Program-made: the position numbers and the translations under genes
Source of the DNA: a virus
Reading direction: 5' to 3' (one strand)
DNA: 58,257 nt
Virus record (IMG/VR): IMGVR_UViG_3300027971_002004
Span: 1-58,257 of that record
Part shown: positions 1 through 58,257 of the stretch, piece after piece
Position numbering within the stretch: position 1 is the first letter of the stretch
Layout: each line of letters starts with the position of its first letter
The notes under the pieces: model-generated
Databases searched by the model: none
What the model was told of the DNA's origin: nothing
The model's input: the letters and a program-made list of their open reading frames with translations, nothing else

Positions 1-640
1 CGGGAATATATTTGTTCCCCCAGACATAGATATAAGGAGGACTATTAGGATCTGGTCTCCATGTCATGTCGAATCTAGTTTTATCAATTGGTTGAACTTC
101 TACCCATTTGTCTAGTTTGGGTAACAACTCTATTAATTCATTCATATATTTTATATGAATAGCGTCTTTTACATGATACTCTACGACCGAGCTAATTTCT
201 GGTGGGAATAATTTACAACCCCATTTGTATATATAAGGTGGATCAGTTGGATCTGGGTGCCATGAGAAATCAAATTTAGATTCATCAATTGAGTCAAGTA
301 TTATCCATGAATTTGATTTTTCATTGCGACGTTGTAGCGGATTTACGTCTGCACGATAAAGTGATAAGGGCAATTCATTGGTAGTATTACACAGCCAAGT
401 ACCTGAATCTTTTTGGTGTTGGCTAGGCCAAATGTTGATATGTTCTTCAGCCCATACATCTTCATCAGGTAAAAACTCAAAATCAAAATCCCAATCGAAT
501 TTTCGATAATCACAATATTCATTGATTATCCAAAAATGTTCTGTGGTGCACTGTTGTCTAGCGTCAGCTAAATTAAGTGCGTGTTTTTCTCTAGGGTGGG
601 CGTTTGGTTTATTACCGTAATAAAATACATCTCTTAGCAT
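1..640 (-). CDS. Aromatic WxPDP-repeat protein, 3' end beyond the window
   Basis: An open reading frame starts at an ATG at 640 (first residues MLRDVFYYGNKPNAHPRE) and runs without a stop through the window edge, giving at least 213 residues. It carries three copies of a roughly 35-residue unit. The two clear copies read FDFSWHPDPTDPPYIYKWG (about 205-310) and FDMTWRPDPNSPPYIYVWG (about 3-107). A more diverged copy, FDWDFDFEFLPDEDVW with INIWPSQHQ, lies at about 420-540. Each copy is preceded by a W-[IV]-x stretch and ends in an aromatic WG or WP. Similar units are, to my knowledge, found in phage proteins annotated as glycosyltransferase-like, but I cannot assign an activity. It is the last gene of the minus-strand modification cluster seen here, 38 bases after the oxygenase stop codon. 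Confidence 0.8.
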   Translation of the reverse strand, partial: MLRDVFYYGNKPNAHPREKHALNLADARQQCTTEHFWIINEYCDYRKFDWDFDFEFLPDEDVWAEEHINIWPSQHQKDSGTWLCNTTNELPLSLYRADVNPLQRRNEKSNSWIILDSIDESKFDFSWHPDPTDPPYIYKWGCKLFPPEISSVVEYHVKDAIHIKYMNELIELLPKLDKWVEVQPIDKTRFDMTWRPDPNSPPYIYVWGNKYIP

Positions 641-678
641 AATTATACTTATGCAATAATAAGCATGTTATAAAGTTT

Positions 679-1374
679 TTATCTACCGTCAACTGTTCCC
701 ATAGGCACAGTAGTCCACATTACTATAGCTCTTTTAGTTGTTATACCATTATCAAAAAAGTAATCGCTAGTATGGAACTTTGCTCTGGAAGCGGCTGACA
801 AGTCACCCTTCTTCCACGGGAATATTTGTTCTATACTTAAATATGGCACCTCTTCGGTCATTACTACTTTTTTTAAATATTTGTTAAATGTTTCTTCACT
901 GATACTATTTAAAATTGGAGGATTTGTTTGTTCAATCCAATCAACAACCGTTTTAATATGTAATGCTTCCTGATCAAAAATAATAGTGTTTGAATTATAA
1001 TCGGCTAGTGGAATAATAAAAGTCCAAGCAGGTGTCATCCCCTCACCGGGTATTATTGTGTACTCTACGCCGGGTTCATTTGATGCATCAGTGTGTATAC
1101 TATACGGGTGAAAACTTTCTAAAATATGACAATCATCAATGAAAATGTCTTTGTGAAAGTGTTGTTGTAGTTTAGGCAAAAGTATTTCTTTTAGTCTAAC
1201 ATGGGTATCATTATAGATTCTGAAATCCCATATGTTTGCCATTTTAAATGTGCCCTTGACAGTTTCATTAATATCTACATTTAATGTTGTCATTCCCTTA
1301 GTATGCATATCTTCTATTTCTGTGATTTCGTCATCAGAGAGAAAGTTATGTATGGTTCTAGTATCAATTATCAT
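679..1374 (-). CDS. 2OG-Fe(II) oxygenase-like protein
   Basis: This 231-residue protein has the spacing expected of a 2-oxoglutarate/Fe(II)-dependent dioxygenase of the phytanoyl-CoA/prolyl hydroxylase type. H94 and D96 form the HxD motif in PYSIHTDAS, H201 in AKFHTSDYF is the likely distal iron ligand, and R215 in KRAIVMW is the likely 2-oxoglutarate anchor. Such enzymes hydroxylate or desaturate proteins, sugars or small molecules; the substrate here is unknown. The ATG at 1374 overlaps the end of the upstream radical SAM gene by 11 bases and is preceded by a purine-rich GGAGAGG, so translation is probably coupled. It lies directly downstream of eight radical SAM genes, which suggests it is a further oxidative tailoring step of the same pathway. 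The fold call is fairly firm, the role is inferred. Confidence 0.72.
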   Translation of the reverse strand: MIIDTRTIHNFLSDDEITEIEDMHTKGMTTLNVDINETVKGTFKMANIWDFRIYNDTHVRLKEILLPKLQQHFHKDIFIDDCHILESFHPYSIHTDASNEPGVEYTIIPGEGMTPAWTFIIPLADYNSNTIIFDQEALHIKTVVDWIEQTNPPILNSISEETFNKYLKKVVMTEEVPYLSIEQIFPWKKGDLSAASRAKFHTSDYFFDNGITTKRAIVMWTTVPMGTVDGR

Positions 1375-3418
1375 TTATAACCTCTCCTATTTCCTCCCAT
1401 TTACCGGTACCTATATAATGATAGTTAAATGAGAAATCAACATCTTTGTATTGTTCAAGCATTCTTTCTATTTTTGCTTCTTTTTCGCTAGGTATTTGAG
1501 GAGTTTTAACGTGTTTAGCTATGCGTTCTGCAATAAAAGTATTACTTGATGTTTTTTCAAGATTTTTCCACTTTGATCTGCTCCAAGCATGTTGGGGTTG
1601 TTTATAATCTAATTCAAAGTCTGCACTCCAAGTACCATCTTCTTCTATACTAAAATTGTAAACAGCAGTAAAATCATAATCTACCGAACTTCCATATTCT
1701 GCAAAATCTTCATCTTTGTTATAATGAATTCTTATATCGTACTTTCCTAGTATGTGCCAAAATATTCTAAGAACAGGAAATATATCATTTATCAATGAAT
1801 CAGCAAATGCTCCTTTGCCTGTCTGAATAATATTAAAATTCATATTTTCTTCAAGTTCAAGATTTACTTTTCTTTCATTTATTTTATCATAATTTATTTT
1901 ATAAAAATTGCCAATTGTAGGTCGCAATGCGGCTATGTTAAAATCTAAGAAATCATGTCCTGACACTTGAATTTCTTTAGCCCAATGTACTAATATGTCT
2001 AATCCTTTTCGTTTAACTAATGAATGGACTTTAGTATTATTGTAGTTAGTACAAATACTATTACCCAAATAACAAACATCGATTAGATCGTATCTTTCAG
2101 TGTCTTGTGTAATAATGGCATTGGTATCAAACCAAAACATATTAACGCTTACACATGCCATTGTTCCTGAAGGTAACAAATTCCAATTCAATACTAATGT
2201 TTCATAATAATTATATGCTGATTCAGTAGGAAATCCTACAAACCATAAACCAGTATGACGCATTCCCACTGCACCACTATCTTCTACATTTGCTAACACA
2301 TCTGCCACAGTAATTTTTTTGTTAATGTCCTTTAGTACTTTATCTGAACCTGATTCAATACCTAGACCAAATCCATAGCATCCAGAATCTTTTAATGTTT
2401 GCAGATACTCTCTATCCATTCGTTTATCACATCTGGCTAAACCATTCCATATAACCTTTACATTATTATCAATAAGACCTTTAGCAAAAATTAATAATTG
2501 TTTAAGATCACCGTTGACTAAACTATCAACAAAGTTAAGTTCAGTTATCTTATATGTGTTATATAACTCTATAATCTCATCAAGTAAAGCAAGACCTGAT
2601 CTTTCTCTAAACTTCCAGTAGTGTGTTTCATTACAGAATACACATTTAGCAATACATCCTCTACTGATTTCAATATCGATACCTTTTGATCTATATAGAT
2701 CAAAATCATAATCTCTGTAATTAGATGCAGGCATATTATCAAGGCTGGCTCTGACTTCGCCCTTTTCAATTAATAATTTATGACCTAATCTAGGAACATT
2801 ATTTTCAACTTCATCTAGTATTTTTAATAAAAGACTTTCACCTTCACCTGCAACGGTATAATCATATGGCTTTGACAACAAATGATTTTCATTCCATATG
2901 TTAGCTATAATATTAACTCCACCGACTATTATAACAATCTCTGGTAATTCAGCCCTGATCTTGTTTACTAACCAGTCCATAGGAAGTTCGTTGCAATAAT
3001 ATTGTGTAAATCCTACTATAGTAGGACGTAATTTTTTAATACGTTCAAAACAATCTAAAAGATGTTTTTCTAAATGGGGATGTATATCTTGATGATAATT
3101 AGGATATATCCATTTCCAATCTCGATTAGTATGCCAAGGATCGTAATCTAGTCCCCAATTTACATGGTCGTTATGGGCAACAATATTCATATCAATGCTT
3201 GTAGTTTTATAACCGTTTGCTTCTGCTAATGCTGATAACCTAGCTAGATTATAAGGAGGACCTCTGATTGACCAAGAAGGGATTAAAACAAATACTATAC
3301 TTGTCTTTTTAGTAATTTCAATGGGTTGTGCTTCTATATTTGAAGGCACAATTTCATCAGTCCTCTTTACAGTGGACTCCATACTTGCAACTTTGTGTAA
3401 TAAATTATCTGACCACAT
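1364..3418 (-). CDS. B12-binding-domain radical SAM enzyme (paralogue 1)
   Basis: This 684-residue protein has the architecture of cobalamin-binding-domain radical SAM enzymes. A Rossmann-like N-terminal region at about 40-205 contains IPSWSIRGPPYNLARL, IVIIVGG and AGEGE. A radical SAM core follows, with CxxxCxxC at C255, C259 and C262 (RGCIAKCVFC). No canonical DxHxxG lower-ligand motif is visible, as in many members of this class. A C-terminal region of about 200 residues is unassigned. The protein is a clear paralogue of the gene at 6573-8888, sharing a YWKFR/FWKFR segment after the cluster, NFVDSLVNGDL/WFVDSLANGDI, and GxESGSxKVL. It starts at an ATATATG context three bases after the previous stop codon. 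Class members methylate unactivated carbons or make cyclisations; the substrate here is unknown. Confidence 0.85.
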   Translation of the reverse strand: MWSDNLLHKVASMESTVKRTDEIVPSNIEAQPIEITKKTSIVFVLIPSWSIRGPPYNLARLSALAEANGYKTTSIDMNIVAHNDHVNWGLDYDPWHTNRDWKWIYPNYHQDIHPHLEKHLLDCFERIKKLRPTIVGFTQYYCNELPMDWLVNKIRAELPEIVIIVGGVNIIANIWNENHLLSKPYDYTVAGEGESLLLKILDEVENNVPRLGHKLLIEKGEVRASLDNMPASNYRDYDFDLYRSKGIDIEISRGCIAKCVFCNETHYWKFRERSGLALLDEIIELYNTYKITELNFVDSLVNGDLKQLLIFAKGLIDNNVKVIWNGLARCDKRMDREYLQTLKDSGCYGFGLGIESGSDKVLKDINKKITVADVLANVEDSGAVGMRHTGLWFVGFPTESAYNYYETLVLNWNLLPSGTMACVSVNMFWFDTNAIITQDTERYDLIDVCYLGNSICTNYNNTKVHSLVKRKGLDILVHWAKEIQVSGHDFLDFNIAALRPTIGNFYKINYDKINERKVNLELEENMNFNIIQTGKGAFADSLINDIFPVLRIFWHILGKYDIRIHYNKDEDFAEYGSSVDYDFTAVYNFSIEEDGTWSADFELDYKQPQHAWSRSKWKNLEKTSSNTFIAERIAKHVKTPQIPSEKEAKIERMLEQYKDVDFSFNYHYIGTGKWEEIGEVINDN

Positions 3419-3421
3419 ATA

Positions 3422-4516
3422 TTAAAAAGGTTTATAAATTTTAGGGTAATTAGTTACTTCTGGCATATTTAATACTTCAAGTAATCTAGCGTATCTTGGA
3501 GAAGTCTCAAGCCAAACTGCTTTGTCTCGGAATAGAAAGTCAGGCATATGATCTCCTTGTAATATCGGGTGTATGTGAATCATCGGTAAATTATCCGGGT
3601 ACTTATATGCTAACCTAATTAATTCCGGAATAGATTCAAAATTATCTTCTTGTAATACTACAATCCAGGCCCAATCTACAGTATTGTCAGGGTGCTTTAA
3701 TCTAGATTCATATAGATAATCTAAGTTTTTCCACAATGTAGCCCAATGACCACCAAGCCTAACCTTATCATAGCTTTCTTCATTTCCTGCATCAATACTA
3801 ATCTTAACAATTTTTGTTTGAGTAAACAAAGTCGCATGTTTGTTTTGCATTTTCTCAGTCATTAATACGCCATTGGTTAATAGAGTATATCTTAGATTAG
3901 GCCATAGTTCTGGATTTGTAAAACACTTTCTAGTTTCAAATTCATGTCTATATATACTACTACTGAAAATGTCACCAATACCATCTATTTCTAAATCTAC
4001 TCGGTGATCATGAGGTTGTTCAAATAAAGAATCAAGTACTGATCCTATAATTTTTGCGGCTTTTTCACGTTGTTCACCCAAGAATGTTACCTTTTCTACT
4101 CTACATGACGGGCAATATAAATTACAAGTACCGTCTACTGATAGATTGATTTCAGTAGGTAATGCGTTAATTGTAGTATTGAATGTTTCTTTTAAGGGAA
4201 ATTTTTCAGCATGATGAATAAAATGGCATACTTTTTTGTCGCAATATTTGTAAGAACTATCAAGTATAGATTGTCTAATTAAGTTAGCCTTCTTGCCTGA
4301 CCAAATTTCTTGAACACTTTCTGTTAATACATTTCCGATTACCGCAGGTAACCATTGGGGACAACATATTATTACATCACCGTTCTGAAGAACCATAATC
4401 TTACGAAAAGGTTCGGGGCATACCCTACCCGTCAAAGAGGGCAATTTACTTACATCATTTTCATCAAAGTCTTGGTAATATAAATCACCAAATACCGGGT
4501 CAGATAGTTTTTTCAT
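3422..4516 (-). CDS. Radical SAM protein with N-terminal SPASM/twitch-like cysteines
   Basis: This 364-residue protein has an N-terminal auxiliary-cluster-like region with C33, the pair C51-C52 and C92/C97 (GRVCPEPF, GDVIICCPQW, KYCDKKVCHF). The radical SAM motif follows at C131, C135 and C138 (CNLYCPSC). The usual GGEP glycine motif after the cluster is replaced by EIDGIGDIF, as in some other SPASM enzymes. It starts with ATGA-type overlap with the upstream gene (4513-4516) in the context AAAGATATATG, without a clear Shine-Dalgarno sequence. The architecture suggests peptide or protein modification or a carbohydrate dehydrogenase-type reaction, but no substrate can be named. It is sandwiched between two other radical SAM genes in one transcription unit. 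Confidence 0.82.
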   Translation of the reverse strand: MKKLSDPVFGDLYYQDFDENDVSKLPSLTGRVCPEPFRKIMVLQNGDVIICCPQWLPAVIGNVLTESVQEIWSGKKANLIRQSILDSSYKYCDKKVCHFIHHAEKFPLKETFNTTINALPTEINLSVDGTCNLYCPSCRVEKVTFLGEQREKAAKIIGSVLDSLFEQPHDHRVDLEIDGIGDIFSSSIYRHEFETRKCFTNPELWPNLRYTLLTNGVLMTEKMQNKHATLFTQTKIVKISIDAGNEESYDKVRLGGHWATLWKNLDYLYESRLKHPDNTVDWAWIVVLQEDNFESIPELIRLAYKYPDNLPMIHIHPILQGDHMPDFLFRDKAVWLETSPRYARLLEVLNMPEVTNYPKIYKPF

Positions 4517-5859
4517 ATATCTTTATTTATCTTTGCAAACGACGGGGTACCTGCAGCCGGATGCCATGACAACTCTGGAAAAGTTTTAAGAAAATTAGTA
4601 CCACGTGCCTCATCTAATTTGTTGAACCATTCACTTGATGAATCATGATTAATAATCACTGGCTCATCAATTGCTTTATGAAATCTCTCTATATTATCAT
4701 GTAATGTTGTTATTGCAGATTCCCTAACACTAACATTCTTTAACGGAACCATTACATCAACATACCATTCTTGAAATTCACGCAAGCTAGTATGTAGGAA
4801 TTCTTTCCATTCAGGCGTAGCACATGATATCGATAAATGTTCAGGGTGCATCAAAATTATATTATGAAAATCACATTCCCATTCAGATGAATCATAAAAG
4901 GTACTTGATAACAGTTTTTGCTCAGTTATAAATTCTACCATTTCTTTCATACGATGTGTGTTCATAATACTCCATGTAGGAGTCAATGTCCATTTTTGTC
5001 GTTCACCGGTTAACGCATTATTTAACCTATGTAGATTTTTTACTATTGTATCTAATTCTAACGGATAGCGAGAATAGTGAAGTCTGTCTCTATCTACTTC
5101 ATCCATACTTACTAAAATCTTTAATTTTTTAATACGAGCCCAATACTCCAACACATCAATATCTTTATATTTTAAAGAAGTTAAATTAGTACTGTAGCAA
5201 AAATGAGTACCATCATCAAATTTTCCGGCTTCATCCATTGCTTTTAATATAGCAAAATGTTCTGGTTGAATTAATGGTTCACCTCCAGCTAAGTATACGT
5301 CATCTGCATATTTGGCTTGAGATTTAATAGTATTAATAAACTTTTCCTTGTTGATTGAACTTGTGTTAAATTTTTCTGTCGTGGCGTTTAGTGGCCACAT
5401 CTTGTTAACAACATCTACCCAAGCACTGCTATATTTTGTACTACAAGGTGTACATGCTAGATTACATAAATTACTAAATCTAAAATCCCATCTGTAAATT
5501 TTCATTTCTTTCATGGAACCATCTTCTTCAGTACCTTCTTCAACCAATTCTTCGTATTTTTTTCCATACAAGTTATTGTAGAAATTTCTTATAGTATTTG
5601 TATTGCCCCATTCTTCTTCCTTAAGGCATCTATCACAATTCTTAGCGGGTATTTCATTTAGCATATTTTTTCTAAATGTTTTGTAATTATCATTATTCCA
5701 TATTACTTCAATTTCATCTTCATACAGATTACCCATTGGTTTTCCAATTGCCGCAATACAACATGGTTGTATATCGCCGTTTGGCATATTATGAACATGC
5801 ACCCAAGGTGCCATGCAAAATACTTTACTCTCTTTTAATCTAAATTCTTTGTTTGACAT
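4513..5859 (-). CDS. N-terminal twitch-domain radical SAM protein
   Basis: This 448-residue protein matches the phage-abundant twitch domain-containing radical SAM family (N_Twi_rSAM type) in organisation. Cysteines C15 (FCMAPWVH), C33-C34 (QPCCIA) and C75/C78 (CDRCLKEEE) form the likely N-terminal auxiliary cluster. The radical SAM core begins DFRFSNLCNLACTPC, with C132, C136 and C139, and has a classical GGEP motif (YLAGGEPLI). Family members are common in T4-like marine phages, but to my knowledge none has a proven substrate. The gene is preceded by an ATAAATA late-promoter-like motif at about 5880-5889, making it a possible internal transcription start within the cluster. The last codons encode KINKDI from a sequence that itself contains GATAAATA. 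Confidence 0.87.
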   Translation of the reverse strand: MSNKEFRLKESKVFCMAPWVHVHNMPNGDIQPCCIAAIGKPMGNLYEDEIEVIWNNDNYKTFRKNMLNEIPAKNCDRCLKEEEWGNTNTIRNFYNNLYGKKYEELVEEGTEEDGSMKEMKIYRWDFRFSNLCNLACTPCSTKYSSAWVDVVNKMWPLNATTEKFNTSSINKEKFINTIKSQAKYADDVYLAGGEPLIQPEHFAILKAMDEAGKFDDGTHFCYSTNLTSLKYKDIDVLEYWARIKKLKILVSMDEVDRDRLHYSRYPLELDTIVKNLHRLNNALTGERQKWTLTPTWSIMNTHRMKEMVEFITEQKLLSSTFYDSSEWECDFHNIILMHPEHLSISCATPEWKEFLHTSLREFQEWYVDVMVPLKNVSVRESAITTLHDNIERFHKAIDEPVIINHDSSSEWFNKLDEARGTNFLKTFPELSWHPAAGTPSFAKINKDI

Positions 5860-5887
5860 ATATTAATATTTCTCGGTTGTATTTATT

Positions 5888-6586
5888 TTATAACCATAAT
5901 GGAGTTTTAATGATCCTACCCTGATCATTTACACGTGGCATATGAAATTTTGTCAGAGTCCACGGTCTATAATCTAATGTACCTACAGTCTTTTTTATTA
6001 AGCGAACACATTTGCCATGAAATGTAATCTCTATTTCTTTGTCTATAGCAAAATCAACAAATGCTCTGTAAATATGACAATGAGTAATATCATCACCAAA
6101 TATAAAGCCTCCTTCTGGCAAAAGATCCCAACAATAATTTAAATTATCTATTGTATCATCGTACATATGATTTGTATCTAGTAATATTCCAGATATAGGT
6201 TTTATACGTAAACTTTTACAATCTCCGGTATACAAAACAATATTACTAAAATCTTCTACTTGTAACTGTTGTACTGTTAGTAGATCGTTAACACTTAATT
6301 CAGGAAAATCAATACGATCTCTGAGGTCTACCATCATTGGATTATCCTCTGAAAAGGCAGTTGCAAAGTCATTTAAATCTATAGTATGTATACACATATT
6401 AGGTAATGCTTTGGCAAACATTACGGCTGTTCCTCCAATTAAGGTACCCAATTCTAGTATGTGTGATCCCGGGGGTAGTGTCGATAAACTCTCAATCATC
6501 CATTGTACATCCCAGGGCGGAATTGCTGAAAATGGCGTATCTAACAATTTTTGTTTTATATAACTTCTCTGCTCATCCGTTAGCAT
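5888..6586 (-). CDS. Class I SAM-dependent methyltransferase
   Basis: I use the ATG at 6586 (MLTDEQRSYIK, 232 residues) rather than the longer frame starting at 6703. This start overlaps the upstream gene by 14 bases, while the extra N-terminus lies wholly inside that gene and is lysine-rich. The SAM-binding glycine motif ILELGTLIGGTAVMFA lies at about residues 43-58, an acidic IHTIDLND follows, and GFIFGDDITHCHIYRAF fits the later strand of a Methyltransf_24-like fold. This type commonly O- or N-methylates sugars or small molecules. It is the only conventional methyltransferase among the radical SAM genes, so it could act on the same product or supply a finishing methyl group. Its start has the ATATATG context shared with several neighbours. 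Confidence 0.82.
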   Translation of the reverse strand: MLTDEQRSYIKQKLLDTPFSAIPPWDVQWMIESLSTLPPGSHILELGTLIGGTAVMFAKALPNMCIHTIDLNDFATAFSEDNPMMVDLRDRIDFPELSVNDLLTVQQLQVEDFSNIVLYTGDCKSLRIKPISGILLDTNHMYDDTIDNLNYCWDLLPEGGFIFGDDITHCHIYRAFVDFAIDKEIEITFHGKCVRLIKKTVGTLDYRPWTLTKFHMPRVNDQGRIIKTPLWL

Positions 6587-8888
6587 ATATAGGTATTTCT
6601 TTTTTCTTTTTATAATGTATTGATTCTTTAGTTTGTATTGAATCAGTTTTCCAATCAGATACATTTCCTTGTTTCTCAAAAACTTCAGTAAAGCTTTGGT
6701 CAAGTTTAGCTCGTTCTAATGCATAATGTTCTTTATTAATTTCTTCTAAAGTATCATGGTCAAACGTATGACTAACAGATATGTTATAATCTCCGTTAAC
6801 ATCTATTGACATTTTTACTTTAGCAGTATATATACACGTAATTAGTCCACCAAATGTTTCAAAGTCAGTTATTGGATCACATGTAAATTCAAAATCATAC
6901 TTACCATAATAAATGTACAATGCATACGCAAACGCAAAATATTCATTGATGACAGTCTTACTTAGTGTAGTATCACCACACTGATTAAAATCTACATGTG
7001 AATCATATTCTAAATATTCTGTTTTTGGATCATTGTGTACATTAAATGTGTAGAAATCTTTTATTACATTATATCTCTGTGAATTTATAGCAACACTATC
7101 AGAATGGTCTTTAATTATTTCTAACCAAATATGAAATAATTTTAATCTGACAAAACGATGTATTAATGTGTTTTTATAATCAGTGGTATACCATTGTTTT
7201 AAGAATACATTATCCCATGGTCTTTCAGTCCATTGAATACCATACTTTTGCCAAGCAGTGTCCAAATCACTCTTGTGACTAGGACTAGCTCCAAAGCCCG
7301 GACTAATAGCAGTAACCCATTTCCTACAATTATATATTAATTGAAGGCTATGAAATGCATCAATAGGTTCTTCAGTTGGGAAACCTACCATCCAATTAGC
7401 ATGATTAAACATACCTATCTTTTTACCATTTCTGAAGTTATCTTCTATTTCCCAAACTTTAATTTTCTTCTTCATGTCGTCAAGTACTTTTTGACTACCG
7501 CTTTCTACTCCAAAGCTTAAAGCTGAACAACCGCTATCAGATATTTTTTTGAATACTTCTTCAGTCATTCTACCGTCACATCGGGCGTAACTATTCCAAC
7601 GAATTTTCCACGGCTTTTCTATTAGTAAATCAAGTAATGTAACAAAGTTCTTTATATCACCGTTAGCAAGACTATCGACAAACCAAAAATGTTTAATTCC
7701 ATACTCTTGAACTTGATGTTCGATTTCCTCAACTACTCGCTCAGGAGTAGTGCTTCTAAATTTCCAAAAATGTGTCTCTGTGCAAAAACTACATTTTGCA
7801 ACACATCCCCTGGATGTTTCAATACTAGCACCGGACATCAAATAATTAGATAATACATAATCGCTATAATCAGGGTAAGCATATACATCCAAGTCTAGTC
7901 TGCTATCAACTGATCCTACTATTTGATTCAATGGGTATTCTTTTGGAAGAGTCTCTAATGTATATAAAAGTGTTTCTTCTGCTTCACCTACAAAGATATA
8001 GTTGAATATATTTTTTGCATCACTATCAAACCAATATGATCCTGTAATTGTTTCAGGGCCTCCCACAATAAAACAAATATCGGGTACTAATTCTTTGAGA
8101 TATTTGACTAATACCATTGTAGCGAAATAATTTGTTATGTATAAACTAAAGCCAACAACTTTGACTCTTGAAAATGCAATTTCTTCAGCTATACGATACA
8201 ATATCGGCTTTAGATCAGGTAAAATATATTTGTCAAAGTTGTCTTTATCTTGCCATAGAAAATAGCGTTCTGATTTCCAATAATCTTCGCCATGTTCTTT
8301 TAAGAAATAGTGATAAGCTTCAATATTAATATCATAGGATTTGACACTATACCCATTTTTTCTAAGTGTCCCTGTTAATTTAGAGAGGTTATAAGGAGGA
8401 AATAGTATTCCCCATGAAGGAGCCATCACCATTGCAATTCTAAATTTATCTGTCTTTGCCCACGGCGTGTCTGAGTATACTTGTATGAATTCATTTACCC
8501 CATTTACTTCAGGACCGTTTTCTTTTAATAAATGTTTTGAAACAATTTGATCTCTATCACCATATACTTGTTTTTTAGCTTCTTCTTCCAGGTCAGATAC
8601 TTCACTGAGCATAAGGTGAATCTGTTTACGTTTATTTCTTAAATCTATTAATTCAGGTCCACTTAGTTCTGGAAATCTACTAAAGGCAATTTGTATATAT
8701 TCATCAGGACAGTTTGGATTCAATACAGCGGCTCTGGCTACAGACGAATCAACTTCATCCGCACAGAATGCTCTGAGTAACCATAATGGACAGGTCTTTT
8801 CAGTTGCTAAGATTGACCTATCATTGGGGTGAAGTGCTAAGACTAATCTGTCTTTATATTGTTGATCCAATTCAGGTGAGTAGTTCAT
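6573..8888 (-). CDS. B12-binding-domain radical SAM enzyme with LRV-like N-terminus (paralogue 2)
   Basis: The ATG at 8888 (MNYSPELDQQYKDR, 771 residues) is chosen because it lies three bases after the upstream stop; a start at 8927 would sit inside the previous gene. Residues about 10-70 resemble leucine-rich-repeat-variant units (LALHPNDRSILA, ARAAVLNPNCPDEYIQIAF). This module is absent from its paralogue at 1364-3418. A B12-binding-like region follows (AMVMAPSWGILFPPYNLSKL, ICFIVGGPET, FVGEAEETL), then the radical SAM motif RGCVAKCSFC with C362, C366 and C369. The C-terminal 250 residues are unassigned but related to the paralogue. The LRV-like part may bind a partner or substrate protein. 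The reaction is likely a cobalamin-assisted radical methylation or rearrangement, substrate unknown. Confidence 0.86.
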   Translation of the reverse strand: MNYSPELDQQYKDRLVLALHPNDRSILATEKTCPLWLLRAFCADEVDSSVARAAVLNPNCPDEYIQIAFSRFPELSGPELIDLRNKRKQIHLMLSEVSDLEEEAKKQVYGDRDQIVSKHLLKENGPEVNGVNEFIQVYSDTPWAKTDKFRIAMVMAPSWGILFPPYNLSKLTGTLRKNGYSVKSYDINIEAYHYFLKEHGEDYWKSERYFLWQDKDNFDKYILPDLKPILYRIAEEIAFSRVKVVGFSLYITNYFATMVLVKYLKELVPDICFIVGGPETITGSYWFDSDAKNIFNYIFVGEAEETLLYTLETLPKEYPLNQIVGSVDSRLDLDVYAYPDYSDYVLSNYLMSGASIETSRGCVAKCSFCTETHFWKFRSTTPERVVEEIEHQVQEYGIKHFWFVDSLANGDIKNFVTLLDLLIEKPWKIRWNSYARCDGRMTEEVFKKISDSGCSALSFGVESGSQKVLDDMKKKIKVWEIEDNFRNGKKIGMFNHANWMVGFPTEEPIDAFHSLQLIYNCRKWVTAISPGFGASPSHKSDLDTAWQKYGIQWTERPWDNVFLKQWYTTDYKNTLIHRFVRLKLFHIWLEIIKDHSDSVAINSQRYNVIKDFYTFNVHNDPKTEYLEYDSHVDFNQCGDTTLSKTVINEYFAFAYALYIYYGKYDFEFTCDPITDFETFGGLITCIYTAKVKMSIDVNGDYNISVSHTFDHDTLEEINKEHYALERAKLDQSFTEVFEKQGNVSDWKTDSIQTKESIHYKKKKEIPIYANG

Positions 8889-8890
8889 TT

Positions 8891-10189
8891 TTATTTTCTC
8901 GTATAATTTAATGCTTCGGCTAGCCAAGGAACGGTATCAGCAAGGTCTTGATTTCTATAATTATCGGTCCATTTGATTATCTCTATTGCTCTAGGTAAAA
9001 GCTGTGATGAATCTTTTTCATTCATATAGTCAATTATACTATAAATGTGTTCTTTAATAAAGGGAACATTAGATTTAGCAACGTATTCATCATACAGTGC
9101 GGTTATCTCTTTTTTTGTTGTTTGTGGTAATATTTGAACATTTAGCCAGTCTGGGCCTACTAATCTATGCCACATTAATTTATGATGGAAACGTTTAAAG
9201 TTAGCAGTATTGTGATACCATTCTATCATTTCAATAAAATGCTTTATATTAAAAATATTAACGGTTACATTTGTAGTACAGTAGAGTTGCGGGATATCCG
9301 CATTATCTAATTCATACATATGTTGCTTAATCACTTCCCATTTAGAAGGATATCTTATATAATTAGCCATATCGTCCATGCCATCAATACTAAAACAGAC
9401 AATAACTGATTGGAAATGTTTCCATTGATTTAATAAATTCTTATTCAATGTAGTACCATTGGTATTGTATTCTAATGTAATGTTTTTTGCAAAATCATTT
9501 TCGATACAGTAATCTAAAATTTCATAGTGTTTTTTATTGATTAGAGGTTCTCCGCCAGTAAAGTAGATTCTATTCAATGAGGGTAAAATTTGCTTGATAT
9601 CATCATTGAATTTTGGAGTATCGTAGTACTGGAAATCATCACCCTTAATTTTGTATGTGTTGGCTACCTTTTCAATTTCGTAAGGTGTATTTATTTTACC
9701 AAACTTAAATTCAGTAGTGCCACGCTCATACGTTTCTTCAATCCACAATGAACTATCGCCCGGGCCGCACATGCGACAAACAAGATTACATAAATTACCC
9801 AAACGAGAATCTAAATATTCGATAGGAAATTCAGTAGTATCTATTTTACCGCTAGCATCTGGTTGTTCTAATATTTTATTCAATGTGTCTTTATAGGCGT
9901 GCTGTTGTTGTTGACGTTTAGATACTAATCCAAGATCCTCTTCATCCCAGCAGAGTTTACACAAATCACTTTTCTCACCATTCAACATACTGCGGCGCAA
10001 TTCAACAATTGTAGGATGATTTCTCACTTCATTAAAATTATCCGTTAGTGCGCTAACTGCTTTCCCGTCAGTAAGCATTCGTCCACCAGAGGTATATATA
10101 CACTGGCAACAAATTCCATAATCTCCATTTTGGTAAGTTGCTTGATGATTCCATGGAATCGTACAAATTGTATTCTTTTTTTCACTCAT
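8891..10189 (-). CDS. N-terminal twitch-domain radical SAM protein
   Basis: This 432-residue protein has likely auxiliary-cluster cysteines at C9 (ICTIPWNH), C27-C28 (YGICCQC) and C77/C80 (CKLCWDEED). The core follows with DSRLGNLCNLVCRMC (C134, C138, C141) and a GGEP motif (IYFTGGEPLI). The order and spacing are those of the twitch domain-containing radical SAM family, and it is a paralogue of the genes at 4513-5859 and 10182-11555. It overlaps the upstream gene by eight bases (10182-10189). No substrate is known for phage members of the family. Having three diverged copies in one operon suggests successive steps or different substrates rather than redundancy (inference). Confidence 0.87.
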   Translation of the reverse strand: MSEKKNTICTIPWNHQATYQNGDYGICCQCIYTSGGRMLTDGKAVSALTDNFNEVRNHPTIVELRRSMLNGEKSDLCKLCWDEEDLGLVSKRQQQQHAYKDTLNKILEQPDASGKIDTTEFPIEYLDSRLGNLCNLVCRMCGPGDSSLWIEETYERGTTEFKFGKINTPYEIEKVANTYKIKGDDFQYYDTPKFNDDIKQILPSLNRIYFTGGEPLINKKHYEILDYCIENDFAKNITLEYNTNGTTLNKNLLNQWKHFQSVIVCFSIDGMDDMANYIRYPSKWEVIKQHMYELDNADIPQLYCTTNVTVNIFNIKHFIEMIEWYHNTANFKRFHHKLMWHRLVGPDWLNVQILPQTTKKEITALYDEYVAKSNVPFIKEHIYSIIDYMNEKDSSQLLPRAIEIIKWTDNYRNQDLADTVPWLAEALNYTRK

Positions 10190-11555
10190 ATGTTTTACAC
10201 TTCATATAAAAATCTATCATTTCAGGGAATGCGTTAAAAAAGTCTAACGATCTTCTTTCTGATAATTGGTCAATGTTTTTACTAAAATCTGAAAGTAAAT
10301 TAACATCAGAATTAGTTCCGATGCTATTCTTTAGCTCATATAACTGGGTGATATACTCTTCCCATGTTCCAAATAAATAACCATCAGGTCTATCTTCTTC
10401 ATTTTTTAATATTTCTATAGCATCATCTACGTATGACCTATAGCTAGGTGGTAATATAGTTGTACTTAACCAGTTAGGATATACCACAGTGCCTCCACGT
10501 AGATTTATTGGGATACCATACTTGCGTTGAATACTAATAACCCAGTTAAAGAAATTAGGTAAATCAGAAACGCACAATGCATTCAAAGCCAACATTAAAT
10601 TTATTGAGACACATTTTTTATTTTCCATCTTACTTATTAATGATAGCATTTGATCGATATTAGAAGTAAATCTTTCCCATTTTGTGCCAGTTCGTATAAA
10701 CTCAGTTCTCTCACCCACTGATTCAAGACTGATATTCAAGTCTAATACTAAATCAGTATTAGCAATTCTAGGAATTAAGTCCATAAATTTATTAAAATAT
10801 TGTTCAGGCGTATTAAAGTTAGTAACAACTGACAAATATACAGGTCTATTAACTTTTACTTCACTAAATTTAATTAAAATTAAATCAATGTATTCATATA
10901 ATTTACTTATGATTAATGGTTCTCCACCAATGAATCCAATAATTGTTGTTGTGTTGGCTACTCTATCATAAAACCATTCCCACCAAGCTTTTTCTAAATT
11001 AGAATTTGCAATCGGGTCAACATCTTTACTAAAGTTTATAGGTATTTCTTTATATTTAATTTTTTCAGTAATCCATTGAGTACTAAAAAATTCATTACAA
11101 TACACACACTTTAAGTCACATGTATTACCTAATGCTATCTCAACGTTATTTACAAAATCTATATTTGTTGCCAAATCATCTTTTTGTTCATCAGTTAGAT
11201 TCATCAACATGTTTTTTATTTCTGGAGCCTTTTTACCCTTATAGTGATTAGCGTGTTCAACATATTCCGCAAATCTATTAAATCCATGACCATGTCTTGA
11301 ACTCTTTAATCCGTTGTTTTCTAACTTCCAACAATAAGAACAATTATCTGTTTGAATGCCATTTAACAAATCTAGTTTAGCTTGTCGAATAGGTTCAAAT
11401 TTTGTAAAAATATCTTTACCTAATCTAGTAATATCCTCATTTGAAATTTTATGATGTTTTGAATGACAGCACATGCTAATTTCATTATTAGCCAAATTAA
11501 CAATAGGATAGTCCCATGCTTTTTTACATAGAGTATTGACGATATTATTTTGCAT
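10182..11555 (-). CDS. N-terminal twitch-domain radical SAM protein
   Basis: I take the ATG at 11555 (MQNNIVNTLCKKAWDY, 457 residues), which overlaps the upstream gene by 11 bases; a TTG at 11567 would add only four residues. Likely auxiliary cysteines are C10, C29-C30 (ISMCCHS) and C72/C75 (CSYCWKLE). The core motif is GNTCDLKCVYC with C146, C150 and C153, and GFIGGEPLI is the GGEP motif. It is the most diverged of the three twitch-type paralogues, with a different middle part (LNISLESVGERTEFIRTG) and a longer insert between the auxiliary region and the core. Its role is unknown. Its position inside an uninterrupted run of radical SAM genes argues for a shared pathway. Confidence 0.86.
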   Translation of the reverse strand: MQNNIVNTLCKKAWDYPIVNLANNEISMCCHSKHHKISNEDITRLGKDIFTKFEPIRQAKLDLLNGIQTDNCSYCWKLENNGLKSSRHGHGFNRFAEYVEHANHYKGKKAPEIKNMLMNLTDEQKDDLATNIDFVNNVEIALGNTCDLKCVYCNEFFSTQWITEKIKYKEIPINFSKDVDPIANSNLEKAWWEWFYDRVANTTTIIGFIGGEPLIISKLYEYIDLILIKFSEVKVNRPVYLSVVTNFNTPEQYFNKFMDLIPRIANTDLVLDLNISLESVGERTEFIRTGTKWERFTSNIDQMLSLISKMENKKCVSINLMLALNALCVSDLPNFFNWVISIQRKYGIPINLRGGTVVYPNWLSTTILPPSYRSYVDDAIEILKNEEDRPDGYLFGTWEEYITQLYELKNSIGTNSDVNLLSDFSKNIDQLSERRSLDFFNAFPEMIDFYMKCKTYE

Positions 11556-12597
11556 TTCTATCACCAAACAATGTGAAATCTTTCTTAGTATAACCTTTTA
11601 AAAATATTCCGTCCTTTGATGGGCCTAATAATACATCATAGTTGTTATCCTTAATAGGAACAATTGCCCATGTACAATAATCAACAAAATTAGGTATTTC
11701 TTTAAGCTTGTTCTCAACTTCTAAAGTATATTCGGTTGTGTTTGGCTTCATCATAATTTTAACTTCAAGATGGCCTGTTTTACCCTTACCTTCTCTCTCA
11801 ACTTTAGTTTCAACTATTCCTTTAACAACTTCTAGGAATTTTTCCTGATTCCATCCTTCATAATGAACACTTAAATTAAGATCTCCGTAAGTAATAAGTT
11901 CTTGATAATAATCAGGTTTTCTGCTACCGTTACTATGCATACTGAGATTATATCCCAATACATTTATGTAACGACACCAATCTAAGAACGCCGCATTAGC
12001 AGTTGGTTCTCCGCCTGTAATAATAAAATTACAACTACTATCTCCGATGAATTCGTCTTTTATTTTATCAGTGGCTGTCATTAATTCTTCTAAACCTTTA
12101 TGAGCTTCATAGTTATTGTGAATGTGAGGCCAGCAATAAGAACAATCATAGTTACACCTACGACCTATTTCCCAATGTACTTGTTTGAAACTAGTACCGT
12201 ATATTCGTTCCATAGCTACAATATTATCTATAGAATCAACTTTCTTTGACATATCTGTTTCAAGTTCTTGTTTTTTTCTAAGTAACGGAATATACTCTAA
12301 CGTTTTAACTTTGGGTATGAATAAGTCTGCTCCACAACTACAAATACTTTTATAGCATTTAGGCCATTCTTTGGGTGTTTCAAATTTAGAAAACACATTT
12401 CCAAGTGAGCCACCTTGTTCACAGGATGCTCCAAATATTTCTCCGTCAGAATTAATGAATAAATTTTCAACCCCCATACTGCAGGCCCATCCATTCAGAT
12501 AATTTAATTGTTGTCCTATAAAATCATCTGTTCCAAAATCTTTCCAATTACCCGCGGCATCATATGCTCGTAGTGGTTTTCCAGGAGTTGTGTCCAT
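11545..12597 (-). CDS. Radical SAM protein with the auxiliary cysteine domain at the N-terminus
   Basis: In this 350-residue protein, residues about 39-95 hold a SPASM-like segment (GVENLFINSDGEIFG, C39, C59, C81, C86, C88 in CYKSICSCG). It closely resembles the C-terminal end of the neighbouring gene product at 12597-13547 (GVEQIIVDLSGDVFRGWC, CNKTMCHCN). The radical SAM motif comes later, at C148, C152 and C155 (GRRCNYDCSYCW), with FIITGGEPT. Domain order is therefore reversed relative to its neighbour. It shares one base with the upstream stop (TAATG), so the two are probably translationally coupled. The enzyme may act in concert with the neighbour, or the pair may derive from a split fusion. 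Substrate unknown. Confidence 0.86.
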   Translation of the reverse strand: MDTTPGKPLRAYDAAGNWKDFGTDDFIGQQLNYLNGWACSMGVENLFINSDGEIFGASCEQGGSLGNVFSKFETPKEWPKCYKSICSCGADLFIPKVKTLEYIPLLRKKQELETDMSKKVDSIDNIVAMERIYGTSFKQVHWEIGRRCNYDCSYCWPHIHNNYEAHKGLEELMTATDKIKDEFIGDSSCNFIITGGEPTANAAFLDWCRYINVLGYNLSMHSNGSRKPDYYQELITYGDLNLSVHYEGWNQEKFLEVVKGIVETKVEREGKGKTGHLEVKIMMKPNTTEYTLEVENKLKEIPNFVDYCTWAIVPIKDNNYDVLLGPSKDGIFLKGYTKKDFTLFGDRNAK

Positions 12598-13547
12598 TAA
12601 ATTACCTTCTCTTTCGTACTCATTATATCAAAATTACAATGGCACATAGTTTTATTACAAATAGTTGGTGCTATAGGTACTTCAAAATCTTCAAAAATAT
12701 TACCAATCTTTCCGCCTACTCTGCACCAGCCTCTAAACACGTCTCCTGATAAGTCTACAATAATTTGTTCAACACCTACATAACATTTCCATCCTGACCA
12801 ATCGTTTGTTTTTTCACTTAAAAATCTATGTGAACTGGATGTTATCTCTGTGTTATCTTCTGCAACCATTTTCATAGCACCACGATAATAATCAAAAGAC
12901 TTGTCGTATTTTATATGTTTAACAATTAATTCATGCTGTTTATCAAATATATTTTGTTGGGACTCTGTATATTCATACATTACTTCTCCAAAATCATAAA
13001 TCAATGGTTGCAATGCCATAGAAATATTTGTAATATTTTTTATTTTATTAGCTACTGCGTAACAAAAAGAAAACTTATCAGGACTCATCATAATATTTAC
13101 ATGAGTACGAACATCGTTATGTAACAATTTAACAACTTCTACAAAGTGATCTGCTTCAGCAAATTCAGGGTGAAAGCTCAAACATACGTGGTCGAAATAT
13201 TTCTTGTTATCTTCCCACCACCGTAACGTTCTACTACCATTACTGATTAATCCAACTTTGGCTCCCAATTCAGTGCAATGTTTGCATATCTCTACAAAAT
13301 GTTTGTATAGTGTAACTTCACCGCCGGTTAACTCAAAATAAACTTTACGCGGAGCAACTTGTTCTACCACACGTGTAATAAAGTCTTTAACTTTTTCTAG
13401 TTCAGGCCATTTCACACTACCTGAGTGAAGATTTTCTGGGCAATAACTACATTCAAAGTTACAAGTATTGCCCATACACCAATTAACTACAAACCAATCT
13501 TCATGGCTCGGAGTATTATGTACTAACTTAATATAATTATGTTCCAT
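12597..13547 (-). CDS. Radical SAM protein with C-terminal SPASM-like domain
   Basis: I choose the ATG at 13547 (MEHNYIKLVHN, 316 residues). It overlaps the previous stop as TAATG and has AAGG at a suitable distance; an ATG two codons earlier (13553) has no room for a ribosome binding site. The core motif is GNTCNFECSYC with C29, C33 and C36, and FELTGGEVTLY replaces GGEP. The C-terminal 60 residues (GVEQIIVDLSGDVFRGWC, then CNKTMCHCN) form a short SPASM/twitch-like cysteine domain. It is the first radical SAM gene of the series of eight, directly after a glycosyltransferase-like gene. Confidence 0.87.
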   Translation of the reverse strand: MEHNYIKLVHNTPSHEDWFVVNWCMGNTCNFECSYCPENLHSGSVKWPELEKVKDFITRVVEQVAPRKVYFELTGGEVTLYKHFVEICKHCTELGAKVGLISNGSRTLRWWEDNKKYFDHVCLSFHPEFAEADHFVEVVKLLHNDVRTHVNIMMSPDKFSFCYAVANKIKNITNISMALQPLIYDFGEVMYEYTESQQNIFDKQHELIVKHIKYDKSFDYYRGAMKMVAEDNTEITSSSHRFLSEKTNDWSGWKCYVGVEQIIVDLSGDVFRGWCRVGGKIGNIFEDFEVPIAPTICNKTMCHCNFDIMSTKEKVI

Positions 13548-14500
13548 TACCATCCTTCTATTTTTCTAATAACATCCATCTCTTTAACTAACGGACCGAT
13601 ATTGTATTTATCGGCTAAGTAATGTCGCTTGAAGAACAGGCTTTGTTCTGCGTTATGTATACACATCGGTAAGCCTAGCTTATCATGTAATGCCTCACCT
13701 AATAAGTTTGCTTCAACTTCAGGATCTCTATGTAAATGTTCTTCCCACAATACAGTATAGTTATCAAACCATTGTACATTATGCGGGTCCCATTGTGTTA
13801 ACATAGTCATGTATGTGCCTAATCGTGCACCATAAATAGCCCACAATCCATTCTCTACGTCACTACCAATGTTATGCCAAACAGTTAGATTGTTTAAGTT
13901 ACGTGTAGCAACAGTTTCTTTAAATTCATCAATCGTGGGTCTTGCACCACGATTTAAACTCATCTTTACACCCTCACGGAAGCCAGCTCGCCATGCTTGA
14001 AATGGTGTATGATTAGGATAAGTTGTACTGTAACAATCATACATAGCCCAGTATAAATTATCTTTGCTATCTAAACAGAAATCAGCAATACGTGTTTCAT
14101 CTCCGTCAGTTTGATTCTCATGTGTTTTCATATTCATCACATAAGTTTTTGTCCAACTGCTCATCCCACCATTGCCATAACGTAATCCATTAATACTATT
14201 AGTAGCTTTCCAACGATATTGCGCTAGTTTGTATGTAGGATCTTTATCAGTAAAATCTAATTGCATGTTGAAAAACGTTTCATCAGGCATGTTATCACCG
14301 TCAATTAAAATAAAACGCTCAGTATCGCTTGCAATTGCGGCCGCTTTGTGTGCCGCATCACTTCCCTTAACGTTGTCAACACGTTTAGCCCAAGGCACCA
14401 TGTTCTTAATCTTAAGCCAGAATTCTTCTTTCTGTGGTTCATCATAGCTAAGATAGATACAATCTAAATCTGCTACATCAATGATATCATTGGAGTTCAT
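13547..14500 (-). CDS. Glycosyltransferase-like protein (GT-A type, DxD motif)
   Basis: This 317-residue protein begins with an early strand DLDCIYLSYDEP and a FWLKIKNMVPWAKRVDN segment. D67-G68-D69 in FILIDGDNMPDE match the metal-binding DxD of GT-A glycosyltransferases. The lysine/alanine-rich GSDAAHKAAAIAS before it is typical of a phage family that I believe is annotated as glycosyltransferase. The downstream half (GMSSWTKTYVMNM, PFQAWRAGFREGVKMSLNRG) looks like a catalytic domain rather than a fiber. It overlaps the 119-residue upstream gene by 14 bases and starts in the AAAGATATATG context. It may glycosylate virion proteins, DNA or host surface sugars; the sequence does not say which. 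Confidence 0.65.
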   Translation of the reverse strand: MNSNDIIDVADLDCIYLSYDEPQKEEFWLKIKNMVPWAKRVDNVKGSDAAHKAAAIASDTERFILIDGDNMPDETFFNMQLDFTDKDPTYKLAQYRWKATNSINGLRYGNGGMSSWTKTYVMNMKTHENQTDGDETRIADFCLDSKDNLYWAMYDCYSTTYPNHTPFQAWRAGFREGVKMSLNRGARPTIDEFKETVATRNLNNLTVWHNIGSDVENGLWAIYGARLGTYMTMLTQWDPHNVQWFDNYTVLWEEHLHRDPEVEANLLGEALHDKLGLPMCIHNAEQSLFFKRHYLADKYNIGPLVKEMDVIRKIEGW

Positions 14501-14846
14501 ATATCTTTAATTTCCATTTAGTTGTTTTACCGTCATATGAGCTATCAGCTATGATACTAATATCATCTGCTATACATTCTACCCCTTCATCCATATTAGG
14601 CATTAATTTATATACCACTGATTTGGGACTAGCAGTTGAGATCCTGCCATCAATAACTCTTATGTCCGGTCTTGCGGCTGCAAAAGTTAGAGCATCAATT
14701 ACAATGTAATTACCGGTCATTGATTTGTCACCGGTATAACATATTACGCTACCATTACTATCATAGTATAATCTGAACTCAGGTGGTTCCATTTTAGGTT
14801 GTTCCCATATAACTACATATTCCTGTTGATTATCTTCTGTACTCAT
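14487..14846 (-). CDS. Conserved-looking small protein of unknown function
   Basis: This 119-residue soluble protein starts MSTEDNQQEYVVIWEQ. It has alternating hydrophobic segments consistent with a beta-rich fold (PEFRLYYDSNGSVICYTG, YIVIDALTFAAARPDIRVI) and a basic C-terminus (GKTTKWKLKIYELQ). There are no cysteine pairs, membrane segments or known catalytic motifs that I recognise. It overlaps the preceding glycosyltransferase-like gene by ATGA and the following one by 14 bases. It therefore sits between two sugar-transfer genes in one coupled unit and could be an accessory protein or a substrate carrier. I cannot assign a function. Confidence 0.75.
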   Translation of the reverse strand: MSTEDNQQEYVVIWEQPKMEPPEFRLYYDSNGSVICYTGDKSMTGNYIVIDALTFAAARPDIRVIDGRISTASPKSVVYKLMPNMDEGVECIADDISIIADSSYDGKTTKWKLKIYELQ

Positions 14847-15598
14847 TTTATACTCTCTAATATTTTATCACTAAAATTCTTTATATGATAGTGAAAAGGG
14901 TATCTTTGCGGAATAGTTTGAATTCTAATATGATCTGGTAAACACTCATACACAAATGTGTCAGTCCAATTTTCAGTTGGTGTTTCATTAATATATTGTT
15001 TCATATGTACCATTGTCATATCAGTAAACGTTGGCATCATTGTGGTTTCAACTCCCATAATATGACAAGCAATAGCATATGCCCAATCAGTTGTGGCTAA
15101 TTCTTGTGCATTACATTTTAATGAGGCTTTATAATGATCCCACTTCTCGAACACATCTCTTACTATAGCAAAAAATTGTTTAGCAGTATCAGACTTTTTA
15201 AAATAAGTAATTGCATTGTATGCGTCGGGTAAATTATTATCATCTATAAATCTGCGATACACTCTATTATCTGATATATCTTGTTTGTAATTTCTAATAG
15301 CACTTGATACTACCAAGTCTCTGTGTGATAAAACGTCCCACCAATAGTCAATATTTTTTGGAATATACATATCTGATTCTAGTTTGATTGTATATTCATA
15401 TGGGCTAGCATCATATACTTGCCAATCATTTTGTAACTTCCAATTGGTATTAGGTGATTGATCACCATGCGGCAACATAGCGGTAGTTACTATAGTTATG
15501 TTAGCATCGGGCATTACTCTTTTAATACTCTTTTCCAATGCAGAAGCACATTTAACGTAGTCATCACCTTGCGCCATAATCACAAAACCTTTATTCAT
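14843..15598 (-). CDS. Glycosyltransferase-like protein
   Basis: This 251-residue protein starts MNKGFVIMAQGDDYVKCA, the first strand and nucleotide-binding loop of a nucleotide-diphospho-sugar transferase fold. E74-S75-D76 in IKLESDMYIPK occupy the DxD position. Later segments (AYNAITYFKKSDTAKQFF, TDWAYAIACHIMG) fit an acceptor domain. It overlaps its upstream neighbour by ATGA (15595-15598), with GGAG in front of the start. It is a diverged relative in layout of the product at 15595-16395 and may be a successive transferase. Targets could be tail proteins, since the unit lies just downstream of the fiber genes, but this is inference. Confidence 0.65.
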   Translation of the reverse strand: MNKGFVIMAQGDDYVKCASALEKSIKRVMPDANITIVTTAMLPHGDQSPNTNWKLQNDWQVYDASPYEYTIKLESDMYIPKNIDYWWDVLSHRDLVVSSAIRNYKQDISDNRVYRRFIDDNNLPDAYNAITYFKKSDTAKQFFAIVRDVFEKWDHYKASLKCNAQELATTDWAYAIACHIMGVETTMMPTFTDMTMVHMKQYINETPTENWTDTFVYECLPDHIRIQTIPQRYPFHYHIKNFSDKILESIK

Positions 15599-16395
15599 AC
15601 TAACTCCATAAAGTTTTCTTTATTCATAACGTGAAAATCTATATCTTTGGCAATAATATATTCTTTACGAATTTTACCTCGTTGCCAATTATCAAACACT
15701 ACAGTATATTCATTATTAAACATATCATCATCATTTTTATAAACCATAGTATTCTTTCCAATGTGAACTAAATTCCATGGAATTAAATCTTCTACGGTAA
15801 AAGTATTACCATTACTAATACGTGTTGCAAGAGTTATAGCATAATCATTGCGATAAGGAGATGGAACGAATCCATGTAAATTCGCATAATGTTCATAATT
15901 ACGCTGAACCATACCCATTGAGTTAAATATTTGTTCTGCTCGTTTAGTTTTATTAAATCTAATCACAGTAGCCCATAATGTTTTAAAACCATATGGATTT
16001 AACATCTCTATCTGTGGTGTATTGTACATTAAGAAATGTGTATCTTCATGGCAACAAAAATCAGTGGGCAACTCAAACGTCTTTAACAGTTTGGTTGAAT
16101 TAACTAAGTAATCGGTGTCTATTAATAATGTTTCATCATACGGGCTTAATTCAAATGCCCGATATCTACCTTTATTAATCCATGTTCCGCGATCTCGTTT
16201 GTTACTTGTATCCGCAGTAGCCAATATCGTGTTGTCAAATACATAATCAATATTTTCAGGTATAGAAGTAGTATCCGTTATAATTGATACAGGTAAGTCC
16301 AAAAAGTGATTAATACGTTTAGCTGTTGCTACAGCCATGTCATAGTAATTGAATTTGGAAGAATTAAACGCAAATAGTATTACACCTTTGCTCAT
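15595..16395 (-). CDS. Glycosyltransferase-like protein (GT-A type, DTD motif)
   Basis: This 266-residue protein begins MSKGVILFAFNSSKFNYY, and its YDMAVATAKRINHFLDLPVSI is the typical first strand-helix-strand of a GT-A fold. D93-T94-D95 in LLIDTDYLV is a good metal-binding DxD. WNLVHIGKNTMVY near the end may complete the active site. It overlaps the 101-residue upstream gene by ATGA. With its two neighbours it forms a set of three sugar-transferase-like genes between the fibers and the radical SAM run. Assignment to a CAZy family is not possible by eye. Confidence 0.7.
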   Translation of the reverse strand: MSKGVILFAFNSSKFNYYDMAVATAKRINHFLDLPVSIITDTTSIPENIDYVFDNTILATADTSNKRDRGTWINKGRYRAFELSPYDETLLIDTDYLVNSTKLLKTFELPTDFCCHEDTHFLMYNTPQIEMLNPYGFKTLWATVIRFNKTKRAEQIFNSMGMVQRNYEHYANLHGFVPSPYRNDYAITLATRISNGNTFTVEDLIPWNLVHIGKNTMVYKNDDDMFNNEYTVVFDNWQRGKIRKEYIIAKDIDFHVMNKENFMELV

Positions 16396-16697
16396 CGTTT
16401 TTTCTCTAGTTCAACCCACTCAGTGTACCATTCTTCCATGATTGATTTATAAACTGTATTAAGTTTAGACAACAATGATTGTCGGTTTATTTTAACTGGG
16501 TTATTAAAATTATCTATTAGAACAATCTCATCTTCATTAGAAGAAGTAAGAAAGTTGATTGTTGCTAGATTGGCACTCCACAAGCCATTTTGGTCAGCTA
16601 CGATAAGTTTACTTTCGTATTTGTCTTTTAAATATGCTTTAGCAGAATTATGATTGAAGCGGGCCTTGGCTTCGGTAATTAAAGTCTTTGTATCCAT
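16392..16697 (-). CDS. Small conserved phage protein next to the tail fibers
   Basis: This 101-residue charged, helical-looking protein starts MDTKTLITEAKARFNHNSAK and ends EWYTEWVELEKKR. It has no membrane segment or signal peptide. It has a good start, with AGGAG ahead of the ATG. A CTAAATACT late-promoter-like motif lies at about 16713-16719 on this strand. It is the first gene after the fiber genes, a place where T4-like phages often keep fiber assembly factors, so a chaperone role is possible but not shown. I do not recognise a named family. Confidence 0.75.
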   Translation of the reverse strand: MDTKTLITEAKARFNHNSAKAYLKDKYESKLIVADQNGLWSANLATINFLTSSNEDEIVLIDNFNNPVKINRQSLLSKLNTVYKSIMEEWYTEWVELEKKR

Positions 16698-16744
16698 GTA
16701 ATCTCCTAAGAGTATTTAGATAGATACAAAGACCTATAAAAAAA

Positions 16745-17695
16745 TTATGAGCCTGTGACTGATCCAGCTAGTGTAATTGTACCCCAAGTATTAGCCAAAT
16801 TAGTTGTTTCTGGAGCTTGCGCTGTAACAGTTACAGTTGAGCCTGACCCAACTGTTAATCCGTCTGGAACTTCATCCCAAACTGTATATAATGTTACAAC
16901 TGAGCCTGCATCACCATTTGAACCTTGAGTGCCATTTGACTTAGCAACAACACGAATGAATGAGTTAACATAAGCTGTAGCACCACCTGCCAATTGAGTG
17001 AATACGTTGGCATTACTTGTTGTCATTGCAAAGTAACCACTATTAGTGGAGATAGTAGGAGCACCGCCACCACCACCTATTTTAGTAATACCATTGTATG
17101 ATACTGAAGCAATTGTGATTGTACCTGAAGTTGGCGCAGACATTACGACTGTGCCTACATTACTTGCTAAACCATTGAATAATAGGTTGCCAGCACCTGA
17201 TGTTGCGGCATGGGCACATGTTATTTTTAATTGTCCGCCCGAGTTGAAGAAATATCGTGCGGCATCACCATTAGCAAAAGTAGCAGTATGTGTGAAAGTA
17301 ATAGCATTAAGCCAACTACTACCATATGCAACAGCATTAGAACCGGTTGCACCCTGTGTTGCGGCATTCAATCTAGTTGAATAAATTGATGTTAAGTTAG
17401 TAGGAATATTTCCTTGATACGCAATTGAACCACCTGCGACCGGAGAAGTAACAGTAGATAATGATGTACCTTGATGTGAGGCTGAACTTGCTGTTTTACT
17501 AATAAGATTGGCCCATTTAACGGCAGTAACTACGTCACCGATTGCTACCGTTGCTTCAGCAGTTTGACCATAACCTGCAGTTGTTCCTCCTGTAGACCAA
17601 ACTGTATTTAATGTACCGGAAGCTGTATTTGGGTTTGTGCCCACTAGACCATTATAGTCAGCGGCTAGAATTGTTGAACCTGTTGCGTAAGTCAT
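16745..17695 (-). CDS. Tail fiber or virion decoration protein
   Basis: This 316-residue protein is rich in Gly, Ala, Ser, Thr and Asn with short beta-strand-like segments, as expected for a fibrous virion protein. Its N-terminus (TYATGSTILAADYNGLVG) and the stretch AGYGQTAEATVAIGDVVTA followed by KWANLI and HQG resemble structural proteins repeatedly seen in T4-like aquatic phages. A glycine run (IGGGGGAPTIST) lies near the middle. It directly follows the other fiber gene with a nine-base gap and has AAGGA ahead of the start. It probably contributes to host contact or decorates the particle; receptor binding is only inferred. Confidence 0.75.
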   Translation of the reverse strand: MTYATGSTILAADYNGLVGTNPNTASGTLNTVWSTGGTTAGYGQTAEATVAIGDVVTAVKWANLISKTASSASHQGTSLSTVTSPVAGGSIAYQGNIPTNLTSIYSTRLNAATQGATGSNAVAYGSSWLNAITFTHTATFANGDAARYFFNSGGQLKITCAHAATSGAGNLLFNGLASNVGTVVMSAPTSGTITIASVSYNGITKIGGGGGAPTISTNSGYFAMTTSNANVFTQLAGGATAYVNSFIRVVAKSNGTQGSNGDAGSVVTLYTVWDEVPDGLTVGSGSTVTVTAQAPETTNLANTWGTITLAGSVTGS

Positions 17696-17704
17696 TTATT
17701 TTCC

Positions 17705-18940
17705 TTAATTAATTTTAACGAAGGCTTCTATTGTGCCCATATCGTCTGTTGTTTTATTTTCTAATGAGCGCCCAATTATATTAAATGCAGTTGCTTCACC
17801 GTTTGATGCGGCACGGGCAATTCCTTTGCCCGCACTTACTAATCGCTCACCTTTTTTAACTTTACCAGTCACTTTAACTTTAACTCGACCACCAACTGCA
17901 ATAGGAGGGTGAGTTGTGTCATTGCCGGCTGCTGAATTCATTAAATATGCCGCAGTGTCTGACACAACACCAAATACAGCATCACTTAACTCATATTGAA
18001 CAGCAGTAATTTCTTTGTCGCCGCCCAGTTCAACTACTGTACCTGCATCATAGTATGCGTCAGCTTCAAATCTTTCTGCCAAGTCAGCATATGTTGCATT
18101 AAGTCTTGAGCCTGAAGTTAGTGACCAATTGCCTGTAATATTACCGGCTGTAATATTTGCTCCAGTAGTTAATGTGTTGCCAAAATGTGTTGCACCAGTA
18201 GTACCCACTTGACCTGTAAATGTCGGTAGATATAAAGCCACATTACTGTTTGAATATGATCCTGCAAAACTGATTGCTGAACCATTGGCATAATAATAAT
18301 AATCTGTTCTGATACCTACATTGCCTGAACCTGTCACTACTAGGTTACCGCCAGTTACCCACATACTTGTACCAGCTACACTGTTGGCAGTACCTGCACC
18401 GTTTGAAGTTACTACACCTGTCATAGATAATGCAGTTGATTGTGAGCCTGCGTTAATACTTTGAGTAAATAATGATCCTACATTACCGGTACCAATATTA
18501 GCAGTTCCTGAACTAATATTAGCAGTTGAACTAACTGATATATTAGTAAACTGCCCGTTTGCACCATTTACGTTATTAACGGCAGTAATATTATTTGCTG
18601 ACAAATTACCGGTGACCTGTACTGAACCAAAAGTAGATGTTGAGTTCGCTGAACTTACTGCTAGTGAAACCCATGCATTTGCGTTTGACAATCCATCTGT
18701 TGGACAAACATATAAAGTATTAGCGTTTGTGTTATACCATAATTGACCAGTTAATGGATTCGCAGGAGGCGTAGTGTCTGCAAAATTTTCTAATTGGTGT
18801 ACGAAATTTGTGTCTAATTGCTGACCATAACCAGCATAGTTTCTTCCTGGAAGACCCACTGATGTGCTAGTCGTGTTTATGGTTCCGTCAGCGATGGTTG
18901 TCAGTATAGTTCCATCACTTTTTACAATTGTATATGCCAT
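17705..18940 (-). CDS. Tail fiber protein with a self-processing-like C-terminal domain
   Basis: The N-terminus of this 411-residue protein (AYTIVKSDGTILTTIADG, GLPGRNYAGYGQQLDTNF) followed by NPLTGQLWYNT is the attachment-type start typical of tail fibers in marine T4-like phages. The middle (about 100-250) is an Asn/Thr/Gly-rich repetitive shaft. From about residue 275 the sequence LNATYADLAERFEADAYYD with GTVVELGG and AVGGRVKVKV resembles C-terminal chaperone or autoproteolytic domains of phage fibers (Peptidase_G2-like), which promote trimerisation. A GGAG ribosome binding site lies ahead of the ATG. A GATAAATA motif upstream overlaps the preceding stop codon. The C-terminal assignment is by resemblance only. 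Confidence 0.8.
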   Translation of the reverse strand: MAYTIVKSDGTILTTIADGTINTTSTSVGLPGRNYAGYGQQLDTNFVHQLENFADTTPPANPLTGQLWYNTNANTLYVCPTDGLSNANAWVSLAVSSANSTSTFGSVQVTGNLSANNITAVNNVNGANGQFTNISVSSTANISSGTANIGTGNVGSLFTQSINAGSQSTALSMTGVVTSNGAGTANSVAGTSMWVTGGNLVVTGSGNVGIRTDYYYYANGSAISFAGSYSNSNVALYLPTFTGQVGTTGATHFGNTLTTGANITAGNITGNWSLTSGSRLNATYADLAERFEADAYYDAGTVVELGGDKEITAVQYELSDAVFGVVSDTAAYLMNSAAGNDTTHPPIAVGGRVKVKVTGKVKKGERLVSAGKGIARAASNGEATAFNIIGRSLENKTTDDMGTIEAFVKIN

Positions 18941-18965
18941 GTTGAATTACTCCGGGGTTCTATTT

Positions 18966-18975
18966 TATTTATCTT
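18966..18975 (-). promoter_or_regulatory. Late-promoter-like AAGATAAATA before the fiber gene
   Basis: On the minus strand this reads AAGATAAATA, close to the T4 late consensus TATAAATA. It overlaps the TAA stop of the upstream 206-residue gene and lies about 26 bases before the fiber ATG. The same decamer recurs at other junctions of the structural module. Confidence 0.5.
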
Positions 18976-19594
18976 AAATTGTCACTAAGTTAGTTAGTGC
19001 TTGGATTCTAACTGTATAATCAATTTGAATTTGTCTATTTAAACTCTTTTGTACTGGGTGGAAAATAACATGTGTTAATAGTCTTGTTATCACATTTCCA
19101 TTGGTATCAGTACCGTAATTAGCTAATAAACCTAATTCATCAAAAATATAGCTGGAATCAGTTTGTGTGCTATTATCAAATGCTGCCTGACCTGACGGCT
19201 CGCCGTAGTCTAGTAGACATTGTACCAAAATGTCTGTATATACACGTCCTGTCGTGTGTGATACAGTCATTTTATTTCTTGTAGGGTCTAGATTGAAAAC
19301 ACTGGTATCATCTACGATTTTAGCGTAAGTTTGATTGTATAGTGCCGCATTTTGGCCCGTCGTATTTGGGGGCAAATAGGTGATGACTCCGGTCTCGTCA
19401 ACTGACGCACCACCGTTACCAAATGCCATTTGATAGATTTCTCCGTAACCACGACTGCTTAATGTGTCAGCAATTGCTTCTGACATATTCTCATAGTTGA
19501 TAGCATTGTGTTTATCAACAAAAACTTCGCCGTTGTTAGGGTCATATACCTTTAAAAAACCCTCTACTTTATATGATAGTGTTATTACTGACAT
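18974..19594 (-). CDS. Virion-associated structural protein, unknown role
   Basis: This 206-residue protein starts MSVITLSYKVEGFLKVYDPN with GEVFVDKHNAINYENMS. The body is polar, and near the end a strand-like DYTVRIQALTNLVTI follows HPVQKSLNRQIQI. It lies between the giant baseplate protein and the fibers, so it is most likely a baseplate or fiber-connector protein. The FLKVYDPNNGEVFV segment closely resembles FLKITDPNTKEVLV in the 51-residue gene just upstream. The two genes overlap by one base (TAATG) and are probably co-translated. I do not recognise a T4 counterpart with certainty. Confidence 0.75.
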   Translation of the reverse strand: MSVITLSYKVEGFLKVYDPNNGEVFVDKHNAINYENMSEAIADTLSSRGYGEIYQMAFGNGGASVDETGVITYLPPNTTGQNAALYNQTYAKIVDDTSVFNLDPTRNKMTVSHTTGRVYTDILVQCLLDYGEPSGQAAFDNSTQTDSSYIFDELGLLANYGTDTNGNVITRLLTHVIFHPVQKSLNRQIQIDYTVRIQALTNLVTI

Positions 19595-19749
19595 TAGTTA
19601 TCACCCCGTGTTTGAACCAATACTTCTTTAGTATTTGGATCTGTAATTTTTAAAAAAGATGAGAAATAAAACCCTCCAGACTCATTGGGTTTAACTTCTG
19701 CCCTAACATCAGTTTGAGCATTTTCTGTATTTTCTTGTTTATTATTCAT
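19594..19749 (-). CDS. Small 51-residue protein related to the next gene's N-terminus
   Basis: This short frame starts at the ATG at 19749 (MNNKQENTENAQTDVRAEVK) and ends with TAA overlapping the ATG of the 206-residue gene. The first half is polar and probably disordered. The second half, FYFSSFLKITDPNTKEVLV, matches FLKVYDPNNGEVFV of the following protein. The start is 16 bases after the giant gene's stop codon, with a GATAAATA late-like motif in between. The perfect stop-start overlap and the shared motif argue that it is real despite its size. Its function is unknown; it may dock onto the same partner as the 206-residue protein. Confidence 0.75.
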   Translation of the reverse strand: MNNKQENTENAQTDVRAEVKPNESGGFYFSSFLKITDPNTKEVLVQTRGDN

Positions 19750-19754
19750 TTACT

Positions 19755-19764
19755 TATTTATCTT
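19755..19764 (-). promoter_or_regulatory. Late-promoter-like AAGATAAATA after the giant gene
   Basis: This is AAGATAAATA on the minus strand, directly abutting the giant gene's TGA. A start about ten bases downstream would fall at the ATG of the 51-residue gene, so it may instead serve the 206-residue gene, or the 51-residue gene without a leader. Confidence 0.45.
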
Positions 19765-22700
19765 TCAGGGAACATCCGCATTTAAGAAATTAGCAGGATA
19801 TGTTGTGCTAATCTGTAACGGATCACCGTCTACTAGATTATAGTTGAACGAATTCCAACTAAATCCGTTATAAAGTTCCGGTAACATATTAGATGGTAAC
19901 ACACCATAAACTGTCGTATATTTAGGAATATATGTTTGTTTTCCAGTACCATTGGCGCCTCGTTGTAACCCGGATAAAGTATTTTCATCAAAATTCACGG
20001 TTGTATAACGTATTTGTTCTCCGTTGATATAAATTAAATTACCCAATATTACAGTAATCGTTAAATCATCTCCGGGAGCAATTGCAGGAGTACTAGGATT
20101 TATGTCTATTAACAATACAGGGGCTACATTCTCTACTACGATAGTATAATCCGCAGGATCAATTGTTAAACTTGTAGTATTGTTATATACAATAACTTGT
20201 GAAATTGCACTCTTATCTCCATTAAGTCCAATACTCATTGTATCGTCAACTGATACCGCAGGGGCAGTCACTTCTTGTATAATAGATTCTGTAACTCTGG
20301 ATACATCTTCTACATAAATGACATCATCTACATCTTGCAATCCATATGTTAACCAAGTTCTAGTTAATGTATTAGAACGGAATATTGATTGTTGATTAGA
20401 CTTATTAACATTTTCAATATACACGGTTTCATTAGGGGTAGCAGTTGGTATCATATTTGTAATAATTACAACATCGCCCGGTTGTATAACAGTCAATATG
20501 CTCAAATTGTTTTGTGAATTCAAATATAATCCACTAGATGGGATACGGTAACCGTTAACTGTTACCCACAATCTGTCAACATTGGTTTGTTCCCATTGTG
20601 TTACATTCATTGAACCGGTGGCAGTTGTTAATTGATATATTTCCCCATCACGTACCGCAGTTACACTAAATTCATATGCACTGGTTATTTCATTTACGTA
20701 ATATATAGCTGTTGCAATGCCAGTACCAGACCCAACACCTGTAGCTACAAATGTAGTTCCAGAATCATTATTTAATGAACCAATATTAGTCCAAGTTGTA
20801 GTTCCGGTTTCAGTAATTTGATATGTGTTACCGATAATAAAACTTCCCGCTGTCACCAATGATTGAATTCCACCAAACGCTGTTCCTGTAAATACTAACG
20901 GCGTGCCTGGTATTAACTGACTAGTACTTGCCACTGTTATACCATTAGTAGATACATTTGTAGAATATACATTTGTTGTTTCCAATGTGAATAATCTATC
21001 TAACCAAACATATCCGTTTCCATAATATGAAGATACTTGGGTTACTGGACTATTAACGTAAGATAATGTAGGGTTATATGATGTATAATATAAACCAATT
21101 TGTGTTGGATTAATTACTTTTGCATAGTATGTATTATTGTTTAATTCAGTTGAACCTAATACAGAATCAATCCTTACTAAATCATCCTCAGATAAATTAT
21201 GAGGGATGCCTGTAGTTACTACAATAGACTCATTTCCACCAACATATGCAACCATAGAACCTGATGCAGTAGTCACCGTTATTGGGCTTCCCGGAACATT
21301 TGTTGCTAAATTAATAGTGTCGGATACTTCAAAATCAACTCCATTAGGGTCAACATAACTTATATAATATACTTTTCCATTTGCTAATACATTACCAAAT
21401 CCAGTAGCCGTTGAATCTTTAAACATTATAGACTGACCAATTATAAATCCAGTAGTAAGTCCACCTGTGATAGTATGAGGTGCAGTTGTATTTGATATAT
21501 TTGTACTTGCTATTGTATTGACAATTGTATTATTAATGCTAACAATATTTGCAACTGTTGGTGGATTAGTAATACCAATCATTGAACCAGAGTCAGTTGT
21601 TAATATAATTGATTCTCCTCCAGGATTTTCTGAAATAGTAAAATCTGTTGAATTTATAATTTGAAGAACATAATATATTTGATTAGCTATAATGCCACCT
21701 AATGTAGGTGAATTAAAACGTATAGCATCATTAACAGTCAGGCTTGAAGTATCGCCCAGACTTAATGTTAGATAATTTAAATTCATATCATAAGGTACAA
21801 CACTTGGAGTATTTTGATCGTAAGTTTGTGCTGTCGGGACGTTTTGATCGTATGATCCTACATTATGAGTAGTATTTCCAATAGTCAAAATAGTTGTTGA
21901 TGAACCACCAAATGTTCCACCATAGGTTGTATTTAAATATTGTCTATCAGTTAAATTATATGTGGTAACTGAAATAATACTTCCTACACTAGGAGTAAAT
22001 GATAAATTAAGTGTGCCTGTTGCTGAATTAATTGTATAATCCGCATTATTTGTTAATCTCAAACCATTGTATTCAACAATTGCATTATCCGCATTATCCT
22101 GTCCTACAAAATTTCTTAATACAAATTCTGTTGTAGTATTTGTTAATGTAAATATCTGTGTTTCTGGTACAGTATATCCATATTGTATTGGGGCTGTTTC
22201 ACCAAATATAGAAAGTACAACAAAATCATCATTTTGATTATATTGACTAGAGAATACTAATTTTGCAGTTATGCCTTGATCGGCAAGTGTAATTGCATAA
22301 TCATTTGTTACACACAAAGCAATACCGGTAGCATCATTCAATACTACATCAGAACCACCTAACGTTGTAGATACGGTAAATTCATTACCAATGATAGACG
22401 TTATATAATATGTTGTTTGTGCCATTAATCCACATTCTGCAAAAGATCCAATTTCAATTGCATTACTGAATATAATTGTATCACCTACTTCATAATGATC
22501 TGTTGAGTTAACAATAATAGTATTGGTTCCGCTCATAGTTTCAGATATTATCCCCTGTTCACCTAATACAAGATTTGTACCATTGTGTATTATAATAGGA
22601 TCTGTCCAAACTAATCCATTGGTTGATTGAATATTAACTAACATTGAACCGGTACCCGATGTAACATCAAATGTAGGCCCTGCTATTCCACTTACACTGG

Positions 22701-25700
22701 TAGTAGATACCGTTATCTTGTTAGTAATATGACTTAATGTTTTTACGTAATATGTTGTATTAGTAGTTATACCACCAAATACAGCACCTTCAAATGTAAT
22801 AGGTGAGTTGACCAAAAAGTAATCAACATTGTCACATACAATACCATTATCTAATGCATCCGTCTCAATTGCAGTAACTTCTTTAGGATCAGTTGTTGGT
22901 CTTATTACACCTGAACCATTGAATCTACTAGCAGAATAATTACAATTCAATGGCATTTCAACAAAACCAGTAATAATGTTATCAACAAAAGGTATAACTT
23001 GCGAATTTGATTTTACTAATTGATCTCCATTACCCACTTCATATAAGTCTAATCTTAACCCACGTGTTGATGCTAATGGAGCAGACAAAGTGATTATTTT
23101 GTTAACCCAATCAACCGTAAAATTATATATTCTAGTACTTAAATTATTAGAGTAATCAATATCAAACAATGACATATTAGCAGGATTTTCTACAATCCTA
23201 TTGAATGAAAATTCTGTTTGATTTGTATTTGGCATTATTTCTGTAGAGACAACATTAAATCCAACATGACCATATATGGATGCATCCCAATCAGTACCCG
23301 GTCTAGTAGTAACAATCATTGACAAGTTATCAGATATTAATCCTGGTACTAATTCTTCGGGCCCGTATCCTGATAAGAACGGGTCTCCCTGAACATTATA
23401 TATTGTATCTGCAATCAAATTAAAAGATTTATCTTGTAACTCAGTATCTAATGTGTATTGATCTTCAGGGGCAAAAGCATTACCTAAATATGTTCCATTA
23501 GGATAAATAATACCACTAACTAATTGAGTTAAATCTAAGCCTGGCATGTTAACATTAGGTTGATAATATCCTACTATACGATCTAATTCGTTAAGCTTTC
23601 TATCACCACTATCCATCAATTCCCATTTACCCAATATGAATTCGTTATCGTTGTTACTAATAATACATTGCCATACTGCATTATTATATTTTACAATACT
23701 CTGATTGAAGTAGAATGGCTCTGGTAAGAATACATAATCTCCCAATGAGTATTCTGTTCCTAGTGTTATACCATTTACCGGCACTGTCATTAATGCATCA
23801 GAGTATACTTCACATTCTATTGCAGTAATAACTTTTAAGTAATATTGATTTACGTCACCACCGGAAGTGCCTGATCCAATTACGCCTGTAATAGTTCCAT
23901 TTGACACGAACGGTGTGGAAGTTATTACATCAACATTGCTAACAGTTAGTACTAAGTCATTTAATGGACTTAATCCAGATACCCCGTTAAATGTTAATGC
24001 AGTACCCGGTATAGTGATTACATTATCAAACGTATAGCCAGCACCTGGATTTATTATATCAATAATATAACCACCTAATTTAGTGCCAACATTGAATGTA
24101 GGAACTAATGTTGGGTTTTGTATAAATATAGTTTCTTTAATTTGAGTTGTAAGTGTTACCTCACTACCACCTAAACTTGCACTTAATGTGACATATGGAT
24201 TATCAGCAGTTAATGTCATTGATCCATTGAATGTGGTCAATATAAATTGAGCAGACGCTCTACCAGTACCATCAGAAATTGTACCATCTCTAGATGCAAC
24301 AAATGATAAGCCTTTTGTATTAGATGAAGCACCTAATGTCGTAAAATCAGTAGTGCCCAACGAATAGATAGTGTATGTTTTTCCTGATTCAATTTCAGTA
24401 GCTAATACTCCACCTAATTTATCTGTAATTGTAAATTGATCTCCTCCAGTAACATAACTATTAATATAATATGTTACTAATGCTACTGTGTTACCATAGA
24501 CTAATCCAGAGAATGATATTGGCATGTCAACATAGAAGCCAATAGTAGTTTCTCCGGTTGATAAAGTGAATGTATTAGTTGATGAAGATGAACTAGCAAC
24601 TTCAACGGACAATGTTCCATTAGACAATACATAATAAAGAGTAGATGTAGATAGACCACCTATAGAAGAAGTTACCTTAAAGGGTAAATTATTATATATA
24701 TTTGTTATGCCGCCACTTAAGTAGCTCACATACAAATAATTACCATTGTCAGTGGTTGCAACTATATCTCTAGTTAATAATGTAGTGTTGGTACCTGATA
24801 CTGCAACTCCTACACTATCGATAGTAGGATAAAATGTAAATTGTTGTCCATTAACTTGTCCGGGGCTTACCGGTAAACCAACATTCATTGTCATTGAACC
24901 AGTTGCATTAGTTAACGGTAATGCAGTTGTTTGACTTGTCAATGTGCAAGATCCTGACGCAGTAGTCAACGGGACTGCACCACCGTTTAATACATCAGCA
25001 ATAGTAATATGTGTTCCGTCTACTATACTTCTAATATAATAAACTTGGCCGGCAATGATTCCACCAAATATAGTACCAGTAAAGATGATAGGATTATTAA
25101 CTGCGAGTTCTAATGTTGAACTTACGGTTACTTTGTCTCCTAAATCTACGGTTCCAGTAACATTCAATATTAAAGGATCGTTATCTGTTGATATAGTAAA
25201 TGTCTCACTATCAATAACGGTAGTAATGTAATATGTTTCATTTTCTACTATTCCACCAAATACGCTACCAACAAAATACACCGGTAAGCCAACGTAGAAC
25301 CCAGCAGTACCACCTGTACCAGTTGGTAATAACGGAACTGTTATAAAGTTAGATGTAGTTTCTGTTGTAGTTACATTTAATATGCCTGGATATGCAATAG
25401 TAACAATAGCAGTATTGGTGACTTCACCTGCATAGCATGACATTCCGGCTGCAGTAACATTATAGTTAGTTAGTATTAATACTGAACCGCCGGCAGTTGT
25501 AGAAATTGAAAAATCACTTTCATTAATTATTTCTGCTACATAATATATTGTTTCATTAACAATAACCGGACCAACAGCACCTGTAAACTTAATTGGCATG
25601 CCTACATAGAAACCAATAGTAGACCCCGAAGCATTTGGTTCTGTACTTGAATAAGTTAATCTTACTAAATTGATTGAACCAGAATGTATTGTCTCACTTA

Positions 25701-28700
25701 CCGAACGGACAAGGGATGACCATACTAATAATTGGTCATTAGTTACGTCTTGAATTTCAAATGTTGCTCCTTGTGCGCTAGCCAATATGGTATCAACCGG
25801 AGGTTGTGTGGATTCTAATGTAATACTAGAACTAGCAATACGTGTGCTGTTATTAAATAATCCAGCATAGAAACTTCCATAGAAATTATTAGGAGCCCAT
25901 TCAGTAACTCTAGATGTGTATGTTGTTCTATCAAACTTTAATTTAATATTGTTTTCTCTAACAGGTGCAGACGTAGAGACACAACTAGCTCTTGCACTAA
26001 CTGCAATTTTGTTATTATCTCCAGATCCTGTATTTGTAAATAATACTCGGTCATGATCTTGTAATGCATCGGCATATGTTGTATACAATGCAACCACATA
26101 AAATGGATTAGATTCCAATACTGCCAAATAATAATATTGACCCTCATCTAATCCACCTATAGGAGTTGTATCCGTTCCTACATAATATTTTACTAAATCA
26201 CCTGTTTGAACAAATTGTGTTTGTAAAGTAATTGTTCTAGTAGATACATCAACTACCGTACTAGGGAAGGTAACAATTTCACTTGGGTCAATTATTATTT
26301 CAGGTAATACTTGATATCCGTCACCCGGATCTATCACATCAATTCGTAGAATCGTATCCAGATTCATCACGGGCTCTAATATGGCTGCACGTCTTGGTGC
26401 TGGATATATAGTAGTATCTATATATGCTATAACTTTTGGAGGTTCAGCATATCCTCTACCACCGTTCAATAATAATATTGGAGGCAAGTCAATTATAATT
26501 TGTTCACCGGGAATATGATTTGTTATTGGTGTATTGTTAACTCCTCTAGTTAATCCACTCAGTGTGCTATATGCTCTATCAACACTACTGTATGCAATTT
26601 GTTCAGTACCAATTAATACAACACCAGTAGTTGGGAAACCATATACATTATCAACTACCATTGCACTACTATTCAATGTCAAATAAGATGATAGAATAGT
26701 TATAGGATAGCCAGTTATTCCGGTTATACTTAACCCTTGATTATTAAACCAATTAACATATGGTTTAGTTTGCCAGATAGGGTCAGACGGTAAGTATTGG
26801 TTAATATTACTTGGGTTAGAATAGACTAGCTCAGGTGTAATATACTGTTCATATTGAGTACTATATTCAGCTGGTAAATCAAAATCAGTTATATTTCCTA
26901 AATAATTATCTGATCCTGTATACTTAAATAAGAAGTCTTTAATAACAACGTGGTATGGTTTAACTTCATTTAAATACCCAGACAAAAATTCTTGATTATC
27001 ACTCTGGTATACTTCTAGTGGTAGCAATTCACGAATAGTATGTCCCACATCAATAAATGATGTTTTATTCAACCATGGTAAATAATTTTGACTTTCAATC
27101 GATTCACTAACAATATATTCAAATAATAAAATCAATGCTTCATTTCTGTATAATAGTAAACTACTAGGCAATTCTTCATTTAATGCACGAATAATATAGC
27201 GTGTTTCTTCACTGGGAAATGTATCATATGGTGTGGTGTCAAAGAAATTGTCTCCAAATCCTAAACGGGCTTCAGCATAATCCCACAATGAACTCTTAAA
27301 TTGTATTGTACCATTTTGTAAACCAATACGATTCCAAATTATACCATCATATACGTAAGTTTCTTGTAATCCATCACCATTTTTATTAACGGTAACAATT
27401 AATCCTAGTTGTGCATTAATTGTAGCTAAATCATAATATGATTCTACTAGTAATGAGGATTTAGTATTATTATCATATCCAGGTGCCCACCAATTAATTA
27501 CTTCCCAATAATCTTGTGTGTTATAGAAAAATAACGGTTGTCCCGACCAATTTGGATTACCTACTGTAGATGGATTTATCTCCCCTTTAGTAAATAAGAA
27601 TTTTAAACTACTAGTCTCTGTTAATGGGTATTGAGACAATACCTCATTATAGAATGTTAAATAATTTTCTAATGCTTTAAATCTATTATAAAAGAAACTT
27701 TGACGTGGACGAACTAATATGCCACTCTGTACTGGTTTTGGTAATTGTGGATCTGGAACAACTCCGCCTGTTTGATCTACACCACTCAAACTCTCTAACA
27801 TTTTATTATACAATGATTCGGGTACTAATGTGTCCCCTATTCCGGGTAATCCAGGTAAAAAATCATCTGCATATTGTGAGCGAATTAAACTATAAACACT
27901 ATGTGAAACATCATCATTAGTCCCGGTGGCAAAGCCTATATGCAAAGCGGTATCATTTGCATTTATGTCAGAGGTACAATTATATAACCCAAATACATTT
28001 GGCTGTATAGGTGCCATATATGATATGCCAGTCGCTAATGGTGTAGAAATATATGATTCACAAATGGTATCTGATAGTGTTTTACCCATTTTACTGAATA
28101 CAATATTTGTATTTCTCACCCAATAATAATATACAGGTACAATTGAACCAGTACTATTCAACTTATATTGAATTACATAATTGTCAAAATCATTTGGTGT
28201 TCCGGGGCCTTGATAAGCAATAGGTAAAACATCACTTGTAACCCAACTATATACCTTTACATCACTACCCGGGAACACGCGGCCCCACCACACGCTGTTA
28301 TACACAACATCATCACTCTGGTGATAATTTACAAATTTTGTTGTAGTTGTGTCGAACCATAACTTTCCTAATTCTCCTGATCCCCATACAGCAGATCCTT
28401 TATTAGTTGCGTCGGGGCTATTGTAATTAGCAGGGTCAGCATTAGATATTACATCTAAATTCTGACGTACTGCACCCAATATTTTTCCCTGTAATGGATC
28501 AATATAATCTAAATTATCTAACGTATTGTTAGTTGATACGCTATATAATTGAGCATTTTGTATTGCATCTATATTAACAATAGGTGCAGAATTACGATAC
28601 ATTGACCAATCTGGTGTACCGGTGGCATTATTATATATCACAACTTGACCGTTGTTATAACCTGGTCTAAAATTAGGAGTACCAATCATAGCATACTCGT

Positions 28701-31700
28701 TAGTAAACTCTAATGCAGTTCCATAATATGGTTGACCACCGTAATCAACATTTAATGCGTTAACACTTTGTGCATACACATAAGCGCCGGGATTACTTGC
28801 AGTTTCATTGTATACTGGCAAATAATCATACATATATACTGCACCTGCATTAACAAATGAATCTAAAAACTGTGTTGTGTTGTTGTCAAATAATGTATCA
28901 TTATCATAATTTTCATCATCAGATGCATCAAAAGTAGTCTCCGCATATCTAGAAGAAACAGGTGCTCCTACTATAAATGATCCTGCTGAATTAAATTTAA
29001 TCGTATGGCCAAATTCAGTTCTACCTTGACTATGCGGGTCATTAATTAATTGTGTTTGTGTATATATTTTTATACCTAATTGATTTAATATTTCTTTGTC
29101 TAATACTGATACAGTCAATTTAGCATTGATATATGCTAAATCTATACTAATAACTTGAATAGTTAAAATATTATCAATTGATGCTGAAGCGGTAACATTA
29201 GTAATATTAGCAGAAGCAATTGCACTAGCTACTAATGTTGCATCTCCTGCAGGTATGATTACTGAATAACCATTAATTAAAATAGTTACTTCTGCTGTTA
29301 CATCACATGGTGTATAACCTGTAATTATACCATAACTACCGCCGCCATATGTATAACGATATACTGCACCTTCTTGATTTTTATTGTTTATTTCGAAAGG
29401 AGCACCGATTAATATTTCATTTGCATAAGTATCTACATCTAAACTATATCCAAAGTTTGTTCCAACTTCTGGATTAGAATCCAATGATGTGAACTCTTGT
29501 GTTAATACAAACTCTGAACCACTAACATTTATGATATCACCTGCAGTTAATGAACCATATATGTTTATACTTGAGTTTGATACACCATATGAATTGTCAT
29601 CAATCAATGTTCCATTAACGCTAACAAATATAGGCTCATATTGTGCAATTAATGTCATGGTGCCAGCTGTATCTAATAATACTACTGTTGCACCACCTCT
29701 AGTTAATGACAACGTTACGGTTGACCCTACTATGGTTTTAATATAATAAACTTGATTTAATGATACTTCACCGTATACAATTCCTGTAAATATTACTGGC
29801 ATAGCAATTGATAAAGAAGTAACATTATCTAATGTAATAGCGTTGCTTAAAATACTTGATGCTGTTTTTGTCAGTGTGGTTGGTTGAAATATCAAACTAA
29901 ACGTTTGTGGAATATAAGGCAGACTAGTGTAAGGCGCTTCAAATGTTTGCACTATTCTTTCAAAAGAATATGCATATCCTAAATCATCGACCCCACTATC
30001 TTGATAAGGTGCACTTACAACAATATTATTTCCATAATAATTAGTAGCAATAGAATATCCAAAATTGTCACCGCCCGTTGATACAGTACCAGTACCTGAT
30101 TGTGTTGATGCATTACAAGTAAATTTTGTTCTTATTGTATTAGATGGCGCTCCTAATGCTATAAAATCAGTAGTTCCTATAGATTCTATAATGTACGTTC
30201 CACCTACATTCAAATTACCAACATTACTAATGGCAGGAGTATTGACAATATTTGAATATTCATATTGTCCAGTAAGTTGAGACTTACGATAAACATAAAC
30301 TAAATTTTGGTCAGATGCAGAAATATACAACCAATTTTGATCTCCTGATAGTGCAACAGATGAGCCCCAATCAAGTACAGAATTATTGTTAGGTGATTCT
30401 ATGACTTGATATTCTTGTAATTCATTTACTAATGTTGTAATAACCAATTCATAGATATATACTTTTCTATCAGAATAAGATGCACCGGTTGGCTGTGATA
30501 TTACAAATAAATTATCTGAATAAGAAATACTTGAGCCAAATGAAGTATCATTGGTTATTGTTTGAACAATACTATATGAATCAAATACCGGGCTATATGA
30601 ATACCGGTATGCGGCTCCAACTCCAGCATCAGTAACTAAGTATCCTAAATTAGGGGTGAGTGCTACCGCACTACCATATGTTATTGATCCAGTTTTAAAT
30701 AACTCATCATCATACAAATAGTTTAAACTTTTACGATATACTGCCCAAGAGCCGTCGTCATTTTCATCTACCCATACTTTATTTTTTACAAATTCACTAT
30801 CAAGTAAAGGCAATGTATTAATATCTTTAGGCGTCGCAACACGTTGTGATGAGAATTTAAAAGCTACCCCTTGTCCTAATATTGTAGTAGTTGAAGGAGA
30901 TATACTTAATAATATTGTTACTCTAAAATTATCAACAACCGATGAAACGATTCTATAACCATTAATATTACTGTTAAAATTAATAATAGCAAATGGTTGA
31001 TACTTGATTAAATTATGAGGAGTTGCAAACTGTATTGTTACAGTACCATTCATATTATTATTAGCGCCTATTACTTGACCAATACTAGACGGAGTATATA
31101 CTTGCCATGTGCTACTGTAATCTGCTAACCATACGTATTCATTTACATATAAGTTAGAAAGTGGTGTAACAGCAGTATTCAATCCATTGTAATAATAGGA
31201 TGATATCTTTACATCATTGAAATTAACATATCCTGCATCCGGGAATACTTTGTTTGGAGTATTAGTTGGTAATGTAGGTAATACATTAGGATTATTTATA
31301 GGTCTACCATAATTAAATATATTATATATAGGAACTTCTTGTTGTACTCCATTAGTATATACACCATTAGTTAAACCAACAATACTAGGATTGCTCGTTA
31401 ATAAATTTTGATTTAACCGAAAATCTACAAAGTTATTGTTTAAAACTCCACCAAACTCACCAGTCTTAATAGCCCAATTATCATATATATCATAATTAAT
31501 TCCACCCTGTGGTAATGATAATCCTTTAAAATTGTTTGCCGCAATTCTTGTACCTTTTTCTTTAATCAGATTTTTATAAACATTAACTTGTGTTATATCT
31601 GTTAAGTCTGCAAGTGCAAGATAATCACGTGGTCGATATCCAATCAATGACCAACTTAGTAAATCACTATCTTGGTCTAAATTGCTTTTATTTGTGTCAT

Positions 31701-34700
31701 AATATAAAGTACTCTCATATGAACGTGTGGAACTATTTGGTAAAAGACCTTTTTGAATTTCATTATAATCTGTTACTTTCCAATCTTGTTCTTCAAACAC
31801 TTCTTTTGCATTTAATACTTTTAATGCAAACCAATATCTGTTTTTATACTTAACAATACTGCCACGAGTATATTTTGAATTAGTATTCCATTCTTCTATA
31901 TTATCTTGATTTAAGATGAAGCCTTGTGCATCAACTGTACCATTCCATTCAGCAGATTTTGTGCCCCTAGTTAAAATACGATTTTGTCTTAATCCAGTAG
32001 TCAAATTATATAAAACATCGTTGAATACTGTTACATTATCAAAAACAACACCATGCTCAAAATTGCTAATATTAAATTGACCGTATGCAACAGTATCACC
32101 TTCATTTAATGGTCTAGCACTAAAGAATGTACTATCACGATTTATAGACAAATCTACACTTTGTATTGGGTAAAAGTTTTGATTCAATATAAAGTTTTGT
32201 TTTTGTAAAGTCAATGGTTGTACCACATGACTATCTTTATTAATTGTAATCAAATTAGCGGCTGGATTTAAGTTAACTAAACTACCTATCTCCCAACCAG
32301 ATTGTGACCAATATAATAATTCAGTAATCATTTGACGCCAGTTAACATCTATACCAGATTCAATCTGGTCAAATAATACACCCTGAGTTAATAAGAATTG
32401 ACCATAACTAGCAACAAATTGACATAACGATTGTATGTCAACAAATTCAGTACCATATGGAATTATATTAGTTTTTGTTTCAGTATAATCATTTGCAATC
32501 TGTACTGAAACATCTCCTACAGTAATTTTGTTATAATTACCATTAATTTTAGGTGTTACCGTTGTAAAATATGCTGTATCCTGTGAGTTGCCAAAGACTT
32601 TCCAACCGGCGCTTGTGCTTTGTATAATAACTCCACTGTACACAATAGTAGTTGTGGGTATGTTATCATACAATATCATACTATAGCTTTCGTCAGGAAT
32701 TAATAATGACGCATTTCTACTATTTGGTGTTCCTTTTTCTACATAGAAGCCAAGTAAACTTTTATCACTGAATCCGGCGAGTCTATAAATTAATCTTACA
32801 TCTAGATTATCAAACAAATCAGTAATATTCTGTGTTGCATCAACCCCCATTTGTTTTTCGTAATCGACTATCCAATTCACATAACTTGTCTTAGCGGTGC
32901 CATTACCATATATGGCAACATCGCTAATAATTAAATGACTACGATTATTAACTAGATACTGTTTAAACTCAGTACTATATTTGTAGTTGTCTACGTCAAA
33001 CCCTAAATTAAAGAATTGAGCAGGTTTAGTAAGGGCAAGAATCTTCATTAAATCAAAAGGCCAGCTACTACTTCTACGATAGCTAAATTCTGCAGGGCCA
33101 ACATCACCAACTACCCAATCATTGCGGAAAGTTCGTTGACTATAATTACCCATGACAGCATCAAAAGGAGATAACAAATTGCCAGCAGTATCTACTGGTA
33201 TGACTTGTAACAATTCTTCTCTAATAAATTCAGGTAACACAATTGGATCACCGTTATTCCAATTAATGCCCGCTGCCATATCTCCCCATAATATTAAGTT
33301 ATCGCTTGTATAAGGAGCAGGGCCGTATCTAGTAGTCCACCAACTTGGTTCATCAGTGAAGCCAATCATTTCCCATGGACTTATATTTGGTGTGCTAGTA
33401 TCATAGAAATATTCATATATACCTCTCCAAAATCCTTGTTCAAACGCTTGACCATTAATCTTATTACCTGATTGATTATAGTTGTAACTATACTGGTCAG
33501 TTGACTGATAGAATTGCTTCTTATATTCAATACGATTTTGACCAACCCAGTTTAAGAAATATTGGCTATATATCTGCAATACTTCATCATATGAATAATC
33601 AGTAGTTCTAAAGAATCCCGGTATAACATCATATTTGCTTATCGGAATTAAATCTGACAATTTTAAGTTATTATAAACCCTAGTCTCAAATTCTAATAGT
33701 GCTTGATCTCTAAAATCAACTAAATATCCATCAATATAATCACCATATAACTTAGTATAAGAACCATCATGCCCTAATATAAAATATGTTGGTTGTGAAT
33801 AATCAGAATCCAATACAACACTCGGTATAAATGAAGGGTATAAACCCAATTTAGTTGGTGTGTTTGGAACAAAACTGCCAAATGTTTGATTATATTCTTT
33901 AATAGTCACGATATCACCGGGTAACAAATCTTTTGTAATAGTAAGTGACGGACTATCTATGCTGACCGTATAATCTTGAGCTATAACTAATTGCACAGTT
34001 GAAGTGACATTATTAATCGTTGTCGTCAAATAAACTAATACACCATAATAATTAGCAGTATCAAAATTATATATACGTGTTAATGGGTATATACTTACAT
34101 CTAAAGAATTAGCAAAGGTGTATGTATTTGTAGTATATGCCGATTTACTTGGCAACATATCACTCCAGAAAAAAGGTTCTGAATTTGTTTTATTTGCAGT
34201 AATTTGATCTAGTGCATCATCTAATATGAACGACGGTGTTTGTCTTATAGTATATTCTGTTTTATCTATTGTATAAACTAATAGTGATTTGAAATTTATA
34301 TATTGTTGACTATTATATTGTAATGAGTTAAACAAATTATAATTTGGTGATCTTAATAGTGACCCCGATAATGCCAATGAAGCACTGTTCTGAATAATTT
34401 TAGTACCCCATGGCACAAGATTTCCTAAATCTCTATAATTATTTGAACCAAAAATGACACCGGTTGTGTTTGGATTATTATAGAAAATACTTTGATACTG
34501 CCCACGTATATCACCTACATTTACTACAGTCACATCATCATTGAATGGATTATTTTGCAAGTTGATAGGTATTTGATAATATGCAGTAGGACTTACTTGG
34601 TCACTTAATAATGTAATCTCAACTACGGTATCAATTAATGGATTAGGTACGGTAAAATTTACTATCGTAGAATTTTCTGTAATAGTAAAAGTGTATGTTG

Positions 34701-37578
34701 ATGTATCCTGTAATACATTATTAACATAAACTTGAATATTAGGCCATACAGTATCTATTGAGGCAGCTATATCGCATGTATAGGTTGTTGTTGCTTCAGA
34801 TGCAATATAGTCAAAAGAAAAGATTTGATATTGACGGCTCTCTGCAACTGCTGTTTGCCAACCTAATTGTCTAATAACATTTGTTCTAGAAGTATAATTA
34901 TATACATAACCGGTATTAACTTTTTGCGTGATGGGGGATGACCCTTGTACATAATTGAAAATGGCACTATTTAACGGCACATCAAAACTTATATCACCTA
35001 CGTTATTAACTGAGCTATAGCGAAGCGGGAATCCTAATATTATATCCTTTATACCTGAACCAATTCCATAGCTGAACAACTTGTTTCCTGCAAATGAGGT
35101 ACCAACATATACATCGGTATCACCAAAGCTAATTCCATCATTGTCAAAAACATCAAAATACGGAGCTTGATTAACTGTAGTTTTTTGTTGTGATAATAAC
35201 CATATTATACCATCAAAGTAAAAATTCTTACCTTGATTATTATAACCCTTAAAGGCAAAGGTACATTCTAATGGTAGTACTAATCCATCAATTGCTTCCG
35301 TAAGAGTAATTAAAGATGTTCCGGTACCTTGTATATCAGAGAATCTTACAACATAAATTTTATCTTTAACATTTGAATCTGTATCAGCAGAAAATACAAT
35401 TCTTGCACCATCGTATAATGAATAGTTATCGTTAGATAAATCATTTGCAACCAATGAAGATGTTGTAGTAGACACAATAGTAGTAGGATCATTCCATGCT
35501 ACGGTAAGAGTGATGGTAGTTGTTCCGCTAATATCAGTAATTGTTGTATTTCTAGGAAGGACATTAGTAGTGTCATTTATATATTGACCAATTTGAAACG
35601 CACCAGTAATATCATCTGAATCTATTGTAATAGTTGTAGACGTTCCGGTAGTACTTGCAATTTGAGCAGTATATGCTGTATATACTTCAACATCCGGCCA
35701 ATAGTTTTCTTGTCCAGCCACATAACTAAAGGCATCAGTTGTTCTATCATCAAAGAAATCAATAGGAGCTTTACCTATAACTCCGTTATCAAATAATCTT
35801 AAGTTAGGATAGAATTCAATAATAGGGCGTTTAGCTTTATTATCTTGTGTGGCATAAAGTGTTGCAATGTTAGGGTTATTATTATATGTTGCTGTTGCAT
35901 TAATTACGTCTACATGGAACCATCTATTACTACGACTCCATGCATTCTTATCAATACTATTTCTTGATATAGTAATATAGTCTTGATACAAAGGAATATA
36001 CAAAGTACTATCAAAATTACCTATATCATATGGCAATGAATCGTATGGTGTGTAAGTTCCTGTAGTAAAGGGTTCTGGCGCAATTAATGTACTAGTATCT
36101 AATAATTCAATGAATGTGCCTACACCTTCTACATAATACTCACCTTCTTTATAACTTCTAGGAAAAATGTCACCCGAGAAACTTACTTTAAGACCATTTG
36201 TAAAAACTACACCATTCGGCGAAGTATATTGTTCTTTTCCTAATATAGTAGTAATGTCTAATTGATTTGTTGAATTACTTTCAATTAATCTAATGATACC
36301 TACTTTGTTTGGACTAGTACCATCTTGGTAATATAATGTATCTAATACTGCGCTTTGGTAAGGGATAAGGTTAATAGAACCAAAATTATTACGATAGAAA
36401 TCTCTTGCCTTCCATGCTGTGCCGTAATTTGCTGTAATTTTTTGATTTGTGGGAATACTTCCAGCGTATACTAGTCTTAACACAGGATCGGATATTGAAC
36501 CTTCATATGTAATTGTATAGAACGTAGCAGACACATCAGTATAATATCCACCTTCATAGTTTGCAAAATTTGTACTATTTCCCGGAGGAGTATATGGTGC
36601 TCCTCCATTTGGTGAAACAGATGAACTAGTTTCTTCATCATAGGTAGTAGTGTCATAGAACTTAGAAATATACCCTTGTTCATTTACAACACCGGTGTTG
36701 TAGAACATTACGGTTAAACCTTCTAGACTTGTTACGCCATCTATATTTGTAACGGTGCTTAACAACTGACCATTAATGTTATCATATGGTGTAGTGGATA
36801 CAACATCTACTTGATTACTACCGGGGAAATTGTAATCATCTTGTGCATTTTTGTATGGTACATTAAATGTTACAACACCTACGGTGGCTCCATTATTCTC
36901 TACACCTAATACATCGCGGGTTTGCACGTTGAGCTGTTGTGGATCATACCCGGTTACGCCCGGTTTTCCCTGTATCCAAAATTCAGTAGGTTGATTTACT
37001 GTAAAAGTATATGTGCCGCCACGAATTAATGTTAGTGTAGGGTTTGTTGTTCCGGCAGGATTAACGTCACTAGAAATATTATATCCATTGGGTAAACTTT
37101 GAACAGTATAGTCAGCCGCAGTGTAAACAATATCAGTTGAAATATTAACAACCGGGGCGCCAGTTGGTAACCAATAATATTGATTAAAGTTAATAATTTT
37201 ATCTAGGTTAGTAAAACTATCCCATGAGTAGAATTCACTATTAAACAATCTATCATTGTTATTTGTAATAGCACCTTCTAATCTTAATGCATCAATTATA
37301 CCCGGATAACTAATGAAATCTTTAGCAGTACTAGTGTTTGTTTTTGTAAACACAACACCTGGATCTAATTGATAATCTATTCTTGTTTTAGTAGGTTCAA
37401 CTACATAATTGTCTTTAGCATTAATACCGTAACCAAATCTGCTACCAATGTAACCTTCGATTTGCATCGTGTTTGGTTGGTCAACAATTTGATCCAGAGT
37501 TGCACCTAAAAATTGTGCATTAGTGGGTGTTTGAAATATTTCTGGTAAAAAGTTTAGTGTTCTAATTCGTGCTGCCAT
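19765..37578 (-). CDS. Giant 5937-residue baseplate wedge/tail protein
   Basis: This uninterrupted frame follows gp6, where T4-like phages encode wedge proteins gp7/gp8, so a wedge or peripheral baseplate role is likely. The N-terminus (RTLNFLPEIFQTPTNAQFLG, then EFYSWDSF and NQYYWLPTG) resembles long wedge proteins of marine T4-like phages. Residues about 2295-2990 contain seven FG-GAP-like blades (FGYSIATNYYGNNIVVSAP, FGYSLDVDTYANEILIGAP). Residues about 2575-2640 and 3980-5640 hold ten or more copies of a 55-65-residue beta unit of the type PIIFTGTIFGGII with YYI and TTASGSM. Three copies of a GTTDF-type module interrupt these regions. Two SGLxRG segments occur (STLSGLTRGVNNT, and NTLSGLQRGANGT near the C-terminus). 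T4 gp7 is about 1030 residues, so this is several-fold larger. No enzyme motif was seen. Confidence 0.9.
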   Translation of the reverse strand: MAARIRTLNFLPEIFQTPTNAQFLGATLDQIVDQPNTMQIEGYIGSRFGYGINAKDNYVVEPTKTRIDYQLDPGVVFTKTNTSTAKDFISYPGIIDALRLEGAITNNNDRLFNSEFYSWDSFTNLDKIINFNQYYWLPTGAPVVNISTDIVYTAADYTVQSLPNGYNISSDVNPAGTTNPTLTLIRGGTYTFTVNQPTEFWIQGKPGVTGYDPQQLNVQTRDVLGVENNGATVGVVTFNVPYKNAQDDYNFPGSNQVDVVSTTPYDNINGQLLSTVTNIDGVTSLEGLTVMFYNTGVVNEQGYISKFYDTTTYDEETSSSVSPNGGAPYTPPGNSTNFANYEGGYYTDVSATFYTITYEGSISDPVLRLVYAGSIPTNQKITANYGTAWKARDFYRNNFGSINLIPYQSAVLDTLYYQDGTSPNKVGIIRLIESNSTNQLDITTILGKEQYTSPNGVVFTNGLKVSFSGDIFPRSYKEGEYYVEGVGTFIELLDTSTLIAPEPFTTGTYTPYDSLPYDIGNFDSTLYIPLYQDYITISRNSIDKNAWSRSNRWFHVDVINATATYNNNPNIATLYATQDNKAKRPIIEFYPNLRLFDNGVIGKAPIDFFDDRTTDAFSYVAGQENYWPDVEVYTAYTAQIASTTGTSTTITIDSDDITGAFQIGQYINDTTNVLPRNTTITDISGTTTITLTVAWNDPTTIVSTTTSSLVANDLSNDNYSLYDGARIVFSADTDSNVKDKIYVVRFSDIQGTGTSLITLTEAIDGLVLPLECTFAFKGYNNQGKNFYFDGIIWLLSQQKTTVNQAPYFDVFDNDGISFGDTDVYVGTSFAGNKLFSYGIGSGIKDIILGFPLRYSSVNNVGDISFDVPLNSAIFNYVQGSSPITQKVNTGYVYNYTSRTNVIRQLGWQTAVAESRQYQIFSFDYIASEATTTYTCDIAASIDTVWPNIQVYVNNVLQDTSTYTFTITENSTIVNFTVPNPLIDTVVEITLLSDQVSPTAYYQIPINLQNNPFNDDVTVVNVGDIRGQYQSIFYNNPNTTGVIFGSNNYRDLGNLVPWGTKIIQNSASLALSGSLLRSPNYNLFNSLQYNSQQYINFKSLLVYTIDKTEYTIRQTPSFILDDALDQITANKTNSEPFFWSDMLPSKSAYTTNTYTFANSLDVSIYPLTRIYNFDTANYYGVLVYLTTTINNVTSTVQLVIAQDYTVSIDSPSLTITKDLLPGDIVTIKEYNQTFGSFVPNTPTKLGLYPSFIPSVVLDSDYSQPTYFILGHDGSYTKLYGDYIDGYLVDFRDQALLEFETRVYNNLKLSDLIPISKYDVIPGFFRTTDYSYDEVLQIYSQYFLNWVGQNRIEYKKQFYQSTDQYSYNYNQSGNKINGQAFEQGFWRGIYEYFYDTSTPNISPWEMIGFTDEPSWWTTRYGPAPYTSDNLILWGDMAAGINWNNGDPIVLPEFIREELLQVIPVDTAGNLLSPFDAVMGNYSQRTFRNDWVVGDVGPAEFSYRRSSSWPFDLMKILALTKPAQFFNLGFDVDNYKYSTEFKQYLVNNRSHLIISDVAIYGNGTAKTSYVNWIVDYEKQMGVDATQNITDLFDNLDVRLIYRLAGFSDKSLLGFYVEKGTPNSRNASLLIPDESYSMILYDNIPTTTIVYSGVIIQSTSAGWKVFGNSQDTAYFTTVTPKINGNYNKITVGDVSVQIANDYTETKTNIIPYGTEFVDIQSLCQFVASYGQFLLTQGVLFDQIESGIDVNWRQMITELLYWSQSGWEIGSLVNLNPAANLITINKDSHVVQPLTLQKQNFILNQNFYPIQSVDLSINRDSTFFSARPLNEGDTVAYGQFNISNFEHGVVFDNVTVFNDVLYNLTTGLRQNRILTRGTKSAEWNGTVDAQGFILNQDNIEEWNTNSKYTRGSIVKYKNRYWFALKVLNAKEVFEEQDWKVTDYNEIQKGLLPNSSTRSYESTLYYDTNKSNLDQDSDLLSWSLIGYRPRDYLALADLTDITQVNVYKNLIKEKGTRIAANNFKGLSLPQGGINYDIYDNWAIKTGEFGGVLNNNFVDFRLNQNLLTSNPSIVGLTNGVYTNGVQQEVPIYNIFNYGRPINNPNVLPTLPTNTPNKVFPDAGYVNFNDVKISSYYYNGLNTAVTPLSNLYVNEYVWLADYSSTWQVYTPSSIGQVIGANNNMNGTVTIQFATPHNLIKYQPFAIINFNSNINGYRIVSSVVDNFRVTILLSISPSTTTILGQGVAFKFSSQRVATPKDINTLPLLDSEFVKNKVWVDENDDGSWAVYRKSLNYLYDDELFKTGSITYGSAVALTPNLGYLVTDAGVGAAYRYSYSPVFDSYSIVQTITNDTSFGSSISYSDNLFVISQPTGASYSDRKVYIYELVITTLVNELQEYQVIESPNNNSVLDWGSSVALSGDQNWLYISASDQNLVYVYRKSQLTGQYEYSNIVNTPAISNVGNLNVGGTYIIESIGTTDFIALGAPSNTIRTKFTCNASTQSGTGTVSTGGDNFGYSIATNYYGNNIVVSAPYQDSGVDDLGYAYSFERIVQTFEAPYTSLPYIPQTFSLIFQPTTLTKTASSILSNAITLDNVTSLSIAMPVIFTGIVYGEVSLNQVYYIKTIVGSTVTLSLTRGGATVVLLDTAGTMTLIAQYEPIFVSVNGTLIDDNSYGVSNSSINIYGSLTAGDIINVSGSEFVLTQEFTSLDSNPEVGTNFGYSLDVDTYANEILIGAPFEINNKNQEGAVYRYTYGGGSYGIITGYTPCDVTAEVTILINGYSVIIPAGDATLVASAIASANITNVTASASIDNILTIQVISIDLAYINAKLTVSVLDKEILNQLGIKIYTQTQLINDPHSQGRTEFGHTIKFNSAGSFIVGAPVSSRYAETTFDASDDENYDNDTLFDNNTTQFLDSFVNAGAVYMYDYLPVYNETASNPGAYVYAQSVNALNVDYGGQPYYGTALEFTNEYAMIGTPNFRPGYNNGQVVIYNNATGTPDWSMYRNSAPIVNIDAIQNAQLYSVSTNNTLDNLDYIDPLQGKILGAVRQNLDVISNADPANYNSPDATNKGSAVWGSGELGKLWFDTTTTKFVNYHQSDDVVYNSVWWGRVFPGSDVKVYSWVTSDVLPIAYQGPGTPNDFDNYVIQYKLNSTGSIVPVYYYWVRNTNIVFSKMGKTLSDTICESYISTPLATGISYMAPIQPNVFGLYNCTSDINANDTALHIGFATGTNDDVSHSVYSLIRSQYADDFLPGLPGIGDTLVPESLYNKMLESLSGVDQTGGVVPDPQLPKPVQSGILVRPRQSFFYNRFKALENYLTFYNEVLSQYPLTETSSLKFLFTKGEINPSTVGNPNWSGQPLFFYNTQDYWEVINWWAPGYDNNTKSSLLVESYYDLATINAQLGLIVTVNKNGDGLQETYVYDGIIWNRIGLQNGTIQFKSSLWDYAEARLGFGDNFFDTTPYDTFPSEETRYIIRALNEELPSSLLLYRNEALILLFEYIVSESIESQNYLPWLNKTSFIDVGHTIRELLPLEVYQSDNQEFLSGYLNEVKPYHVVIKDFLFKYTGSDNYLGNITDFDLPAEYSTQYEQYITPELVYSNPSNINQYLPSDPIWQTKPYVNWFNNQGLSITGITGYPITILSSYLTLNSSAMVVDNVYGFPTTGVVLIGTEQIAYSSVDRAYSTLSGLTRGVNNTPITNHIPGEQIIIDLPPILLLNGGRGYAEPPKVIAYIDTTIYPAPRRAAILEPVMNLDTILRIDVIDPGDGYQVLPEIIIDPSEIVTFPSTVVDVSTRTITLQTQFVQTGDLVKYYVGTDTTPIGGLDEGQYYYLAVLESNPFYVVALYTTYADALQDHDRVLFTNTGSGDNNKIAVSARASCVSTSAPVRENNIKLKFDRTTYTSRVTEWAPNNFYGSFYAGLFNNSTRIASSSITLESTQPPVDTILASAQGATFEIQDVTNDQLLVWSSLVRSVSETIHSGSINLVRLTYSSTEPNASGSTIGFYVGMPIKFTGAVGPVIVNETIYYVAEIINESDFSISTTAGGSVLILTNYNVTAAGMSCYAGEVTNTAIVTIAYPGILNVTTTETTSNFITVPLLPTGTGGTAGFYVGLPVYFVGSVFGGIVENETYYITTVIDSETFTISTDNDPLILNVTGTVDLGDKVTVSSTLELAVNNPIIFTGTIFGGIIAGQVYYIRSIVDGTHITIADVLNGGAVPLTTASGSCTLTSQTTALPLTNATGSMTMNVGLPVSPGQVNGQQFTFYPTIDSVGVAVSGTNTTLLTRDIVATTDNGNYLYVSYLSGGITNIYNNLPFKVTSSIGGLSTSTLYYVLSNGTLSVEVASSSSSTNTFTLSTGETTIGFYVDMPISFSGLVYGNTVALVTYYINSYVTGGDQFTITDKLGGVLATEIESGKTYTIYSLGTTDFTTLGASSNTKGLSFVASRDGTISDGTGRASAQFILTTFNGSMTLTADNPYVTLSASLGGSEVTLTTQIKETIFIQNPTLVPTFNVGTKLGGYIIDIINPGAGYTFDNVITIPGTALTFNGVSGLSPLNDLVLTVSNVDVITSTPFVSNGTITGVIGSGTSGGDVNQYYLKVITAIECEVYSDALMTVPVNGITLGTEYSLGDYVFLPEPFYFNQSIVKYNNAVWQCIISNNDNEFILGKWELMDSGDRKLNELDRIVGYYQPNVNMPGLDLTQLVSGIIYPNGTYLGNAFAPEDQYTLDTELQDKSFNLIADTIYNVQGDPFLSGYGPEELVPGLISDNLSMIVTTRPGTDWDASIYGHVGFNVVSTEIMPNTNQTEFSFNRIVENPANMSLFDIDYSNNLSTRIYNFTVDWVNKIITLSAPLASTRGLRLDLYEVGNGDQLVKSNSQVIPFVDNIITGFVEMPLNCNYSASRFNGSGVIRPTTDPKEVTAIETDALDNGIVCDNVDYFLVNSPITFEGAVFGGITTNTTYYVKTLSHITNKITVSTTSVSGIAGPTFDVTSGTGSMLVNIQSTNGLVWTDPIIIHNGTNLVLGEQGIISETMSGTNTIIVNSTDHYEVGDTIIFSNAIEIGSFAECGLMAQTTYYITSIIGNEFTVSTTLGGSDVVLNDATGIALCVTNDYAITLADQGITAKLVFSSQYNQNDDFVVLSIFGETAPIQYGYTVPETQIFTLTNTTTEFVLRNFVGQDNADNAIVEYNGLRLTNNADYTINSATGTLNLSFTPSVGSIISVTTYNLTDRQYLNTTYGGTFGGSSTTILTIGNTTHNVGSYDQNVPTAQTYDQNTPSVVPYDMNLNYLTLSLGDTSSLTVNDAIRFNSPTLGGIIANQIYYVLQIINSTDFTISENPGGESIILTTDSGSMIGITNPPTVANIVSINNTIVNTIASTNISNTTAPHTITGGLTTGFIIGQSIMFKDSTATGFGNVLANGKVYYISYVDPNGVDFEVSDTINLATNVPGSPITVTTASGSMVAYVGGNESIVVTTGIPHNLSEDDLVRIDSVLGSTELNNNTYYAKVINPTQIGLYYTSYNPTLSYVNSPVTQVSSYYGNGYVWLDRLFTLETTNVYSTNVSTNGITVASTSQLIPGTPLVFTGTAFGGIQSLVTAGSFIIGNTYQITETGTTTWTNIGSLNNDSGTTFVATGVGSGTGIATAIYYVNEITSAYEFSVTAVRDGEIYQLTTATGSMNVTQWEQTNVDRLWVTVNGYRIPSSGLYLNSQNNLSILTVIQPGDVVIITNMIPTATPNETVYIENVNKSNQQSIFRSNTLTRTWLTYGLQDVDDVIYVEDVSRVTESIIQEVTAPAVSVDDTMSIGLNGDKSAISQVIVYNNTTSLTIDPADYTIVVENVAPVLLIDINPSTPAIAPGDDLTITVILGNLIYINGEQIRYTTVNFDENTLSGLQRGANGTGKQTYIPKYTTVYGVLPSNMLPELYNGFSWNSFNYNLVDGDPLQISTTYPANFLNADVP

Positions 37579-37601
37579 TATAACTCTCTGTTATTATATA
37601 G

Positions 37602-37611
37602 TACTTATCTT
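37602..37611 (-). promoter_or_regulatory. Late-promoter-like AAGATAAGTA before the giant gene
   Basis: On the minus strand AAGATAAGTA overlaps the gp6 stop codon (TAA) and is followed by TATATAATAACAGAGAG and the giant gene's ATG. It is one base different from the AAGATAAATA motif found at other junctions. Confidence 0.35.
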
Positions 37612-40600
37612 ATTTGTAATTGCACTGGTGTGAGTGCCGCAATTACTAATACATCATTTGCAGTTGCACCATTTACAAAAATCTCAAACGGTGCTGATTT
37701 AATCTCATATAAATCACCAAAACTCATTGTAGGGTCATTTGGTACGAGAACTACTGAACTTACTAAATCACCTAATTGTGCATGTAAATATGCACTCAAT
37801 TCTGAGAAATAGAATGTGTCTCCAAATCCCCAATTATTAATATTGAAATAACTATTCATTGCAGATAAAACTGCACTACGTATTTCACTATCACTTGCAT
37901 TGGTTGATTGAGATTTAATTACCTTAACCGTTCCCTGTAGTTGAGTTGGTGCCTTTGTACCAAACAGTGGAAGAAACCGAACACTATTAGGTACTACACT
38001 ATCAGTTAACATTTTGTATTCATTTAGATTGCTATATGCCTGTTGCAATTCATTAATGGTTGGGACATTTGGTTTTGTAATAGTTCCAGTAGAATCTTGA
38101 ATCCAATTTGTATACTCAGTATAATATGCTTGTGTTACTAAATATAAATCAATAATATTTGTAGTAGTAGGATCAATACGTGTAGTATTATTGCTATTAT
38201 GTCTATATTGATATGCTAACTCTTGTCTACCGGGCTTCATTAAATATTGGGGTTGACTAATCACTAAGTAGTACGGCGTAGTGACTGCGGTATCTTGCAC
38301 TGTTGTGTAAAATACATTATCACTATATGCGTAAAATACTTGTCCTAAAGGATATTCATACTTAACAACTTCAATATTAGATAATGTAGGATATTGATAT
38401 ACTACATCACTAGTGTATATCAATTGATATCGAGATAAATTAACGGCGTCCTCTATCAATTCAAAGAATGTATAGATACCTGTATTAATTCCACCGGTTA
38501 CATAACCTGTTACCGTTTCAAAAAAATCAGGATCAGTTACAATTTCTTTATTGTTAACATCTATACTTGCTACTTCAACTTCAAAATCATTGACATAACC
38601 ATCGCTCTCCACTGTTTGACCAATTACATTAACCTGTACAGGTCTTGCTAATGGATAATTACTACTAGGTTGAGAATTAGATGGCAATACTTTAACATAA
38701 TCTGCTAATATTTTTCCAGTAAAAGGATCATACACTAACTTACCTGTTTCAAACCAAAATCTAGTATCAGCAACACTACCAAAATAATAGCGCAATGACC
38801 TATATGATATTTGATATCTATTACTACCTATACTATTAAAATTTACAAACCATCCAGATGCATCATATGCATCAATACTCCACCTATCTTGTGTAATTAA
38901 TAAAGCATTATTAAATTTCAAACTGAAACTTTGATTTAATTCCATTCTAATAACACATTCATTAATTACTGCTGTAGGAAGTGTGTTACCGAATGCAGGA
39001 ATAACCTGAGTGATAATAGCTCCGGTAGGAATAAATCCATTTAATGTTACTGGTCCTGATCCATTACTAAAATTACCAGTGCCATTATTATAACCATCAC
39101 CTATTACACTTAATATAGTTGTCCAATAAAATAAGGTGTCACTTGGACTTGCAATACCATATACTAATCTATTAGTTGAATCAAAGTATGCACCTGCGGG
39201 TGCTGTGACTTTAATTAACGCACCTTTGGTAACATATTTCATATTATGTGTATTATATGTGCCAGTAGCTATTGGAACATTAGCTGATCCACTTATATTA
39301 TAAAAATAACCTGTATTACTATTTGCATCTACTGTACTTGTATTCCAATATACAACGCCATCACCTGACGCAACATTAATATTATAGCGTGGATAATTTT
39401 GTAGATAATATTGCTTTGCACGATTGTCAGACAAAGCAAGTGCTAATGAATCAGTTAAGAATTTAATGATATCACCGGTGTTTGTAATAGTTAATAATAA
39501 ATAACCATCATCACTATTTTGATATAGACCCCCGTCACCTGCAAATGAATTCGTGCTGGAGTATTTTCCTGTAGGATCAAGTAGGTCTAAATTTTTAGAC
39601 ACGCCAATAGAACTACGATTAATAGCGGCACTTTTAATAATTGAACTGTATAATGTATATGGGAAATTTGTATAATCTTCACCATTAACCATTCTGTTCT
39701 GAGTATAATATCGAGCAGGAGCACGTAGTTTAATGTTTGCTAATGATTCTCTGGCTTGCGCTGTTGAAGCTGGTGTTTGTAATGATAATCCTATAGTGAG
39801 TGCTTCTGTTCGTCCTGTTCTGCTAATATACTGTATTGTTACTTGAATCCCCTGCATTTCAGTTGGATCAATAGTATATGTTAATGCATTACCTGCACGT
39901 ACATATGCTCTAAATGTTCCAACAGGTGCTTCGGAAAATACTCCATCACCGAAACTATAGCTAACTTGGTCATTGAACCTTGATACAACTGAGAATACTT
40001 TTTTGTAACTATTCTCGGTTTGAAGTGAAGCATTAGCATATACACTATCTACTAATCTCCAAAGCGTTCTACCACCATTGCTAGAATTTAATTGGTATAA
40101 CCAAGTATCGGTGTTGTTGATACCTTGAATATCAATATCAACTACTTGATTACTAATCTGTTGAGCTAAATTAAAATCGTAAGTCTGCAATGTTCCTTGT
40201 TTAAAATAAAAGAAGAAACCTGTATTTGGACTACCATAACCCAATTTATCATTACGATACATCATGTTCATCTTACCACTAGGTGCAGGTGGAATCTCAT
40301 AAACAGAATCCTGATCTAGACTAGTTGCGCTTACTAATTCAAAATTCATATTGATGGTATCTACTGTGCTACTGAATGGTACAATAGGTAAATTAGCAGG
40401 AGGAATATTTAATGAATATTCATCCGTTTTTACTCCTAATAATTCTGCTGAGTTACCGGGGCGACCAACACGCTGACTGTTAATTAATGCACTATTGATA
40501 ATCGTGTTAAACTGCTCTAACCAACCAGCATTTGCAGGATCATTCCAAAGAATAGTTTGATTACTTAAGTTGATTCCGTTAACATCGGTAATGTTTTCAG

Positions 40601-40976
40601 TTGTACTAATGTTTGTTACTTTAAGATAGCCCTGACCTGCAATATTACGTTTAGGATTATAACCTACTAAATTTGCTAATTTGATAACACTATCTCTACG
40701 CTCAGCCGTATCAATAAAGTTTTCACGTGTGTTTAGGTCATTACGAAAGGCTAAACCCTGTCCCATAAACGCAATAACGTCTAATATTGCAATAAATTCA
40801 CTAGATTCAATGTAATCGTTGAAGGTTTCAGGATAATAAGTACGTAAATAATCTATGAAACTCTTGCGTAGGGTTTCATAATCGTAGCTTTTAAAATCGG
40901 CTTCACGAAAGGTTTGATAGATTTGTTGCCAATTCTGAACACCAAATATTGCTGATTGTCGGGATGATGTTGCCAT
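37605..40976 (-). CDS. 6: Baseplate wedge protein, gp6-like
   Basis: The N-terminal 130 residues of this 1123-residue protein (FREADFKSYDYETLRKSFID, YIESSEFIAILDVIAFMGQG, AFRNDLNTRENFIDTA, SVIKLANLVGYNPKR) are characteristic of the gp6/J-like wedge family of contractile tails. gp6 forms the inner ring of the baseplate and links neighbouring wedges. The middle part carries FSVVSRFNDQVSYSFGDG and VGTFRAYVRAG. The C-terminus (EIRSAVLSAMNSYFNINNW, FYFSELSAYLHAQLGD) matches the conserved end of this family. It is longer than T4 gp6 (about 660 residues), in line with relatives in marine phages. It lies immediately downstream of the gp25 homologue, as expected. Confidence 0.9.
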   Translation of the reverse strand: MATSSRQSAIFGVQNWQQIYQTFREADFKSYDYETLRKSFIDYLRTYYPETFNDYIESSEFIAILDVIAFMGQGLAFRNDLNTRENFIDTAERRDSVIKLANLVGYNPKRNIAGQGYLKVTNISTTENITDVNGINLSNQTILWNDPANAGWLEQFNTIINSALINSQRVGRPGNSAELLGVKTDEYSLNIPPANLPIVPFSSTVDTINMNFELVSATSLDQDSVYEIPPAPSGKMNMMYRNDKLGYGSPNTGFFFYFKQGTLQTYDFNLAQQISNQVVDIDIQGINNTDTWLYQLNSSNGGRTLWRLVDSVYANASLQTENSYKKVFSVVSRFNDQVSYSFGDGVFSEAPVGTFRAYVRAGNALTYTIDPTEMQGIQVTIQYISRTGRTEALTIGLSLQTPASTAQARESLANIKLRAPARYYTQNRMVNGEDYTNFPYTLYSSIIKSAAINRSSIGVSKNLDLLDPTGKYSSTNSFAGDGGLYQNSDDGYLLLTITNTGDIIKFLTDSLALALSDNRAKQYYLQNYPRYNINVASGDGVVYWNTSTVDANSNTGYFYNISGSANVPIATGTYNTHNMKYVTKGALIKVTAPAGAYFDSTNRLVYGIASPSDTLFYWTTILSVIGDGYNNGTGNFSNGSGPVTLNGFIPTGAIITQVIPAFGNTLPTAVINECVIRMELNQSFSLKFNNALLITQDRWSIDAYDASGWFVNFNSIGSNRYQISYRSLRYYFGSVADTRFWFETGKLVYDPFTGKILADYVKVLPSNSQPSSNYPLARPVQVNVIGQTVESDGYVNDFEVEVASIDVNNKEIVTDPDFFETVTGYVTGGINTGIYTFFELIEDAVNLSRYQLIYTSDVVYQYPTLSNIEVVKYEYPLGQVFYAYSDNVFYTTVQDTAVTTPYYLVISQPQYLMKPGRQELAYQYRHNSNNTTRIDPTTTNIIDLYLVTQAYYTEYTNWIQDSTGTITKPNVPTINELQQAYSNLNEYKMLTDSVVPNSVRFLPLFGTKAPTQLQGTVKVIKSQSTNASDSEIRSAVLSAMNSYFNINNWGFGDTFYFSELSAYLHAQLGDLVSSVVLVPNDPTMSFGDLYEIKSAPFEIFVNGATANDVLVIAALTPVQLQIR

Positions 40977-40993
40977 AGTTATTCTCTTTTAAG

Positions 40994-41003
40994 TATTTAT
41001 CTT
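40994..41003 (-). promoter_or_regulatory. Late-promoter-like AAGATAAATA before gp6
   Basis: On the minus strand AAGATAAATACTT lies 18 bases upstream of the gp6 ATG, followed by AAAAGAG as ribosome binding site. It resembles the T4 late form TATAAATACT. Confidence 0.55.
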
Positions 41004-41024
41004 AAATGAAAACAACGGTTTTTG

Positions 41025-41474
41025 TTATTGTATGCTAGCAGTATTAGTTAAATTATTAAAGAAAACATTCAATATTTCTGCATTATTGAAGGGTGCAATA
41101 GCCAATTCTACTTCAAGTAATATGCCATTTTCCTGTGTATAACTTTTTACTGTATTGATGATTAATCTAGGATCATTGTTACCAATTCTACGTATCTCAT
41201 TTTCAATTGTCAATCTAGTGTCAGCATCATTTGGCTCAAAAATATAACTCCAAATAGTAGAACCATAACCAGGATTTCCAACTTTCTGCCCCTGCTGAAT
41301 GTTCAGTGCATTGACAAAATCTCTAATTACCAATGGTTCGTCTACAATACGATACTTTTTACCCGGGATAGTTGGCTTTAACACACCGCCGGTACCGCCA
41401 TCTATGCCAGTACTGGCATTAGTTGTCTTTGGCTCATTTGCCCCGATTGTTGAGAATCCTACATATGTTGGCAT
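41025..41474 (-). CDS. 25: Baseplate wedge protein, gp25-like
   Basis: This 149-residue protein belongs to the GPW/gp25 family. It contains DEPLVIRDFVNALNIQQGQK, NPGYGSTIWSYIFEPNDADT, and then IENEIRRIGNNDPRLIIN. T4 gp25 has 132 residues, so the length fits. gp25 sits in the wedge core together with gp6 and gp7 and helps start sheath assembly. The gene is followed directly by gp6, the same order as in other T4-like phages. A GCATAAATA late-like motif lies upstream at 41492-41500. Confidence 0.9.
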   Translation of the reverse strand: MPTYVGFSTIGANEPKTTNASTGIDGGTGGVLKPTIPGKKYRIVDEPLVIRDFVNALNIQQGQKVGNPGYGSTIWSYIFEPNDADTRLTIENEIRRIGNNDPRLIINTVKSYTQENGILLEVELAIAPFNNAEILNVFFNNLTNTASIQ

Positions 41475-41491
41475 AGTTTATCCTATAGCTA

Positions 41492-41500
41492 TATTTATGC
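41492..41500 (-). promoter_or_regulatory. Late-promoter-like GCATAAATA before gp25
   Basis: On the minus strand GCATAAATATAGC lies 17 bases ahead of the gp25 ATG, just inside and after the end of the spike gene (stop at 41495). It fits the T4 late-type core ATAAATA. Confidence 0.5.
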
Positions 41501-44500
41501 TACTGTGTTTAAGGTTTTTAGCTCTTCACCTAGCGCAAACCATTTATCTCTCAGTACATCCAGTTGAGGGTCACCTGCTGGAAGTTCAGTTTTTGCTTTA
41601 GCGTATTCTAATCTAGCGTTTCTAACTTCTTCAATTTTAGCCATTAATTTTTTGGTCAATTCAGCTTGTTCATTGAGTTTTTCAAACAGTTTTTCAGTGC
41701 TTGGGGTGTCCCCCGTAGTTGCAGGATTACCACCATAATTAGGTAATGGTATCTTTGGACTACCAAATACACTAGATAACTGACTTGTTAATGATGTGCG
41801 GTCATTTGTATTGATGCCGACAACAGGCAATGTAATTGAGACTGCACCACCTGAACTTAATGATGCAATAGAACTATTTAACTTTGAAGCTAATGCTGGA
41901 CTTAGTCCAATACTTGCTAATGCTTGTAATGATGCTCCGGGAGCTTTTAATTTATCTATTAAACTACTTGCGCCACCTGCTAAGTTACCGGTACTTATAG
42001 ATGCAGTAACTTGTGATATTGCTCCGGATATATTGCTAGCACCCGGTATTGAATTGATTGCACCTTTCGCACCATTGATAACCGTTGCTACTGCATTTTG
42101 TGCTCCGGGTAGTCCACTTAGTCCGGTAGAAGAGTTACCAGGTAATAATGCTCCAACTGAGTTAACTGCATTTTGTGCAACATTTGCGACACTTGATGCG
42201 GCTGCTACGCCAGTTGTTACTGCTTTAGTAACACTATCCAATCCGTTAATTGCTGATGATGCGGCTCCTGATGCGATACTTGCGGCATCTATTCCTGAAG
42301 CTGAGGCTGCAGATTTCAATACTCCGGCAACATCACTTGCTTCTGTGCCAGACGCCTGTACATCTGCTGTAGCCTTATCCGCAATTTGTTTTAAGTTTTG
42401 CGGTACACCTGCTTTAAGTGCTGGGAATCCACCAGTAATTGCGGCAAATGCCGATCCAGCAATACCTTTTGCACTATCAAACATACCAGACAATCCAGCT
42501 GTAGCTCCTTTTGCTAATCCAGATAATGATCCTGCTATTGAACTTAATCCTCCGGTGCTTGATTCAGCTAAATTGGCCGCATAATTACCTGAGGTTATTG
42601 ATCCAGTTACACTGCCTATTAATCCATTAACTGATTTACCAACTGATGCTCCAATGTTAGATATACCTTTTCCTAAATTGCCGGACGCTGTTTTCATAAA
42701 ATTAACAGTGTTGGATAGTCCAGCTGTTGCTGTTGCCGTAATTATACCAGCTACTGCACCGGATGCTTCCTTACCTGTCATAACACCTGATTGGGTTAGT
42801 TGAGTTTGTGCTTGTTGGAAAGTAGAAACTTGAGTTTTAACTTGAGCAGTGGTACTAGCTATATAGGCTTGTAAATTCTCTGCACCTGGCATGCCAGTAA
42901 ACAAGTTGTCCGTCATTGCTTCTTCAACTGTTTTACCCTGAGAAATTAGTGAGGCAATCAATACGGCTGATCCGGGCTTCAGTATTCCAGCAGATTCCAT
43001 TTGCTGAGGACTTTGTGCCAACTTACCAATTGCCGCAACTGGTCCGGACGCTGTTTGTACAACACTTGCACCTAATGCAGTAGCGGCTGCAGCCGGACCC
43101 GTTTGTGCCATAGCCGCTACTTGTCCAACCATGTTTGTTGTAGTATTTTTGTCTAGTGCTTTGCTAATTGCACCAGTGACTGGCACTGTCGCAGATACAC
43201 TTGCAGATACAGGAGTGTTAGGGGTATCAGATACTTGTGCATTTACTGCCGCAACTGCCAAAGATGGGGGACTTGGGAAATTAGCATTAGCATTATTGTC
43301 TACTTTAACATCTACACCCTGATTTGCACTAGACCACGGTGCATGTGCAGGTGCTCTACTTGCAATACTAAACAATGATCCTGGTGCGGCTGCCCAACCT
43401 TTAGTTGAATCATACAGTGTATCAGTATGTGCTACAACCGTTATTGGTTTAACTTCAGCTGGTACAAGGCCAGCTGATCCTGTATTTAAATTAACCTTAC
43501 TACCGTTAATAAAGGTAGTTGCTGAACTAGCAAAACTTGCCTCTCCGCCTGAATTTAAACTCATCCCGGCACCTACTTTTAATGTATATTGACCCAATGA
43601 TTGTATTTTATAATCAGTACCAATTCTAAAATCAGTTTTCTTATCACTATTAATAGTGATATTTTCTCCATAAAGATTAAAATCTTTCTTGGCATGCATA
43701 TTGATATTGTTGTCAGCATGTAAATTTAAATCGCCCTGTGTTCTAATGTTAACTGAGTTGGTAGCATACAAATCAATAGTACCTTCTTTACCTAACTCAA
43801 CCCAACTTTGTCCATTAGCGTGAATGATATGTAAACATTGACCATCATCACTCATTAGTATTTGATGCCCCAAACTGCTACGTATTCTTATTAATTGATC
43901 TCTACCTAATAGGTCACCGTCGTCCATTACAATACTATGACCAACCCTACGTGAAGTTATTTTTAATCCACTCTGTTGTCCTTCACCGGTTGCGGCGTCA
44001 GCAATTGTTTCATCAGTAAAGCCACCTTCATAGATAGGTCTACCAGGAGTGTTAACTCCCCAACCAACACGACTAGGACTTTCACGTTGCGCTGATGTAC
44101 CGATAGTACCTCTAATTGTATCTCTAATTAAACCTTGTTGATTTAATACACCTGCAAGATAACTGTTAACTGGTTTAGGTTCATTATAGAATGTAGGACT
44201 ATCATTGATTGCATTATTATTTGTGTTGATGTTAGTGACGGGTAATTTTTTTGCCCCACCATAACTGTTTGCTTCACTTGAATTAGTAACTACTGTTTCT
44301 GTTGATCCGTTTGCTGGCACCATAAACAATGCTTCTGGTTCTGGTACACAACCGATCCAATATCCGTAATTAGGATCACCATTAACAAATACACAAATAA
44401 CAGTTGTGCCTATATCAGGTGGACTACTCCACATTCCATAACTGACAGGATTTTGTAAATATGTTCCGTATCCTGTCTTATCACCTGTACCCTCAGTTAG

Positions 44501-44722
44501 TCCATAAAAAGGTGTCATGTAACTAACTGTAATCCAACTATTACTATCAGAAGGATCAGTGCCTCCCATATCACTTATATAAACTCTCAATCGACCTGAA
44601 CGTATTGGATCAATATTATCTTTCACTACTCCAAATACAGGCACCGGACTAACTACCGCACCTCCTGCACCTAATTTACTTGCGCTTGTTGCGCCTTTGG
44701 GTTTAAAGATATTATTTGCCAT
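41495..44722 (-). CDS. 5: Central baseplate spike/hub protein (gp5/VgrG-like)
   Basis: Residues about 20-135 of this 1075-residue protein (VPVFGVVKDNIDPIRSGRLR, PDIGTTVICVFVNGDPNYGY) form the OB-fold region of the gp5/VgrG family. Residues about 245-420 include RVGHSIVMDDGDLLG and the repetitive LNLHADNNINMHAKKDFNLY, typical of the beta-helical spike. No lysozyme domain is visible, unlike T4 gp5. Residues about 420-960 are low-complexity Ala/Gly/Ser-rich with helical character (GLSSIAGSLSGLAKGATAGL), more like a tape measure or membrane-active segment. A charged coiled-coil-like end follows (LFEKLNEQAELTKKLMAKIE). It lies between the 884-residue hub-like gene and gp25. The tip would puncture the outer membrane of the host. 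Confidence 0.85.
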   Translation of the reverse strand: MANNIFKPKGATSASKLGAGGAVVSPVPVFGVVKDNIDPIRSGRLRVYISDMGGTDPSDSNSWITVSYMTPFYGLTEGTGDKTGYGTYLQNPVSYGMWSSPPDIGTTVICVFVNGDPNYGYWIGCVPEPEALFMVPANGSTETVVTNSSEANSYGGAKKLPVTNINTNNNAINDSPTFYNEPKPVNSYLAGVLNQQGLIRDTIRGTIGTSAQRESPSRVGWGVNTPGRPIYEGGFTDETIADAATGEGQQSGLKITSRRVGHSIVMDDGDLLGRDQLIRIRSSLGHQILMSDDGQCLHIIHANGQSWVELGKEGTIDLYATNSVNIRTQGDLNLHADNNINMHAKKDFNLYGENITINSDKKTDFRIGTDYKIQSLGQYTLKVGAGMSLNSGGEASFASSATTFINGSKVNLNTGSAGLVPAEVKPITVVAHTDTLYDSTKGWAAAPGSLFSIASRAPAHAPWSSANQGVDVKVDNNANANFPSPPSLAVAAVNAQVSDTPNTPVSASVSATVPVTGAISKALDKNTTTNMVGQVAAMAQTGPAAAATALGASVVQTASGPVAAIGKLAQSPQQMESAGILKPGSAVLIASLISQGKTVEEAMTDNLFTGMPGAENLQAYIASTTAQVKTQVSTFQQAQTQLTQSGVMTGKEASGAVAGIITATATAGLSNTVNFMKTASGNLGKGISNIGASVGKSVNGLIGSVTGSITSGNYAANLAESSTGGLSSIAGSLSGLAKGATAGLSGMFDSAKGIAGSAFAAITGGFPALKAGVPQNLKQIADKATADVQASGTEASDVAGVLKSAASASGIDAASIASGAASSAINGLDSVTKAVTTGVAAASSVANVAQNAVNSVGALLPGNSSTGLSGLPGAQNAVATVINGAKGAINSIPGASNISGAISQVTASISTGNLAGGASSLIDKLKAPGASLQALASIGLSPALASKLNSSIASLSSGGAVSITLPVVGINTNDRTSLTSQLSSVFGSPKIPLPNYGGNPATTGDTPSTEKLFEKLNEQAELTKKLMAKIEEVRNARLEYAKAKTELPAGDPQLDVLRDKWFALGEELKTLNTVA

Positions 44723-44737
44723 ATTAATTATTTAATG

Positions 44738-47392
44738 TTATACACCTTCACCGGGTCTTGTTCTAGTGTTTAATGTAGTATCTTGCGTTTCTCTGCCAGC
44801 GTCAGGGCTTTGAGCATTGGCAACACCTGCTTGTGTTAGCCCCACACTTTGTACACTATCATCATTTGCTACACCTTGTCTTGTATTTTCTGTTGTAGTT
44901 GTATTTGGTGAACTACTATAGAAAAGTGAAATATCATCAGCCAATCTATTAGCTGCCACTGCTTCATCTACACCAGAAAATTCATTATCAGGAGTATATC
45001 CGGATGAAGCTGATGTGGTGCCTCCACTACTTGGTGTAGGCCCGTCGCCACCTTCACTCGTACCTGTACGTACATCTGATCCTGCTAAATCTATTCTTCT
45101 AGGATCATTTGCGGCGAATGCGGATCTTGCATTATTTGCATTTTCTTTTGTTAATGCTACTCCGGTTCTTGCGGCGGTTGCATCTGTTACATTTGCTCTT
45201 CCACCAAGTGCCGCAGCCGGTGTGCCTAATACTCCGGGGAAATCATTAATGGTACAATTCAATGTTTGCTGAAAGGAGCCACTTTTAAAGCTATGTTCTA
45301 TATCAAGCACCATATAACTAACACCTTTAACTTTATTAGCTACTGCGGCTGGATAATTCCAAAAATATATTGATGAATTTATACTCATCAAACCATCACT
45401 ATTCTTATAATCTGTTGCTTCTTTAAAATCTATTTCAATGAAAACTTGTCCACCGTTTGGATTGATAGTAAACCCATCACTACCATAAAATTGATTGTAT
45501 ATCTGATTAATACTTGCCGGTGTTTCTTGTGACAAATAATCTGGATCACCTAATATAGTAATTCTTGCTTTAGTATATGCACCCGGATCAAATAAACTAG
45601 TCATGTATGCATTTTGTGCTTCCATACCAACATTTAATCCTCCTTGTGAGTCTTGATTTTGTTTCTGATTTGGATATGTAGGTACCGTTGCGCCTCCACC
45701 TTGACTAGCTGGATCTCCATTAGGGGTTAATGCTACATTAAAATACGTATTATCCATTGTCTGCTCATATGACAATATTTCACTATTCTTACCCGTAAAC
45801 CAATATTCATATCGCTTATGCGGGCCATAATATTTGCTAGATTTTGTGTAAGGAGATGCGGCTGCAGGAGTTTCATATGGTTGTATGACGTATGTAATTT
45901 CATACGCAAAATCACCCACTTTATTATCAAATCCTAAACATTTAATTTCCGGACTTAAATTGTACCACTTGACAGGCGGTACATCTTTTTTAACAATAAC
46001 CTCATTACTGCCCGTGTCTTCATCAGGTTCTTCACTTGCAAGAAATATAACTTTAAGTGCATCAGCCATGTATGAACTCTGTTTTATAATATTATTAATT
46101 GCCTGTGCTATGGGAATACCACCTTTAACTTGTATTAATTTTCTAGTGGTATCTGGCACTGCATTAATACTAGTAGATTCATTTACTTCATTTGCATTAT
46201 CTGCCCTACTCATTGGATATCTAGATTTATCTAAATCTGCATCAGTAACAAGTCTTGCGTTTTTTAATAAAGCAGTGTCTCCTACAAATCTAACACCATA
46301 TACATTTGGTATTTCAATTGCTTTTTCTCTTTTTAATTCATTCTGAGTCTCGTTTAATGTTTGTAACAAGCTTGTGATTCCGTCGCCTTTACCTACCAAT
46401 GCTTCTTCAACTGTTCCTGCTGAAACAGGTACATAGGTATTTACCATACCTCTAGCTGTTCCCATACTAACCGTAGTTGATACAACAGACCCTCCTATGT
46501 TATATGTTGTCGCACCGCCGTTAATTTTAAATTTCATTGATGTTAATAATATATCATAAAATCTTTCATATACACCGCTAGCATCCGGGCTGGTGTTTAG
46601 TGTATCATCCGCAAACACTTGGCTAGCATTTGCTATATTTCCATTTTTATCATATCCCTGAAATCTAATACCCAATACAAAAAATTGTTTAGTGCCGTTT
46701 GTGGCTTTTTCATAATTTTTTATTTTACTATTTTTTACTAAAGCATCTCTTGCTCTTTTCAATTTAGTAATAAAAGAAAAACCATATGGTTCATATATGT
46801 TAAATGACAAACTTGTTACATTGGATGTACTCTGAGTACTTTTACCGTTAACAGCATTTTTAATTTTTAAATCGTCAATGTAAAAATCTAATTCAAATCC
46901 GGGTGCTCTCTTGCTTGTGGTATTATTAACACCACCTGATTGTGCAATTAAAAATGCACCACCGTTTGTTGCTTGTCCATTAGCATCTGTTGCTGATAAT
47001 GCATTGATATTTTTTCTACCTGATAACTGAAATGCATCATATGCGTCAGGTGTTATCATATACAAGCTTAGTTGGTATGTGTAACTACTGAAATTACCTA
47101 ATGGGTTTTGTAATCTACTACCTGGTTTAGGTGATTTACCTACACCTTTATCAACTACACTATTGCCTGCAGGTGATTGGGCTTTACCTGATTGTGTTTG
47201 ACCTGCAAAACTTTTATTGATAGTTTCTTTTTCATCACTACCGGTTGCAGTAGCATTATTTTCTTTGGTAGATAGACGGGAGGCATAGTCTTTATCATAG
47301 CTATATTCACCGTCACCGTCGGTCCCGCCTAAATCATTTTTATCAGGTGTAGAAGATATTATCTCACCGTAATCACCGTATAATATTGCCAT
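44738..47392 (-). CDS. Large baseplate hub-like structural protein
   Basis: This 884-residue protein starts MAILYGDYGEIISSTPDKND and includes NPLGNFSSYTYQLSLYMITP, APGFELDFYIDDLKIKN and SFNIYEPYGFSFITKLKRA. The sequence is beta-rich, with a disordered-looking first 90 residues and a low-complexity tail after about 745. I cannot match it to a named T4 protein with confidence. Its place between gp53 and the gp5-like spike suggests the gp27-type hub or a platform protein. Near residue 803 it carries NEFSGVDEAVAANRLADD, a motif that also occurs three times in the gp48/54-like protein. It probably contacts that protein or a shared partner. It has 15-base spacing to the spike gene and begins right after gp53. 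Confidence 0.75.
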   Translation of the reverse strand: MAILYGDYGEIISSTPDKNDLGGTDGDGEYSYDKDYASRLSTKENNATATGSDEKETINKSFAGQTQSGKAQSPAGNSVVDKGVGKSPKPGSRLQNPLGNFSSYTYQLSLYMITPDAYDAFQLSGRKNINALSATDANGQATNGGAFLIAQSGGVNNTTSKRAPGFELDFYIDDLKIKNAVNGKSTQSTSNVTSLSFNIYEPYGFSFITKLKRARDALVKNSKIKNYEKATNGTKQFFVLGIRFQGYDKNGNIANASQVFADDTLNTSPDASGVYERFYDILLTSMKFKINGGATTYNIGGSVVSTTVSMGTARGMVNTYVPVSAGTVEEALVGKGDGITSLLQTLNETQNELKREKAIEIPNVYGVRFVGDTALLKNARLVTDADLDKSRYPMSRADNANEVNESTSINAVPDTTRKLIQVKGGIPIAQAINNIIKQSSYMADALKVIFLASEEPDEDTGSNEVIVKKDVPPVKWYNLSPEIKCLGFDNKVGDFAYEITYVIQPYETPAAASPYTKSSKYYGPHKRYEYWFTGKNSEILSYEQTMDNTYFNVALTPNGDPASQGGGATVPTYPNQKQNQDSQGGLNVGMEAQNAYMTSLFDPGAYTKARITILGDPDYLSQETPASINQIYNQFYGSDGFTINPNGGQVFIEIDFKEATDYKNSDGLMSINSSIYFWNYPAAVANKVKGVSYMVLDIEHSFKSGSFQQTLNCTINDFPGVLGTPAAALGGRANVTDATAARTGVALTKENANNARSAFAANDPRRIDLAGSDVRTGTSEGGDGPTPSSGGTTSASSGYTPDNEFSGVDEAVAANRLADDISLFYSSSPNTTTTENTRQGVANDDSVQSVGLTQAGVANAQSPDAGRETQDTTLNTRTRPGEGV

Positions 47393-47704
47393 TTATATAC
47401 CTAATACTTGTTTTAATGTGGCGGCGTCTGGTAGATATATGCTAGTTCCCGCAGTAAAATCAAAAAACGGATCAGCTAATGTGTTTGGATTTCTGCTTGC
47501 AAATACCCACCATAGCTTTGAATTACTATACAAGTCATACGCTAACATATCGGGACGTAAATTATATGTTTGTGTTATTTCCCAATATCTATCGCTACCC
47601 AATTTAGGAATGGATCTATCTACTAATACATCTAAAAATCTACCATTCACTACGCCTGTAGCAAAATACGGACTTGATGCTGGATATAAACTATTATTAG
47701 ACAT
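47393..47704 (-). CDS. 53: Baseplate wedge protein, gp53-like
   Basis: I use the ATG at 47704 (MSNNSLYPASSPYF, 103 residues). It overlaps the previous stop as TAATG and has a strong GGAGG nine bases upstream; a TTG at 47710 would add only two residues. The core, LRPDMLAYDLYSNSKLWWVF followed by ASRNPNTLADPFFDF and GTSIYLP, is the characteristic gp53 wedge/LysM-like pattern. In T4, gp53 (196 residues) joins completed wedges around the hub. This copy keeps only the conserved core. Its position next to the hub genes fits. Confidence 0.85.
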   Translation of the reverse strand: MSNNSLYPASSPYFATGVVNGRFLDVLVDRSIPKLGSDRYWEITQTYNLRPDMLAYDLYSNSKLWWVFASRNPNTLADPFFDFTAGTSIYLPDAATLKQVLGI

Positions 47705-49794
47705 TACCAAATACCTCCACCTGAACGTTTACTTCCTCGTAATAATGCACCTGTTGCATATTCTTTGAGACTGAATTTATTGCTGATATCATTTCTTGTA
47801 ACTATAGGTATACATGTTATTTGCAATTGTATTTTTGTAGGTATATACGTTGCTTCAGAGTTAATCATTGTATTTTGTGTTGTGAAGTTTGGTACTTTGG
47901 GTGCTAACCCATTCATTGCTACCCTTACTACGGGCGGGACAAAACTATTTAATACGGGTTTTTGTTGGGATATATTTACTCCCGGTTGATTAGTTTGACT
48001 GCCTGCTCTAATATAATCTACTTCTGTTGGAGTGGTATATGTAAAATTAGTCACAACCAATGGGTGTGCATCAAAAGTATATGCTCCAAACCCACTCAAG
48101 TAACATAATGGTGGGGGTACTCCGTTATTTGGATTCTTATCCTGCCCATAAAACATTTTAGTAACACTACGAAAAAAATGTATCACCGCTAATAAGTAAT
48201 TTGCTTCAGTTGTATCTTGTGCAGTAAAATCCGCAGTAATAGATACAGTATCTACACTACTTCCCTTATATTGATAAACTTTATAGTTACTATGTATTAA
48301 GTCACTTGCATCATATCCTGCGCTGTATGTAACTGAAATTGCCGGAGTATATGGAAAAATTACTCCATCGGTTGATTGCAGTGGTGCTAATATACCTGCT
48401 TGCCCTGCAGGTACTTTATATAAATAATTAGCACCTGGAGATAGACTTAATCTTGCTCGCCAATCTGGTTTCTGTTGAAAATTAGCACTATCATCTTTTG
48501 TTGCTGTACTACGGGTATCATTTAATGCAGTAGATATACCTTTACCGCCGCCACCAACTGCGGCATCTTGTGCATCTAAATCAGCTTGTGCCTTATTTGC
48601 GGCAACTTGTGCATCTATCCCATCAAACTCATCAGGTACTTTTTGTAGAGTAATAGTTTCTTCTTGTGCTGCCGCTAATCCTAACTGTTGTTCTACTTCT
48701 TCATCAGATAATAGAGGAGGTTCTTGTAATGCGTTTTCATTAGCGGCTATTTGGTCATCTATACCTGCAAATTCTAATGATCCATCTTCTAAATCTTTTT
48801 GTCTTTGTACTTGTTCATCTATACCACTAAACTCATCTCCGTCATTGGTAATGGGAGGTTCTTGTAATGGGTCATAAACTAAATCTTGTGCTTCTGTTCC
48901 AATGTTAGTGTTGGGGTCACTATTTGGATTTATTGGTTGTGGTGTTTGTATTTGTGCCTCTGCACCAATGTTAGTATTAGGATCGCTGGCAAGAGTTATT
49001 GTTTGTTGAGGTTGAGGTGCCGGTGTTTGTGAGTCATTACCAATATTAGTATTAGGATCAGTATTAGGGTCTACAAGTTGTTGCGGTTCTGCATTAGCAT
49101 CTAAGAAGGCAGCATTAGTGGCTGCATTTTGTCCAGTAGCAGGCGTTGTTGCATTTTCAACTGCGGGTACAATAGGGGCGGGTGTGGTAGGGGTAGTAGG
49201 GGCAGGGGTAGCATTTTGCACACGGTTATTCAATGCATTTACTACTAATGCTCCTCCACCTATGACTGCGGCAGCAGTTAATACGTTGGAAATTGTTGAG
49301 TTTGATGTGTTAATAGACGGTGCTGTTGTGCTTGCAGGTGTTGTATTTGTTGGTAATGTGGTTGCGGGTATGGCTGCCGGCTGTACAGCCGGCACTGTCC
49401 CTATACCGGCTTTGGGCAAAGTAGCTGGATTTGCTTTTAATTCTTGTAGACTATTCAACACCCCTTGCTCAATATCAATAAGTTCTTGTCCAGTTATAGT
49501 GGTAGGAGGAGTATATCCAGGTGGAATAAACTGCTTAAGTTTAGATTGTACTTCTCCCGGTAATGATGAAAATGGTACCGGGTAAGTATAAGGTGAGGCT
49601 CCGGAAGTTAATTGTAAACTACCTAATAACTGTTTAGTTGCGTTAATATCTACTGAAGTAGATGTAATTAATTTATCCAAATTTACAATGTTTATTGCAG
49701 TAGTGTTAGGTTGTGTTACACCGTTATTAGCCATAGATACATCTTTTGCGTACTGTATCTTTTGTGCAGGTGTCAGGCTTGAATATGATGGCAT
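47704..49794 (-). CDS. Baseplate-tail tube junction protein (gp48/gp54-like) with repeat linker
   Basis: The C-terminal 250 residues of this 696-residue protein are the recognisable part: DWRARLSLSPGANYLYKVP, IFPYTPAISVTYSAGYDASD, HFFRSVTKMFYGQDKN, PPPLCYLSGFGAYTFDAHPL and TPTEVDYIRAG match T4-like tube-initiator/baseplate proteins gp48/gp54. The N-terminal half is a Pro/Thr/Ala-rich linker with a possible hydrophobic stretch (LTAAAVIGGGALVVNAL). It carries three SDPNTNIG-type repeats (about 243, 270, 293) and three EFxGIDxQ units (about 321, 340, 388). The same EFxG[IV]D unit occurs in the 884-residue protein. The gene starts the long minus-strand structural operon; upstream lies a GATAAATA late-like motif and AAGGA. 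Confidence 0.82.
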   Translation of the reverse strand: MPSYSSLTPAQKIQYAKDVSMANNGVTQPNTTAINIVNLDKLITSTSVDINATKQLLGSLQLTSGASPYTYPVPFSSLPGEVQSKLKQFIPPGYTPPTTITGQELIDIEQGVLNSLQELKANPATLPKAGIGTVPAVQPAAIPATTLPTNTTPASTTAPSINTSNSTISNVLTAAAVIGGGALVVNALNNRVQNATPAPTTPTTPAPIVPAVENATTPATGQNAATNAAFLDANAEPQQLVDPNTDPNTNIGNDSQTPAPQPQQTITLASDPNTNIGAEAQIQTPQPINPNSDPNTNIGTEAQDLVYDPLQEPPITNDGDEFSGIDEQVQRQKDLEDGSLEFAGIDDQIAANENALQEPPLLSDEEVEQQLGLAAAQEETITLQKVPDEFDGIDAQVAANKAQADLDAQDAAVGGGGKGISTALNDTRSTATKDDSANFQQKPDWRARLSLSPGANYLYKVPAGQAGILAPLQSTDGVIFPYTPAISVTYSAGYDASDLIHSNYKVYQYKGSSVDTVSITADFTAQDTTEANYLLAVIHFFRSVTKMFYGQDKNPNNGVPPPLCYLSGFGAYTFDAHPLVVTNFTYTTPTEVDYIRAGSQTNQPGVNISQQKPVLNSFVPPVVRVAMNGLAPKVPNFTTQNTMINSEATYIPTKIQLQITCIPIVTRNDISNKFSLKEYATGALLRGSKRSGGGIW

Positions 49795-49816
49795 AATATG
49801 TTGTTATCCTTACTTA

Positions 49817-49833
49817 TATTTATCTACTAAATA
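49817..49833. promoter_or_regulatory. Divergent late-promoter-like inverted repeat (TATTTA / TAAATA)
   Basis: The sequence TATTTATCTACTAAATA gives AGATAAATA on the minus strand, 23 bases upstream of the structural operon's first ATG, and ACTAAATA on the plus strand toward gp55. The core is the T4 late-type ATAAATA/TAAATA. The two arms are inverted around a five-base spacer, so one site may serve both directions. Confidence 0.45.
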
Positions 49834-49867
49834 AAGTAGTATTTTTACCCTTTCCCTCACAAAATAG

Positions 49868-49896
49868 TTGCTATTCTGCAACAATAATGTTATACT
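49868..49896 (+). promoter_or_regulatory. Sigma70-type promoter of gp55
   Basis: A -35 box TTGCTA (49868-49873), a 17-base spacer and a -10 box TATACT (49891-49896) with an extended TG one base before it are well placed 25 bases ahead of the gp55 ATG. A GGAG ribosome binding site is at 49914-49917. Host polymerase would read this before late proteins exist, which fits gp55 being needed first. Confidence 0.7.
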
Positions 49897-49921
49897 TACA
49901 TCAACATACTAACGGAGAACT

Positions 49922-50827
49922 ATGTCCCTACCCTCACGCAAACCTGTCAACTATTTAAATAATAAAGACATTCTAAAAGAGATTCACGAAAGCAAAAACG
50001 CTTATTGTTACTTTGCAGACCCAAGCTATCATCGCTATGACTTCATTGTAGATATGCCCCAATCTAGTATGGAAGACAGCTTAGAATATGCTTTCAAAGC
50101 AGAAACTATTCAACAAGCTAAAGAAACACGTGCTTTAAGATTAAGTTTAGAACAAGGTAGTAAAGATGCTGTTAGTCCAGATTCAATCAACATAACAGAT
50201 TTAGTATTTCGTGTAATGACTTGGGATCATGTTCCGGTTGCACCAAAACAGCCCCGCAAAACAGTTAAAAAGAAAACAGCAAAGGATATCTTTGATTTTG
50301 AGGAACCAGATCCAGATGAAATCTTTGCTGACCTAGAAGATAATACTACTAAAGCTGAAGTGGATGATATGGTCCATGTTAAAGTTAACTTTCCCCCATT
50401 CCAACATTTTAAAATTGACGCAAATAATACATTTAAATGTGTGGGTAAAAGTCATTGGGACGGTGATTTAGAAACAGGTGTCTTTAATAAAGATCATGGT
50501 AAAATTACAAACAAACTTGCCCGTATGTACATTATGATGTGTGAAAAATACGCAATGAAATATAATTGGCGTGGGTATACGTACAATGATGAGATGCGTA
50601 ATAGTGCTATCCTTCAACTAACATATGTTGGATTACGATTCAATGAAGCTAAAAGTGCAAACCCATTCGCATATTACACAGCCGCTATTACTAATAGTTT
50701 CTGTAGAGTATTGAATACGGAAAAACGTAATCAAAACATACGTGATGATATACTAGAAATCAATGGTCTCAACCCAAGTTGGTCACGACAGGGTATCGGG
50801 TCAAGTTCTACAGTATACGAAGAATAA
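49922..50827 (+). CDS. 55: Late-transcription sigma factor, gp55-like, with long N-terminal extension
   Basis: The C-terminal half of this 301-residue protein (NWRGYTYNDEMRNSAILQLT, KSANPFAYYTAAITNSFCR, VLNTEKRNQNIRDDILE) is the sigma region 2-like core of T4 gp55. That core binds host RNA polymerase and recognises TATAAATA-type late promoters. T4 gp55 has 185 residues. Here about 120 extra residues form an acidic and lysine-rich N-terminus (KPVNYLNNKDILKEIHESKN, KTVKKKTAKDIFDFEEPDPD) of unknown role, perhaps replacing a coactivator contact. The gene has its own sigma70-type promoter and GGAG ribosome binding site. The late-like motifs elsewhere in the window are its expected targets. Confidence 0.9.
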   Translation: MSLPSRKPVNYLNNKDILKEIHESKNAYCYFADPSYHRYDFIVDMPQSSMEDSLEYAFKAETIQQAKETRALRLSLEQGSKDAVSPDSINITDLVFRVMTWDHVPVAPKQPRKTVKKKTAKDIFDFEEPDPDEIFADLEDNTTKAEVDDMVHVKVNFPPFQHFKIDANNTFKCVGKSHWDGDLETGVFNKDHGKITNKLARMYIMMCEKYAMKYNWRGYTYNDEMRNSAILQLTYVGLRFNEAKSANPFAYYTAAITNSFCRVLNTEKRNQNIRDDILEINGLNPSWSRQGIGSSSTVYEE

Positions 50828-50834
50828 TTTAACC

Positions 50835-50860
50835 AAAGCCGTTGCTAATGTAACGGCTTT
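50835..50860 (+). terminator. Hairpin after gp55, possible terminator
   Basis: A perfect nine-base-pair stem AAAGCCGTT/AACGGCTTT with an eight-base loop lies eight bases after the gp55 stop. It is followed by ATTATATAAT rather than a pure T-run, so it is a moderate terminator candidate. Its loop and 3' arm contain the -35 box of the next promoter. Confidence 0.5.
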
Positions 50861-50870
50861 ATTATATAAT
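50842..50870 (+). promoter_or_regulatory. Sigma70-type promoter of gp47/gp46, overlapping the hairpin
   Basis: TTGCTA (50842-50847), 17 bases, then TATAAT (50865-50870), the same -35 hexamer and spacing as the gp55 promoter. A start 6-7 bases downstream would fall on or next to the gp47 ATG at 50877, implying a leaderless or nearly leaderless message. No Shine-Dalgarno sequence is visible there. Confidence 0.6.
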
Positions 50871-50876
50871 AAACGA

Positions 50877-51893
50877 ATGAGTAACCTTTTCAAAAAAGCC
50901 GCTGTTTTTACCGACATTCACTTTGGTCTTAAGTCAAACAGCCTACAACATAACCAAGACTGTGCCGATTTCGTAGATTGGTTCATTACTAAAGCAAAAA
51001 AAGAAAACTGTGAGACATGTTTCTTCTTGGGCGACTATAATCATCATCGTGCAAGTATTAACATTCATACATTACAATTTGGACTACAAGCATTGGAGAA
51101 ACTAAGTGCTAACTTTGATACTGTATATTTTATACCAGGCAATCACGATCTTTATTATCGTGACCGTAGGGACATTCATAGCGTTGAGTGGGCTAAACAT
51201 CTACCAAACGTTAAGATCGTCAACGACTTCTTCAGTCAAGGAGATGTAGTTATTGCTCCATGGCTTGTGCATGATGACTACAAGGAATTACAAAAAATGA
51301 GTGGCAAATATATGTTTGGACATTTTGAATTACCTTATTTTCACATGAATGCTATGGTAGAGATGCCCGATCACGGTGAGATTAACGAAGACCATATGAC
51401 TGGCTTTGAAAAAGTATTCAGTGGTCACTTTCATAAACGTCAAGCACGTAAAAACATTTGGTACATTGGTAACGCTTTCCCACATAACTATGCTGATGCA
51501 GGTGATGACGCCCGGGGCATGATGATATTAGAATGGGGGACTGAGCCAGTATTTCATACATGGCCAAGACAGCCCGTGTTCCGTGTTCACAAACTAAGTG
51601 ATATCTTAGAAAACCCTGAGGGCTTGCTATTGATTGACAGCCATGTTAGAGTACATCTTGACATTGAAATCTCATATGAAGAAGCAAACTTCTTGCGTGA
51701 GACATGGATACCAGAACATAAACTAAGAGAGATGGCATTGATTCCTATGAAAGTAGAAACAAATGAGAACGGTCAAACGGCTGACGGACTAAAGTTCGAA
51801 AGTGTTGACCAAATTATTATTGACCAGATTAACTCAATTGAATCAAATAATTTTGATAAAAAGATTCTTTTGGACATTTATAACAACCTATGA
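50877..51893 (+). CDS. 47: Recombination nuclease subunit gp47 (SbcD/Mre11-like)
   Basis: I use the ATG at 50877 (MSNLFKKAAVFTDIHFG, 338 residues); the longer frame from 50763 begins inside gp55 and runs through the hairpin. Metallophosphoesterase motifs appear in order: D13/H15 in FTDIHFG, FFLGDYNHHR, IPGNHDLYY, FGHFELPYF and FSGHFHKRQ. These coordinate the two metal ions of Mre11-type nucleases. With gp46 it resects DNA ends for recombination-dependent replication. T4 gp47 has 339 residues, an almost exact match. It overlaps gp46 by ATGA. Confidence 0.93.
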   Translation: MSNLFKKAAVFTDIHFGLKSNSLQHNQDCADFVDWFITKAKKENCETCFFLGDYNHHRASINIHTLQFGLQALEKLSANFDTVYFIPGNHDLYYRDRRDIHSVEWAKHLPNVKIVNDFFSQGDVVIAPWLVHDDYKELQKMSGKYMFGHFELPYFHMNAMVEMPDHGEINEDHMTGFEKVFSGHFHKRQARKNIWYIGNAFPHNYADAGDDARGMMILEWGTEPVFHTWPRQPVFRVHKLSDILENPEGLLLIDSHVRVHLDIEISYEEANFLRETWIPEHKLREMALIPMKVETNENGQTADGLKFESVDQIIIDQINSIESNNFDKKILLDIYNNL

Positions 51894-53962
51894 TTACATT
51901 ACAAGACATTACATTACGGAATTTTTTATCTATTGGACAAGTAACACAAGCAGTTGACTTTGACAAGAAAGACTTAACACTTATTCTAGGTGAGAATTTA
52001 GACTTAGGTGGTGATGGTGCTCGTAATGGTACGGGCAAGACTACCTTGATTCAAGGATTATCCTATGCATTGTTTGGTACGCCCATTAATAACATTCGTA
52101 AGGATAATTTAGTTAATCGTACAAATGGTAAGGGTATGATGGTTACATTGACATTCAATGTCAATGGCACAAACTATAAGATTGAGCGTGGTCGTAAACC
52201 AAACATTCTTAAGTTCTATGTAAATGATATTCAAGATAAAGCTTCTGAGGATCAACAAGGTGAGAACAAAGAGACACAAGCGGCAATTGAAAAAGTTATC
52301 AATATGTCAGCCGATATGTTCCGTCACATTGTTGTATTGAATACATATAGCGAACCATTCTTAGCGTTAAAAAATAACGAACAAAAAGATATCATTGAAC
52401 AGTTGATGGGTATTACGTTGCTAAGTGAGAAGGCTGAAATCATTAAAGAGATGATTCGCCGTAGCAAAGATGATATTCAGCAAGAGGAGTTTCGTGTTAA
52501 AGCTATTGAAGAAGCTAACAAGCGTGTCAAGGAACAGATTGACGCATTAAAGCGTAGGCAAACATTGTGGCTAAAGAAGCATGATGATGATTTGACTAGT
52601 TTGGCACTTCAGTATGATGAACTAAGCAAAATCAACATTGAATTAGAGTTACAAGCACATAAAGATTTGAATGTTTGGACAAAACAAAAAGAAGCACAAG
52701 ATACGTACAATGCATTAGTTGCACGTTCTACTGCTTGGCAACAAAAACATGATACTGACGTTTCAATAGCACACAAAGCCTATTTGCTTAAAAATGAATA
52801 TGACATTGAAACTGAACTTAAAATATGGACTGATTTAAAAGAATGGCTTAAGGATGAATCTGAACAAAAGATTATTGCTACCGCAATTGATACCCAAAAT
52901 AAAAATATCACAAAAGAAAAAAAAGCAATCGATAAATTGGTTCGGGAAATAAAAGAACTTGAAGATAACAAGTGTTATGCTTGTGGTCAAGACTTCCATG
53001 ATGACAAACATTTAGAAGTTACATTAGAAAAAACTACATTACTTGAGAATACAAAAGCTGATTTAGCAATTATGGAAGATCATTTAGAGTCTAACCAATC
53101 AGCACTCAAAGATATAGGTACTAAACCTACTCCGTCATATAAAACTGAAGCAGAAGCTATACGTCACAGTGGTGATGTATCTAACTTAAAGAAAGTTTGG
53201 GAAGATAAAAAACAAGAATCTAATCCTTTTAGTGAACAACTAAGTGAGTTGACTCCTATAGTTTTAGGTCCTCAACCTGTTACTCACTATGACACAGAAG
53301 CAGAGGCAATCAAACATTCAAGTGAGGTTGCTAACATTTTAAATCAAATTGATAACAAGTCACAAGAGACTGATCCATATTCAGAGCAAGTTGTTGAAAT
53401 GGAAACACAAGCACTTCAAGCAATTGATTTTGAAGCTATCAATAGATTGACACGTACAATGGAACATCAAAAGTTTTTGTTAGATTTGTTAACTAGCAAA
53501 GATAGCTTTGTTCGTAAGAAAATTATTGACCAAAACTTAAGTTACTTGAACGCAAGATTGACACATTACTTAGATAAGATTGGTCTACCGCATCAAGTTA
53601 TCTTTAAGAATGACTTGCAGGTTGAGATTACAGAATTAGGGCGTGAACTTGACTTTGATAACCTAAGTCGGGGTGAACGCAATAGATTAATTCTTGGTTT
53701 GAGTTTTGCTTTCCGTGATGTTTGGGAATCATTATATAGTCCTATCAATACATTGTTCATTGATGAATTGATTGATAGTGGGCTTGACACAATGGGTGTT
53801 GAGAACAGTCTTGCAATTCTTAAAGATATGTCACGTAGACGACAAAAATCTATTTGGCTTGTGTCACACAGAGAAGAACTAGCAGGTCGTGTACCAAACG
53901 TTCTCAAAGTTGTTAAAGAAAATGGTTTTACCTCATACAATACTGCGGTAGATATAGAATAA
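51890..53962 (+). CDS. 46: Recombination ATPase subunit gp46 (SbcC/Rad50-like)
   Basis: In this 690-residue protein an expanded Walker A (LILGEN, then GARNGTGKTT) lies at about 31-52 and a zinc-hook CYACG at C362/C365. The signature motif LSRGERNRL is at about 591, Walker B TLFIDELIDSG at about 620, and the switch histidine SHREEL at about 657. The coiled-coil arms lie between. A 50-residue segment in the second arm is duplicated in tandem (SYKTEAEAIRHSGDVSNL and HYDTEAEAIKHSSEVANI), at about 53130-53410. T4 gp46 has 560 residues, so the longer arms explain the size. It forms the ATP-dependent nuclease complex with gp47, to which it is translationally coupled (ATGA). Confidence 0.93.
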   Translation: MITLQDITLRNFLSIGQVTQAVDFDKKDLTLILGENLDLGGDGARNGTGKTTLIQGLSYALFGTPINNIRKDNLVNRTNGKGMMVTLTFNVNGTNYKIERGRKPNILKFYVNDIQDKASEDQQGENKETQAAIEKVINMSADMFRHIVVLNTYSEPFLALKNNEQKDIIEQLMGITLLSEKAEIIKEMIRRSKDDIQQEEFRVKAIEEANKRVKEQIDALKRRQTLWLKKHDDDLTSLALQYDELSKINIELELQAHKDLNVWTKQKEAQDTYNALVARSTAWQQKHDTDVSIAHKAYLLKNEYDIETELKIWTDLKEWLKDESEQKIIATAIDTQNKNITKEKKAIDKLVREIKELEDNKCYACGQDFHDDKHLEVTLEKTTLLENTKADLAIMEDHLESNQSALKDIGTKPTPSYKTEAEAIRHSGDVSNLKKVWEDKKQESNPFSEQLSELTPIVLGPQPVTHYDTEAEAIKHSSEVANILNQIDNKSQETDPYSEQVVEMETQALQAIDFEAINRLTRTMEHQKFLLDLLTSKDSFVRKKIIDQNLSYLNARLTHYLDKIGLPHQVIFKNDLQVEITELGRELDFDNLSRGERNRLILGLSFAFRDVWESLYSPINTLFIDELIDSGLDTMGVENSLAILKDMSRRRQKSIWLVSHREELAGRVPNVLKVVKENGFTSYNTAVDIE

Positions 53963-53995
53963 TTTTATACACAGAAACACACGATAAGTAGTAGT

Positions 53996-54562
53996 ATGTC
54001 AAGTCCACAAAAAGCAAAAGGATCAGGTTTTGAGCGAGAAATTGCTAAATATCTTTCAGAGAAGTACGGTGAAAGTTTCATTCGTGCTCCCGGATCCGGT
54101 GCTTATATTGGTGGAAAGAATCAATCAAGAACCCAAGTACTACATGAAGGTCAGATTAGAAGCTTTAAAGGGGACATAGTTCCTGGACAGACTTTTACTA
54201 AGATGAATGTAGAATGTAAGTTTTATGCTGATTTTCCGTTTCATTTATTACTTTCAGGGGAATGTAAAGTGATAGATGCTTGGCTAGAACAACTCATGGA
54301 TGTAGCTGATCCTGACGATTGTAATATTCTTTTTATGAAGTTCAATCGTAAGGGTCGTTATATTGCTGTACAAAGCAAACTAACATGGGTTACTGACAAT
54401 TTCTTGTATTATACAAGTCCTAAATTAGGAGATTGGATAATTATGGAGTTTGACAGTTTCTTCTTAAACAACAGTCAATTATTAAAAGCATATTCAGGCT
54501 CACCAGACACCACGTCAAATCAAACTATTACAAATAACAACATCCTCACAATAGCAACTTAA
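53996..54562 (+). CDS. Hjc-like PD-(D/E)XK nuclease
   Basis: The pattern KGSGFEREIAKYLSEKYG, RAPGSGAYIGG, KGDI (D60) and NVECKFYADF (E73, K75) is that of archaeal Hjc-type Holliday junction resolvases and related PD-(D/E)XK nucleases, with an N-terminal glutamate (E13) and the D-ExK catalytic set. The length, 188 residues, is in the usual range. It follows gp46 by 33 bases on the same strand, so it may cut recombination intermediates, replacing T4 endonuclease VII (gp49). The last 30 residues are polar and repetitive (TSNQTITNNN). Another PD-(D/E)XK role, such as a Vsr- or RecB-like one, cannot be excluded. Confidence 0.75.
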   Translation: MSSPQKAKGSGFEREIAKYLSEKYGESFIRAPGSGAYIGGKNQSRTQVLHEGQIRSFKGDIVPGQTFTKMNVECKFYADFPFHLLLSGECKVIDAWLEQLMDVADPDDCNILFMKFNRKGRYIAVQSKLTWVTDNFLYYTSPKLGDWIIMEFDSFFLNNSQLLKAYSGSPDTTSNQTITNNNILTIAT

Positions 54563-54574
54563 TTAAAATAAAAA

Positions 54575-55075
54575 TGTGTCGTCCTGGTTGCAGGACCTCC
54601 TTGAGTTTGTACAGATTGTGCTGTGCTGACGGATCTGGAGTAAGCGTGTATAGCGATATACACGGAATACCGAGAAGGCAATCGACAAAGCGAACCTTCA
54701 ACAAGTCTATTGATATTTTGTCTTGAATCAATAGAATGTGCGTTGCTGAATGAAACACAAATGTGCGTAAATTCAACTACAATCCCATATACTTTACAGA
54801 GCAACCGGTAGCATTTAATAGCATCAAATAGCTAATTAAATGGGGAATAGATAACACTGGATGACGGTCGTGCAAAACAACCTTTACCATTGGTAGTGCT
54901 GAATAGCACTACCATGGCTTCAAATCGGCAATATAGTCTTTAATAAAAAAGAATTTAAAGATTAGATAACCGTAAACAATAAGAACGAACGAAGTGAGTT
55001 CTTAGATGAACGAAGTTCATCTTTACAAAGAAACAATATAATAACCCGATGTGATAAATGAACAGTTACGGATTT
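54575..55075. ncRNA. Candidate structured non-coding RNA region
   Basis: The 515 bases between the nuclease stop (54562) and the gp51 stop (55078) hold no convincing gene but a dense series of perfect hairpins. These are GTCCTG/CAGGAC (54581-54596), CGTGTATA/TATACACG with GCGA loop (54645-54664), TCTATTGAT/ATCAATAGA (54706-54735) and TGGTAGTGCT/AGCACTACCA with GAAT loop (54891-54914). Further ones are TCTTTAA/TTAAAGA (54937-54961), TAAGAAC/GTTCTTA (54980-55004) and AGATGAAC/GTTCATCT with GAA loop (55004-55022). CCGTAA (54970-54975) can pair with TTACGG (55066-55071) and enclose the last two. A direct repeat AATGTGCGT occurs at 54735 and 54760. The strand is not decided. A tRNA or tmRNA reading does not fit. 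It could be a large phage RNA such as GOLLD, which I cannot test by eye. Confidence 0.45.
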
Positions 55076-55077
55076 GC

Positions 55078-55305
55078 TTAGAAGAATGGCAATTGTGATT
55101 TCTTAGTCACTTCCATATTATTATCAATAATTTTCTTAATTTCTTCTCGCTCATCTGAGGACATGTTTAATATATCTTCATATGTTACACCACCTCTCAT
55201 ATACCAACTCATACTAAGAGCATTTTTCTTAATATTGGTACACTCTTCTTCCATATTATCTATCAGCTTCTTTACACCCTCGTGTTCAAGGTGTAGAAGC
55301 CTCAT
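55078..55305 (-). CDS. 51: Baseplate hub assembly protein, gp51-like
   Basis: The C-terminal pattern of this 75-residue protein, MSWYMRGGVTYEDILNMSSD and then NMEVTKKSQLPFF, matches the small gp51-type baseplate hub assembly proteins of marine T4-like phages. The N-terminus (MRLLHLEHEGVKKLIDNMEE) is a charged helix. It overlaps the gp26-like gene upstream by ATGA, as in related phages where these two are neighbours. T4 gp51 is larger (249 residues), so only the core is retained. It probably acts catalytically in hub assembly and is not necessarily part of the final virion. Confidence 0.75.
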   Translation of the reverse strand: MRLLHLEHEGVKKLIDNMEEECTNIKKNALSMSWYMRGGVTYEDILNMSSDEREEIKKIIDNNMEVTKKSQLPFF

Positions 55306-56132
55306 CCGAAAAAATCAGATGTATTTAACGTAAAGGGTTGTTCATATTCATGTTGACAATGCATACAACGAATTTTCAATGGTTTGATTTCTGTCTGTGC
55401 TTTAAGATTACTATTATGATCTCTGATAGCAACATAAGTATCTCTGTCACAATTTTGTAGATAATCCAATATATATTCTCTTTCTTCTACAAAAGCACTA
55501 GGAGTTTTGATATGTGTAATAGTTTGTGATAGTATACGCATTGTAACATCAGTAATAAATTTCAATGCCTGTTGAGTTTTCTTTATTTTAACAGTTTCAT
55601 CTTCTTCTTTTTCTAACTGAATAAACATTCTTTGTGCTTCCATTTGACCAGTACCAGCTTCATTCATTTCTTTATAAGTCAGTGGTCTAAATTTAATTGA
55701 TAGATCATTTAAAACTAATTCTTCATTATAATCAGCAGATTTAAGTTGACTTAATATTCCTATCAAATTGACTGCATATTCTGCAAATTCTTTACAACTT
55801 GGGCATTCTGATGCTACACTCATATCGTTTCCACCAGCAGCCGACCTAATTGCTATTAATACAGCATCCAAGTCAATACTATTGATTGACCATGGGTCTT
55901 TAATATCAGGTATACAGCTTTTGATGATATCTACCATTGCAGTTCCATTATACAGTGCATCCGGTGTTTTTGCACTAATTTCATCGATAGCGGTCATTGG
56001 ATATACTGCTAATTCTCCAGACTCTGGTATAGTTAACACAGATGGTGAATACATTGTACCACCACTGGGCAATTTTAAATAAATTGAAGGTCTGCGAAAA
56101 TATTGCTTTAAAGGGTTGTTTTGAATAGTCAT
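55302..56132 (-). CDS. 26: Baseplate hub assembly protein, gp26-like, with zinc-ribbon cysteines
   Basis: This 276-residue protein contains LYLKLPSGGT-like IYLKLPSGGTMYSP, MTAIDEISAKTPDALYNGTA, CIPDIKDPWSINSIDLDAVL and IRSAAGGNDMS, the pattern of the T4 baseplate protein family of gp26. Two CxxC pairs, C110/C113 (ECPSC) and about C256/C259 (RCMHC), could bind one zinc ion. The family acts in baseplate hub assembly. The gene is divergent from the tape-measure-like gene; a shared inverted repeat with late-promoter-like arms lies in the 70-base gap. An ATGA overlap couples it to gp51. Confidence 0.8.
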   Translation of the reverse strand: MTIQNNPLKQYFRRPSIYLKLPSGGTMYSPSVLTIPESGELAVYPMTAIDEISAKTPDALYNGTAMVDIIKSCIPDIKDPWSINSIDLDAVLIAIRSAAGGNDMSVASECPSCKEFAEYAVNLIGILSQLKSADYNEELVLNDLSIKFRPLTYKEMNEAGTGQMEAQRMFIQLEKEEDETVKIKKTQQALKFITDVTMRILSQTITHIKTPSAFVEEREYILDYLQNCDRDTYVAIRDHNSNLKAQTEIKPLKIRCMHCQHEYEQPFTLNTSDFFG

Positions 56133-56145
56133 TATTGTCCTTGAT

Positions 56146-56164
56146 AAAAAACGGGCTTTTGCCC
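56146..56164 (-). terminator. Terminator-like hairpin in the gp26 leader
   Basis: On the minus strand, GGGC-AAAA-GCCC is followed by G and six T residues, the form of a short rho-independent terminator. It lies between the divergent promoter arms and the gp26 start. It may stop antisense transcription of the tape-measure gene, attenuate gp26, or protect a 5' end. The four-pair stem is short. Confidence 0.4.
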
Positions 56165-56166
56165 AA

Positions 56167-56192
56167 TACTAAATACTACATAATATTTAGTA
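56167..56192. promoter_or_regulatory. Divergent late-promoter-like inverted repeat (TACTAAATA / TATTTAGTA)
   Basis: TACTAAATA (56167-56175), eight bases, TATTTAGTA (56184-56192) is a perfect nine-base inverted repeat in the 70-base gap between the divergent gp26 and tape-measure-like genes. Each arm carries CTAAATA oriented outward, so one site could serve gp55-dependent transcription in both directions. Confidence 0.5.
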
Positions 56193-56202
56193 GGTAAAAT
56201 CC

Positions 56203-58257
56203 ATGTCACAAAATTTAGATCCAGAAGCTATTGACAAATTCAATGAATCACTGCGTGAGTTGAATAATAGTATGCCCTCATTTGTTTTGGGCATAAATCA
56301 AATTTTGGGAGTTGCCTCAGGTTCAGTTAAAGCGTCAGATGCATTAAAAAACTTATCAAAGAATGCCAAAGAGTTAACTGCAATGCAAGAAGCAGAAGCA
56401 CAGACTCAGAAGAAAAAAGATGCAATAGATGCAAATAGAACTAGAGCACAAACTCAAGCGACAGATGCATTACAAAAGTTTGCACATGGATTAACAGATA
56501 CATCTACTGAATTTGCAAAGTTTAACGGGGCATTGGGTAGTGCCGGCGATGCCGCATTAAGTATTGGTAAAAACTTTGGTTTACTTGGATTAGCTGCCGG
56601 CGCACTAATCAAAGCTACTACAATGGCGGCTCAAGCTGCCACTAAACAAGCAGATAATGCATTAAAAGCTACAGATGAATTTAACAAGATGGGTGCTGCC
56701 GGAGGCCATACTGCTAAAAGTATTGCTGAGATGGGTATTAATATTGGTCTGAGTAATGAACAATTTGCCTTAATGCCAAAGGCTCTTAAAAAAGCCGGTG
56801 ATGGTATTGTTAGTTTAGGTGCAACTACGGCTGATGGACAGAAAAAATTCATGGGAATGCTTGCTGTTACTAATCAACAACGTGAGGCATTCCAGAGATT
56901 AGGCATTGGTCAAGAAGAATTAATGGAAAAACAAGCTGAATACATTGCATTGCAAGGTATGTCAGGTAAATCATTAGTTGGCCAAGCAAAAGATGCAGAT
57001 AAACTACGTAAGTCATCATTAGAATATACTGAAAACTTACTACGACTAAGTGCATTGACAGGTAAAGATGCTGACAAGATTGCAAAGGATCAGCAACTTG
57101 CCAAGATGCAATATGAAGAGGTTGTTCAAACTAGAATTGAAGATGACAAGATTCGTCAATTAACACAAGAAGGTAGAATGGCAGAGGCTCAGGCAATAAA
57201 AGATGAGCAAAAAGCTAGGGAACAGTTTATCACAGATGCTACTTCACGATTTGGTGAAGAGACTGGATTACAGTTAGCTAAAGTAATGCGAACCGGTGCA
57301 TTTGATGAATCTACTAAAGGTATTGCACAATTAGGAATAGATGCTACTGAGCTTGCGGCTAAGCTTAAGAAAGCAAAACCTGGTGAAGAAGTTGCTGATT
57401 TATTCAATGAGACTGCTGAAACAGTAAAAACAAAAGTAAGTTCAAATCTAAAGAATTTTGGAACTAGTCTACAATTTGGTGGAGAGGAATTAGGAAAAAC
57501 ATTAGGTCTTAACAAAGAACTAATATTAAACACCGGTCGAACAATTGAAAGAAATGAAAAAGAAGCTGATAGACTTGCAAAATTAGGTATAGGCAAACCT
57601 AGTGACGGAAAAACTGGTAAGACTTCTGAAGATGATCCTACACAAAAATACAGAAATGCATTAACCACTACTACAATTGAAGCTAATAGATTACTAGAAA
57701 AAACATTATTAGCCGGCAGTCCATTAATGAATGGCATCAATTTATTAACCGGGACATTTGCACTTTTAACGGCTGCAGCCGTTGCATCATCAGTAGCATT
57801 AAGTGCGATGGCATTAAAAGCAACAATTGGTAAAACTGTGGAAGCCGCAGGAAATATAGGCAATACTGGTGGCGGTGGTATACTAGATAAGATTTTTGGA
57901 GGAGGAGCACCTAGTGGTGGAGGTGCTCCAGGTGCACCTAGTGCTCCTAATGGTTCTGCTAAAGGTGGTAGAACACGTGATGCTAAAGGTAGATTTACAA
58001 AAGCTCCCGCAATACCTACAGCAACATTGGCAGGTGGAGGCGCCGGCGAAGGTTCTAAAGTAATGGCAATGGTTGGCGATGCAGGACCTGCATTGGCTAA
58101 ATTAGGCCCAGGAGTAGGTGAAGGTGCCGCTGGATTCTTAAAAGCGTTTGCTAATCCACAAGTTGTTTTAGGTGCAGCCGGTCTAGGTGCATCTATTGCC
58201 ACACTGATTGCAACTATCGGTGCTGGTATTGCCGGTGCAAGTTGGATTATGGGCAAA
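56203..58257 (+). CDS. Tape-measure-like tail protein, 3' end beyond the window
   Basis: This open frame starts at the ATG at 56203 (MSQNLDPEAIDKFNESLREL) and continues without a stop to the window edge, 685 residues so far. Long helical, Ala/Gln/Lys-rich stretches (AQTQKKKDAIDANRTRAQTQ) and three hydrophobic segments at about 125-150 (FGLLGLAAGALIKATTMAAQ), 505-540 (LLTGTFALLTAAAVASSVAL) and 655-685 (VVLGAAGLGASIATLIATIG) are typical of tail tape measure proteins, which set tail length and are ejected with DNA. A Gly/Pro-rich stretch (GGGAPSGGGAPGAPSAPNGS) separates the last two. T4 gp29 is 590 residues. This one is longer and its end is not seen, so the label is by character, not by a specific motif. 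Confidence 0.75.
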   Translation, partial: MSQNLDPEAIDKFNESLRELNNSMPSFVLGINQILGVASGSVKASDALKNLSKNAKELTAMQEAEAQTQKKKDAIDANRTRAQTQATDALQKFAHGLTDTSTEFAKFNGALGSAGDAALSIGKNFGLLGLAAGALIKATTMAAQAATKQADNALKATDEFNKMGAAGGHTAKSIAEMGINIGLSNEQFALMPKALKKAGDGIVSLGATTADGQKKFMGMLAVTNQQREAFQRLGIGQEELMEKQAEYIALQGMSGKSLVGQAKDADKLRKSSLEYTENLLRLSALTGKDADKIAKDQQLAKMQYEEVVQTRIEDDKIRQLTQEGRMAEAQAIKDEQKAREQFITDATSRFGEETGLQLAKVMRTGAFDESTKGIAQLGIDATELAAKLKKAKPGEEVADLFNETAETVKTKVSSNLKNFGTSLQFGGEELGKTLGLNKELILNTGRTIERNEKEADRLAKLGIGKPSDGKTGKTSEDDPTQKYRNALTTTTIEANRLLEKTLLAGSPLMNGINLLTGTFALLTAAAVASSVALSAMALKATIGKTVEAAGNIGNTGGGGILDKIFGGGAPSGGGAPGAPSAPNGSAKGGRTRDAKGRFTKAPAIPTATLAGGGAGEGSKVMAMVGDAGPALAKLGPGVGEGAAGFLKAFANPQVVLGAAGLGASIATLIATIGAGIAGASWIMGK

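Follow-up and report, generated by a model that had tools for sequence, protein, structure and literature searches.

An exchangeable array of radical SAM enzymes anchored to a glycosyltransferase-like gene beside the tail-fibre genes of an uncultured phage: a possible glycan-tailoring cassette

The window analysed here, a 58,257-nucleotide fragment of an uncultured virus, carries on its minus strand between 1364 and 13553 eight radical SAM (rSAM) genes, all with intact CxxxCxxC motifs. One methyltransferase breaks the run and a 2OG-Fe(II) oxygenase closes it. A tail-fibre block, three glycosyltransferase (GT)-like genes and the rSAM array follow one another in a single operon-like unit. The best explanation we can offer, to which we give an even chance, is that the window comes from a large T4-superfamily phage and that the array is a modular, glycan-tailoring cassette. 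The features of the array are as follows.

12597..13553, minus strand: rS10, rSAM enzyme with C-terminal SPASM-like cysteines (PF04055 45.8 bits; CxxxCxxC at 13440-13463)
11545..12597, minus strand: rS9, rSAM enzyme with N-terminal SPASM-like cysteines (PF04055 52.1 bits)
10182..11567, minus strand: Twi8, twitch rSAM enzyme (NF033640 217.5 bits, cut-off 170); start probably the ATG at 11555
8891..10189, minus strand: Twi7, twitch rSAM enzyme (NF033640 347.8 bits)
6573..8927, minus strand: B12b, B12-binding-like rSAM enzyme (PF04055 64.9 bits; PF02310 31.4 bits); start probably the ATG at 8888
5888..6703, minus strand: methyltransferase, Methyltransf_24 family (PF13578 31.5 bits, cut-off 26.3); start probably the ATG at 6586
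4513..5859, minus strand: Twi4, twitch rSAM enzyme (NF033640 292.9 bits; PF13186 46 bits)
3422..4516, minus strand: SPASMa, rSAM enzyme with N-terminal SPASM (PF13186 37.8 bits; PF04055 23.4 bits, below cut-off)
1364..3418, minus strand: B12a, B12-binding-like rSAM enzyme (PF04055 54.4 bits; PF02310 20.6 bits, weak)
679..1374, minus strand: 2OG-Fe(II) oxygenase (conserved motif and predicted fold)
2..640, minus strand: start of a tandem-repeat protein at the distal end of the array (1380-aa relative)

The first-pass annotation had counted eight CxxxCxxC rSAM genes, and all eight ORFs indeed matched PF04055, six above the curated Pfam cut-off and two below. Each contained exactly one CxxxCxxC; in shuffled sequences 0.055 would be expected over the whole set. 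Its three twitch enzymes are also borne out, as the curated cut-off of NF033640 (twitch domain-containing radical SAM, 170 bits) was passed by Twi4, Twi7 and Twi8 only. B12a and B12b have broad similarity to B12-rSAM families, but their PF02310 scores both fall below the cut-off of 32.1 bits, which the relative L101 passes with 42.4 bits. Of the three enzymes called SPASM-like only SPASMa matched the Pfam SPASM profile, as did Twi4, while in rS9 and rS10 the cysteine pattern alone is SPASM-like; the cysteines of rS10 are invariant across 19 aligned sequences. The N-terminus of B12b is a helical-repeat domain, LRV-like by eye, that is common to Twi7-type enzymes and so joins different rSAM classes. 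The interruption by one methyltransferase and the terminal 2OG oxygenase were likewise as first described. Searches of the 2OG gene gave no Pfam, NCBIfam or PHROG match. In an alignment of 10 sequences its HxD...H...R motif (H94, D96, H201, R215) is invariant, and its AlphaFold model (pLDDT 82) has Fe(II)/2OG enzymes as its top Foldseek matches among those listed. The facial triad, the 2OG-binding arginine and the modelled fold support its assignment as a 2OG oxygenase.

Neighbouring genes within the array mostly overlap, by 1-37 nt and in one case by 131 nt, and the gaps that occur are of 3 and 28 nt, in keeping with the earlier description of most junctions as overlapping or nearly so. With the ATG of the methyltransferase taken as its start in place of the listed TTG, the longest overlap is only 14 nt. 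The extent of the unit was understated, since tightly overlapping genes continue on the minus strand from 16697 to 679. The GT-like genes and the array thus belong together. Terminator-like and promoter-like sites in the window were at or below chance level, and the T4-type late promoter TATAAATA gave 3 matches where 15.8 were expected, which leaves T4-like late promoters without support. Upstream of the array we found the following features.

16745..18940, minus strand: f316 and f411, tail-fibre-like genes (PF11962 in f411)
16392..16697, minus strand: h101, small conserved protein at the upstream end of the tight unit (present in 51 loci)
15595..16395, minus strand: GTb, glycogenin (GT8)-like (best PDB matches of its profile are glycogenins, E 0.27, not significant)
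14843..15598, minus strand: GTa, GT-like and conserved in the fibre block (position kept in 53 loci; GT call by eye only)
14487..14846, minus strand: h119, small conserved block protein (present in 31 loci)
13547..14500, minus strand: GT1, glycosyltransferase-like (AlphaFold pLDDT 89; Foldseek matches mostly GT-A glycosyltransferases, partial)

In f411 the match to the Peptidase_G2 intramolecular-chaperone domain (24.9 bits) lies just below the cut-off of 25. The fold matches of GT1, which include a chlorovirus capsid glycosyltransferase, have TM-scores of only 0.2-0.35. Its residues D67 and D69, candidates for the DxD expected of GT-A enzymes, are nearly invariant.

Related contigs were retrieved through rS10 and gave 80 loci, or 48 after dereplication; the co-occurrence counts that follow are thus conditioned on rS10. 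When viral contigs were scanned with B12b and rS9 alone no relatives came up, whereas rS10 did retrieve them, and phage GenBank records held few or only distant matches. We found that GT1 followed by rS10 forms a fixed anchor, with GT1 adjacent or fused to rS10 in 38/48 dereplicated loci and the two made as a single polypeptide in 7 loci, or 4 once dereplicated; one such fusion lies at 8330-10936 of contig L042. The dereplicated set also has a fibre block upstream in 31/38 loci and additional rSAM genes in 47/47. Beyond rS10 the DNA and protein comparisons show the array to be exchanged wholesale between close relatives, at a sharp point.

12597..12613, no strand assigned: cassette boundary, where continuous DNA homology to six relatives ends (blastn)

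This point is the 3' end of rS10, and the block that precedes it is up to 87% identical to the relatives. The first-pass annotation had named a lack of joint conservation in related phages as grounds to reject a common pathway, and on this the result is divided: GT1 and rS10 are kept together, the remainder of the array is not. Arrays of other relatives carry companion genes of a sugar-chemistry type, namely a carbamoyltransferase, a UDP-sugar dehydrogenase fused to Methyltransf_24, an APH-type kinase, DUF6071 and methyltransferases. The GT1-rS10 fusion, the N-terminal domain common to rSAM classes and the conserved co-location support the suggestion of a joint pathway beside the fibre and GT genes.

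In Bdellovibrionota, cellular relatives of rS10 have flagellins, glycosyltransferases or an ABC-2 exporter as neighbours. Like the window, these clusters bring rS10, rS9 and twitch families together, with rS9 paired with rS10 in contigs L089 and L138; unlike the window they are cellular, and flagellin, GT2 or ABC exporter genes adjoin them. A flagellin lies beside the rS10 relative in L089 (by Pfam) and L142, and GTs and an ABC-2 exporter lie near it in L090 and L139. A phage origin was suspected for the first two genome matches, but their neighbours (flagellins, an ABC exporter and housekeeping-type genes) indicate cellular DNA.

Our leading proposal, which we regard as evenly poised, is cytoplasmic assembly of a modified glycan with the tail fibres as its most likely carrier. 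We observe the gene content, the intact motifs, the operon-like unit, the fusion, the cassette boundary, the companion genes and the cellular contexts; we infer the glycan substrate, the fibre acceptor and each individual reaction. The GT-like neighbours would assemble or add a sugar chain in the cytoplasm, and its sugars would be altered by the rSAM enzymes, the methyltransferase and the 2OG oxygenase. For example, C-methylation might fall to the B12 enzymes, O-methylation to the methyltransferase and hydroxylation to the 2OG oxygenase, with epimerisation, dehydration or other C-H chemistry carried out by the SPASM and twitch enzymes. The acceptor would most likely be a phage tail-fibre protein, modified before assembly. 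GT1 and rS10 would provide a fixed core step while the rest of the array moves as a cassette, and we propose that such exchange would give near-identical fibres different chemistry among phages. Several results argue for this reading: the GT1-rS10 fusion, the anchor counts, the cassette boundary, the sugar-type companions, the GT-A matches of GT1, the flagellin, GT and exporter neighbours, the lack of membrane segments in the operon and the distal tandem-repeat protein, whose 1380-aa relative has a terminal domain that is GT1-like by eye. The first-pass annotation had left a virion protein, a surface sugar or a peptide as substrates; the evidence favours, short of proof, a sugar on a cytoplasmic acceptor. 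Other results argue against a glycan. Among solved structures rS10 is closest to the peptide epimerase YydG, Tes, SkfB and viperin, and none of these is a sugar enzyme; GTa and GTb have no significant glycosyltransferase match and the GT1 scores are low; and flagellin adjacency was seen in just 2 of about 8 genomes examined. Peptide maturases are the commonest setting of twitch and SPASM domains. Viperin-like antiviral nucleotide chemistry for rS10 was set aside (NF038283 match 59 bits, cut-off 180), as was queuosine-type DNA modification, for which the PHROG matches were weak.

Under the main rival, the rSAM enzymes act directly on a virion tail protein, by side-chain C-H chemistry like that of RiPP maturases, and the GTs act separately. 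We consider this unlikely, though it has the most in its favour of the alternatives. YydG is the best PDB match of rS10, and the Agrobacterium phage Atu_ph07 and the Sinorhizobium phage Phosso have, after their fibre genes (in Atu_ph07 these are h206 and f411 homologues), 3-4 rSAM genes and a virion-like protein. The rSAM genes flank this protein, which has the end CHSSCHASCHNSRSRR and is encoded in Atu_ph07 at MF403008 121118-122008; its C-termini in the two phages are DFCHSSCHASCHNSRSRR and DYCHTSCHASCHSSRSRR, though the proteins are only about 38% identical overall. The first rSAM enzyme of the cluster matched the peptide maturases DynA, PapB and DarE nearly end to end, below cut-off, so that by sequence the rSAM genes of these cultured relatives look like peptide maturases. 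Their cluster has the same place as that of the window, after a giant structural gene and h206/f411-type genes. However, it differs in having no GTs seen, other rSAM families and the Cys-rich virion-like protein, and in Atu_ph07 it also holds a cupin/JmjC protein. The Atu_ph07 enzymes gave no BLAST match to the array proteins of the window, and a search of the window and its close relatives turned up no Cys-rich tail of this type. A search of the window's lineage for RiPP precursor candidates, which covered Cys-rich cores, found nothing convincing. Nor does direct modification account for the fusion of GT1 to rS10 or for the sugar-type companions.

It is improbable that the cassette modifies a host surface polysaccharide during infection and so shuts out other phages. 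Earlier work suggested such a role for pelagimyophage GT genes from the same genomic region (PMC7029224) and for clusters in jumbo cyanophages (PMC7824862), and an ABC-2 exporter and an ATPase adjoin the cellular rS10 cluster of L090. Against this, a membrane-segment scan predicted no membrane-bound protein in the window's operon, which has no membrane GT, flippase or ligase, and found a membrane-like segment in just 2/440 array ORFs. The membrane flippase and membrane glycosyltransferase of Gtr-type O-antigen modification are thus absent from the operon. In addition, tail genes belong to the same unit as the cassette genes, which are presumably late genes.

Synthesis of an antibiotic-like or signalling small molecule, an idea raised for cyanophages (PMC7824862), is very doubtful: carbamoyltransferase, 2OG, B12-rSAM and methyltransferase genes do co-occur in secondary-metabolite pathways too, but we saw no exporter or scaffold-forming enzyme, and both the close linkage and fusion with GT1 and the place in the fibre block speak against it. 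Equally doubtful is a set of separate metabolic helpers that merely lie together, as proposed for Campylobacter phages with a boost to host metabolism at low oxygen (PMC2853527), since the conserved anchor, exact boundary, common N-terminal domain and fusion point to one process.

Returning to glycan tailoring, we suggest more tentatively that large phages may diversify their receptor-binding tips by chemistry and not by sequence. Exchangeable rSAM lines would put rare modified sugars on fibres, anchored by GT1-rS10, whose rSAM half is common to the flagellin and polysaccharide loci of Bdellovibrionota. If fibres are decorated, which hosts a phage recognises would hinge on chemistry that host-range prediction from sequence does not see, and the arrays would supply new radical enzymes that modify sugars.

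The view that such a set has no described function stands in that none has been tested in the literature cited, though reports of large rSAM sets in phages go back to 2010 (PMC2853527, PMC12390700, PMC7029224), and the window is a variant of that unexplained kind. The anchor pair, sharp boundary, GT fusion and cellular counterparts make this old puzzle specifically testable. The large, virulent Campylobacter phages CP220 and CPt10 have 11-12 rSAM genes, and, as with the window, close relatives differ in a block that includes five of them (PMC2853527). Replacement of the multi-rSAM block thus resembles the CP220-type interchangeable module, with only distant sequence similarity; unlike the window, that module includes a glycine amidinotransferase, was interpreted as metabolic and has no fibre or GT link described (PMC2853527). 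Aeromonas phage 332-Vera, of another lineage (Chimallinviridae), is described as having eight rSAM genes in its structural cluster together with tail-fibre genes (PMC12390700). Pelagimyophages carry rSAM cassettes in their host recognition cluster, a fibre/GT region, and these vary between close relatives; they are mentioned in passing, with no anchor or function given (PMC7029224). The jumbo cyanophage cluster includes a halogenase, and radical SAM enzymes are not named in the text; like the window's kind, it groups genes for a carbamoyltransferase, a 2OG oxygenase, a methyltransferase and GTs (PMC7824862).

ORF calling and profile searches bore out the packed minus-strand run of radical SAM (rSAM) genes reported in the first-pass annotation, giving ten tightly packed genes from 13553 down to 679. 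On the minus strand their order is:

rS10, SPASM-like rSAM (13553 end)
rS9, SPASM-like rSAM
Twi8, twitch rSAM
Twi7, twitch rSAM
B12b, B12-binding-like rSAM
Methyltransf_24 protein
Twi4, twitch rSAM
SPASMa, N-terminal SPASM rSAM
B12a, B12-binding-like rSAM
small terminal protein (679 end)

All eight rSAM proteins matched PF04055 in the profile search, six above the cut-off, and each carries one CxxxCxxC motif, where shuffling gives an expectation of 0.055 for the whole set of eight. The small terminal protein was without any family match in these searches. Its relatives have HxD...H...R in common, and its predicted model (pLDDT 82) matches 2OG oxygenases among the best 50 matches listed. The true starts of the methyltransferase, B12b and Twi8, listed as TTG, are probably ATG at 6586, 8888 and 11555, respectively.

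The window covers a whole IMG/VR record, which seems to be part of the genome of an uncultured virus. Upstream of the array are baseplate genes of T4 type and an ORF of 5937 aa, and the closest cultured relatives of the baseplate wedge protein are in jumbo phages of ~340-490 kb, among them Atu_ph07, Serratia BF and SCTP-2. The T4 late promoter core TATAAATA occurs 3 times on both strands of the window against 15.8 expected. From the giant ORF to the array we found:

19765-37578: one 5937-aa ORF, which lies between the gene for the baseplate wedge and those for the fibres and has FG-GAP-like matches as well as weak CBM-like ones
h206
f411, tail-fibre-like, with a Peptidase_G2 match just below the cut-off
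f316, tail-fibre-like
h101, small conserved protein
GTb and GTa, glycosyltransferase-like
h119, small conserved protein
GT1, glycosyltransferase-like

Because the junctions from h101 to the 2OG gene overlap or have gaps of at most 28 nt, the glycosyltransferase-like genes appear to form a single unit with the array.

A search with rS10 returned 80 viral loci, 53 after dereplication; since loci were selected through rS10, the counts describe its surroundings and not how frequent arrays are. GT1 was adjacent or fused to rS10 in 38 of the 48 dereplicated loci with visible upstream sequence, and the fibre block lay upstream in 31 of 38. With ORFs in relatives called mechanically, at least one further rSAM gene was present in all 47 loci with enough downstream sequence, and at least three in 32. 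Whole contigs held 2-15 rSAM domains, the 15 being on a 90-kb virus contig (G021, containing L073). The continuous DNA match to six close relatives spans the fibre block and rS10 and ends at 12597-12613, and a comparison with locus L016 gives 84-100% identity for the proteins of the block and at most 35% for any array protein. The array is thus swapped as a cassette behind rS10.

Several features point to a single pathway. Seven ORFs, four once dereplicated, encode GT1 and rS10 as a single polypeptide with repeats ahead of the two. In other arrays, enzymes of both the B12 and the twitch type carry the N-terminal helical-repeat domain seen in B12b. Searching with the 2OG protein gave 11 loci, all within rSAM arrays, about half of them on contigs already retrieved via rS10. 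At the far end of the array a repeat protein is cut at 2-640, and no family match was found for this piece. Together with its 1380-aa relative in locus L106 (9383-13525) it represents a giant protein with tandem FDFSWxPDPxxPxYIYxFG repeats and a C-terminal GT1-like domain, assigned by eye in L106.

Phage rSAM sets have been described before. The available text of these reports gives 11-12 rSAM genes in Campylobacter phages CP220/CPt10, with an interchangeable block of five (PMC2853527); eight in the structural cluster of 332-Vera (PMC12390700); rSAM cassettes that differ in the host recognition cluster of pelagimyophages (PMC7029224); three rSAM and two 2OG genes in Burkholderia phage S13 (PMC11898562); and carbamoyltransferase/2OG/glycosyltransferase clusters in jumbo cyanophages (PMC7824862). 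No tested function is given for these sets in that text. As far as the surveyed literature shows, new findings are the GT1-rS10 anchor with its fused form, the boundary of the cassette, the N-terminal domain shared between rSAM classes, and the gene neighbourhoods in Bdellovibrionota.

In Bdellovibrionota, 33 of 291 genomes had matches to the rS10 profile, and the weaker matches may belong to different rSAM families. Contexts were read in about eight genomes, whose MAG contigs may be misassigned. One has rS10-rS9 between two flagellin genes. A second (L142:3850-15762) has a pair of flagellin genes and, after them, two twitch rSAM genes, one rS10-like gene and one of SPASM type, with a carbamoyltransferase-like gene further on; others have GT2, SGNH-like or ABC-2 export genes nearby. 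Phage rS10 sequences form nearly one group beside the cellular ones, with one long bacterial branch inside; transfer may have gone either way.

Among the companions in other arrays, several assigned by eye, are a carbamoyltransferase, an APH-type kinase, DUF6071 proteins, several methyltransferases, a UDP-sugar dehydrogenase with a fused methyltransferase and, by eye only, a sugar-nucleotidyltransferase-like protein (L098). The GT1 model (pLDDT 89) matched mainly GT-A glycosyltransferases with low TM-scores, including an enzyme described as glycosylating the PBCV-1 capsid. Since membrane-like segments were absent from the operon's proteins and present in only 2 of 440 array ORFs, a cytoplasmic acceptor, for example a fibre or flagellin subunit, would fit better than a host-envelope polysaccharide. 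From the companion genes, the GT1 model, the Bdellovibrionota contexts and the near absence of membrane segments, we consider it an even call that the array, through its predicted enzyme activities, modifies a glycan attached to the tail fibres.

The strongest alternative is that an rSAM cluster at this place acts on a tail protein directly, which is plausible because of the clusters in Atu_ph07 and Phosso. Atu_ph07 encodes homologues of h206 (51% identical) and of f411 (40-49% identical over its ends); after them come a cupin/JmjC protein, rSAM genes and a virion-like protein. Phosso carries the same virion-like protein beside rSAM genes at the equivalent position. The two virion-like proteins are ~38% identical overall and nearly identical in their last 18 residues. 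The first rSAM protein aligns nearly end to end with the peptide maturases DynA, PapB and DarE, well below cut-offs. By position only, numbering products in order from gp182 of the published genome, the Atu_ph07 protein would be gp171 (PMC6102473); CDS 170-215 of this phage are a block rich in virion proteins (PMC6102473). Against direct modification, a Cys-rich tail of the Atu_ph07/Phosso type was looked for in the window's lineage and none was found.

This Cys-rich C-terminus, CHxSCHASCHxSRSRR, was seen in the virion-like proteins of these two cultured jumbo phages, at L104:23119-24009 (MF403008 121118-122008) and L105:9001-9921 (PV764938). Neither protein had an NCBIfam match, and both sit among rSAM genes.
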